Shown one piece after another: positions 1 to 44,004 of a stretch of DNA of 44,004 bases; the first letter of the stretch is position 1, and the number at the start of each line of letters is the position of its first letter. The DNA comes from an uncultured Saprospiraceae bacterium. Its GTDB lineage: Bacteria > Bacteroidota > Bacteroidia > Chitinophagales > Saprospiraceae. The notes below the pieces were generated by a model. It was given only the letters and a program-made list of their open reading frames with translations. It was not told where the DNA came from and did no database searches. The stretch lies in assembly GCA_937921595.1 (NCBI GenBank), contig CAKZTD010000050.1:1-44004 (forward strand). Reading direction: 5' to 3'. A program made the position numbers and the translations under genes.

Positions 1-56
1 TTCCAATAATACATCACCTTTGAACGCCACAAGCCAATCCGCTCTTTCCAGGTCAT
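1..56 (-). CDS. Possible 5' end of a leftward gene cut by the window edge
   Basis: An ATG at 54-56 on the minus strand overlaps the TGA stop of the MATE gene (53-55) as ATGA, the usual layout of a translationally coupled downstream gene. The frame stays open to the window edge (about 18 codons). However, the neighbouring minus frame is also open and reads more like ordinary protein (contains DLERADWLVAFKGD), though it lacks an ATG here. The frame, and whether this is a gene at all, cannot be decided from 56 bases. Confidence 0.25.
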   Translation of the reverse strand, partial: MTWKERIGLWRSKVMYYW

Positions 57-1378
57 GTTTTTTCTAATTTATTAATCGTATTTCTAACAACGAGTAAAAC
101 GACAATTGTTCCAATCAAACTAGAGATTGGATAAGCAGCATAGATGCCTATTGTTCCCCAATATTTATTTCCTAAAGAAGCCATTGGTAAATACAAACCA
201 AATAGATGTCCGAAGGTAATAACTGCTGCAATTGTTGGCCGATTTAAAGTATCCAAAACGGCATTTCCAATAAAGAAAATTCCATTTAAAAAATATCCAG
301 CGGGTACGATCATCAGATATAATGCGATCGCATTTACGGTGGTTTCATCATCTGTAAAAAAACCTCCAATCGAATATCGGCAAAGAAAAATAACTACTGC
401 TGCGATCAATCCATAAATGATTGAAAACTTGAGACTTATTTTTATACACTCTCGAATTCTTTTAAAATTTCCGGCGCCAAAATTTTGTCCAACAAAAGGA
501 GCAACGACAATCGACATCGACATCATAAATAATAAAACCAAGAGATCTACTCGGTAGCCAATACCATAAGCAGTCACCGCTGCTGTTCCCCAAAAAGCTA
601 GCATTCTAGTGATTACACCATTGGCAAATGGCAACATGGTTTTGCTAAAAGTTACAGGCACTGCAACCTTGATGACTTCATCCCATCGAAAGATTAAAGA
701 GGACGGTATGAAAGTGATGTATCTAAACACAAATATTAAACCTGTAATCAAGCCAACAGCAATCGCAATCATCGAAGCAATCGCTGCTCCATTCAATCCA
801 TATGCAGGAATACTTCCCCATCCAAAAATCAAGATCGGATCTAAGATCAAGTTGAGTACAACGACGGTCGCCATAATCACCGTTGGTAATCTCACATCAC
901 CGAATGCTCTCATCACATTCGTACATGCAATCATCAAAGCCAATAGGATAAATGCAAAATACATATAGTTCATATAGGTCTTCAGCAATTTCACAAGATG
1001 TTCTTCAGCGTTCATAAAAGCAAAAATGGAATCATTATAATATAAGCCCATTCCATAAAGTCCTAAGCCAATCACTATCGACAGATACAATCCCGCTGAA
1101 CTCACTCTGTTGATATTCTCCTGATCATTACTGCCCACTAATTTGGAAAGGACAATCATCAATCCCGCTCCAAGACTTAGCAATAAGTTTATACAAAACA
1201 AAAGTATCGGTGCAGCAAAGCTTACCGCGGTGAGTTCTTCTTTTCCAAGTTTTCCAATAAAATACATATCTACCAATGCCAAGGAAGACAAGGCAAGTAA
1301 TCCTATAAAGATGGTAAAAGTATGTTTGAGGAGATAACTAGTGATGTTTCCCTTTAGTATCAGTTCGACGTTCTTCAT
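53..1378 (-). CDS. MATE family multidrug/Na+ (or H+) antiporter
   Basis: A polytopic inner-membrane protein of 441 residues, the normal length for MATE exporters, with about 12 hydrophobic segments in two similar halves. The N-terminal half has the family pattern of a first helix leading to LVDMYFIGKLG, then AAPI and a GAG motif (residues ~35-75). The second half begins near residue 235 and repeats the pattern with a conserved VAPFVGQNFGAGN. MATE proteins expel cationic drugs or metabolites in exchange for Na+ or H+; the substrate cannot be read from sequence. The ATG at 1378 is preferred because a TACCTTTG -7 box lies only 7 nt upstream. The stop codon overlaps a possible next gene at the window edge. 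Family assignment is firm, substrate unknown. Confidence 0.93.
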   Translation of the reverse strand: MKNVELILKGNITSYLLKHTFTIFIGLLALSSLALVDMYFIGKLGKEELTAVSFAAPILLFCINLLLSLGAGLMIVLSKLVGSNDQENINRVSSAGLYLSIVIGLGLYGMGLYYNDSIFAFMNAEEHLVKLLKTYMNYMYFAFILLALMIACTNVMRAFGDVRLPTVIMATVVVLNLILDPILIFGWGSIPAYGLNGAAIASMIAIAVGLITGLIFVFRYITFIPSSLIFRWDEVIKVAVPVTFSKTMLPFANGVITRMLAFWGTAAVTAYGIGYRVDLLVLLFMMSMSIVVAPFVGQNFGAGNFKRIRECIKISLKFSIIYGLIAAVVIFLCRYSIGGFFTDDETTVNAIALYLMIVPAGYFLNGIFFIGNAVLDTLNRPTIAAVITFGHLFGLYLPMASLGNKYWGTIGIYAAYPISSLIGTIVVLLVVRNTINKLEKT

Positions 1379-1385
1379 TCGGGCA

Positions 1386-1393
1386 CAAAGGTA
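1386..1393 (-). promoter_or_regulatory. Bacteroidota -7 box (TACCTTTG) of the MATE gene
   Basis: The minus strand reads TACCTTTG, matching the TAnnTTTG -7 element of Bacteroidota sigma-ABfr promoters, 7 nt before the MATE start codon. Transcription would begin at or just before the ATG, giving a leaderless or nearly leaderless mRNA. I could not see a convincing TTTG -33 element. Confidence 0.5.
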
Positions 1394-1587
1394 TTATTCC
1401 CGATGGGAAAATGAAAGGAATGGATGTCAACAATCCGAGTAATCGCAAGATTTTTTTTATTTGGTCATTAGGTGATCGCTGTGTTTGAGATTGCTACACA
1501 AACGGTAGCGATATCATCTTGCAAATACCATATATAAGCAATTAAAAATGAACAGTAATTTGAGTTTGATAAAGGTATTTTATAAGA

Positions 1588-1962
1588 TTAGAGCTCAGCT
1601 TGAGCTTTTTTAGGTAGGGAATTATAGACGAGATCGTAAGCGTGATCAATCATCATTTTAAAGTCCTCATCAGAAAGAGAATCATCCATAAATACTGAAT
1701 TCCAATGTTTCTTGCTTTGGTGCCATCCTGGCTTAACAGCATCGTATTTTTCTCTCCATTCTAAGGCCAGATCAGGATCTGCTTTACAATTTACAAAGGT
1801 AAAAGCAGGCTTCAACTCCTCTTCCATTTTAAACATTTCCATGAATGTCCAACAAAAGGCTTTGCCACCGACCTTAAACCATGCGGCCATATCGCCAAAG
1901 GGATAAGTTTCCTCGACGCCTTTTTTGGAAAGACAGTAAGTTTTAAATTCTTCAAAGGTCAT
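1588..1962 (-). CDS. MmcQ/YjbR family protein
   Basis: A 124-residue soluble protein of the MmcQ/YjbR family (CyaY-like fold, sometimes called a DNA-binding domain). It shows the typical N-terminus with a GVEETYPFGD motif (residues ~15-24), the FTFVNCKADPDLA strand-helix segment (~54-66) and the C-terminal block with PGWHQSKKHWNSV (~78-90) and DHAYDLV. Its length matches the single-domain family. No signal peptide or membrane segment is present. The precise cellular role of the family is not settled. It is a monocistronic unit with its own -7 box 4 nt upstream of the ATG, and lies between the MATE gene and the DUF2461 gene, all leftward. Confidence 0.9.
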   Translation of the reverse strand: MTFEEFKTYCLSKKGVEETYPFGDMAAWFKVGGKAFCWTFMEMFKMEEELKPAFTFVNCKADPDLALEWREKYDAVKPGWHQSKKHWNSVFMDDSLSDEDFKMMIDHAYDLVYNSLPKKAQAEL

Positions 1963-1966
1963 GGCT

Positions 1967-1974
1967 CAAATATA
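1967..1974 (-). promoter_or_regulatory. -7 box (TATATTTG) of the MmcQ/YjbR gene
   Basis: The minus strand reads TATATTTG, an exact TAnnTTTG match, with only 4 nt between its last base and the start codon of the MmcQ/YjbR gene. If used, the transcript would start at or within the start codon. Confidence 0.5.
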
Positions 1975-2040
1975 TGAAACATCTATACAATAGTCCATAA
2001 GTATTTCACCCATTTTTTAGTAAGAGGCCATTGATTTTGA

Positions 2041-2709
2041 TCAAGAGCTCATTGCTTCTGATAAAAAACGACTCACAGGAATCGATGCTTTATAATAATC
2101 CAGTACAGTTTTTACCAATTTATCATCCAAAGCAGTATTCGCTGGTAAGGCGGCCATGTAGTAAAACTGTTTGTTGGCAATTAAAGGTTGTTCTTCTGCA
2201 ATTTCCTTAAATTCCTTAGGGATTCTCTTATTTTGTTCGCCTTGGATGGTTCCAAATTTATTGACGAATGCCTTGGCTGAAATTAGTTTTTTAAACCCTT
2301 TAGGATCTGAAGCTATCGCTTCGCGGATACCTTGCAATTGATTTTTATCAGGCATATAAGCACCGCTGTATATTCCAAATTCTTTATGATCCAATTGTAG
2401 GTAAATACCTGGTGTAGACATATCCTTACGTCCTCCTTTCGAAATAATCCCAGAGACTTGTACTTTATAAGGAGATTTGTCTTTACTAAAACGGACATCC
2501 CGATGGATTCTGAAAATTGCATCTTTGGGCGTGATCATAATCCTTGAATCAATGGCCTGCATTTTATCAATCATGACTGCTACAAATTCCTCAAAAGGTT
2601 TTTTCACATGTTCCTCATAGCGTTTTTTATTCGCATGAAACCATTCTCTCTGATTGTTCTTCTCTAGTTCTTTGAAAAATTTTAGAAATTCTTTTGTGAA
2701 GTAAGCCAT
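2041..2709 (-). CDS. DUF2461 (TIGR02453) family protein
   Basis: A 222-residue cytoplasmic protein matching the DUF2461/TIGR02453 family along its whole length. The N-terminus has the hallmark FLKFFKELEKNNQREWFHAN (residues ~8-27), in which the W-F-x-x-N-K-x-x-Y pattern is characteristic. A central block follows with FRIHRDVRFSKDKSPYK (~65-81), then a GIYLQLD...GIYSGAY segment (~101-119) and the RIPKEFKE motif near 163-170. The biochemical function of the family is unknown. The start ATG at 2709 is followed directly by the conserved N-terminus. The gene diverges from the D-amino-acid oxidase gene, with both -7 boxes in the short intergenic region. Confidence 0.92.
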   Translation of the reverse strand: MAYFTKEFLKFFKELEKNNQREWFHANKKRYEEHVKKPFEEFVAVMIDKMQAIDSRIMITPKDAIFRIHRDVRFSKDKSPYKVQVSGIISKGGRKDMSTPGIYLQLDHKEFGIYSGAYMPDKNQLQGIREAIASDPKGFKKLISAKAFVNKFGTIQGEQNKRIPKEFKEIAEEQPLIANKQFYYMAALPANTALDDKLVKTVLDYYKASIPVSRFLSEAMSS

Positions 2710-2765
2710 AGTTTTGAATTTTGAATCTACGATTTTGAATAGTGTTGAGTCGTATTACATTATAT

Positions 2766-2773
2766 CAAAAATA
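2766..2773 (-). promoter_or_regulatory. -7 box (TATTTTTG) for the DUF2461 gene
   Basis: The minus strand reads TATTTTTG, matching TAnnTTTG, about 57 nt upstream of the DUF2461 start. Three copies of TTTTGAAT (2712-2719, 2719-2726, 2733-2740 on the plus strand) lie between box and gene, in the predicted 5' leader; their role is unknown. Confidence 0.4.
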
Positions 2774-2818
2774 TACTTTTTGTTTTGTTTTATAATAGAT
2801 TTCAACACAATTATTTAT

Positions 2819-2826
2819 TATTTTTG
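2819..2826 (+). promoter_or_regulatory. -7 box (TATTTTTG) for the D-amino-acid oxidase gene
   Basis: TATTTTTG matches TAnnTTTG and ends 24 nt before the ATG at 2851. It lies inside the longer open frame that begins with a TTG at 2785. This argues that translation starts at 2851, downstream of the promoter. It forms a divergent pair with the minus-strand box at 2766-2773. Confidence 0.45.
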
Positions 2827-2850
2827 AATATAAACTCAAAAATATTTTCT

Positions 2851-3786
2851 ATGAAAAAGGTAAGTGTCATCGGCTGTGGAGTTATCGGTCTTACAACTGC
2901 GATCACTTTAGAAAAAGCTGGCTATGATGTAAAAATTATTACCAAGAATTTACATTTTAAAACGACTTCTGCAATTGCAGCTGCTATCTGGATGCCTTAT
3001 AAAGCAAACCCTATTGATCTCGTCAATAAATGGAGTTTGGAGACTTATCATATTCTTGAAAAAATGAGCCATGATCCAATCACTGGTGTTAATATGGTGG
3101 ATTTTTTATACCTCACTCAAACAGATGAAATACCTTCTTGGGAAGAAGCTATGCCGACTGAGCATTTGCGAAAAGCTAGCAAAAAAGAATTGCCTCCCTC
3201 CTATTCTTTCGGGTATGTTGCTCGGGTACCAATGATCGAAACACCGATCTTTTTGGAATATCTTTTTGATGAATTCCGTGGAGAGATATTGATGGATGAA
3301 ATCCTTGATTTGGAAGAGGCTTGTACACCTGATAATATTGTAATTAATTGTACTGGTCTTGGTGCAAAGTTATTAACCAATGATGAAGCACTTTATCCTG
3401 TAAGAGGACAAATTGTAAAAATGCAAGCAAGCCCCAATCTACTTTCTGCAGCGGACGATCACCCTGATCATTTTTTCTATATTCTTCCTCGAAAAGATTG
3501 TGTCGTTCTTGGCGGTACTGCTGATGCTAATAATTACAATTTAAATCCAGATGATTCTGCAACATCTGCCATCATTAACCGAGCAAAAAAAGTTGTTCCT
3601 AAAATTGGAAATCTTCCTTTATTAAACGTTGAGGTTGGCCTAAGACCTTATCGTTCTTCTATTCGTTTGGAAAAAGAACCAGATAAAAACATCATCCATA
3701 ACTATGGACATGGAGGAAGTGGTTTTACCGTCTCTTGGGCTTGTGCCGGAGAGGTTTTAAAACGGGTGAATGAGATAGTAGATTAA
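2851..3786 (+). CDS. FAD-dependent D-amino-acid oxidase
   Basis: A 311-residue flavoenzyme of the DAO superfamily that most resembles true D-amino-acid oxidase (oxidative deamination of D-amino acids to 2-oxo acids, ammonia and H2O2). The N-terminus has the Rossmann FAD motif VIGCGVIGLTTAITLEKAGY (residues ~5-24), followed by TTSAIAAAIWMPY, equivalent to the DAAO segment around the FAD ring. The C-terminal half has VRGQIVKM, LGGTADANNYNL, the substrate-carboxylate arginine in GLRPYRSSIRLEKE, and the closing FAD motif NYGHGGSGFTVSWACAGEV. There is no signal peptide. I chose the ATG at 2851 instead of the in-frame TTG at 2785 because the Rossmann strand normally starts within a few residues of the N-terminus and a -7 box lies between the two. 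Substrate specificity (neutral versus acidic D-amino acids) is not determined. Confidence 0.88.
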   Translation: MKKVSVIGCGVIGLTTAITLEKAGYDVKIITKNLHFKTTSAIAAAIWMPYKANPIDLVNKWSLETYHILEKMSHDPITGVNMVDFLYLTQTDEIPSWEEAMPTEHLRKASKKELPPSYSFGYVARVPMIETPIFLEYLFDEFRGEILMDEILDLEEACTPDNIVINCTGLGAKLLTNDEALYPVRGQIVKMQASPNLLSAADDHPDHFFYILPRKDCVVLGGTADANNYNLNPDDSATSAIINRAKKVVPKIGNLPLLNVEVGLRPYRSSIRLEKEPDKNIIHNYGHGGSGFTVSWACAGEVLKRVNEIVD

Positions 3787-3907
3787 CAAGTGAACATCCG
3801 GAGGTCATCAATCGTTATTCTAGTAAGTTGTTAACTTTTTTCTCTAGGGAACTAATTAACGGTCGCCCCTGTTATCCCACTTTCCGACACCAACGAAACC
3901 AGAGAAC

Positions 3908-5233
3908 ATGCGAACACTGATACGAAGTGCCCTACGAAAAATCTTCTCCGTGTATGTAAAATCCTTCGATGGATTATCAAAAGACATTTGGTTACTCTCC
4001 TTGATGACTCTCATCAATCGTTCTGGAACGATGGTCATTATTTTTATGACCATTTATCTTACTGATGAATTAAATTGGTCCCTTACGGAAGCTGGAATCG
4101 CGATGAGTATTTTTGGATTAGGTTCTGTAATCGGATCTATCTTAGGAGGATGGCTGACGGATCGAGTTGGATATTATCCCACCATGTTTTGGTCTTTATT
4201 GTTAGGAGGTGCTTCCTTTTTTGTACTCATGCAAATGGAAACTTTTACTTCTTATTGTATTACTGTCTTATTTGTGAGTACGATCAATGACAGCTTCCGA
4301 CCAGCAAGTATGGCCTCTATTAGTGCTTATGCGCATCCTGAAAATCACAATCGATCTGTTTCCTTAGTCCGGTTGGCCATTAATCTCGGTGTTGGTTTAG
4401 GTGTTGGAGCTGCTGGTTTAATCGCTCAGTATTTTGGTTTTAAAATGTTGTTCGTCATCGATGCCGTGACTTGTATATCTGCAGCTATTTTTTTAAGAAT
4501 GGTGATGGTAGAAAAAGTGGAACAATCTAAAAAACCTGAGGAAAAAATTGAACGCCAACCTGGAGAATCTGCTTATAGCGATTACCTCTATATTTTGTTT
4601 GCCTTTTTTATTTTATTGAATGGGATTGTATTCATGCAATTGTGGAATACCATACCGGTTTATTTTACAGATGTTTTCGATATTGGCAAAGATCAATATG
4701 GCTTGATCATGCTTGCCAATTGTTTGCTGATTTTTGTTTTTGAAATGCCGGTTGTCTATCTTTTTGAAGATAGATTTAAAAAAATGGATCTGGTTCTGGC
4801 AGGGGTGATTATGATTACGCTTGGTTTCTTGATTTACAATCTGACTAGCATTTGGCAATTGGCGATTACTATTTCTATACTCCTTTTAAGCTTTGGTGAA
4901 TTGATCGCTTTTCCGTTTAGCAATGCTTTTGCTTTGAGTCGTTCCAAACCTGGGCGACGTGGAGAATATATGGGGCTCTATACTTTGAGTTGGTCGATTG
5001 CTATGATCATTGGTCCTACCTTGGGTATGCACATCGCTGAAGTTTATGGCTATACGGTATTGTGGTATGCGATGTCCGCGATTGGTGGTATCGCTTGTAT
5101 TGGATTTATGTTGGTGAAATATATGCTGGGCAAGGAAGCACCTACGGCGGTATTGGAAACAGAATCGAAAGTAAAAAAGTTGGGTTCTGAGGATGCGACG
5201 GTTCTGGATGATGTGATAAAAATGAGCGAATGA
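3908..5233 (+). CDS. Major facilitator superfamily transporter
   Basis: A 441-residue inner-membrane protein with about 12 hydrophobic segments in two six-helix halves, separated by a charged cytoplasmic loop (residues ~200-222, rich in E and K). The MFS signature between helices 2 and 3 is visible as GSILGGWLTDRVGYYPTM (~76-93), and the second half has the matching FEDRFKKMDLVLAG. The pattern resembles proton-coupled drug/metabolite exporters (MDR-type MFS), but the substrate cannot be inferred. The gene follows the D-amino-acid oxidase on the same strand after a 121-nt gap and runs convergent to the next gene. The gap holds no obvious terminator, so co-transcription is possible. Confidence 0.9.
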   Translation: MRTLIRSALRKIFSVYVKSFDGLSKDIWLLSLMTLINRSGTMVIIFMTIYLTDELNWSLTEAGIAMSIFGLGSVIGSILGGWLTDRVGYYPTMFWSLLLGGASFFVLMQMETFTSYCITVLFVSTINDSFRPASMASISAYAHPENHNRSVSLVRLAINLGVGLGVGAAGLIAQYFGFKMLFVIDAVTCISAAIFLRMVMVEKVEQSKKPEEKIERQPGESAYSDYLYILFAFFILLNGIVFMQLWNTIPVYFTDVFDIGKDQYGLIMLANCLLIFVFEMPVVYLFEDRFKKMDLVLAGVIMITLGFLIYNLTSIWQLAITISILLLSFGELIAFPFSNAFALSRSKPGRRGEYMGLYTLSWSIAMIIGPTLGMHIAEVYGYTVLWYAMSAIGGIACIGFMLVKYMLGKEAPTAVLETESKVKKLGSEDATVLDDVIKMSE

Positions 5234-5307
5234 GTGAATATTTTAATGAGTGAATGTGTGGGTAAACTAGAGTTTCAAGCTTTTTTCTTTTACATTTGGG
5301 GGGCCAT

Positions 5308-7629
5308 TCATTCAGACAAAAACCATCGATTATTAAACATTAGATTATTATCCTTTTTTAAATACACTTGAGTTCCTTTTTTTCGAATCTGCATCTCGTC
5401 TAAAAATATGGATTCAGTTCCACGGTCTTTATTCCAGACCTTCACTCGGATTCGACTATCAGGTCTTCCTAACTTGAATGGAAATTCACTAAGTATCCAG
5501 CCATTATCAATTGATCGGAATGTTTTATACAATTCATAAGTATCTTTATAAAAAACATAATTCGTCCCGGCCTGATATTCTTCGATAGACAATTTCACCT
5601 TAGGATTTAGATCACCTTGCATGTATGCCCAGATGGAAAAAACATAAGATTCCTGATTCGTTTGAAAAGGAATGTGTCCATCATAAATAATCGTTTCCGG
5701 ATATCCATGAGTTTCAAAAGCTCCGGCACCATGGTATTTTTTAGTTGCTGGTAGATCATCAAAACTTTGATAAAAGAAATTGTTCAGGCTATCGGTACTT
5801 TGAAGATCTTTGTATTTAAATAAATTTGCATCTTGATATTTTTTCTTCACTTTTTTTTGCTTCGCTCCTACTCGATCTTCAATCTCTTCGATAGACATTC
5901 GAAATACTTTTACCTCTTGATCTTCATGGACCAATTTTAAATCTCTAAGGAAATGTCCATACAGATACGACACTCTATCAAAAGCTTTTTTGTGTAAAAA
6001 TACTAGGAAATCTTTTTGATTAGGAAGGTCATCTAAAATCTTCGGTCGACGATAAGGTTCAGCAATTAATTCCATTTGATTGATCACCTGACCAACTGAG
6101 GTTCTTCCCATAAAGCTAGAAGTAATCGGAAGTCCGGTCTGTACAGAAAGCCAAAGCGAACGATGTACTTCTTTATTGCTTGGACTGATCCAGATATTTT
6201 CTGACCCAATATGAAAATACGGAACATTGATGATCGCCTGATAGTCTTCAATATTTATTGCATCCAACCAAGTGTTATCACTCTTTTGATACGCTTCTCG
6301 GATATCTGGATTTTTACGCATATCCAATTCTATTTTCTCAAAAAGAAAAACACCTCCTTCGAATAACAACACACCCAATAATAAGGTATAAACTATCGCT
6401 TGCCAGCCACGTTTTTTTAGCTTTTGTATTTGAAAGTATAAAGCATAAAAAGCAATGATATTGAATACGTAAAAAAAGACCCAGGCAAAGCGTCCGATGC
6501 TTCGAAATTGTGCCAATGGTCCTAATTTCTCTGGTAATTCTTTTAGACCTGGAAAGATAAATGGAATCCCAAAAGAGAAAATCAAAATTAAAACTGCTGC
6601 CCAAAATGAAGATTTTAAAAAGAACCGATTCTCATCTGGAAGGATACTTTTATATTCAATGCCTTTGAAACGATTCCAGATTTTCATAAAAAATTCTTTT
6701 AAAATAAAAAGAACTGGAATGAGACCAACATAGGCAATTCCTTCTCGATCAAAATGTGGAATTTTATGAATATATTGATTGATCCATCTTCCTAATTGAA
6801 AATCTATTGGAATAAAAACACTTTCCCAAATTGCTTTATAAGCAAAGAAGCCAAAAGGTTTGGTCGGTCGATCCACAAGGTCATCACTGAGCATGATTTG
6901 CAAAAGAATAAAAGGCAGAATTACTTGTATTAAAAAATGTAAGAAGTTGAACACCATCGCTTTTGTATTAAAAGCAAACATTGTTTTAAAAACCATCAAG
7001 GCTAATATCAAGGCTGCACCAATCGCAAAAAGATAAAAATGTAATTGGGCAATTAAAAACAATACCAAGGCAATTCCGAGGCTCATGCCCCAACTTTTAT
7101 TTTTATGAAAAACAAGACTCAACCAAAACACCAAAGGAATTACAAAAGGATGCGCCAAGCCATAATGCGCTGAAAGTCGAAAGAGTTGAGGGGATAGCAT
7201 CGCTATTCCAAGCGCTACCGGGATGGCGTACCAATTGGGCAATTTAAGCGTTCGAAAACTCAGAAATATAAACACGCCGCAGAGCAGAATAGACAAAATT
7301 AAAAAGCCGTTTAATATTCCGCCACAATGATCCGAAATATCGCTAATATTTTGACTGATAAATTTAATAGAATTGGTAACTAAAGGAAGGTTGTCTGTAA
7401 AAGCGGCTTTATCGCCATAAGGAAAGTGCATGCCTTCATAATGCATATAAGTGCTGTCATGCTTCACGTGATACACCATCGCTGCGTAGGTTCGAAAACC
7501 ATCGTAGGTATCACCAATCAACCAAGTATTGGGTGCTGTAAATAATTTAGGTTCTCTGATAAAGAGTACTGCTACCATCAATACGATCAGTAGTAATAAT
7601 CCACCAAATGTTTTCTTGAAAAATTGCAT
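5308..7629 (-). CDS. Large polytopic membrane protein of unknown function (GT-C-like layout)
   Basis: About 773 residues from the ATG at 7629. The first ~430 residues contain roughly ten hydrophobic segments. A loop after the first helix carries GDTYDGFRTYAA and an acidic/histidine-rich stretch, as in GT-C-type lipid-linked glycosyltransferases. The remaining ~330 residues form a soluble, probably periplasmic domain without a recognised motif. I do not recognise a named family; GT-C membership is inferred from layout only. Start choice is open. The frame extends to a TTG at 7686, and a GTG at 7675-7677 would overlap the upstream TGA stop as GTGA, typical of translational coupling. The ATG at 7629 places a short basic stretch directly before the first helix. 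The gene follows the BatA/VWA gene with no gap, so the two are very likely one transcription unit. Confidence 0.6.
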   Translation of the reverse strand: MQFFKKTFGGLLLLIVLMVAVLFIREPKLFTAPNTWLIGDTYDGFRTYAAMVYHVKHDSTYMHYEGMHFPYGDKAAFTDNLPLVTNSIKFISQNISDISDHCGGILNGFLILSILLCGVFIFLSFRTLKLPNWYAIPVALGIAMLSPQLFRLSAHYGLAHPFVIPLVFWLSLVFHKNKSWGMSLGIALVLFLIAQLHFYLFAIGAALILALMVFKTMFAFNTKAMVFNFLHFLIQVILPFILLQIMLSDDLVDRPTKPFGFFAYKAIWESVFIPIDFQLGRWINQYIHKIPHFDREGIAYVGLIPVLFILKEFFMKIWNRFKGIEYKSILPDENRFFLKSSFWAAVLILIFSFGIPFIFPGLKELPEKLGPLAQFRSIGRFAWVFFYVFNIIAFYALYFQIQKLKKRGWQAIVYTLLLGVLLFEGGVFLFEKIELDMRKNPDIREAYQKSDNTWLDAINIEDYQAIINVPYFHIGSENIWISPSNKEVHRSLWLSVQTGLPITSSFMGRTSVGQVINQMELIAEPYRRPKILDDLPNQKDFLVFLHKKAFDRVSYLYGHFLRDLKLVHEDQEVKVFRMSIEEIEDRVGAKQKKVKKKYQDANLFKYKDLQSTDSLNNFFYQSFDDLPATKKYHGAGAFETHGYPETIIYDGHIPFQTNQESYVFSIWAYMQGDLNPKVKLSIEEYQAGTNYVFYKDTYELYKTFRSIDNGWILSEFPFKLGRPDSRIRVKVWNKDRGTESIFLDEMQIRKKGTQVYLKKDNNLMFNNRWFLSE

Positions 7630-7673
7630 TCGCCGCTTTTGATTCGGGGGCGAAGTTAGGGAATTATTTTTAT

Positions 7674-9701
7674 TCACACCTTCCAAAAACGTAATAACAA
7701 TGTCTCAATCCCTAAAAATATCAAAGCTAAAATCAAACACCATCTCCAGAGCACAGTTCCCTGGCTACGTTCACCAATCAATGGTGTCAGACTTGCTGAT
7801 GCAGTGTTATCGATGACATTGAAACTTTCGTTGAGATTAGCAAGATCTGTTTGATTATAAATGGCTAGTTGAGATTCTCTACGGTCAAAATTAAATCCAT
7901 ACTTCGCAAAAGATTCTTCTTCTTTTAAAAATAAATTATAGAATCCAGCTTCGCGGATTTGGCCATTAATTCCTAAAAGTACCTTCTGTCCAATGATCTG
8001 TTGCTCAGGAATAAACTCCTCTACTCTACCTTTCATTTTATAAACTAACTCTGAACCACTTACCTTATTATCCGCTTCGATGATTTCATCTTTTCCGATA
8101 AAATATGCGATTTTATTTTCCTTAGCAGTTGAAATCGCCATTTTGTAAAGCATTGGAATAAATACATCTCCATTTCTAACTAAGTTATTATAAGTCTCCT
8201 CTAAAGGAGCTGCACAAAGATACAAGTGACCCTGCCCTTTGGTATACTTTCCTAAATAAACAGAACCGTCTCGATACCTCATTAATGGTTCTTCCGAACG
8301 ACTCGCGTATTGTGTCATTTTGTAATTCCCTTGCGTGACCGGAAGTCTAAGGTTCGCATTTGAATTTTCGAAAACATCATTAAAAATAAACTCCTCGGTA
8401 TTTAGATTGGAAACGGTACGTTCCGTTTTATCATAAGCTTGTAAATCATTTGCAGGAAAGGTGGAAAGAAAACTCCGATAAGAATCAAGATTTGCAGATG
8501 GCCCTGGAAAGACCATAAGGTTTCCTCCATTCACGACAAATTGATTCAGCTCTGAAGCTAAACCGGTACTCACACTATTCAATCCATTGGTCACGATTAA
8601 ATCGTATTCCGGAAAACTAGAGTAGGTCAGATTTCGACTAAACTGATTGGTGATTTTAAAATAATCAATCCCCGCAAAAGAAGCATCTAGGTATTTATTT
8701 GGAGCAACCTCATTGATTACCAAAATATTTATCTGTTCTGCGACATTGAAAGTAAAAAAGTATTTATCATCAAACTGAACTGGATAATCCGTGATATTCA
8801 ATTCTGCTTCATGCCAACCTGTTTTTTGAATCGTCATGTTTACGGTGTCCGTTACCGACTCACCCGCAGGAATAGACAGTGCGCCGACTGGCTTGGTTTG
8901 TCCTTCATGTTTTAAAGAAAGGCGAATATTTTCCGCATCCTGAGAACTGTGATTCTTGATTCTGACAATCAAAGTATTGGTTTGATTGATCATCTGAACT
9001 GGAGCATCAAAATAACAGGTATCTATGGTAATATTTCGCTCTTGAACAGATTGAAGTGGAATCAAATTCACATCTAAGGTACTGTCTCTAAATTCTTTAA
9101 AGTCTGTAATATTTTTTTGAAAATCTGAAATCAGGTAAGAGGCTCTATTCTGTTGGCTTCCAGAATTGATCGCTTGTAATTGACGATTGAGCACTTTCGA
9201 TAACTCCTTAACCGATGGAGATACTTTTACTTCATCCACAAAACTCAAAGCATCTTCTTTGCTCACTACAAACTGATGGCGTCCTTCAAAGTCATTGGTT
9301 AATACCTGAAACCGATCTTCCGGAGCATAAGCTTCGATAATTTCACGAGCTCTTTGCTTCGCTTTCTCCACCAAAGGAACATCCTCACTCAATGCACTCA
9401 TACTAAAAGAGTTGTCAATAAAGATGCTAACGACCTTATCTCCTTTCTTGACTTCTGTGTCCTGAGGAATGAAAGGTTGAGCAAAAGCAAAAACCAAGAA
9501 TGCAAGTGCTAACAATCTCGCTAATAAAACGAGAAAATTCCGCAATCTTCTTCGAGCACTAGTCTCTTCTTTTACCTCTTTTAGAAATCGGACATTGGTA
9601 AAATAAACCTTTTTAAATCGTCTGAAATAAAAGAGGTGAATGATAATCGGTATCGCTAAGGCTAATAATGCCCACAAAAAATTCGGAACAATAAACTCCA
9701 T
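7674..9701 (-). CDS. BatA-domain, von Willebrand factor A-domain membrane protein
   Basis: A 675-residue membrane-anchored protein. Residues 1-80 form the BatA N-terminal double-helix domain (TIGR02226 type): a first helix ~5-24, then FYFRRFKKVYFTNVRFLKEV, then a second helix ~55-77. A VWA domain follows with a complete MIDAS start, DNSFS at ~96-100 (DxSxS), after VVSIFI. The middle part is probably beta-sandwich periplasmic domains, and a final helix sits in the last ~25 residues. Family members in Bacteroidota are associated with aerotolerance-type (Bat) operons or stand alone; the function here is unknown. The ATG at 9701 is preferred over the in-frame TTG at 9710 because the TATATTTG promoter box covers that upstream codon. 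The stop overlaps alternative start codons of the next gene. Confidence 0.87.
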   Translation of the reverse strand: MEFIVPNFLWALLALAIPIIIHLFYFRRFKKVYFTNVRFLKEVKEETSARRRLRNFLVLLARLLALAFLVFAFAQPFIPQDTEVKKGDKVVSIFIDNSFSMSALSEDVPLVEKAKQRAREIIEAYAPEDRFQVLTNDFEGRHQFVVSKEDALSFVDEVKVSPSVKELSKVLNRQLQAINSGSQQNRASYLISDFQKNITDFKEFRDSTLDVNLIPLQSVQERNITIDTCYFDAPVQMINQTNTLIVRIKNHSSQDAENIRLSLKHEGQTKPVGALSIPAGESVTDTVNMTIQKTGWHEAELNITDYPVQFDDKYFFTFNVAEQINILVINEVAPNKYLDASFAGIDYFKITNQFSRNLTYSSFPEYDLIVTNGLNSVSTGLASELNQFVVNGGNLMVFPGPSANLDSYRSFLSTFPANDLQAYDKTERTVSNLNTEEFIFNDVFENSNANLRLPVTQGNYKMTQYASRSEEPLMRYRDGSVYLGKYTKGQGHLYLCAAPLEETYNNLVRNGDVFIPMLYKMAISTAKENKIAYFIGKDEIIEADNKVSGSELVYKMKGRVEEFIPEQQIIGQKVLLGINGQIREAGFYNLFLKEEESFAKYGFNFDRRESQLAIYNQTDLANLNESFNVIDNTASASLTPLIGERSQGTVLWRWCLILALIFLGIETLLLRFWKV

Positions 9702-9707
9702 AGGGTG

Positions 9708-9715
9708 CAAATATA
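9708..9715 (-). promoter_or_regulatory. -7 box (TATATTTG) of the BatA/VWA gene
   Basis: An exact TAnnTTTG match on the minus strand, ending 6 nt before the ATG at 9701. It overlaps the upstream TTG, which rules that codon out as the start if the promoter is used, and predicts a leaderless or near-leaderless mRNA for the two-gene unit. Confidence 0.5.
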
Positions 9716-9784
9716 GAAAATAAGATTTAATGTCTGTTCACCAGACTACGTCCTTTGATTATTTCAGCAGACTTTTTACCTTTA

Positions 9785-9950
9785 GAGCAAGTTGGGTATT
9801 TAGCGTTCGGCTTACAAACGCAATTTTTTCGCTTATCCTTCAGCTCAAAAATCCTCATTATGCTACGGCATAACTCCGGTTTCTGAACTTCGTTTAAACA
9901 AAAAACTGGCAGTTTTCGGCTCGAAGCCCAAATTCCCAGCATGCTCTTAG
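9785..9950 (+). repeat. Dispersed repeat family 1, copy 1 (166 bp, structured)
   Basis: A non-coding repeat shared with 22274-22439 in the same orientation, about 78% identical by eye. Its ends are inverted repeats: the first ~17 bases starting GAGCAAGTTGGG match the complement of the last bases in about 14 of 17 positions. In the middle, TTATGC (9858-9863) and GCATAA (9868-9873) form a hairpin closed over TACG. A surrounding stem pairs AGCTCAAAAATCC with GGTTTCTGAACT. A second small hairpin is AAAACT-GGC-AGTTTT. It lies between the divergent BatA/VWA and T9SS-cargo genes. A 77-codon open frame on the minus strand through this repeat is not a gene. Confidence 0.8.
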
Positions 9951-9993
9951 TAATACGCAATCTGGTATACTTTGTTGTATTTAAATACTTTTT

Positions 9994-10986
9994 ATGAAAA
10001 CTAAGCTATTCTTACTCCTTTTAGGGCTATTTCTGGTAAATATCCTCGCTGCACAATCAAAGTTCTCCGGTGGAGAAATAAGTGTAAAACAAACAGGGAC
10101 CTATTCGGTTGCTGTATTTGTAGATTTATATACAACGGTTAACAGTGATTTGCAAAGTATCGAGTTCTGCTGGGGTGATGGTCTTTGTGAAGACATTCCA
10201 TTATTTTATTCTGAGGAGCTTCCCGGCACCAACTTTAAGTTTAATCAATTTCAATCAGGACATGTTTATGGTGGAGAAAACACTTATACTTTGACCGTTG
10301 AGGATTGTTGCTGGGGGCAAAACATAATCAATATAACACAGGCAAATCTGGAAAACATCATTTTGAGCACGTCTTATTTTCATTCTGTAAACGATCCGCT
10401 TTTCGGTGAAAACCATATGCCTTATTTCAGTAAAGGCATGCTTCATGGTTATACTTATTTACCGATTTTTTATAATTCAGAGTTTACGGATCCGGAAGGA
10501 GATGAAATTCAGGTTGAAGTTTGTGATATTGAATACCTGAGCACCTATAATCAGATTACTGAAGTTTATCCAACATCTGAGAATAATTTAACCGTGAATG
10601 CTACTGATGGAAGTTTTCAATGGATCTCTCCTCAATTCCCAGGTACGTATGTTTTGGGGCTCTGTGTTTCAGAAAGTAGAAATGGAATGATCATTAGTGA
10701 GTATACTCGAAATATTTTGATCGTCGTAGATAATCCTGTTGGTAATCAGGAAATTTTCAATGATTCAAATATTAGTGTTTTTCCAAATCCTACCAACGAT
10801 CAATTGACGATCAAGATGCCGAATATCCAGCTTGACATTGAGGTGGATGTTTTTGATGCAATTGGAAATATTGTTTTAAAAAGTGATAGCGAAAATGTGG
10901 ATATTTCTTCTTTAGAAACGGGCGTTTATTTTTTAATTATTAAATCTGGAGATCAGCTTTTTTCTGAGAAAGTGGTAAAGTTATAA
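9994..10986 (+). CDS. Secreted protein with T9SS type A C-terminal sorting domain
   Basis: A 330-residue exported protein. Residues 1-20 are a signal peptide (short basic start, leucine-rich core, cleavage near AAQS). Residues ~25-250 look like two beta-sandwich, cadherin/PKD-like domains. The first has cysteine pairs in FCWGDGLCEDIP and VEDCCWGQ. The second has FTDPEGDEIQVEVCD and ends with the WISPQFPGTYVLGLCVSE pattern common in Bacteroidota surface proteins. The last ~70 residues form a type A sorting domain (TIGR04183): VFPNPTNDQLTIKM, VFDAIGNIV, ISSLETGVYFLII and a basic end. Such proteins cross the outer membrane by the T9SS and are anchored or released. The ligand or role is unknown. 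The gene converges on P1 and shares its terminator. Confidence 0.88.
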   Translation: MKTKLFLLLLGLFLVNILAAQSKFSGGEISVKQTGTYSVAVFVDLYTTVNSDLQSIEFCWGDGLCEDIPLFYSEELPGTNFKFNQFQSGHVYGGENTYTLTVEDCCWGQNIINITQANLENIILSTSYFHSVNDPLFGENHMPYFSKGMLHGYTYLPIFYNSEFTDPEGDEIQVEVCDIEYLSTYNQITEVYPTSENNLTVNATDGSFQWISPQFPGTYVLGLCVSESRNGMIISEYTRNILIVVDNPVGNQEIFNDSNISVFPNPTNDQLTIKMPNIQLDIEVDVFDAIGNIVLKSDSENVDISSLETGVYFLIIKSGDQLFSEKVVKL

Positions 10987-11060
10987 AAGAGGTCAAGCAG
11001 CCAAGGATTCAAGTCGTCAAGATTTATGCATTCTTGACAACTTTTAAAAAAACAGCCCAA

Positions 11061-11099
11061 AAAAATAAGGGTTTGACTAAAAGCCAAACCCTTATTTTT
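11061..11099. terminator. Bidirectional terminator between the T9SS cargo gene and P1
   Basis: A perfect 15-bp inverted repeat: AAAAATAAGGGTTTG (11061-11075), a 9-nt loop, then its complement (11085-11099). A-runs and T-runs at the two ends give a U-tract on both strands. It lies between the stop codons of two convergent genes, as expected for a shared intrinsic terminator. Confidence 0.9.
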
Positions 11100-11120
11100 A
11101 AAAACTATATTAAAAGAAGA

Positions 11121-14100
11121 TTACTTAGTAATCGTAACATCTCCTTTGACGATCTGTTTCACTCCATCTATGAATTCAACCTCAGCCCAGTATACAAAAA
11201 CACCAGGGTTTAATTGTTCGCCACGGAACATTCCATTCCATCCAAAAGCAGGATCATTAGGTTGGAAATTATAATTTTCAAATAAAAGCTCACCCCAACG
11301 ATCAAAAACTTGGAAAGTAGTAATTTCTTGAATTTCATCACCACCAGCGTAAATCATGAATATATCATTCGCTCCACCATTACCTGGTGAGAAAGCATTT
11401 GGAATATACACCTTACGTTTCTTCTCAACTCTCAAGGTAATCTCTTCTGTTTCAGAACATCCATTTACATTAATTACCGTCACGGTATAAGTGATTTCAT
11501 TAAAGGCGTCTGTAACTATTGGATCCAAACAATCGGTGCAACTCAATCCAGTAGCCGGAGACCATAAGATAGTATCTATGTCTTGCTCATCAAGATTAAC
11601 CAAAGCATTTAATTGATAATCCTCTCCTAACTGAATCAAAACAGATGAAGCCGTGTCAATTTCTATCATGATTTCAATTGGAATATCGATGAATAAATCT
11701 TCCGCATATTCACAACCATTTACATCTTGAACAATCAGGTCATAAGAACCTGGAGCAAGGTTGGTAAAGAAGTTTTGAGAAACAAAATTTTCACCATTAT
11801 CAATGGAATACAAATAAGGAGCATTTCCTCCGACAACTTCAGAAACCACTACATTTCCATCATCTCCAAAACATTGAGGATCTTCTATCAACATCGTTAA
11901 GCTACTTGGTACATCTGTATCTTCATCTACAAGGACAACTTCTGATTCTGTACATCCATTGGATGCATCCGTTACGATTAAAGTAAACGCTCCAGACTGA
12001 TAAACAGTAGGATCTAATGTAGTCTCATTGTCTATCGTTCCAACTCCTGTCCATTCGTAAGAAATACCTGCACCAGTCGAAGAACCAGCACCACTTAGGC
12101 TTACACTTTCTGTCAAACAATCAAACATCTCCTGCGTACTTGCTGCTGCTACTGGAGGTGTTGTATTTTCATCAACCGTAATAGAAGCTTGCGTTTCACA
12201 ACCATTGTCATTATCAATAATGAAACACACAAAAATACCTGGTTGATTGACGATAGGTGTTAAAGTATTAGCACCTGAAACGATTCCATTTCCTGTCCAG
12301 TTGTAAGTATAATTTCCATTGGTAGAAGAACCACTTGCATCAATGGATACTTCTATCACATCACAAGTAAGCATACTCGGATCTTCGATAATCACCATTG
12401 GAGCTTCAGTGTTTTCATCTACAGTTATTGAAGTAGTACTTGTACAACCATTATCTGTATTTGTAACCACTAAATCATAAGTGCCAGGCTGATTAATTTC
12501 CGGATTGATTGTCAACTCACCTGAAGTAATATTTCCATCAACGGTCGACCATTGGAAAGTCAGACTTCCAAATGGACTTGATCCTGAACCATCTAATGTA
12601 ATCGATGAATTATTACAATCCAAAGACTGTGCAGAACCATAATCAGCGAAAGCTGTCGGGTCATTTACATCTTCTCCAATGACAACCTGATCTTGAGATG
12701 AACAGTTATTATCCGTATTCAAAACAAATAAAGTATAAGTACCTGGAGAAGTAACATCAAACATCAAGTCTGTACTGATCACGGTACCTGATGCATCTTG
12801 CCATTCGTATGCAAAGTTAGCTCCTTGACTAGAAGCATTTCCATCTAGTGTAACCGTAGTTATTTCACAAGTCAATGTTGCTGTCGTCCCAGCGTCAGCT
12901 GTAGGAAGATTGGTATCTGGTACTACACTGACTGTTGAACTAGTCGTACAACCATTATCAGTATTAGTAACTATAAATGTATAAGTTCCAGCAGAAGCAA
13001 CGGTAACAGAAATCGTATTACTCAATACTGTTCCTTGATCATCTTGCCATTCGTAAATGAGGTTGGTTCCATTTCCACCAATTCCTGTTAAGGTCACATC
13101 AGTTTGACCACAAATCAAAGTTTGTTGTGTTCCTGCATCAGCAGAAGGAGGAAGGACATCTTCTAAAACTTCTAGCGTTGTTGAAGAAGTACAACCGTTA
13201 TCTGTATCGGTTACGATCAATACATAGATGCCAGGAGTTGTCGTTGTATAAGTATCATCCATTCCAAGAACAGTCTGAACATCATCTTGCCATTCGTAAG
13301 AAATATTTCCACTTACACTTGTAGAGTTGGTACCGTCCAAAATAACTTGACCATTTACACAAGTCAACATTCCACTTGGAGTCGCTTGAGCGGAAGGCAA
13401 ATTAGCATCCGGTACGATCGACGCAGTTGATTCATCAGAACAACCATTCGCTGAGTTGGTCACAACTAAGGTATAAACGCCTGTTTCACCTGCATCGAAA
13501 ACTGGTAAAGTACTTACTACTACACCTGCTTCATTCAACCATTCGAATTCAATGTTCGCACCTGAAGAAGCCGAACCATCTAAAGTTACCATAGACGCAT
13601 CACAAGTCAAGGTTCCACCTTGGCCAGCATCTGCAACTGGTGTATCTGTATCTATTCCTACTACAACTTGTTCTGTTGCAGTACATCCATTAGTTGTATT
13701 TGTAATCAATAAAGTATAAGTATCATCGACGGTTACTTCTGTAACTGGATCGTTCGAAATTACGGTTCCTGCAACATTCGTCCATTCGTAAATAAACTCA
13801 GGGCCCATACTTGTTCCAAGACCACCAATTTCATAAGCTGTAAGAATACAGGTCAATGTTTCATCATTTCCAGCATCTGCATTCGGTGGTAAAACATCTT
13901 CAGGAATTACAATAGATTGCTCCGTTTCACATCCACTAGTCGTATTGGTAACAATTAAAGTATATGTTCCAGGAGTTGCTATACTTGTCGTAGGTGTCAT
14001 CGCTATGGTTACTCCATTCTCATCTTGCCACTCATGAGTAATCCCCATTCCAGTACTTGTTCCATTACCACCTAAATCAATAGAAGCAATATTACAATCA

Positions 14101-17100
14101 AGCGTTCCTCCTAATCCTACATCCGCAACTGGGATATCATTGTCCATCAATATTTCAACAACATCTGTATCTGTACATCCATTATCTCCAGTTACAATCA
14201 AGGTATAAATTCCAGAAACAGAAACATCAAGTGTTGCAGTCATAGCAACTGTCACTCCATCCGGATTCTGCCATTCATAAGCTAATCCACCAGTACTAAT
14301 TGTAGAGCCACTTCCATCAAGTGTTGCGTCCATATCACTACAAGATAATGTCGATCCTAATCCTGCGTTCGCATTTGGTGTTTCAATATTTTCAAAAACT
14401 TCAACAGAGGAAGAAGAAGAACAACCATTATTAGTATCTGTAACAACTATGGTATAAATACCAGGAGTTGTCACGTCAAGCATTGCATCCATTCCAATGA
14501 CTGCATTACTTGCATCTTCCCATTGGTATGAAATATTTTGACCTGTACTTGAATTACTTCCATCAAGCGTTGCCATTTCTACCAGGCATGTTAAGGTACT
14601 ACTTGTTCCTGCACTTGCTGTTGGAAGATTGACATCTGGAACAACAGAGACCGTAGAAGTCATCGTACATCCATTATCTGTATCTGTTACAATTAAGGTA
14701 TAAACACCAGTCTGATCGACTTGAACAGATGCAGTCACTCCAATTGAAACGCCACCTTCATTCAACCATTCGTAAGCTATGTTTCCACTTTGAGTCGTAC
14801 CACTTCCACTAAGTGTAACTTCCGTATCACTACAAGTCAAAGTCACCCCTTGTCCTGCATTCGAAGTTGGTGTTGCAATATTTTCAAGCACCTCAACCGT
14901 TGAAGATTCGGTACAACCATTGTCTTCATTTGTAATAATCAAAGTATAAATACCTGGGAGTTCCGTTGTAACCATTGCAGTATTTCCTAATGAAACATTA
15001 CTTGCATCAAACCATTCGTAAGCGATTGTACCATTAGCTGTAGAACCTGAACCATCAAGTGTAGCACTAGTTTCAATACAAGTTAATAAGCCATCTAATC
15101 CAGGATCAACACTTGGTGTTTCGAAACTTCCAATGACTTCAACCTGATCCGTTGCAGTACAACCGTTATCTTCATTTGTTATAATCAAAGTATAGATACC
15201 AGCTTCTGTTGCGGTAAGCATTTGAGTCATTCCTACAACTGCATTGGTTGCATCTTCCCAAACATAAGATAGTGTTCCTCCTGTAGAAGCACCTCCATCT
15301 AATGTAGCCATATCAGTATCACAATCTATTTCACCATTTAGTCCTGCTTCTGCAATTGGATCTTCAATGTCCTCGTCTACAAATGCGGTAGAAGTTGAAG
15401 TACAACCATTGTCCGTATCTGTAACAACTAAAGTATAAGTACCGCTAATGGATACATCAATCATTGGATCAGTGCTAATCACCGTACCCGTAGGATCCTG
15501 CCATTCATATTCTAAAGTTCCACCAGTTGAGTTTGAACCATCTAGTGTATAATTTAAAATATTACAATTTAATAAACCATCCATTCCAGCATTTGAAACT
15601 GGAACATTGGAATCCGTTTGAACTTCAACCGTTGTCGATTGAGTACATCCATTATCTCCATTCGTTACGATCAATGTATAAGTTTCTGCAGACATCACTA
15701 CAACAGTTACTGTTGTTCCTACTTCTACTCCACTTTCATTCAACCATTGGTAAGATAAGTTATCTCCAGAAGAGTCACTTCCATCTAGTGTAACATCTGT
15801 TTCTGTACAAGTTATAAATTGAACCGTTCCAGCATCTGCATTTGGTGGCGTCATATCCTCACTCACTTCAACAGAAGAAGAAGCAGAACATCCATTATCA
15901 TCATTGGTCACAACGAGTGTGTAAGTTCCGACTATAGTTACATCAATAACTAAATCATTAGAAATTGATACCAGATTTTCATCAAACCATTCATAAGAAA
16001 TATTTCCAGTTGAGGTAGAAGCAGATCCATCTAAGGTAACCTCATCTACAATACAAGTAATAGCGGATCCTAGCCCTGCGTTAGCAGTAGGAAGACTTGC
16101 ATCTGGTGTCACATCAACCGTAGAACTTGCGGTACATCCGTTATCATCATTGGTAACAATTAGAGTATACGTTCCTGTTTCAGTAACTTCAACAGTAATC
16201 GCATTTCCTACTGTAACACCACCATTGTTCAACCATTCGTAAGAAACATTTCCTACTGTAGTAGAACCAGATCCATCAAGCGTTACTTCAGTATCAGAAC
16301 AAGTAAGCGAAGTTCCTGATCCAGCATTTGAAGTAGGAGTTGCTATATCCTGATCAAGCATAAAACTTGTTTCTGCAGTACAACCATTATCGGTATCTGT
16401 TATCACTAAAATATAATCATCTGGATCAGCAACATCTAAATCTGGTCCTGTTCCAATACTAAGACCATCTGAATCAAACCATTCATAAGTTATTGTTCCT
16501 ATTCCAGAAGAAGCAGAGCCATCTAAGGTAACTTCCATATCTGCACAAGTCAATATTCCATCAGAAGCAATATCAATACTAGGAGTAGCTACATTTTCTA
16601 ATACATTAACCGTAGTCTCTGCTGTACAACCATTTCCTGAATCTGTTATCAATAATGTATAGGTACCAGGAATTGTAACGTCGACTTCTGCTGTAGTTCC
16701 TGCTGGATCTCCATTTGGATCAGTCCAATTATAATCAATAGTACCGTTTCCTGAAGAACCACTACCATCTAAAGTAACTGGATCACCAGAACAAGATAGC
16801 ATATCATTTACGGTCGCATCTGGTGTTGGTGGATCAATACTTTCTAAAACTTCTACTGTTGTTTCAGCAGTACAGCCATTGCTCATATCCGTAATGACTA
16901 AGGTATAGATTCCTGCAACGGTAACATCTAGGTCGGCTGTTGCACCGATAACGATATCATCTGGATCTTGCCATTCATATTCTAAAGTACCATTTCCAGT
17001 TGAAGCATTTCCATCAAGACTAACAGGCGTCATCATACAATCCAAAGCATCATCAACTGAAGCTGCTGCTGAAGGTGCAGCAATATCTTCTAATAATTCT

Positions 17101-20100
17101 ACACTCATCTGAGATGTACAACCATTGTCACTATCTGTAATAATTAAAACATAATCTCCTGCATCTGCTACATCAATTTCAGCAGTCATCCCTATGACCG
17201 TTCCAGTAGGATCTTGCCATTCATAAGTTAATGTTCCTATTCCAGTGGAACCACTACCATCTAGTGTAGCCATCAAATCGATACAAGTTATATCTCCAGA
17301 AACTTGTGTATCAATCGTTGGAACATCAGTGCTCTCTCCAACCATTACATCAACTTCAGAAGTACATCCGTTTGCATCATCAGTAATTACCAAAGTAAAA
17401 GTTCCTGAATTACTTACATCTATATCAACTCCAGCTCCCAAAGAAGTATCCGTCTCATCAAACCATTCGTAAGAAAGATTACCTATACCTGTAGAACTTG
17501 ATCCATCTAATGTTACTGGATCTCCAGAACAATTAATAAGACCAGAAGCATCTGCAACTGGGCTTGGAGCTTCAATATCTTCAGGAACATCGATCAGGAA
17601 TGAAGAAGTACAACCACTTCCATCTTCCGTAACGACCAATGTATATTCACCAGGAGTAGTAATGTCTGTTTCGGCTACGTTAGCGATAACAGTTCCTCCT
17701 GCATTTTGCCATTCATAGGATAAAGTTCCAGTTCCTGTAGAACTAGATCCATCGAGTGTTGCCATATCACTGACACAACTCAAAACTCCATCAATAACAG
17801 CAGCAGCTGTTGGCACATCTGAATTTTCATCGACCATTGCACTAATCTCAGCAGTACAACCATTATTTCCATCAGTTATAATCAGTGTATAATCTCCTGA
17901 CGCTCCAACATCAGTCGTTGGATCAGTACTAATTATTGTTCCACTTGCATTTTGCCATTCATAAGATAATACACCATTACCTGTCGATCCCGTTCCATCT
18001 AATGTAACATCACTATTGGTACAAGAGATCAAACCAATTACTGAGATATCAGCACTTGGGGAAAGTGTATCTCCTGTAATCGTTACTTCTGTCGTATCCA
18101 TACAACCTAACACATCTGTGATGGTTACTGTATTTACACCAACACTTAAATTATCCGGATTTTGATTAGGGTTACCATTACTCCATTCAAACGTATATGA
18201 TGGATTTCCACCTACTACAATAAGAGAAGCAGAACCTCCAGTTGGATTAGCACAACTTACTCCTTCTGTTTCATCTGCTTGAGCAATAATCGGAGGTGGT
18301 TGAAGAATAGAAATACCGCCTATTGCTGTACATCCACTTAGATCCGTAACAGTAACGGTATAATCTCCAGCTGTCAGGCCGGTTGGATCTTCATCAATAC
18401 CCCCACCATTAGACCAGCTATAAAAGAAAGGTGCAGTTCCTCCAATAACTGTTAATTCTCCTGCTCCATTATTACCTCCAAAACAAGTAACATTTTGACT
18501 TACAAAAGTATTTGCAGTCATAGCATCAGGTTGTGTCAATGTAATTGACTCAACTATAGTACAGTTATTCATATCTGTAGCTGTAACCGTATAAGTCCCT
18601 GCCCCTAATTGTATTAAATCTTCATTAGAACTAGCGTTACTCCAGTTATAAGTATAACCACCAGGAGCACCTCCTAATACAGTAAGGTCTATTGCTCCAG
18701 TGAGATCACCATTACAGTTGATCGGTGCAACTTCAAAAATAGAAGCACTTAAAGCAGTTGGTTCACTTAATGTTGTTGTAACTGTTTCGGAACAACCGTT
18801 AAGATCTGTAACTGTAACCGTATAAGTACCGAATGGCACATTAATCAAATCCTCTGTCACCTCTCCTGTTGCCCAAGCATAAGTATAAGTTGGATCACCT
18901 CCAGAAGGTGTTATATCAATAGATCCTGTTTGATCACCATTACATGCGATATTAACAGGAATGACATTTAATTGAACATCTATATTTTGTACATTGACCG
19001 TTCCACTCGCAGCCCCTGTACAAAAAGAATTGGAGACTCCACTAAGCGTATAAGAACCTTGGTTAGTCACCACCAAATCATATGGATTATCTGTAATCCC
19101 ATTAATTGTTACTGGACTTCCGTTCAATGTATAAGTAATATCCCAAGGTCCGACTCCTGTAAAAGATACTGTAAGTGTAGCACTCGCATTTGGGTCTTCA
19201 GCACAAAGCGCAGCATTGCCACTCAAGGTTGCTGTTGGTGCACTTAGTACGGTTACTGTAAAATCAGCTTCTGTTGAGATATTACAATTATCTGTTATCG
19301 TAACGGTATATGTCGTTGTTCCTGCGGGGGAGACATCTACGGATGAACCATTTCCAAGGCCATTACTCCAAGAATAAGTGTAAGGCAATGCGCCTCCAGT
19401 AATTGCTGGACTTAAGGTGGTGTTACCGCCTCCACAAACAGAAGTCATTTCATCCATCACCATCATGTCTTCGTAATCATCTATATAGAGTATCGTTTCT
19501 TGCCCTAAACAAGAGCAAGCATCATCTTCTAAGGTAATGGTAATGGTCTCTTGCCCTTCCGCAATAGCATCTGGTAAAATATCAACTAGAATAGATGCAA
19601 AACCAGCACCTGCTGGAATGGTAATGCTATTTGGAAAAGGTACATAATCAACTCCCGCAGTTGCGGTTCCTCCTATTGTAAAGTTTACGGTTAATGGATC
19701 TGGGCCGCCCAACCCATTAAAGAATAAAAACTCCCCATCTTGGCAAGCTTCAATTGCAACATCTCCACTAGCACCTTGTACTTCTGCTTGTACGTCTAGT
19801 GCTCCTCCAGCATCAAAACTTTTTCCTTTTAGGAATACAGCAGAATCGAATGCACTATCCGATGCATCACCTACAATCAACTTAATATGATAAGTCTCAC
19901 AGGCTACTAAACCTGTTAATGTAGCAGTAAACACATCAGTGAAACCATCATATTCTATATCGTTTAAATTAGTCGTTCCTCCACAAGAGTTTTGATTATT
20001 TGGATTGAAAAAACCACTGTTAATATTTTGATTAACATTATTAATAGCGATTTCTGTATTTGTTCCAGGAACCAAAGCGATGTTTTCTGCACCTAGTGAA

Positions 20101-21005
20101 TAAGGTCCAGTAATTCCAGGCCCGCTTACAAAAAAACCAAAAGCATCATTATATTGAGATCCTACAAAAGTACAATACTCTTCAGATGCAAAAACAAATT
20201 CAAATTCTAAAGCGTCTAGAGTTGGAATAAAATCAAACTCTAAACCATTACAATTATTCATATTTGGGTTCCCCGACAAGGCCAACAAATCTGGATCATT
20301 TTGATTATTAGGTGCAGTGTTGCTACTCGCCGTTCCTCCTGCAGGACCAGGTGCATCAGTTACATTACCAGAAGCAAGAATAACTCCTCCTCCTCCAAAA
20401 CCAATTACGTCGGCATTTTGGAAAAAGCCAGCTCCATCATCTGATCCAATAATCGATGCATTGGATACATCAAAACAATCTCCTCCAATAAAAATATCAG
20501 AAACCAATTGATCCGCTGAGAAATTTGGATCTACACTTATGTTAGGTAAAAAAGAAATTGGACTATTACCAGTGTTGCAAGATGTGCATTCAACCGTCAT
20601 ATAGGCTAAGTACTCTGGATCACTGATGCAAGTACTTTTAGAAACTTCTATGTCAATACAAGTCGTCAATGCTTTGAATTCCAAAAGAGCTTGACCGGAG
20701 TCAATGCTTAGATTAGTTTTTTCAACTTTAGCTTCTCTTCCAACAATCTTTGAAAGAAACTGACAAGTACGATCCGTATGACCGAAACCACTTATAATAT
20801 AGGTTTCTCCTACTTCTAAATTACAAAAGGTCAAAAGGTTGTTATCTCCTGACAATAGAAGTTCTGCTCGATGATGATCACTAGTAATTTCTATAGGATC
20901 ATCATTATACTTGCAAAAAGTATCAGAATCATTGGATGAAAAGGAAAGATTAGGGAATACCATTAACAGTATAATCCCTAGACAGTAAGGTAGAATTGGG
21001 CGCAT
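11121..21005 (-). CDS. Giant surface adhesin P1: choice-of-anchor-L, Calx-beta, SprB and PKD/Ig-like repeats, CHU_C tail
   Basis: A 3294-residue exported protein. Order: signal peptide (~1-24); cysteine-containing N-terminal domain; choice-of-anchor-L domain ~165-395 (LVSDIFIGGDCFDVSNA, FVFASEEYC, FGFFVSGPG); Calx-beta-like domain ~405-515; two Ig-like domains; four SprB repeats ~690-980 (GGDPTYTYAWATGE, GTYTVTVTD); 25 PKD/Ig-like modules ~981-3028; one SprB-like repeat; a connector with LSCTDCLDP; and a gliding-motility-associated CHU_C tail in the last ~95 residues (PNAFSP, FQVFDRWGELLFE, GWNGMFRG, GDVTITK). The tail predicts T9SS export and anchoring on the cell surface, so an adhesin or matrix role is inferred. 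Residues 396-3191 contain no lysine or arginine by eye. The gene diverges from the SGNH hydrolase and ends at the shared terminator. It is paralogous to P2 and P3. Confidence 0.93.
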   Translation of the reverse strand: MRPILPYCLGIILLMVFPNLSFSSNDSDTFCKYNDDPIEITSDHHRAELLLSGDNNLLTFCNLEVGETYIISGFGHTDRTCQFLSKIVGREAKVEKTNLSIDSGQALLEFKALTTCIDIEVSKSTCISDPEYLAYMTVECTSCNTGNSPISFLPNISVDPNFSADQLVSDIFIGGDCFDVSNASIIGSDDGAGFFQNADVIGFGGGGVILASGNVTDAPGPAGGTASSNTAPNNQNDPDLLALSGNPNMNNCNGLEFDFIPTLDALEFEFVFASEEYCTFVGSQYNDAFGFFVSGPGITGPYSLGAENIALVPGTNTEIAINNVNQNINSGFFNPNNQNSCGGTTNLNDIEYDGFTDVFTATLTGLVACETYHIKLIVGDASDSAFDSAVFLKGKSFDAGGALDVQAEVQGASGDVAIEACQDGEFLFFNGLGGPDPLTVNFTIGGTATAGVDYVPFPNSITIPAGAGFASILVDILPDAIAEGQETITITLEDDACSCLGQETILYIDDYEDMMVMDEMTSVCGGGNTTLSPAITGGALPYTYSWSNGLGNGSSVDVSPAGTTTYTVTITDNCNISTEADFTVTVLSAPTATLSGNAALCAEDPNASATLTVSFTGVGPWDITYTLNGSPVTINGITDNPYDLVVTNQGSYTLSGVSNSFCTGAASGTVNVQNIDVQLNVIPVNIACNGDQTGSIDITPSGGDPTYTYAWATGEVTEDLINVPFGTYTVTVTDLNGCSETVTTTLSEPTALSASIFEVAPINCNGDLTGAIDLTVLGGAPGGYTYNWSNASSNEDLIQLGAGTYTVTATDMNNCTIVESITLTQPDAMTANTFVSQNVTCFGGNNGAGELTVIGGTAPFFYSWSNGGGIDEDPTGLTAGDYTVTVTDLSGCTAIGGISILQPPPIIAQADETEGVSCANPTGGSASLIVVGGNPSYTFEWSNGNPNQNPDNLSVGVNTVTITDVLGCMDTTEVTITGDTLSPSADISVIGLISCTNSDVTLDGTGSTGNGVLSYEWQNASGTIISTDPTTDVGASGDYTLIITDGNNGCTAEISAMVDENSDVPTAAAVIDGVLSCVSDMATLDGSSSTGTGTLSYEWQNAGGTVIANVAETDITTPGEYTLVVTEDGSGCTSSFLIDVPEDIEAPSPVADASGLINCSGDPVTLDGSSSTGIGNLSYEWFDETDTSLGAGVDIDVSNSGTFTLVITDDANGCTSEVDVMVGESTDVPTIDTQVSGDITCIDLMATLDGSGSTGIGTLTYEWQDPTGTVIGMTAEIDVADAGDYVLIITDSDNGCTSQMSVELLEDIAAPSAAASVDDALDCMMTPVSLDGNASTGNGTLEYEWQDPDDIVIGATADLDVTVAGIYTLVITDMSNGCTAETTVEVLESIDPPTPDATVNDMLSCSGDPVTLDGSGSSGNGTIDYNWTDPNGDPAGTTAEVDVTIPGTYTLLITDSGNGCTAETTVNVLENVATPSIDIASDGILTCADMEVTLDGSASSGIGTITYEWFDSDGLSIGTGPDLDVADPDDYILVITDTDNGCTAETSFMLDQDIATPTSNAGSGTSLTCSDTEVTLDGSGSTTVGNVSYEWLNNGGVTVGNAITVEVTETGTYTLIVTNDDNGCTASSTVDVTPDASLPTANAGLGSAITCIVDEVTLDGSASTSTGNISYEWFDENLVSISNDLVIDVTIVGTYTLVVTNDDNGCSASSSVEVSEDMTPPNADAGTVQFITCTETDVTLDGSDSSGDNLSYQWLNESGVEVGTTVTVVVMSAETYTLIVTNGDNGCTQSTTVEVQTDSNVPVSNAGMDGLLNCNILNYTLDGSNSTGGTLEYEWQDPTGTVISTDPMIDVSISGTYTLVVTDTDNGCTSTSTAFVDEDIEDPIAEAGLNGEIDCDTDMATLDGGASTGGTLSYVWEDATNAVVGMTQMLTATEAGIYTLIITNEDNGCTATDQVEVIGSFETPSVDPGLDGLLTCIETSATLDGSGSTANGTIAYEWFDASNVSLGNTAMVTTELPGIYTLIITNEDNGCTESSTVEVLENIATPTSNAGQGVTLTCSDTEVTLSGSGTTQSGNIAYEWLNEGGVSIGVTASVQVDQTGVYTLIVTDTDNGCTMTSTVSVVPDVNLPTASAGTSSTLTCLVEMATLDGSNSSTGQNISYQWEDASNAVIGMDAMLDVTTPGIYTIVVTDTNNGCSSSSSVEVFENIETPNANAGLGSTLSCSDMDATLDGSGSTISTGGLAYEWQNPDGVTVAMTATLDVSVSGIYTLIVTGDNGCTDTDVVEILMDNDIPVADVGLGGTLDCNIASIDLGGNGTSTGMGITHEWQDENGVTIAMTPTTSIATPGTYTLIVTNTTSGCETEQSIVIPEDVLPPNADAGNDETLTCILTAYEIGGLGTSMGPEFIYEWTNVAGTVISNDPVTEVTVDDTYTLLITNTTNGCTATEQVVVGIDTDTPVADAGQGGTLTCDASMVTLDGSASSGANIEFEWLNEAGVVVSTLPVFDAGETGVYTLVVTNSANGCSDESTASIVPDANLPSAQATPSGMLTCVNGQVILDGTNSTSVSGNISYEWQDDVQTVLGMDDTYTTTTPGIYVLIVTDTDNGCTSSTTLEVLEDVLPPSADAGTQQTLICGQTDVTLTGIGGNGTNLIYEWQDDQGTVLSNTISVTVASAGTYTFIVTNTDNGCTTSSTVSVVPDTNLPTADAGTTATLTCEITTVTLDGNASSQGANFAYEWQDASGTVISTDLMFDVTSPGTYTLFVLNTDNNCSSQDQVVIGEDVNDPTAFADYGSAQSLDCNNSSITLDGSGSSPFGSLTFQWSTVDGNITSGELTINPEINQPGTYDLVVTNTDNGCTSTTSITVDENTEAPMVIIEDPSMLTCDVIEVSIDASGSSTNGNYTYNWTGNGIVSGANTLTPIVNQPGIFVCFIIDNDNGCETQASITVDENTTPPVAAASTQEMFDCLTESVSLSGAGSSTGAGISYEWTGVGTIDNETTLDPTVYQSGAFTLIVTDASNGCTESEVVLVDEDTDVPSSLTMLIEDPQCFGDDGNVVVSEVVGGNAPYLYSIDNGENFVSQNFFTNLAPGSYDLIVQDVNGCEYAEDLFIDIPIEIMIEIDTASSVLIQLGEDYQLNALVNLDEQDIDTILWSPATGLSCTDCLDPIVTDAFNEITYTVTVINVNGCSETEEITLRVEKKRKVYIPNAFSPGNGGANDIFMIYAGGDEIQEITTFQVFDRWGELLFENYNFQPNDPAFGWNGMFRGEQLNPGVFVYWAEVEFIDGVKQIVKGDVTITK
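11922..18064 (-). repeat. P1 stalk: 25 coding modules of about 82 residues (246 bp)
   Basis: Each module follows one pattern: proline boundary, A-x-A, G-x-LTC, VTLDGSxSxxG, xISYEW, an acidic loop, PGTYTLVVTD, NGCT, and an acidic linker ending ED(I/V/M). Twenty-five copies can be laid out end to end. Each has two cysteines about 50-55 residues apart and one central tryptophan. Modules differ too much at DNA level to be a simple satellite, so the array is old and under protein-level selection. The last three modules depart most from the consensus, and the third from last has the unusual SSPFGSL loop. Confidence 0.9.
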
Positions 21006-21419
21006 AACAGAGCACGTTTGGTTAAAAATTATTAAGATTCTTTTGACTAAATGTTATCCAATTGGGAGAAAGTATTTTGGATAAACGCATAAATATTTCC
21101 ACTAAAACAAATCTTTAATTTGAATTAGTAAAAACGGGAAGCTAATTGTTTCGCAATAAACCGATTTAAAGATATGAAAAATTGAGAAGCTATTCCACCT
21201 TTTTGTGCTTACTCACCTAAAAATTGTCATAATAAAGGATAATATGTCCGGATATAATAGATAATCATTATCCGTTTCCTTCAAAAACCTAGCAAGCAAC
21301 AATAACAAGGCTTTTCAAATCCCTGAAAGTCGGAATTTTGCTATTATTACATTTTTCTCTAATTTTAATAAGTTATTTTTAAAAACACACAATAATCTAG
21401 TCTTTTCAATATCATTTTT
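21006..21419. other. Divergent intergenic region between P1 and the SGNH hydrolase
   Basis: 414 bp without a credible gene. It must hold both promoters, but no exact TAnnTTTG box is visible on either side. The clearest structure is the GATAAT-based inverted repeat at 21237-21273, listed separately. The remainder is AT-rich with no other striking symmetry. Confidence 0.6.
21237..21273. promoter_or_regulatory. Nested GATAAT/ATTATC inverted repeats (operator candidate)
   Basis: GGATAAT (21237-21243) and ATTATCC (21267-21273) are inverted copies. The right copy also forms a tight palindrome, GATAATCATTATC, with one central base. TCCGGA sits between them. The position in a divergent promoter region suggests a repressor/activator site or an mRNA hairpin; this is inference only. 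Confidence 0.35.
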
Positions 21420-22148
21420 ATGAAATATTTAAAACTATCATCCTCTATTTTTTTCCTTTTCTTTTGCTTTGGAAAAACAACTGCTCAGGATTGGGCAAAT
21501 TTAAACCGTTTTAAAGATCAAAACAACGAAGTCGATACTGAAGGGCTTAGAAAAAAAAGAGTCGTTTTTATGGGCGATTCTATTACCGAGTTTTGGAAGA
21601 CAGACTCAACGGGGATCTTCGTAAAAAATCCATATATCAATCGAGGTATAAGTGGACAAACAACGCCTCAAATGTTAATCAGATTTAGAAATGATGTGAT
21701 TGACCTTCGACCATCTGTTGTTGTGATACTTGCAGGGATAAATGATATTGCAGGCAATACCGGTCCTTCGAGTATTGAGATGATCGCGGATAATATAAAA
21801 TCAATGGCAGAGTTAGCTAAAGCTAATCATATCCAAGTTATTTTATGTTCTGTTTTACCGGCTTATGATTTTCCGTGGAATCCTGGATTAGAACCTTCTG
21901 GAAAAGTGATTGCATTAAATAAAGAAATCGAAGCTTATGCAAAGGCTAATCGCATTCAATACGTGGACTATTTCACTCCTATGGTTGATGAAAAAAACGG
22001 TCTAAAAAAAGAACTTGGTGATGATGGTGTTCATCCTAATTTTGTGGGTTATCAATTGATGGAGCCTTTGGTGGAAGCGAAGATCAAGAAGGCATTAAAA
22101 AAGAAAAAGCGTAAAAGAAGGAGACGTATTATGAAACGGATTTTTTAA
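21420..22148 (+). CDS. Secreted SGNH/GDSL hydrolase with polybasic C-terminal tail
   Basis: A 242-residue protein of the SGNH esterase/lipase superfamily, closest in pattern to the lysophospholipase L1/acetylhydrolase group. A signal peptide covers ~1-22 (ending near TTAQ). Block I is FMGDSITEFW with nucleophile Ser54. Block II glycine is in NRGISGQTT (~74-82). Block III is LAGINDIAGN with Asn109. Block V is DDGVHPN with Asp202/His205. All catalytic positions are present, so it should be active on an ester bond, probably an acetylated glycan or lipid; the substrate is unknown. The last 22 residues are exceptional, with 15 lysines or arginines, unlike the usual end of this family. The gene diverges from P1 and converges on the EF-G paralogue. 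Confidence 0.88.
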   Translation: MKYLKLSSSIFFLFFCFGKTTAQDWANLNRFKDQNNEVDTEGLRKKRVVFMGDSITEFWKTDSTGIFVKNPYINRGISGQTTPQMLIRFRNDVIDLRPSVVVILAGINDIAGNTGPSSIEMIADNIKSMAELAKANHIQVILCSVLPAYDFPWNPGLEPSGKVIALNKEIEAYAKANRIQYVDYFTPMVDEKNGLKKELGDDGVHPNFVGYQLMEPLVEAKIKKALKKKKRKRRRRIMKRIF

Positions 22149-22160
22149 ACCATCTTAAAT

Positions 22161-22210
22161 AAACCATCATGATTTTACAAGGCTTAAGCCAAGTTAAATC
22201 ATGATGGTTT
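22161..22210. terminator. Terminator hairpin after the SGNH hydrolase
   Basis: A perfect 15-bp inverted repeat, AAACCATCATGATTT (22161-22175) against 22196-22210. The loop contains a second small palindrome, GGCTTAAGCC (22181-22190). It starts 12 nt after the stop codon and ends in GGTTTT. It most likely ends the SGNH transcript and may also act on leftward read-through from EF-G. Confidence 0.8.
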
Positions 22211-22273
22211 TACATAAAAAAGCAGCCCCCTATTGCTAGAGAACTGCTTCCAAACATCATGATTTTTATTCTT

Positions 22274-22439
22274 GAGCATATTAGAGATTTAGCATTCGGC
22301 TTCCAAACGTCATTTTTTCATTTATCCTTCAGTTTTAAAATCCTCATTATGTTAAGACATAACTCCGGTTTTTAAACTTTGCCTAAACAAAAAACTGCCT
22401 GTTTTCAGTCCGAAGCCCAACCCCCCCAAATACTCTTAG
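22274..22439 (+). repeat. Dispersed repeat family 1, copy 2 (166 bp, structured)
   Basis: Same length and orientation as copy 1 at 9785-9950. The central hairpin is TTATGT (22347-22352), loop TAAG, ACATAA (22357-22362): relative to copy 1 the closing C-G pair has become T-A with pairing kept. The outer stem also shows a C-G to T-A change. The right end stops one base before the EF-G stop codon complement (22441), so the repeat abuts the end of that gene. Confidence 0.8.
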
Positions 22440-22440
22440 C

Positions 22441-24549
22441 CTATTTTGTCAGAACTTCCGCTGCCATCTGTTCTGGTAAAGGTGCATAATGATTAAACTT
22501 CATCGAATAATTTGCACGTCCTGCACTGACCGTTCTTAAATGATTGATATAACCAAACATCTCTGACAAAGGAACTTCGGCTCGTATTTGAATATGCTGA
22601 TGCATTAATTCTTGAGACAAAATAATCCCTCGCCTTCGGCTCAAACCTCCGAGAATATTTCCTAAATATTCTTCAGGTGTTGAAACCTCCACGACAACAA
22701 CTGGCTCTAATAATCGCGGTTCCATTTGCATCGCAACGGCTTTAAAAGCTTCAACGGCACACATCTCAAATGATCGAACATCTGAATCTTTCGAATGCGT
22801 ATCACCATCCAATAATTCTACTTTCAAACTTTGAACAGGATAAGATGCCAACACCCCATTTTCTAACATTTTAGTAAAACCACTTACAACACCAGGAATA
22901 TAATCCTTAGGGATTTTCCCACCGACAATCTTGTTTACAAATTGCAAACGTTGACCATCTTTTACATGAGCTTCACTTGCTAAAAACTCCTCATCCGCAG
23001 GACCAAGCATTACATCAATTACAGCAAAAGAACCGGGGCCTCCATTTTGTTTTTTCAAACGTTGTTTGTGCCGAACGGTTTTACTAAGCAGCTCTTGATA
23101 GGCAACTTTCGGAGATCCAACATTGACTTCTACATCAAAATCTTCTTTCAATTTATCAATGATAATTTCCAAATGTAATTCTCCCATTCCTAACATAATC
23201 GTTTGGCCAGTTACTTGATCAACCTGAACTTTAAAACTCGGATCTTCTAATTGTAACTTCGACAAAGCCAATCCTAATTTCTCCAGTTGATCACTACGCC
23301 GACCTTCGACGGCCATGCTAATCACAGGAGGAGGAACGAATAAACTTTCCAAAACCAAAAGCTCATCCATTGCACAAAGTGTATCACCAGTTCGAACATC
23401 TTTGAGACCTGTCGTCGCAGCAATATCTCCAGCTTGTACCGCTTGGATTTCTTTCCGCTTATTCGCATGCATCTGATACAATCGACCCACTCTTTCTTTT
23501 TTTCCAGTTCGTGGATTCCGAATAAAATCACCAATTTTCAAGGTACCGGAATACACTCTAAAAAAACAAAGTTGTCGATTTTGATCGTCCAAGGCAATTT
23601 TAAAAGCCAAAGCAGAAAAAGGTTCTTCCTCATCCGGATGTCGTATAATCGTAGCTTCCGTTTCAGGATCAATCCCTTCAATTGCGCCACGGTCCAAAGG
23701 CGATGGCAAATAATCACAAACCGCATCCAACAAAGTTTGAATGCCTTTATTCTTATATGCTGCTCCCATGATTACGGGAACAATCTCGCGATTCAAAACT
23801 GCTTGACGCAAAATGAATTTCAACTGTTCAGCATTAATTTCTTCAGGATTTTCCAGATATTGATTCATTAGATTTTCATCAAAAAGAGACAAAGCTTCTA
23901 ACAAAATTTCCCGATATTTTAAAGCATCTTCTAAGAGAAAAACAGGAATCTCCCTTGCTTCTAAAACCTTCCCATCTTTATTCCAATAAATCGCTTTCAT
24001 TTCAATCAGATCGACCACTCCTTCAAAAGCATCTTCTTCGCCAATTGGAATCTGAATAGCCAATGCATTGGCACCTAATTGCGTTTTAATTTGTCGAACT
24101 ACTTCGAAAAAGTCAGATCCAATTCTATCCATTTTATTGACCATTGCAATCACAGGAACCTGATATCTCGCTGCTTGTTGCCAAACCGTTTCCGTTTGAG
24201 ATTCTACTCCAGCAACCGCATCAAACAAAGTAACCATTCCATCTAAAACTCTTAGCGAACGTTCTACCTCAATCATAAAATCAACGTGACCGGGTGTGTC
24301 GATAATATTCAATAAATAGGTCGAATCATCATAGGTCCACTCTGTATGCGTCGCCGCAGAACTAATGGTAATTCCTTTTTCGATTTCCTGTTTTTGAGTA
24401 TCCATCTGACTATTACCATTATGGGTTTCTCCCATTCGATGAGATTTTCCAGTGAAATAAAGTACCCTTTCTGTCAAGGTTGTTTTTCCTGCATCGATAT
24501 GAGCAGCGATTCCTATATTTCTTAAAAAACGCAGTTTGTTGCGTAACAT
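22441..24549 (-). CDS. Elongation factor G paralogue (EF-G-like translational GTPase)
   Basis: 702 residues, full length for EF-G. The GTPase domain is intact: G1 AHIDAGKT (16-23), switch I with EKGITISSAATH, G3 DTPGH (84-88), G4 NKMD (138-141). Domains II-V follow, with GELHLEIIIDKLKEDF marking domain III and SRRRGII in domain V. EF-G drives translocation and ribosome recycling by GTP hydrolysis. Two points suggest a secondary paralogue, not the main factor. It stands alone without rpsL/rpsG/tuf neighbours. Also, the domain IV segment that is usually GGRGQYGHV reads GGPGSFAVI here, while the tip-loop histidine (GDTHSKDS) is kept. I withhold a gene symbol for that reason. Its job could be translocation under stress or ribosome recycling; this is not resolvable from sequence. 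Confidence 0.9.
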   Translation of the reverse strand: MLRNKLRFLRNIGIAAHIDAGKTTLTERVLYFTGKSHRMGETHNGNSQMDTQKQEIEKGITISSAATHTEWTYDDSTYLLNIIDTPGHVDFMIEVERSLRVLDGMVTLFDAVAGVESQTETVWQQAARYQVPVIAMVNKMDRIGSDFFEVVRQIKTQLGANALAIQIPIGEEDAFEGVVDLIEMKAIYWNKDGKVLEAREIPVFLLEDALKYREILLEALSLFDENLMNQYLENPEEINAEQLKFILRQAVLNREIVPVIMGAAYKNKGIQTLLDAVCDYLPSPLDRGAIEGIDPETEATIIRHPDEEEPFSALAFKIALDDQNRQLCFFRVYSGTLKIGDFIRNPRTGKKERVGRLYQMHANKRKEIQAVQAGDIAATTGLKDVRTGDTLCAMDELLVLESLFVPPPVISMAVEGRRSDQLEKLGLALSKLQLEDPSFKVQVDQVTGQTIMLGMGELHLEIIIDKLKEDFDVEVNVGSPKVAYQELLSKTVRHKQRLKKQNGGPGSFAVIDVMLGPADEEFLASEAHVKDGQRLQFVNKIVGGKIPKDYIPGVVSGFTKMLENGVLASYPVQSLKVELLDGDTHSKDSDVRSFEMCAVEAFKAVAMQMEPRLLEPVVVVEVSTPEEYLGNILGGLSRRRGIILSQELMHQHIQIRAEVPLSEMFGYINHLRTVSAGRANYSMKFNHYAPLPEQMAAEVLTK

Positions 24550-24613
24550 GATATTGTATTTTTCTTTTTATAAAACGATTTGCTCTTCGTTAGTTTCAAG
24601 ACCAACAAAAGCA

Positions 24614-24682
24614 TTACCACCTTCTGGAGGTAGAGCCACCTGCAGAACAATCATCAATTTTAGCATACGAATTTTGGGACAT
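24614..24682 (-). CDS. Possible 22-residue leader peptide upstream of the EF-G paralogue
   Basis: ATG at 24680-24682, stop TAA at 24614-24616, 64 nt before the EF-G start. The peptide contains DDCSAGGSTSRRW at its end. Its 3' half overlaps three mutually complementary short segments, AGGT, ACCT and AGGT on the minus strand (24619-24640), which could form two exclusive hairpins as in attenuators. A second minus frame here is also open (28 codons, contains VALPPEGGNAFVG), so coding status is uncertain. No homologue is recognised. Confidence 0.2.
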   Translation of the reverse strand: MSQNSYAKIDDCSAGGSTSRRW

Positions 24683-25009
24683 TAATTTAAGCAAACTCAT
24701 AAGTAATTAAGCGATCAATTATTTGAATTAATTAATTGCTAATACAACTTATAAAGGGCCATTAAATGCCGAGTGATAAGTAATCTAAAAAATATTTATT
24801 TGAAACGAGGCAGAAGCAAAGAGATAGCTAAAAGCCATACCTGCTCTGTTTTTACTTCTGCATTGAAGAAATAAAAAGCAAAGGGCAAAAAACCATTTTG
24901 AAAGGTTCGGAAATGATAAAAAGTTTCATGATGTTTTCTTTTACAGATGGGGAACGCTTGAGGGTTTAAAATAGTTCCCTAGGGAGGAAAAATATTGGAA
25001 ATTTGATTT

Positions 25010-25089
25010 CAGAACAAGGATTAACGAATAGTGATTTATGATTTGAATCTATCTTTGGTCTACTTCAACAATCGTTAATCCTTGTTCTG
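25010..25089. repeat. 80-bp element with perfect 18-bp inverted repeats behind P2
   Basis: CAGAACAAGGATTAACGA (25010-25027) is exactly complementary to 25072-25089, with 44 bp between the arms. It starts 12 bp beyond the P2 stop codon. It may act as a 3'-end hairpin for P2, but the loop is long and no U-tract follows directly on the minus strand, so a small MITE-like insertion is an equally good reading. Confidence 0.75.
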
Positions 25090-25101
25090 CATTCAAAAAA
25101 T

Positions 25102-28100
25102 CTATCGAGTCAGCGTTACATCGCCTTTTACGATCAATGAAAAGCCATCGATAAATTCGACACGAGCCCAGTAGACAAAAACACCAGGGTTTAGTTCTTG
25201 ATCACGGAATTTTCCATTCCAGCCAAAGTTCGGGTCATTGGCTTGGAAATTATTCGCTCCAAAAACCTGTTCGCCCCAGCGATCAAATATCTGAAGTGTG
25301 GTTATTTCTTTTACTTCATCATTATCTGCGAAGATCATTAAGACATCATTGATTCCATCATTATTAGGTGTAAAGATATTTGGAACAAAAACTTCTCTGC
25401 CTTTTTCGACTCGAAGGATAATCTCTTCTGTATCGGAGCATCCGTTTTCGTTGATAATGGTTACCGTATAAATTGAAGTATTTAAAATATCAACGCTAGG
25501 GTTAAGACAATCGGTACAACTCAAACCTTCTGCTGGCGACCATAAGATCGTATCGATTTCTTCTAAAGGAATATTAATTAGCGCATTGATCTGGTAACCT
25601 TCTCCGAGTTGAATTAATACCGAAGGTTCTACATTTACATCTACTTCAACAGGTTCACTAATAAAGAGATTTTCAGCATACTCGCAACCATTCGCATCTT
25701 GAACAACTAAGTCGTAACTTCCCGGATCTAGGTTGGTGAATACACTTTGAGGAACAAAATTTTCACCATTATCAATAGAATATAAATAAGGCGCATCTCC
25801 TCCAATTACCGTAGAAATTACTACATTTCCATTGTCACCAAAACACTCTGGGTTTTCTACCAAAAGTTCAAAACTAGTTGGCACATTTGTATCTTCCGCA
25901 ACCACTAACGTTTCGGTTATGGTACAACCATTGGAAGCATCTGTCACCAATAAGGTGTAAGCTCCCGGTTCGTAAACCGTCGGGTCTAAAGTCGTTGAAT
26001 TATCAATTGTTCCATTCCCGGTCCAGAGGTAAGAAAAATTAGATCCAACAGATGAACCTTCTCCACTAAGGTTCACACTTTCTGTCAAGCAGTCAAATTC
26101 ACCTAATGCGATATTTGAAACAGATGGAGGCGTTGTATTTTCATCAACAGAAACGGAGGCTGCGCTTTCACAACCATTTTCATTATCAATAATGGTAAGC
26201 GTAAAAGTTCCTGATTGATTAACCGTTGGTTCAAGCGTATTGCCACCAGCGATAATGCCATTTCCAGTCCAGATATACGTCAAGTCACCAACGGAAGAAG
26301 AAGCACTTGCATCAATCCCTACTTCGAGAACATTACAAGTAATCAAATCCGGATCTTCAATCACGATAGCAGGAGGAGAAATATTTTCATCAACGGTTAT
26401 TGAAGTCGTACTTGTACAACCATTATCTGTATTGGTCACCACCAAAATATAAGTACCTGCTTCGTCAATTTCGGGGTTGATGCTAGTTGTACCAGAGCTA
26501 ATATTTCCGTCAGTCGTAGACCATAAAAATTCTAAACTCCCAAAAGGACTAGAACCTGAACCATCCAACGTAATCGAATTATTATTACAATCCAATGATT
26601 GAGCGGAACCATAATCAGCGAATGCAGTCGGATCGTTTATATCTTGATTGATAATCACCTGATCTTGGGCAGAACAGTTATTATCCGTATTTAAAACAAC
26701 TAAAGTATACGTTCCAGGATTTGAAACATCAAAAGTTAAATCTGTACTGATCACAATTCCAAATTCATTTTGCCATTCATATTCAAAATTAACTCCTTGG
26801 CTAGAAGCATTTCCATTAAGGGTAAATAATACATTCTCACAAGTCAACATCCCTCCTACTCCTGCATCTGCTGTTGGTAAATTATTATCTGGGATTAAGT
26901 CAACCGTCGAACTTGCATTACAACCATTATCATCATTAGTAACAATCAACACATAAGTTCCAGTCGAAGAAACAGTGATCGTTGCTTCATCGCCAATTGT
27001 AACTCCTTGATCATTCAACCAAGCATAACTTAGGTTTGTTCCATTACCACCAATTCCAGTCAGCGTCGCTTCCGTCTGTCCACAAATCAAAGTTTGTGTT
27101 GCCCCTGCGTCTGCCGTTGGTTGGATCATATCCTCAAGCACCTCGACATTCGTACTTGTACTACATCCGTTTGCATCATCGGTAACCACTAAGGTATAAA
27201 TCCCCGGAATATTTACATCAAAATTATCATCTATAGAAAGAGAATTTCCTAGATCATCACGCCATTCGTAAGAGGTCATTCCACTAACACTAGTTGAAGT
27301 TGATCCATCAAGATTTACTTGACTAATTACACAAGTCAAAATGCCATCTGGATTTGCAATAGCCATTGGAAGATTTGCATCAGGAATAACGGTAGCTATG
27401 GAAGAAGCAGTACAACCGTTTTGATCATTGGTAACGATTAGTGTAAAGGTTCCTGTTTCGGCAACTTGAGTAGAAACCATATTTGAAATCACTACTCCAG
27501 ATTCATTTTGCCATTCGTAGGATAAATTATTTCCTGTAGAATTGCTTCCATCAAGTGTCACTTCTGAAACATCACAGGTCAAGGTTCCATCACCACCGGC
27601 ATTAGCCATTGGGCTTTGAATATCCTGATCAATGATCACATCAGAACTTGTGGTACAACCATTTGCATTATTGGTCACCACAAGATTGTACATTCCAGGG
27701 TCTGCAATCGAAGGATTGATGTCTTCTGAAATTATAACATCATTTTCATCTTGCCATTCGTAAGAAAATTCTGCACCAACACTTGTTCCAATACCACCTA
27801 ATTCATAATCCAATAACACACAAGTCAAGGTTTCATCAATGCCTGCATCTGCAATTGGCGGCGTAATGTCCTGAAGAATTTCTAGACTAGCTGTTGCATC
27901 ACAATCATTATCTAAATTGGTTACCAATAAAGTATAAATATCTGGAGCAGCAATGTCAATCGTTGGTGTTCCTCCTAAAACATTTCCATCACTATCGGTC
28001 CATTGATAAGAAACATTCAAACCATTATTACTACTCGCATCTCCGAGATCTAAATTTAAAGTTTCACAAGTTAATAAACCACCAGCGCCAATAACCGCTT

Positions 28101-31100
28101 CCGGTACATTGGCATCTAAAAGCACTTCGACTTCATCTGATGCAGTACAACCATTACTTCCGGTGATCACTAAAGTATATACTCCAGCCATAGTTACATT
28201 GGTCGCAGCAAAATCAGCAATGAGATTTCCATCGGCATCAAACCATTCAAAATTGGTAATTACTCCAGAAGAAGTGCTTGACATTCCACCATCAATGATC
28301 ACTTGATTATCATCACAAGTTAGCGTTGGATCTGATCCTGCTAAGGCAGTCGGTGGATCAATGTTTTCAAAAACTTCAACTGTAGAACTTGCGGAACAAC
28401 CATTATTGCTATCGGTTACAATGAGTGTATAAATTCCAGTATCGGCAACCATTTGGGTATTGTCTTCACCGAGTATTGTTCCATTTTCATCTTGCCATTC
28501 ATAACTGATATTCATTCCGGTACTTGAGTTGCTTCCATCTAAAACTACTTCTGTATCCGTACACGTCAAAGTAAAACTAGTTCCCGCATTGGCAGTTGGT
28601 AGATTTGCATCTGGTAAAACTTCTACTGTAGAAGTTGAAGTACAACCATTCGCATCATCAGTAATAATTAAGGTATAAATCCCAACTTCGGTAACTTCCA
28701 CCGCAGGCATATTTCCTACTGTGACACCACCTGCATTTTGCCATTCATAAGAAACACTTCCGTTTTGGCTGGTTCCACTACCAATGAGTGTTACTTCTGT
28801 TTCATCACAAGTTAGAAATGCTCCCTGTCCTGCATTTGCAGAAGGAGTAATTATATTTTCATCAACAAAAATGGTTTCACTTTCTGTACAACCATTTGCA
28901 AGATTTGTAACAATAACCGTATAGGTTTCTGATGCCATTACATCAACCATTGCATCTCCACTTATTGAAATATCATTTTCATCAAACCATTCAAAATCAA
29001 GGGGTGCATTTCCAGAAGAATTGCTTGCATCTAAAGTAACCGTAGTTTGAATACAGGTCAATAGATCTGCCGTTCCCGGATCAATGGTAGGCATTTCAAA
29101 ATCTTCATCAACAATCAATTCATCGCTTGATGTACAACCATTACTTCCGGTAATAATTAAAGTATAAGTTCCCGGATTTGTAACGTCAGCAATCGCTAAG
29201 GTTGACAATAAATTCCCACCTTCATCATACCATTCGTAATTGGTTATGACACCAGTCGAAACGGATGATTGATTTCCATTTAGAATTAATTCATCATTGG
29301 TGCAAGTCAAAATCGTATCTGATCCTGCAATGGTATTTGGTAGATCAATATCTTCAAAAATCTCCACTGTAGAACTTGCAGTACATCCATTATTTGTGTC
29401 TGTTACCAACAGAGTATAAACACCTGTAGCTCCAGCTAATTCGATTAACGAGTCACCTAAAATATTTCCATCAGAATCTTGCCATTCGTATTCATAATTT
29501 GAACCGATGCTGGAAGCCGAACCATCTAAGGTTGCTTCGGTATTTGAACAAGTCAACGTAAAACTTGCACCTGCATCTGCCGTCGGAACATTTGCATCTG
29601 GTAAAACATTAACGATAGTCATTGCTGTACAACCATTTTCCTGATCGGTAACCACTAGCGTGTATTCTGCTGTTTCCTCAACCACTATTTCTTCTTCAAC
29701 ACTAATCGAAATACCGTCTTCATCAAACCATTCAAAAGCCAAATCATTTCCTATAGAATTTCCACCACTCAAAGTAACTTCAGTATCCGAACAAGTCAAA
29801 AATGCATTATCTCCAGCATCTGCTGTTGGCGCATTCATGTCTTCTTCGACTTCGACTGATGAGGTAGCGGTACAACCATTATCTGTATTGGTCACGACCA
29901 AAACATAAGTTCCCGCAGCCATAACATCAATACTTAAATCACCTCCTAAAGTAACATCATTGGGATCAAACCATTCATACGAAATATTACCTCCTGAACT
30001 GGAATCACTTCCATCTAGATTTACCTCATCTACCACGCAAGTAAGACTTGCACCGTCTCCTGCATTGGCCGTAGGGAGGTCTGCATCCGGATCAACTTGA
30101 ACCATTGATTCTGCCGTACAACCATTTGTACCATTGGTAACGATGAGTGTATAGTTTCCTGTTTCTGTAACCGTAACCATGACATCTTCTCCGACGGTCA
30201 CCCCTCCTTCATTGATCCATTCATAAGAAATTTCAGATCCAGAAGAAGAGTTACTACCGTCCAATATAGTTTCAGAATCGGAGCAAGTAATAAAAGCATT
30301 ATCTCCAGCATTTGAAGTAGGAGCAGACATATCTTCTGCTGCATTGATCGTCGTTTCAGCAGTACAACCATTCGCATCATCTGTAATGACTAAAGTATAG
30401 GTATCTGTATTTAAAACATCAACGGTTTCCTCCATTCCAATAGAGTTCCCATCGGCATCAAACCACTCATAGCTAATCGTCCCAACACCAGAAGAAGTAC
30501 TACCATCGAGTGGTACTTCCATAATAATACAAGTAAGTGTTTCATCCACAGTTGCAACCGGAGTTGGTTCTGCTACATCTTCCGTTGGATTAAAAGTAGT
30601 TTCAGCAGTACATCCATTTCCATCATCCGTAATCACTAAAGTGTAAGTATCGGTAGTTGAAACTTCCACGGTAACTTCTGTTCCAATAGAATTCCCATCC
30701 ACATCAAACCATTCATAGCTAATCGTTCCAATTCCTGTCGAAGCACTTCCATCTAATTCGACTTCTAAATCAGCACAAGTCAATTGACCATCTACACTAA
30801 TGTCTGGACTTGGTTCAACAATATTTTCAGTCGCATTTATAGTTGTCGAAGCCGTACATCCATTTGCTCCATCTGTTATAATCAAGGTATAAATATCTGT
30901 ATTAGAAACTTCGATGGTAGGATTTGTTCCTAAAGAAGCATCAGTTGCATCAAACCATTCATAGGTAATTGTTCCAGTTCCCGAAGAACCAGTTCCATCT
31001 AAAGTCGCATTGATATCTTGGCAAGTCAAAACCCCATCAACGCTAGCAACCGGATCAGGAGCGTCCATATTTTCATCTACTTCTATCATTGTTGTAGCAG

Positions 31101-33714
31101 TACAACCATTATCGGAATCGGTGATAATCAAGGTGTACATTCCAATATCACTCACATTTATTGTTTCTGTGATAGCAATAAGATTTCCATCTGCATCAAA
31201 CCATTCATAAGAAATGGTTCCGATTCCTGAGGAACTTGTTCCATCCAACGTTGCTTCCATATCCTGACAAGTGATCAGACCAGAGACTGCCGCATCAATT
31301 GTTGGAACAGTGATACTTTGAGTCACCTGAACACTGGTCGAGGCAGTACAACCATTATCACTATCGGTAATCACTAGAATATAAACTCCAGCTTCTGTTA
31401 CTTCATTGGTCGGTCCTTCACCAAGACTGTCTCCACTTACATTTTGCCATTCATAAGAAAGTGTTCCAACTCCGAAAGAAAAAGAACCATCAATAGTTAT
31501 CGGATCATCACTGCAATCTAGCACATCAGACGCCGTCGCAATTGCTGTCGGCTCATTGGTATTTTCAGTTACTATGATCATCGTATCTGCGGTACATCCA
31601 TTGTCGTCATCTGTGATCACTAAAGTGTAAACACCAAATTGTGTTACATCTATTTCTGATGTGATTCCTATTGAAACATTATTTTGATCGAACCATTCAA
31701 AATTTAAATTTCCTGTTCCAGTAGAAGCACTACCATCTATGGTTACGGCTGTTTCATTACAAGTCAACATACCAGAAATTGCAGCTTCTATATTCGGAGG
31801 ATTTGAATTTCCAGTAACGGTAACAAAATCAGAATTCAAACAACCTGTTGCTAGATTTAAAAGAGACAAAGTATATAAACCTGGTTCGCAAACTTCAGGA
31901 TTTGGTTCATTAGATGAAAAGCCATTAGGGCCAGTCCATGTCAAAGAAATATCTGCACCGCTATCTGAGCCTAATGAACTTAAGGTTACACAGCTACTTG
32001 TACAATCAAAATTTTGATTATCACCAGCTTCAACCGTTGGGAGGATCGCTCCATCAATAACTTCTACAGTTACAGGGATTGCTGGACAAACAGCATCACC
32101 TAGAATTTGAACTAAAGTCATCGTGTACATTCCTGGACAATTCACAAGAGGGTTCGTTGTGTTTTGTCCGCTTATAAAACAATCCGGAGAAGGTCCAGTC
32201 CAAGTGTAACTGACCACACCTGGTCCTGCAGTAGAAGGCGTGGCGTCAATTAAAACAGAGGTATTAAAGCAAGTTATAGGTGCAGGTTGAAAAGCAACTG
32301 CAATCGGATTTAATACTGTAAGATTTAAGGTAACGATACTATCGCATCCATTAGCTGCCTGATCATTTAAAGTAACTTCGTGAATACCTGTTGTACAAAA
32401 TTGTTGATTGCCAACCATTTCACAAAAGCCAGCACAAACGGCTGCATCATAACTAAAATAACTTGCTGGATTTACGGTTAGGTTTGTATTTAAAATACTA
32501 CTACATCCATTAGGTAATGGTGTAATATCTGTATAAAAACCGCTCGTCGTTTGATTCGCTCCACCAGCAAAATAAGATTCGCCTTCGCAAATTTCAACAT
32601 CGACAGTACTTACATCTCCTGCTGGAAATTCTGGTGCTGTAACTGGACAAACTGATTGGTTATTTACTGCTCCTCCTGTCGAAGCGGTAAATCCCCAATA
32701 ACAATTGGAACTTCCACCAAGGCAATTATTTATAATATCATAATTACCTGACAAGGTCAATCCTCCATCAAAGTAAATTTCGTAGCCATTAGTCACCGGA
32801 TCCCAAACGAAACGAATTTCATGATCCTGACCATCTTCAATATTACCAAGATCATAAGGTCCATTAATAGCTACTGATTGATCTCCATTTGCATGTACAG
32901 CCACGTGATCATTGGGGATGTCACTAGCCCCAGCTCCATTATCCCAGGTATCAAATTCTACTATAAAAGAATTTGTAAAGTTAGATGCTATAGAACCACC
33001 TGTACCACCACAAGTATTGAGACCAGAAGCATTATTTTGAAACACCCAGGTAATTCCATCGGCTCCTGCATCGCTATTTCCGAAATTAAAATTAAAAGTT
33101 TCATCAAAAGGTAAATTCAAATCTATTTGACTTGGATCCCAAGCACAAGCACTTTGGCCGGGTCCTGTAGTAGTTAATTGTATACAATCTCCAGAAACCT
33201 GAGCACTTCCAACTGTCGAAGTGGTTGGTACTGGAGGCGCAGTAATAGGTCCATCGGAAATTCTGATTTCAAAAGTCCCGTTCGGTCCTCCTCCTTCTGC
33301 CCATATTCGAATATATATTGTCGAACCTCCAGGAAGACCAGTAAGATTCATGATCGGCATAATCGTATTTCCACAATTATCATCTTCGGTACAGGAGATT
33401 AAATTAGGGTTGGAACACGGTCCTTCATAAATGGCCATAGCTGCATTGCTCATTCCTCCGGCTAACGTTGCAATATCTAACATCCCACTCGGAGGTACTG
33501 AAACTGAAAACCAAATATCCGAACCGCTATAACTTCCACATCCGGGATCAGGTATTCCTGAATCACTATTTCCTGAATTATTAAAGGTTTGAAAAGAAGT
33601 CATGTTATTTGCTAGAGGAGTGGCTCCGCATGGGCTATCTCCTGCAAATAAGGATGCAATATTCAATAGAAAAAAAGAGAGGAAGAGGGTAATTCTCCAG
33701 TAAAGTTTGTCCAT
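25102..33714 (-). CDS. Giant surface adhesin P2: legume-lectin-like head, PKD/Ig-like repeats, CHU_C tail
   Basis: A 2870-residue exported protein. A signal peptide (~1-24) is followed by a pre-peptidase-like beta domain (~28-155: CGATPL, SGSDIWFSVSVPPSG, IYIRIWAEGG). Next is an L-type (legume-like) lectin domain at ~185-365, with DGITWVFQNN, SFIVEFDTWDN, DHVAVHANGD and IRFVWDPVTNGYEIYFDGG, suggesting carbohydrate binding. Then come a cysteine-rich connector (~365-470), two degenerate modules (~471-636), 24 standard PKD/Ig-like modules (~637-2608), one SprB-like repeat, the LSCTDCLNP connector and a CHU_C tail (PNIFTPNNDGIND, LQIFDRWGEQVF, GWNGKFRD). Export by the T9SS and surface attachment are inferred from the tail. 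Between residues 302 and 2767 I find a single basic Arg (2152) and no Lys. The stalk and tail are paralogous to P1 and P3; the head is not. Confidence 0.93.
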   Translation of the reverse strand: MDKLYWRITLFLSFFLLNIASLFAGDSPCGATPLANNMTSFQTFNNSGNSDSGIPDPGCGSYSGSDIWFSVSVPPSGMLDIATLAGGMSNAAMAIYEGPCSNPNLISCTEDDNCGNTIMPIMNLTGLPGGSTIYIRIWAEGGGPNGTFEIRISDGPITAPPVPTTSTVGSAQVSGDCIQLTTTGPGQSACAWDPSQIDLNLPFDETFNFNFGNSDAGADGITWVFQNNASGLNTCGGTGGSIASNFTNSFIVEFDTWDNGAGASDIPNDHVAVHANGDQSVAINGPYDLGNIEDGQDHEIRFVWDPVTNGYEIYFDGGLTLSGNYDIINNCLGGSSNCYWGFTASTGGAVNNQSVCPVTAPEFPAGDVSTVDVEICEGESYFAGGANQTTSGFYTDITPLPNGCSSILNTNLTVNPASYFSYDAAVCAGFCEMVGNQQFCTTGIHEVTLNDQAANGCDSIVTLNLTVLNPIAVAFQPAPITCFNTSVLIDATPSTAGPGVVSYTWTGPSPDCFISGQNTTNPLVNCPGMYTMTLVQILGDAVCPAIPVTVEVIDGAILPTVEAGDNQNFDCTSSCVTLSSLGSDSGADISLTWTGPNGFSSNEPNPEVCEPGLYTLSLLNLATGCLNSDFVTVTGNSNPPNIEAAISGMLTCNETAVTIDGSASTGTGNLNFEWFDQNNVSIGITSEIDVTQFGVYTLVITDDDNGCTADTMIIVTENTNEPTAIATASDVLDCSDDPITIDGSFSFGVGTLSYEWQNVSGDSLGEGPTNEVTEAGVYILVITDSDNGCTASTSVQVTQSITVPTIDAAVSGLITCQDMEATLDGTSSSGIGTISYEWFDADGNLIAITETINVSDIGMYTLIITDSDNGCTATTMIEVDENMDAPDPVASVDGVLTCQDINATLDGTGSSGTGTITYEWFDATDASLGTNPTIEVSNTDIYTLIITDGANGCTASTTINATENIVEPSPDISVDGQLTCADLEVELDGSASTGIGTISYEWFDVDGNSIGTEVTVEVSTTDTYTLVITDDGNGCTAETTFNPTEDVAEPTPVATVDETLTCIIMEVPLDGSTSSGVGTISYEWFDADGNSIGMEETVDVLNTDTYTLVITDDANGCTAETTINAAEDMSAPTSNAGDNAFITCSDSETILDGSNSSSGSEISYEWINEGGVTVGEDVMVTVTETGNYTLIVTNGTNGCTAESMVQVDPDADLPTANAGDGASLTCVVDEVNLDGSDSSSGGNISYEWFDPNDVTLGGDLSIDVMAAGTYVLVVTNTDNGCTATSSVEVEEDMNAPTADAGDNAFLTCSDTEVTLSGGNSIGNDLAFEWFDEDGISISVEEEIVVEETAEYTLVVTDQENGCTAMTIVNVLPDANVPTADAGASFTLTCSNTEATLDGSASSIGSNYEYEWQDSDGNILGDSLIELAGATGVYTLLVTDTNNGCTASSTVEIFEDIDLPNTIAGSDTILTCTNDELILNGNQSSVSTGVITNYEWYDEGGNLLSTLAIADVTNPGTYTLIITGSNGCTSSDELIVDEDFEMPTIDPGTADLLTCIQTTVTLDASNSSGNAPLDFEWFDENDISISGDAMVDVMASETYTVIVTNLANGCTESETIFVDENIITPSANAGQGAFLTCDETEVTLIGSGTSQNGSVSYEWQNAGGVTVGNMPAVEVTEVGIYTLIITDDANGCTSTSTVEVLPDANLPTANAGTSFTLTCTDTEVVLDGSNSSTGMNISYEWQDENGTILGEDNTQMVADTGIYTLIVTDSNNGCSASSTVEVFENIDPPTALAGSDPTLTCDDNQVIIDGGMSSTSSGVITNFEWFDADGNLIADFAATNVTMAGVYTLVITGSNGCTASDEVEVLLDANVPEAVIGAGGLLTCETLNLDLGDASSNNGLNVSYQWTDSDGNVLGGTPTIDIAAPDIYTLLVTNLDNDCDATASLEILQDITPPIADAGIDETLTCVLLDYELGGIGTSVGAEFSYEWQDENDVIISEDINPSIADPGMYNLVVTNNANGCTTSSDVIIDQDIQSPMANAGGDGTLTCDVSEVTLDGSNSTGNNLSYEWQNESGVVISNMVSTQVAETGTFTLIVTNDQNGCTASSIATVIPDANLPMAIANPDGILTCVISQVNLDGSTSTSVSGMTSYEWRDDLGNSLSIDDNFDVNIPGIYTLVVTDDANGCSTSTNVEVLEDMIQPTADAGATQTLICGQTEATLTGIGGNGTNLSYAWLNDQGVTIGDEATITVSSTGTYVLIVTNDDNGCNASSTVDLIPDNNLPTADAGVGGMLTCENVLFTLNGNASSQGVNFEYEWQNEFGIVISTDLTFDVSNPGTYTLVVLNTDNNCSAQDQVIINQDINDPTAFADYGSAQSLDCNNNSITLDGSGSSPFGSLEFLWSTTDGNISSGTTSINPEIDEAGTYILVVTNTDNGCTSTTSITVDENISPPAIVIEDPDLITCNVLEVGIDASASSSVGDLTYIWTGNGIIAGGNTLEPTVNQSGTFTLTIIDNENGCESAASVSVDENTTPPSVSNIALGEFDCLTESVNLSGEGSSVGSNFSYLWTGNGTIDNSTTLDPTVYEPGAYTLLVTDASNGCTITETLVVAEDTNVPTSFELLVENPECFGDNGNVVISTVIGGDAPYLYSIDNGENFVPQSVFTNLDPGSYDLVVQDANGCEYAENLFISEPVEVDVNVEPSVLIQLGEGYQINALINIPLEEIDTILWSPAEGLSCTDCLNPSVDILNTSIYTVTIINENGCSDTEEIILRVEKGREVFVPNIFTPNNDGINDVLMIFADNDEVKEITTLQIFDRWGEQVFGANNFQANDPNFGWNGKFRDQELNPGVFVYWARVEFIDGFSLIVKGDVTLTR
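25890..31803 (-). repeat. P2 stalk: 24 coding modules of about 82 residues
   Basis: Same module pattern as in P1 and in register with it: P2 module n corresponds to P1 module n+1 for n = 7 to 24. Inside the array, modules 10-11 closely resemble modules 14-15. Both pairs have an extra-residue loop (STGVITNYEW or SSGVITNFEW) and the shortened TGSNGCT end, pointing to an internal multi-module duplication or conversion. Modules 3-6 share EWFDADGNSIG-type sequence and look recently amplified. Confidence 0.88.
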
Positions 33715-34013
33715 TTTGTTTTTGTTAAAAATTCTTCAAATACGTATTCCTAGCATTACAATAATGCCTTGTATTAAGCGAAAATCTGAGAATACACATT
33801 AAGAACCGTTTACGAGGGCTTATAAAATTAGTGTTTTTTTATGAGAAAGGTAAGGAGAAGTGTTTTTTTCGAGTAGATAGGTTGAAAAAAGATAATATGT
33901 ATATGGATAATATTATAATATTGGAAAACAGGTAAGTGGTTTGTTGGATAAAAAAGGCATTCAGTTATTCTTGGCTGCGAAAACGAAAGACCTAAGCCTT
34001 TAAGATAGGTTAT

Positions 34014-34190
34014 TCAAAAATCTATAAAAGATGGATTCACTTTTTTCTTCGATTCTTTTTGCCCCCGACGTAAAGTCGAGATCTAGGACTTTGACACAAA
34101 AAGCACCAAAAAGCTCAAGGCCTTTTACTTTTTAGTAAAAAGTAAAAGGCCATTCCAAGCCTTGCCCTTGGTTTTAGAAAGCAAAAAACA
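34014..34190 (+). repeat. Dispersed repeat family 2, copy A
   Basis: Shares an ordered set of segments with 43571-43840 in the same orientation: TTCAAAA, ATTCA(C/T)TTTTTTC, CGATTCTTTTTG, CACAAAAAG(C/A)ACCAAAAA, TCAAGGC or TCCAAGGC, then AAGTAAAAGGCC and TTGCC with an A-rich end. Copy A has about 30 extra bases (34061-34095) containing AAAGTC-GAGATCTAG-GACTTT, a further hairpin. It lies 62 bp beyond the P3 stop codon. Confidence 0.7.
34119..34151. terminator. 33-nt near-perfect palindrome behind P3 (terminator candidate)
   Basis: GGCCTTTTACTTTTTA, one central G, then the exact complement: 16-bp arms at 34119-34134 and 34136-34151. It is part of repeat family 2 copy A and is the strongest inverted repeat downstream of P3. 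It could terminate P3 transcripts, but with a one-base centre it would fold as a cruciform or with a few opened pairs, and no long U-tract follows. Confidence 0.55.
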
Positions 34191-34252
34191 TTTTTACAAA
34201 AGTGGTTTCAAAAAGTTAAGTCAAAATATATTTTCTCACCAATACTTTTCTT

Positions 34253-37200
34253 TTATCGAACCAGTGTTACATCGCCTTTAAAAATAATTACTTCTCCGTC
34301 GATAAATTCAACAGCTGCCCAGTAAACGAAAACAGCAGGATTCATTGGCTCCCCTCTGAACATTCCATCCCAACCATGTGCAGGATCATCTGGCATAAAA
34401 TCATAGTCTTCAAAAATTAATTCTCCCCATCGATCAAAGACTTGGAAAGTACTGATGTTTTTCACCGTTTTCATATCAGAAAAAATATGAAAAATATCAT
34501 TGATCCCATCATCATTCAAAGGACTAAAAACATTTGGAATATAAATCCCTCTGTCCTTGCGAACGCGTAAGGTTATATCATCCGTCGCAGGGCAACCATT
34601 TTCATTACTAATAGTAATGGTATAGGTCGTTGTCTGATGAGGAAAAGCATATGGCTCTAAACAATCATCGCAAGACAAAGTAGAAGATGGAGTCCAAACA
34701 ATCGAAGATAAAGCCCATTCTGGAATGTTTGAAAAAGCTTGAAGTTGAACGGTATCTCCTAGTGAAATCTCTAAGTCCAAATCTAATTCAACAGCTATAT
34801 CATCAGGATATGGAATGTTTACAAATTCTTCATATTCACATCCTTTTACATCCTGTACAACCAGTTCGTAAGAACCTGGATCTAATGAGAAAAAGTAAGT
34901 TACATCATAGAAATTTTCACCTCCATCAATAGAATAAACATAAGGCTCCTCTCCTCCTAGAACATTTAAAATTTCAATACTTCCAACATCCCCAGGACAA
35001 GGCGGCGGTATTATTTCTAAATTAAAACCAGCAGGTACATTATTATCTGCTAAAACAAAAACATTCTCTATCTCCGTACATCCGTTTTCAATATTGGTAA
35101 CCAATAAAGAATAAGGCCCAGCTTCGTTAACTGTCGGAGTTAACGTGTTTCCACCATTAACAATCCCTGAACCTTGCCATTGATAATTAAAAATAAAACC
35201 AGTTGAAGATCCCGTACCATCCAAAGTTATGGAAGGTGTTACGCAATCCAATTGATCGTCAACCGTAGCAACCGCATCTGGCGTTTCAAGGTCTGCTTCT
35301 ACAATAACTTCCGTTGATTCATCACAACCATTTTCCAGATTTAAAATATTTAAAACATAAGTTCCTGGTGCATTTACCGTCGCCTCTAAATCATCGGCAC
35401 TCACAATTCCTATTCCGTTTGCTGCCGTCCAGGTGTATTCAAAATTGCCGTTCCCAGAAGTATTCACGCCATTAAGATTGATCTCAGAAACATAACAATT
35501 GAGTACATCCGGTGGCGTAATGAATAAACTTGGTGGCGTGAAATTTTCATCGACATTATATACTTGCGTATCTGTACATCCATTAATCACATTGGTTACT
35601 AACAATTCATACGTTCCGGTTTGATTTACTTCAATTTCAGAATTGTTTACATCTGTTGTGATATTTCCATTTGTGGTAGACCAAGCAAAAATTAATTCTG
35701 AAAAAGGAACTGAATTTTCACCATTTAAAACCACTGCATTATTATCGCAATTTAATTCCAATGGGCCAATGCCATCGATTGCTGCTAAAGGATCATTGAC
35801 ATCTTCTTCGACTGTTACCAGATCCTGAGACACACAGTTATTTTCATTATTGGTAACGATGATCGTATACACTCCCGGCTCTGTTACTTCAACCTGAAGG
35901 TCTTCCGAAATCGGAGTATTATTTGAATCTTGCCACTCGTAAGAAATCGTTGGTCCTTGTTCAGAATTAGAAGCATCAAGGATAACCGATCCGACAGCAC
36001 ATGTTAAAACATCGGCTTCCGCTGCTACGGCTACAGGCAAGTCAGCATCCGGAATAATTTCCACCTGATCACTTGCCGAACAGCCATTTTCAAGATTAGT
36101 AACGACCAATGTATATTGCCCTGCAGCACCTACAGTAATATCTGCTGATTGACCAACTGGATCATTATTATTATCAAACCATTCGTAACTAAAATCGACA
36201 CCATTATTTGCGGAACCATTTAATTGGACTTGAGTAATCAAACAAGTCAGTGTATCATTTTCACCAGCGATGGCTTCTGGATTTTCAATATCCTGCGGAA
36301 CTTCTACGGAAGCGGAAGTGGTACATCCATTATCTGTATCGGTTACAATGACGGTGTAAACCCCAGGCATTCCGACCATCAAGTCTGCATCATTACTCAG
36401 GAAAATCTCATTAGGATCTAGCCATTCGAAATCAATATTTCCGCTGACACTTGAAGAACTTCCAGCATCAATTAAAACTTCTGAAACATTACAATTCAAT
36501 ACACCAATTTCTGTTGCAATCGCTGTAGGAATGTTTTCGTCCGGAACAACTTCTACCTCATCTTCGGAGCTACATCCATTTATATTATTGGTGATAATTA
36601 TCGTATATATTCCCGTTTCAGAAACTTGAATTTGAGGTTCATTTGCAATAGGCGCACCTGACTCATTTAGCCATTGATATGAAATATTTTGTCCTGAGGA
36701 AGCACCTGCATCTAAAGTTATTTCACTAACATCACAAGTCAGAATTCCTCCTTCTCCAGCATCAGCAATTGGTGATTCTATATTTTGGTCAATGACAATT
36801 GTTTCAGAAATCTCGCAACCATTTTCAGTGTTAAAAACAGTCAAAGTATAAGTCCCTGGATTATTGGTAACATAAACAGAATCATTACTAACAACCTGCC
36901 CATTCATGTTTGTCCATTCATATTCAAAATTAAAACCACTACTTGTACCAGAACCACCTAAGATAATTTCTGTTTCTTCACAAGTCAATAAGCCGCCCAT
37001 TCCTACATCGACTTGAGGGTATAATACATCTTGGTCGATGATTGCCTGCGCAGAAGTTTCACAATTGTTTGCACTATTAAAAACAACCAAAGTATAAGTA
37101 TCTGGAATATCGGTTTCAAAAAACTGTTCCGTACCAACGATCTCGTTATTTGAATTGAGCCATTGATAAGTAATGGTATTTCCAGAAGTAGTATTTGTAC

Positions 37201-40200
37201 TTCCAAGAGTAATTATTGAAACATTACAATCTAAAATACCGCCAGTTCCTGGATCAGCAATCGGAACATTCGTATCTAATAAAACTTCAACGGTAGACGT
37301 ATGTTCACAACCATTTTCAGCAGTTACCAACAATGTATAAACACCTGCCATGTTTACCGTCACTGTAGAATCCGTTCCTATAGTAATGTCATTATTATCA
37401 AACCATTCATAAGTCAAATCCCCCATGCTGGAAATCGAACCCGAGCCATCTAATAAAGCCTCTGTCTCTTCACAAGTCAGGGTTGGGCTGTTACCAGGAA
37501 TGGCCTGAGGTGTATCAATATTTTGAGAAACTTCAACCGAAGAACTTGTTGAACATCCGTTGTTCGTATCCGTCACTATCAAGGTATAAGTTCCTGGTTC
37601 GTTTACTGTAATTTCTAAATCTTCATTTAATGGAACATCATTCGCATCCAACCATTGGTAGGAAATATTTGATCCGGCACTTGAATTAAAACCACTTAAA
37701 GTCGCTTCTAAAATATCACAGGTCAATAATGATCCAGGGCCAGCATCTGCTGTTGGAAGATTTTCATCGGGAACGACCAAAACCGTAGACAGTGCTGTAC
37801 AACCATTGTTTTCATTGGTGACGACTAAAGTATATTCTCCAGCTTCATCGACCACCGCAGTTATTTCAGTACTTACTGTTACATTTCCGGCATTGGTCCA
37901 AACGTAGGAAATATTATTCCCCGTGGAAGATCCTGCGCCATTTAGAGTCACCGTTTCTGTATCGCAAGTCAAGGTATTTGGAGGACCAGCATTGGCCAGT
38001 GGTGGTAAAATATCTTCTTCAACTTCAACAGTTATACTTTCTGTACAGGTACTTTCTAAATCAGTAATCACCAAAGTATAAGTCCCGATCAGAGAAACAT
38101 CAAGTAAAGGATCTACTCCAATTTCTACACTATTTCCATCTAACCATTGATAAGATAGTTCTCCATTTGAAGAAGAACTTGATCCATCTAAAAGGACTGA
38201 TAAATTTTCGCAAGTCAGAATACCATCTATCTCCACAACGACTTGAGGTGTATTGAAATTCGCATCGACAATTACTGTTGATTCATTGGAACATCCATTC
38301 ATCTGATCAGTAACGACTAAGGTAAAAGTTCCTTGATCCGTCACTTCGATTTCTGAAATATCTCCAATTGCTATTCCGTTTGAGTCCAACCATTGATAGT
38401 CTAAATCGTTGGTTCCGGTCGAAGCATTTCCATTTAAAAAAGCAGAAGAAATGGTACAATTTAAAAGGCCATCTACTTCCGGTAAAGCTACTGGATCTGT
38501 AATATCCTGATCAACTTCAACAGTGGTCAAAGCCGTACATCCATTTTCTGCATCGGTAATCATTAAGGTATAGATCCCCACTGCTTCTATTTCAAGATTG
38601 CTTGTGCTCCCAATTGAAATATTCGATGGATCAAACCATTCATAACCGAGTGTTCCAAGACCAGTTGAAGCAGAACCATCTAATTCTAAATTTAGAACTT
38701 CGCAAGTTAAAACTCCATCAACAATTGCCTGTGGATTAGGTGTTTCAATATTTTCTAAAACCTCAACACTGGTTTCTTCCGTACAGCCATTTGCTCCGTT
38801 TGTAATAATCAAAACATAGGTTCCAGGAGTTTCGACTTCAAGCATCGCTTCATTTCCTAAATCTATTCCATCGCTATCTTGCCATTCAAAAATCACATTA
38901 CCTGAAGCTGTAGAATTTGAAGCATTTAGTTCAACAATCATAGTTTCACAAGTCAATAATTCTGGATCTAAAACATCCGGTTGAGGCGCTTCCATATTTT
39001 CTAAAACCTCTACAGACATTTGAGAGACACAGCCATTGTCTGTATCGGTTATGATCAAAGTATAAATTCCAGGTTCGGTCACCGTAGTTGTAGCTTCGAC
39101 TGAAATTTCTTGGTCATTTTCATCAATCCATTGATAGGTGATCGTACCGTTTCCTGATGAAGCACTGCCATCGATAATTGAACTCGCATTATTACAATCA
39201 ATCACACCATCTACAATCGCATCGACTTCAGGAACATTGGCATCGGCCTCAATTTGTACTTGTGCTGTAGACGTACAGCCATTATCTTCGTTCGTCACTA
39301 TCAAAGTAAAAGTTCCGGCTTCTGAAACCTCGATAGATACTTCCGAGCCAATATTTACATTTGACTCATTCAACCATTCATAAGAAATATTGTCTCCGGT
39401 ACTCGAAGCACTGGCATCTAAAATCGCTGAAATTTCATCACAGTTTAGCATTCCATTTTCACCAGGATCAGCGATAGGTTCTTCCATATTTTCATCGACA
39501 GTAACTTGCGTCTGAGCAGTACAACCATTAAAATCATCCGTAATAATTAAAGTATAAGTCCCAATATTTTCTACTTCAAAATTCGGGTCTGTACTCACCT
39601 CAATTCCTCCAGCATCTAACCATTGATAAGTAATGACTCCTGCCCCTGATGAAGTCGTTCCATCCAAAGTAACGAGTCCCGTTTCACAAGTCAGGATTCC
39701 TGAGACTGTAGCTTCTGGATTTGGTTCTTCAATATTTTCAATCACTTCAACTTCGGTTTGAGCAGTACATCCATTTTCAGTATCCGTAATAATTAAAGTG
39801 TAAGTTCCAGGATTAGCAACTTCAACTTCAGATTCGACTCCGATCTCGGTTACACCATCCAGCCATTGATAAGTAATATTGGTTCCAGTCGAACCAGCGC
39901 CATTTAACAAAACGACTGTTTCCAAACACCCAAGAGGACCTGCTGCAATTGCTTCTGGAATTGGGTCTTGAATATCTTGTTCAACCATCGCAGAAATTTC
40001 AGCGGTACATCCTGTTTGACCATCGGTAATAATCAGTGTGTAAGTCCCAGCATCGCTAACATCAATTTGTGATTCTGTACTTAATGAATCTCCATTTTCA
40101 GCAAGCCATTGATAGGTGATCGTTCCACTTCCTGTCGAAGCAGCTCCATCAATGGAAACCATTATTTCATCGCAGTTTAAAATACCAGAAGGTTCAGCAA

Positions 40201-43200
40201 CGGGCACTGGCGGAGTAATTTCCTGTTCAACTTCAACAGTAATACTTTCTGTACAACCATTACTATCATCGGTAATCACTAAGGTATAAGTTCCCGGTTC
40301 CATGACGTTTTGAGTAACACTGGTACCGATCTCCATTCCATTATTATCAAGCCATGAATATCCAATCGTACCTGCTCCAGTTGATCCTGAAGCATCCAAC
40401 ATAATTTCTGTTTCATTACAATTCAAAATTCCTCCAATTGCATTCGGAACTGGTGGTGTTATATTTTCATCAACTGAAACCGCTGTCTCTGCACTACATC
40501 CATTTTGGAGATTTGTCACCACCAAAGTATAGCTCCCTGTATTTTCTACATTTGTAATCGTATCAGTACTAATTTGCATTCCGTTTCCATCTAACCAAAC
40601 AAAGGATAAAGAATCACCACCTGAAGAATTAGAACCATCGATGCTCACCATTAATTCATCACAAGTCAATATTCCAACAACAGTAGCTTCTGCTATAGGA
40701 GGCAATGCATCTTGACTAATCGTAACTACTGCTTCGGATGTGCAACCCAAAGAATCTGTCACCATTACCGTATGCAATCCCGCAGATAAATTTGTTGGAT
40801 CTTCTTCTGTTGAACCATTGTCCCAGAGATAAGTATATCCTGGTGTTCCACCATTAACGGTTAGATCTGCGCTTCCAGAAAGTGAATCCAAACAATCTAC
40901 TCCACCGATAGGAACTATGTTCGCAATGATGGAATCTGAAGCTAGAATTTCTGCGCTATCTATATGTGTACAGCCGTTCATGTCCGTGACCGTCACGGTA
41001 TAAATTCCAGGTCCAAGGTTGTCAATATCTTCGGTAAATAAACCATTACTCCAAGCGTAAGAATATTCTGGACTTCCTCCAGTCATGAGTAAATCAATAC
41101 TTCCATCAAAATTTCCAGCACAAGAAACAGGGTCAGGAATGACAAAGGAATTGAAAATTGTTGGCAAAATTATTCCACTTCCATCTCCAATTCCAGGACA
41201 ACCATTTACAAAAATGCCGCCTATTGTATAAGTTCCTAATTCAGTTGCTAAAAGAAAATATGGATTGTCAGTAATGCCAATAACCGGTGGTTGAGGAATA
41301 CCGTCAATAAGGTAAGTCAAATCCCAAGGTCCCATTCCTGTAAAAGTAACCGTCAACAGTCCGGTAGGATTTCCTTCACAAACTTCTGCAAAACCTTCAA
41401 TGACTGCATAGGCTTCTTCAGCTACAGTAACGGTAGAAGTTGATATCACCCCATTCCCACATTCATCAGTTACGGTAACCGTAAAAATTTGAGTTCCAGT
41501 TATTGCATCTATAGTTGTTGTTGGGTTAGTGCTGCCATTACTCCATTGGTAAGAATAACCGGGAACGCCTCCAAAAACATCTGCAAAAAGTGTAGTTGAG
41601 GTTTCATTACAAAATTCTAAATCTGGAGTTTCAACAAATAATTCTGGAACATCAGAAATGAGTATTTCAATTGCTGCATCTTGGCAAGTACATGGATTGT
41701 CTAACTCAAGAATTAAAGTTTCTGTTCCTTCAGTTATAAAATCTTCGTAGATAGAAAGCGGTAATAAAAATTGAGTCTGACCAGCAGGTATCGTGATAAA
41801 AGGTGGGAGACTAGAATAATCTTGTCCATCGGTTGCTGTACTTAAAGATGAAACCGTAAAATAAACATCAACCGGTAATGAGATATTAGAATCTGCAGGT
41901 CTCTCAAAAATAATATATCCATCTCCCTGACATCCTTCATAGGCAATACCTGTAGCACCTAAACCTGGTAAATCAATATCCATAGAAACAGCTCCTCCGA
42001 GGTTAAAACTATTGGCTTCAAGAAAAACAGCAGAGTCAAAAATACCATCATTCACATCTCCAACTACCATTCTAATGTGGTAGGTTTCACAAGCTTGAAC
42101 ATTTGCTGTGGCCGTTAAAACTGTTGTAAAACCATCGTACTCAATGTCCATCTCTGCGGCTCCTGGATTATTTAAATCTGCAGGAACACATCCATTAGCA
42201 TTTTGAGGTTGACCAATAGGAACATTATCAACATAATAAGCCGCATTCGATTGAATATTTACTGCATCTATTGAAACTTCCTGTCCTGTCCCAGGTACCA
42301 AAGCTATATTTTCACCACCATTTGAATATGGGCCATTAAAGCCTGGACCACTGATAAAAAAACCAAAGACGTCACTGAAGTTTTGAAATACATAATCACA
42401 ATATTCATCAGAGGCAAAAACGTAATTAAATTCTATTGTATTAACAACCGGAGTGAAATCAAATTCAATTCCTACCGCATCAAATACACTCCCATTCGCC
42501 AAAGTATTTAAATCGATATCACCAGAGCCATCAAAAAAGTCTGTGGTAATATTGGTCACATTATTTGGTCCTGCTGAATTTGCGATATTTCCAGAAGCTA
42601 AAATTACTCCTGTCTCTAAACTAATGGAAGAAGTACCACTAGAAAAGGTTCCCATTCCCTGAGTGTTGCCAATTGCCTGAACATTGCTAATATCGAAACA
42701 GCCTCCGCCAATTAAAACGTCTTCGATTAGTTCCTGAGCAGATTGCCCTCCTGAAGTTGAGATTCCCATTAAACTAAGCGCATTACTTTCCTCTTCAATT
42801 TCTGCTTTTGAAATGGAAAGTGTTGCAAATAATGATTTTTTATTTTTAAAATTTGAGTACTGAATAATGATCTTTTCCCTTTCATGCTGAGCAATCAACT
42901 CCATCTGATCCTCTCCTATTCCTGTTTTTTGATTTTGAAAAAATCCTAAGTTACAATCCGCTTCAATTTCTTGACTACTAATCCAAAGATGATAAGTTGA
43001 ACCTACCTCAAGATTTGTAAGAACAATAGATTCGTTTGCATTATTGATGGCAATGGTATGACGAGAATGATCTGAATTCACCTCAAGTGAATCAGTTTCG
43101 TAAAGGAAGTTTGTTTGCGTTACACCTGCATAATTTTTTATACAAAAATTAATGCTTAGCACTAGGGTAATCAGAGCAATTTTTAAAACGTGGGGGCAGT

Positions 43201-43204
43201 TCAT
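34253..43204 (-). CDS. Giant surface adhesin P3: choice-of-anchor-L, Calx-beta, SprB and PKD/Ig-like repeats, CHU_C tail
   Basis: A 2983-residue exported protein. A signal peptide (~1-26) is followed by an N-terminal domain, then a choice-of-anchor-L domain ~155-410 (LIEDVLIGGGCFDISNV, YVFASDEYCDYV, FGFFISGPGFNGPYS). Next are a Calx-beta-like domain ~415-530, two Ig-like domains, and two SprB repeats ~680-830 (GGSPEYSYAWSNG, GIYTVTVTD). The stalk has 23 PKD/Ig-like modules ~832-2719. One SprB-like repeat, a connector with LSCDDCLEP, and a CHU_C tail (PNVFSPLNDDGINDIF, FQVFDRWGELIFE, GWDGMFRGE) complete it. Head type matches P1; stalk and tail match both P1 and P2. Residues 436-2786 contain no Lys or Arg by eye. 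The protein probably acts on the cell surface as an adhesin or matrix component after T9SS export. The ligand is unknown. Confidence 0.93.
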   Translation of the reverse strand: MNCPHVLKIALITLVLSINFCIKNYAGVTQTNFLYETDSLEVNSDHSRHTIAINNANESIVLTNLEVGSTYHLWISSQEIEADCNLGFFQNQKTGIGEDQMELIAQHEREKIIIQYSNFKNKKSLFATLSISKAEIEEESNALSLMGISTSGGQSAQELIEDVLIGGGCFDISNVQAIGNTQGMGTFSSGTSSISLETGVILASGNIANSAGPNNVTNITTDFFDGSGDIDLNTLANGSVFDAVGIEFDFTPVVNTIEFNYVFASDEYCDYVFQNFSDVFGFFISGPGFNGPYSNGGENIALVPGTGQEVSIDAVNIQSNAAYYVDNVPIGQPQNANGCVPADLNNPGAAEMDIEYDGFTTVLTATANVQACETYHIRMVVGDVNDGIFDSAVFLEANSFNLGGAVSMDIDLPGLGATGIAYEGCQGDGYIIFERPADSNISLPVDVYFTVSSLSTATDGQDYSSLPPFITIPAGQTQFLLPLSIYEDFITEGTETLILELDNPCTCQDAAIEILISDVPELFVETPDLEFCNETSTTLFADVFGGVPGYSYQWSNGSTNPTTTIDAITGTQIFTVTVTDECGNGVISTSTVTVAEEAYAVIEGFAEVCEGNPTGLLTVTFTGMGPWDLTYLIDGIPQPPVIGITDNPYFLLATELGTYTIGGIFVNGCPGIGDGSGIILPTIFNSFVIPDPVSCAGNFDGSIDLLMTGGSPEYSYAWSNGLFTEDIDNLGPGIYTVTVTDMNGCTHIDSAEILASDSIIANIVPIGGVDCLDSLSGSADLTVNGGTPGYTYLWDNGSTEEDPTNLSAGLHTVMVTDSLGCTSEAVVTISQDALPPIAEATVVGILTCDELMVSIDGSNSSGGDSLSFVWLDGNGMQISTDTITNVENTGSYTLVVTNLQNGCSAETAVSVDENITPPVPNAIGGILNCNETEIMLDASGSTGAGTIGYSWLDNNGMEIGTSVTQNVMEPGTYTLVITDDSNGCTESITVEVEQEITPPVPVAEPSGILNCDEIMVSIDGAASTGSGTITYQWLAENGDSLSTESQIDVSDAGTYTLIITDGQTGCTAEISAMVEQDIQDPIPEAIAAGPLGCLETVVLLNGAGSTGTNITYQWLDGVTEIGVESEVEVANPGTYTLIITDTENGCTAQTEVEVIENIEEPNPEATVSGILTCETGLVTLDGTTSSGAGVITYQWLDAGGIEVSTDPNFEVENIGTYTLIITDDFNGCTAQTQVTVDENMEEPIADPGENGMLNCDEISAILDASASSTGDNISYEWLNESNVNIGSEVSIEVSEAGTFTLIVTNEDNGCTSTAQVQIEADANVPEVDAIVDGVIDCNNASSIIDGSASSGNGTITYQWIDENDQEISVEATTTVTEPGIYTLIITDTDNGCVSQMSVEVLENMEAPQPDVLDPELLTCETMIVELNASNSTASGNVIFEWQDSDGIDLGNEAMLEVETPGTYVLIITNGANGCTEETSVEVLENIETPNPQAIVDGVLTCEVLNLELDGSASTGLGTLGYEWFDPSNISIGSTSNLEIEAVGIYTLMITDAENGCTALTTVEVDQDITDPVALPEVDGLLNCTISSAFLNGNASTGTNDLDYQWLDSNGIAIGDISEIEVTDQGTFTLVVTDQMNGCSNESTVIVDANFNTPQVVVEIDGILTCENLSVLLDGSSSSSNGELSYQWLDGNSVEIGVDPLLDVSLIGTYTLVITDLESTCTESITVEVEEDILPPLANAGPPNTLTCDTETVTLNGAGSSTGNNISYVWTNAGNVTVSTEITAVVDEAGEYTLVVTNENNGCTALSTVLVVPDENLPTADAGPGSLLTCDILEATLSGFNSSAGSNISYQWLDANDVPLNEDLEITVNEPGTYTLIVTDTNNGCSTSSSVEVSQNIDTPQAIPGNSPTLTCEETEALLDGSGSISSMGDLTYEWFDNNDITIGTDSTVTVNMAGVYTLLVTAENGCEHTSTVEVLLDTNVPIADPGTGGILDCNVSIITLGSTNTTSGNTITYQWLNSNNEIVGTEQFFETDIPDTYTLVVFNSANNCETSAQAIIDQDVLYPQVDVGMGGLLTCEETEIILGGSGTSSGFNFEYEWTNMNGQVVSNDSVYVTNNPGTYTLTVFNTENGCEISETIVIDQNIESPIADAGEGGILTCDVSEITLDAGASSGQNISYQWLNESGAPIANEPQIQVSETGIYTIIITNNINGCSSEDEVEVVPDENIPTAIATEIGVLNCNVSEVLIDAGSSSSVSGNIDFEWLDPNEIFLSNDADLMVGMPGVYTVIVTDTDNGCTTSASVEVPQDIENPEAIAGENDTLTCLITQVQLNGSANNGVDFSYEWFDNNNDPVGQSADITVGAAGQYTLVVTNLENGCSASDQVEIIPDADLPVAVAAEADVLTCAVGSVILDASNSEQGPTISYEWQDSNNTPISEDLQVEVTEPGVYTIIVTNNENNCVSQDLVTVEEDVNDPLAAIDGIGPLELNCDNNAVVLNGENSVPFSELIFAWSTTNGNITTDVNNSEIEVNQTGTYELLVTNVINGCTDTQVYNVDENFTPPSLFITPPDVLNCYVSEINLNGVNTSGNGNFEYTWTAANGIGIVSADDLEATVNAPGTYVLNILNLENGCDESTEVIVEADLETPDAVATVDDQLDCVTPSITLDGTGSSTGFIFNYQWQGSGIVNGGNTLTPTVNEAGPYSLLVTNIENGCTEIENVFVLADNNVPAGFNLEIIPPPCPGDVGSIEILNVLGGEEPYVYSIDGGENFYDVTYFFSLDPGSYELVVQDVKGCEYEEFVNIPYPDDIAVELDLDLEISLGDTVQLQAFSNIPEWALSSIVWTPSSTLSCDDCLEPYAFPHQTTTYTITISNENGCPATDDITLRVRKDRGIYIPNVFSPLNDDGINDIFHIFSDMKTVKNISTFQVFDRWGELIFEDYDFMPDDPAHGWDGMFRGEPMNPAVFVYWAAVEFIDGEVIIFKGDVTLVR
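35048..40707 (-). repeat. P3 stalk: 23 coding modules of about 82 residues
   Basis: Same module pattern as P1 and P2. The last twelve modules (12-23) correspond one-to-one with P1 14-25 and P2 13-24, including individual oddities such as the inserted loop in P3 module 14 and the NNC end in module 20. The first eleven modules are closer to one another and prefer YQWLD over YEWFD, suggesting separate amplification in P3. Confidence 0.88.
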
Positions 43205-43500
43205 GCAATAAGGTTTTCGGTTCTCTAATTTTAATATACTACAATACTTTAGCTTGCTTATTTTTAAATAAACAAACCTTTACAGCTCAACACATTGGTA
43301 TGCTGCAATGAAAAGAATCCATAGCTAAATATAAAAATTAGGGAAACGGCGCACGATTTACTTGTACAGATGGGAGTTTTTTTTGCCTATATATTATTCA
43401 AATTCTGTGCAAGTAAGATCAAATATAAGAAATCTAAGTCCAATTGTTTTAAAAATGGTTCTTTTTTGTAATGTGTAAGTCATTTTGGATTTTAACACAC

Positions 43501-43531
43501 AAAAGGAATTGTAAAAAACAATAGTCCTTTT
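43501..43531. terminator. Terminator-like hairpin
   Basis: AAAAGGA pairs with TCCTTTT, and inside it ATTGT pairs with ACAAT around an A-rich loop, with a two-base bulge. A T-run follows on the plus strand. No gene ending here is recognised on either strand. Confidence 0.4.
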
Positions 43532-43570
43532 TCATATAATAATGGAGCGGGTAAACCCTATGAGTAAACT

Positions 43571-43840
43571 TTTCAAAAGCATGATAAAAAACGAATTCAT
43601 TTTTTTCGCCGATTCTTTTTGTCTTGGCACAAAAAGAACCAAAAAATCCAAGGCTGTATACTTTTTTTAAAGCAAAAATCAGTTCAATATCCTAAATTCT
43701 AAAAACTCGTCTTTTGAGTTTCTGATTTGATTCTAAACATAACAGCGGCTCAAACAGTTTATAATTTTCAACGGATTTTGAACTAATTTCCACTAAAAAG
43801 TAAAAGGCCGATCCATACTTTGCCTTTCGTATTGAAAAGC
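43571..43840 (+). repeat. Dispersed repeat family 2, copy B, interrupted
   Basis: Carries the same ordered segments as copy A (34014-34190), including ATTCATTTTTTTCGCCGATTC and CACAAAAAGAACCAAAAAA. The two arms that form the central palindrome in copy A are separated by about 120 bp: left arm remnant near 43651-43668, right arm ACTAAAAAGTAAAAGGCC at 43792-43809. Confidence 0.65.
43676..43789. mobile_element. 114-bp MITE-like insertion with 17-bp terminal inverted repeats
   Basis: The left end AAATCAGTTCAATATCC and the complement of the right end, AAATTAGTTCAAAATCC, match at 15 of 17 positions. The element sits exactly between the arms of the palindrome of repeat family 2, copy B, and is absent from copy A. 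An internal hairpin AAACTC-GTCTTTT-GAGTTT is present. No coding capacity and no clear target-site duplication were seen. Confidence 0.55.
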
Positions 43841-43852
43841 AATTTAAACAAA

Positions 43853-43895
43853 AAAAGGCTGAGAAATTACCAGAAGTAATTGTTCTCAACCTTTT
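43853..43895 (-). terminator. Intrinsic-terminator-like hairpin
   Basis: AAAAGG/CCTTTT, TGAGAA/TTCTCA and ATTAC/GTAAT stack into one stem with a five-base loop, one mismatch and a TG bulge. On the minus strand it is followed by a run of seven T, so it would best end a leftward transcript entering from beyond the right edge. No gene for that transcript is visible in the last 100 bp. Confidence 0.55.
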
Positions 43896-44004
43896 GGAAT
43901 TTGGCATGAAAAAAATTTACTTATTTTCAAACCATTGAATTATGAAGCGAATTTGAATACTTAAATTTATGCGAATTAGGAATTAAAAAACGGTATTAGG
44001 TTTT

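Follow-up and report, generated by a model that had tools for sequence, protein, structure and literature searches.

The stalks described here belong to three giant proteins, P1, P2 and P3, encoded in the window, i.e., the whole analysed stretch of 44,004 nucleotides from an uncultured Saprospiraceae bacterium. The closest solved relatives of their modules are the stalk modules of GhpA from Aureispira sp. CCB-QB1 (PDB 9flp and others), a heptameric T9SS grappling-hook protein of ixotrophic predation. These modules were matched by profile with an E value of 6.5e-120 and provided the top 8 Foldseek hits; P1-P3 are tied to a fibre class that includes this solved predatory hook. The GhpA host is in the same family as the window's bacterium, judged by the kinship of the Aureispira-like genome G186. 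Like P1-P3, GhpA is giant (5898 aa), carries a type-B sorting domain and has few lysine and arginine residues (K/R; 1.14% of the body, one K/R-free run of 919). Its head consists of DUF11-type and isopeptide-forming fimbrial domains, whereas P1-P3 have choice-of-anchor L or L-type lectin heads, and it retains 53 arginines at a D+E content of just 7.3%. No match to a GhpA fragment was obtained at E 1e-30 among the 12 scored of 183 first-look candidates in the window's genome, and a T6SS sheath gene (PF05943), looked for as a sign of ixotrophy, was not found in genome G000, but neither was it found in the Aureispira-like G186.

The SprB-type gliding adhesins of Flavobacterium johnsoniae share the type-B sorting domain with all three proteins and the SprB repeats (PF13573) with P1 and P3; P2 differs in that the profile scan reported no SprB repeat. 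Type-B cargo usually has a cognate PorP/SprF gene nearby (PMC10202324); a Pfam scan of the ten other window ORFs revealed none near P1-P3. Long conserved lysine-free stretches, as in P1-P3, are described as lysine deserts and are tied to ubiquitin or pupylation (PMC10665810, PMC10169902). The spans in P1-P3 differ in that arginine is absent too, export signals are present and thousands of residues are covered; for exported proteins a link to ubiquitin or Pup would not be expected. In the acidic proteins of halophiles acids exceed bases, as in the stalks of P1-P3. Unlike in halophiles, it is exported stalks that were affected here, while SprA, the TamB fragments and nine ordinary window ORFs were normal. 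No account of K/R-free T9SS stalks was found in the open-licence literature among the matches listed.

Architecture and composition of P1, P2 and P3

Judged by sequence, the three proteins are paralogues, surface giants of adhesin-like build with an N-terminal tip, a stalk of modules and a type-B T9SS sorting domain (Table 1). This C-terminal domain (TIGR04131, PF13585) scored 36.5, 46.0 and 40.9 bits, respectively, at a cut-off of 35. The 25 modules claimed for P1 in the first-pass annotation agreed with the HMM listing, full-length modules being counted by eye. Two stalk modules were predicted by AF2 with a pLDDT of 96; each module is likely to contain one disulfide, and with roughly 4 nm per module a stalk would be some 100 nm long. 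The tip model was weak (pLDDT 72) and a fold search gave no match over the whole length. Calx-beta structures were among the weak fold matches of this model.

Table 1. Coordinates of P1, P2 and P3 and of their parts in the window
Feature	Residues	Position	Strand	Basis or remark
P1, giant T9SS type-B surface protein	3294 aa	11121..21005	-	ORF and profile matches
P1 choice-of-anchor L domain (NF038133)	169-397	19815..20501	-	E 2.6e-64
P1 K/R-free span	396-3191 (2796 aa)	11433..19820	-	
P1 Calx-beta-like stretch	443-495	19521..19679	-	26.0 bits, slightly under cut-off 27
P1 stalk, 25 full-length PKD/Ig-like modules, two Cys each	990-3033	11907..18038	-	HMM listing
P1 basic cluster RVEKKRK	3192-3198	11412..11432	-	adjoins sorting domain; first K/R past span
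P1 T9SS type-B sorting domain	3199-3294	11124..11411	-	profile matches
P2, giant T9SS type-B surface protein	2870 aa	25102..33714	-	ORF and profile matches
P2 L-type lectin-like tip	168-357	32644..33213	-	E 7.2e-33
P2 span with single R (R2152, codon CGT at 27259-27261)	303-2767	25414..32808	-	
P2 stalk, 25 full-length modules	563-2612	25879..32028	-	HMM listing
P3, giant T9SS type-B surface protein	2983 aa	34253..43204	-	ORF and profile matches
P3 choice-of-anchor L domain	160-400	42005..42727	-	E 1.2e-66
P3 K/R-free span	436-2786 (2351 aa)	34847..41899	-	
P3 stalk, 23 full-length modules	840-2724	35033..40687	-	HMM listing

The long gaps in K and R, noticed by eye in the first-pass annotation, were exact for P1, where the K/R positions go from K395 directly to R3192, and for P3; the automated count confirmed a single interruption in P2. 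The stalks were also as strongly negative as claimed, with 14-16% D+E and a net charge of -399 over the 2796 residues of the P1 span. The computed pI of this span, 4.05, is the floor of the Biopython routine, so that the true pI is lower. Histidine was almost missing from the stretches of P1, P2 and P3 (0.04, 0.04 and 0.13%). As had been predicted, P1 should be nearly invisible to tryptic proteomics, as trypsin would release no peptide in a usable size range from a K/R-free stalk of this length. The O-glycosylation motif D[ST][AILMVT] occurred 4, 6 and 10 times in P1-P3, where composition predicted 28, 21 and 14; since this null ignores the module pattern, nothing was drawn from the deficit.

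Substitution pattern of the stalks

At the K+R level of the nine ordinary window ORFs (10.6%), the naive chance of the P1 span is about 10^-136, but repeats are not independent and a substitution test is the better measure. P1 was compared with 16 aligned proteins, namely P2, P3 and 14 relatives of >2300 aa, with expectations taken from BLOSUM62. In 13 of these comparisons the 1139-1728 differing sites carried 0-7 K/R, against 125-192 expected; the other three carried 25, 20 and 57. Such wide divergence among paralogues and relatives without K/R argues that the gap does not stem from copied repeats. Neither is it an effect of the DNA, as both alternative sense frames across this part of P1 were rich in K/R codons, with 252 and 453. 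Almost half of the codons in the P1 span (1354 of 2796) are one base change away from K/R, and 12.6% of the one-step nonsynonymous changes would yield K/R. The sequences show purifying selection, acting on the protein, against K and R in the stalk, both in this genome and across many Saprospiraceae.

Distribution of the gap among T9SS cargo

K/R-free runs in relatives reached 2952 and 2965 residues. Among 49 stalk proteins with at least five modules each, 20 had no K/R in any module and 39 had <1% K+R (56 K/R in 46,481 residues), although P1-P3 served as the basis of the module HMM, which favours K/R-poor modules. In these 49 proteins the K/R level was unrelated to D+E and uncorrelated with module number (rho -0.11, p 0.47). 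Histidine was low regardless of K/R (Spearman 0.11, p 0.44), and its absence is for this reason not counted against proteases. The bodies of 67 T9SS type-B proteins of the own genome had a median K+R of 1.0%, the final 100 aa of 72 measured proteins 9.1%. Depletion was not a uniform property of large T9SS proteins: in the survey suggested by the first-pass annotation, which took in 40 long ones in ten further genomes, 9 had a run of at least 500.

Type-A cargo was initially regarded as a normal control. In a sample of 30 loci, 29 were measured, the length fetched restricting their frames to 227-579 aa; the median K+R was 5.0% and the longest run 397. This control was dropped, since the eight longest of the 150 type-A frames listed in the own genome proved partly depleted, four of them with K/R-free runs of 890-1729. 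Several runs without K/R were also low in acids, with 0.1% D+E in L117, 0.6% in L094 and 3.2% in L106. A further locus, L131, was K/R-free as well; its repeats were read by eye as HYR-type, which speaks for a trait not bound to one fold.

Several relatives tolerated arginine but not lysine (L142, 1 K and 31 R; L210, 12 K and 172 R; GhpA, 11 K and 53 R), whereas K exceeded R in others (L218, 111 K and 42 R; L140, 18 K and 4 R). The ratio K/(K+R) was 0.28 in the most depleted bodies. One-step mutation would lead one to expect 0.39-0.41, and ordinary proteins of the window had 0.61. Ordinary K+R contents were found in the same genome for SprA (2484 aa, 11.2%, longest K/R-free run 47), for two TamB fragments (9-10%) and for PorU (9.2%); PorU2 had 6.5% over the part read.

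Possible causes of cation avoidance

We tentatively favour, with a probability of roughly 0.4, that the stalk excludes cations because it has to be non-sticking. Selection would act on the stalk once it has been exported and exposed, and its cause may be electrostatic: without cations, a stalk could not engage in salt bridges with slime polymers, neighbouring stalks or the cell surface, which is anionic. It would then stay extended and non-sticky and leave binding to the tip. K and R remain in the N-terminal piece and also in the C-terminal sorting domain, which probably requires them. Certain lineages may have arrived at the same state via a nearly uncharged instead of an acidic stalk. The presence of the trait in long type-A cargo and in nearly uncharged stalks indicates that it is not simply a matter of strong negative charge. 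Mutual repulsion, put forward by the first-pass annotation, lost ground as a general reason, because two K/R-free runs from other Bacteroidota, 847 and 946 aa long, were almost without D/E; for the acidic stalks of the window it can hold. Some observations count against the charge reading. Arg-tolerant, Lys-poor relatives are not predicted by a pure charge model. Moreover, one K among about 400 acids barely alters the net charge, so that the near-zero tolerance requires very effective selection or a local penalty, e.g., a cut site. In favour of the charge reading, acids at -2, +1 and +2 of residual K/R were about 1.5 times as frequent as at polar reference positions in proteins with <1% K+R and about 1.2 times in those with >4%, these values being rounded and the offsets chosen after the table was seen; the rise was not strictly graded, the 2-4% group being no higher than the >4% group. 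Acidic neighbours also slow cleavage by trypsin, hence this signal does not separate the charge reading from the protease reading.

Resistance to trypsin-type endoproteases is the main rival, possible though unlikely. A single cut anywhere in a linear fibre loses the tip, which makes each K or R in the exposed stalk costly; residues in the tip piece or in the sorting domain anchored at the outer membrane might cost less. Proteolysis would account for the near-zero tolerance at each site and for the loss of both K and R, and the trait goes with exposed T9SS cargo, SprA and TamB being spared; the acid neighbours common at residual K/R fit as well. K/R-P bonds, which are poor trypsin substrates, were no more enriched than in proteins with weaker depletion (odds ratio 1.33, p 0.08, at <1% K+R; 1.02 at 1-2%; 1.23 at 2-4%; 1.37 at >4%), and residual K/R showed no significant bias towards strands over loops (p 0.18). 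Resistance to outside trypsin-type proteases may hold in spite of both results. Lineages with many R and few K speak against it, however, and the loss of D/E in L117 and L094 is left unexplained. Self-made gingipains, also considered in the first-pass annotation, were rejected as the cause, the two C25 peptidases found in the genome being the sortases PorU and PorU2; eight Trypsin-family hits are candidates for own proteases.

A constraint of export, by which positive residues slow Sec or T9SS passage at a cost accumulating over thousands of residues, is improbable. Arginine is rate-limiting for Sec transport in vitro and secreted proteins favour lysine over arginine (PMC9110029), and within the genome K/R showed a weak negative correlation with body length (Spearman -0.26, p 0.03, n=67). 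This proposal of the first-pass annotation was weakened by the ordinary K/R contents of SprA, a long outer-membrane protein that presumably must cross by Sec, of the TamB fragments, and of PorU, which carries a type-A sorting domain, and by the 6.5% of PorU2 over the part read. The loss of K in this genome equalled or exceeded that of R, the reverse of an Arg-limited Sec model, and module number was uncorrelated with K/R. A Sec or length limit was rejected.

Scarcely probable is an avoidance of lysine amines as unwanted acceptors of the PorU/PorU2 sortases or of other amine chemistry, with arginine lost for a second reason. PorU is described as joining cargo to amines, but type-B cargo, according to the same review, may be shielded from it (PMC10202324). 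The genome encodes both sortases, and lysine was avoided more than arginine here and in several relatives; the loss of arginine in P1 and P3 and the relatives with more K than R are unaccounted for. A saving of nitrogen or synthesis cost in a very abundant exported protein is very improbable. The stalks of P1-P3 contained 0.10-0.12 side-chain N per residue against 0.32 in the nine ordinary window ORFs, and their mean cost was about 20-21 against 25. Asparagine was higher, however (6.4-8.3% versus 4.9%), and the expensive Trp and Ile were retained, on which grounds cost was rejected as the main cause; a graded effect, not one near zero, would also be expected. An artefact of recent module duplication or base composition can practically be dismissed: the modules are tandem repeats, but they and the paralogues diverge strongly without gaining K/R, the substitution test spoke against repeat copying, the frame control against DNA composition, and loci with runs >1000 spanned a G+C of 0.35-0.55.

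The non-stick stalk might, in a wider and rather doubtful generalization, reflect a rule for long exposed T9SS stalks of Saprospiraceae that is independent of fold and sorting type: no cation between tip and sorting domain, giving non-stick, trypsin-proof fibres, the grappling-hook relatives included, that standard tryptic proteomics misses. If the rule is general, tryptic proteomes and surveys by amine labelling would systematically lack the giant surface fibres of a widespread family. Long protein spacers that are neither sticky nor cleaved could be designed after this natural example, and the rule would provide a clean test of whether charge, proteolysis or chemistry drives selection on the composition of surface proteins. 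As part of the same generalization, the basic cluster would be the sole site for fibre release by a basic-site protease, in this genus. The pattern [KR]x[KR], found in none of four proteins sampled from other genomes, preceded the sorting domain in 25 of the 49 own type-B proteins with a recognisable motif.

Lysine- and arginine-free spans of P1-P3

The translated reading frame of P1 contains neither lysine nor arginine (K/R) from residue 396 to residue 3191, exactly the span read by eye in the first-pass annotation. Counting likewise confirmed residues 436-2786 of P3 as free of K/R and R2152 as the single exception within residues 303-2767 of P2. When aligned with P1, P2 has 51 % and P3 44 % identity. 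The three giant T9SS type-B surface proteins share a plan of N-terminal piece, tip domain, stalk and type-B sorting domain. The tip is a choice-of-anchor L domain in P1 and P3, but an L-type lectin domain in P2; SprB repeats are present in P1 and P3. The stalk modules in the HMM listing have about 82 residues and two cysteines each; by eye, 25 complete modules were counted in P1, 25 in P2 and 23 in P3. For two modules, all-beta domains were predicted (pLDDT 96). K/R return in a basic cluster, RVxKxR, immediately ahead of the sorting domain in P1 and at equivalent sites in P2 and P3. A pattern [KR]x[KR] within the final six residues ahead of this domain occurred in 25 of 49 type-B proteins of the same genome that have the recognisable sorting-domain motif and in none of four sampled from other genomes. 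K/R within the sorting domain are probably needed: efficient secretion depends on conserved lysines close to the C-terminal end of type-A domains (excerpts of PMC10202324).

P1 and neighbouring features in the window
Feature	Position	Strand	Remark
ORF	5311-7686	-	792 aa, no Pfam match
BatA-like gene	7674-9710		end overlapped by start of the 792-aa ORF
Type-A T9SS protein	9994-10986	+	330 aa, adjoins P1; just 11 K and 2 R
P1	11121-21005	-	3294 aa
Basic cluster of P1	11412-11432		RVxKxR
Elongation factor G gene	22441-24549	-	between P1 and P2

Distribution and closest known system

The source genome (8.04 Mb), placed in the Saprospiraceae by its named relatives, presented 73 type-B matches, of which 72 were measured: K/R-free runs reached at least 500 residues in 27 and at least 1000 in six. 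The median K+R content was 1.0 % over 67 bodies, and 33 of these were below 1 %. Pooled, the C-terminal 100 residues of the 72 proteins had 9.1 % K+R, and 18 of the 27 long runs terminated inside the last 125 residues. Eight long type-A proteins had longest runs of 1729, 1621, 1040, 890, 497, 400, 222 and 163 residues, thus the absence of K/R extends beyond proteins with the type-B domain. Among sequence relatives (26 loci, 36 ORFs of length at least 600), a sample biased by its retrieval via K/R-free patterns, runs of at least 1000 residues were present in 16 ORFs and of at least 2000 in six, the longest being 2965 and 2952, the latter interrupted by a contig end. Twenty family giants, chosen for length among matches to a GhpA fragment, had longest runs of 143-1267 residues and 0.47-4.01 % K+R in their bodies. 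Of 40 long type-B proteins encoded in ten further genomes from the same family, order and class, 9 had runs of at least 500 residues (maximum 1577). The trait is therefore common within the family and patchy beyond; P1 is close to its extreme, yet not unique. No prior report of K/R-free T9SS stalks was found among the matches listed in a mostly open-access literature.

The module profile retrieved GhpA of Aureispira (PDB 9flp) with an E-value of 6.5e-120, and the top eight fold matches were the eight GhpA cryo-EM entries (TM-score by query 0.56-0.64). According to a review (excerpts of PMC11205867), grappling hooks attach to prey flagella and are built as heptamers of a protein secreted by the T9SS. 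The GhpA gene of an Aureispira-like genome ends with a type-B sorting domain; its body has 1.14 % K+R and a free run of 919 residues. P1-P3 have stalk and sorting domain in common with GhpA, but not the head, and are therefore not called grappling hooks. L216 is an open frame of 9991 aa that carries GhpA-like modules; 5236 aa of it were read.

Codon and substitution patterns

Sequence comparisons show that the absence of K/R from the spans is selected. The two other sense frames contain 252 and 453 K/R codons in P1, 262 and 416 in P2, and 294 and 399 in P3. Within the P1 span, a single change would turn 1354 of the 2796 codons into K/R codons, and 12.6 % of one-step nonsynonymous changes would have that outcome. 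With P1 as reference, 16 proteins aligned to it (P2, P3 and 14 relatives longer than 2300 aa) differed at 1139-1728 sites within the span; 13 of them had 0-7 K/R versus 125-192 expected from BLOSUM62, the exceptions being L149 (25), L151 (20) and L155 (57). Of 49 proteins whose stalks comprise five or more modules, all fitted to one HMM that was built from P1-P3 and favours K/R-poor modules, 20 were K/R-free across all modules and 39 had less than 1 % (together 56 K/R in 46,481 residues). Of 76 well-filled module columns in these proteins, 66 held at least 10 residue types, thus module positions are free to vary.

Candidate causes

Two readings fit best, a non-stick stalk and the avoidance of trypsin-type cut sites. 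A stalk without cations would not adhere to anionic cell surfaces, slime or neighbouring stalks, a reading to which we assign a probability of roughly 0.4 and which accounts for acidic and neutral stalks alike. In the most depleted proteins, acids at positions -2, +1 and +2 of residual K/R were about 1.5 times as frequent as at polar reference positions, versus 1.2 times in proteins above 4 % K+R, with offsets chosen after the table was seen and intermediate groups not strictly graded.

Protection against trypsin-type proteases, for which every K/R is a cut site, would explain the near-zero tolerance, and these enzymes are reported as important in sea water (excerpts of PMC5641328). We rate it the less probable of the two readings. 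Against it, K/R followed by proline was not enriched above the level in less depleted proteins, loops were not significantly spared (34 K/R per 24,101 strand residues versus 21 per 21,706 loop residues, p 0.18), and some relatives retain many arginines and few lysines. In L142 (Lewinella sp. ANT-68), a single K stands beside 31 R, and K/(K+R) of its flanks is 0.57; L210 (12 K, 172 R) and GhpA (11 K, 53 R) avoid lysine and tolerate arginine. More K than R was kept in L218 (111 K, 42 R) and L140 (18 K, 4 R). A weaker third idea is that lysine amines are unwanted sortase acceptors.

The trait is tied neither to net negative charge in general, as K/R-free T9SS stalk runs of 847 (L117), 946 (L094) and 1288 residues (L106) have only 0.1, 0.6 and 3.2 % acidic residues and are thus nearly or largely uncharged, nor to a single fold, since L131 lacks K/R for 1577 residues of what were read by eye as HYR-type repeats. 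The first-pass annotation had also suggested a constraint of T9SS export. A Sec or length limit is contradicted by SprA (2484 aa, 11.2 % K+R, longest free run 47), two TamB fragments (9-10 %), PorU (9.2 %) and PorU2 (6.5 % over the part read), which retain K/R. Arginine was rate-limiting in a Sec transport study (excerpts of PMC9110029), which predicts the opposite of the shift in K/(K+R) in the most depleted bodies of the source genome, where 0.28 lies below both the 0.61 of ordinary window proteins and the 0.39-0.41 expected from one-step mutation, so that an arginine-specific effect is rejected.
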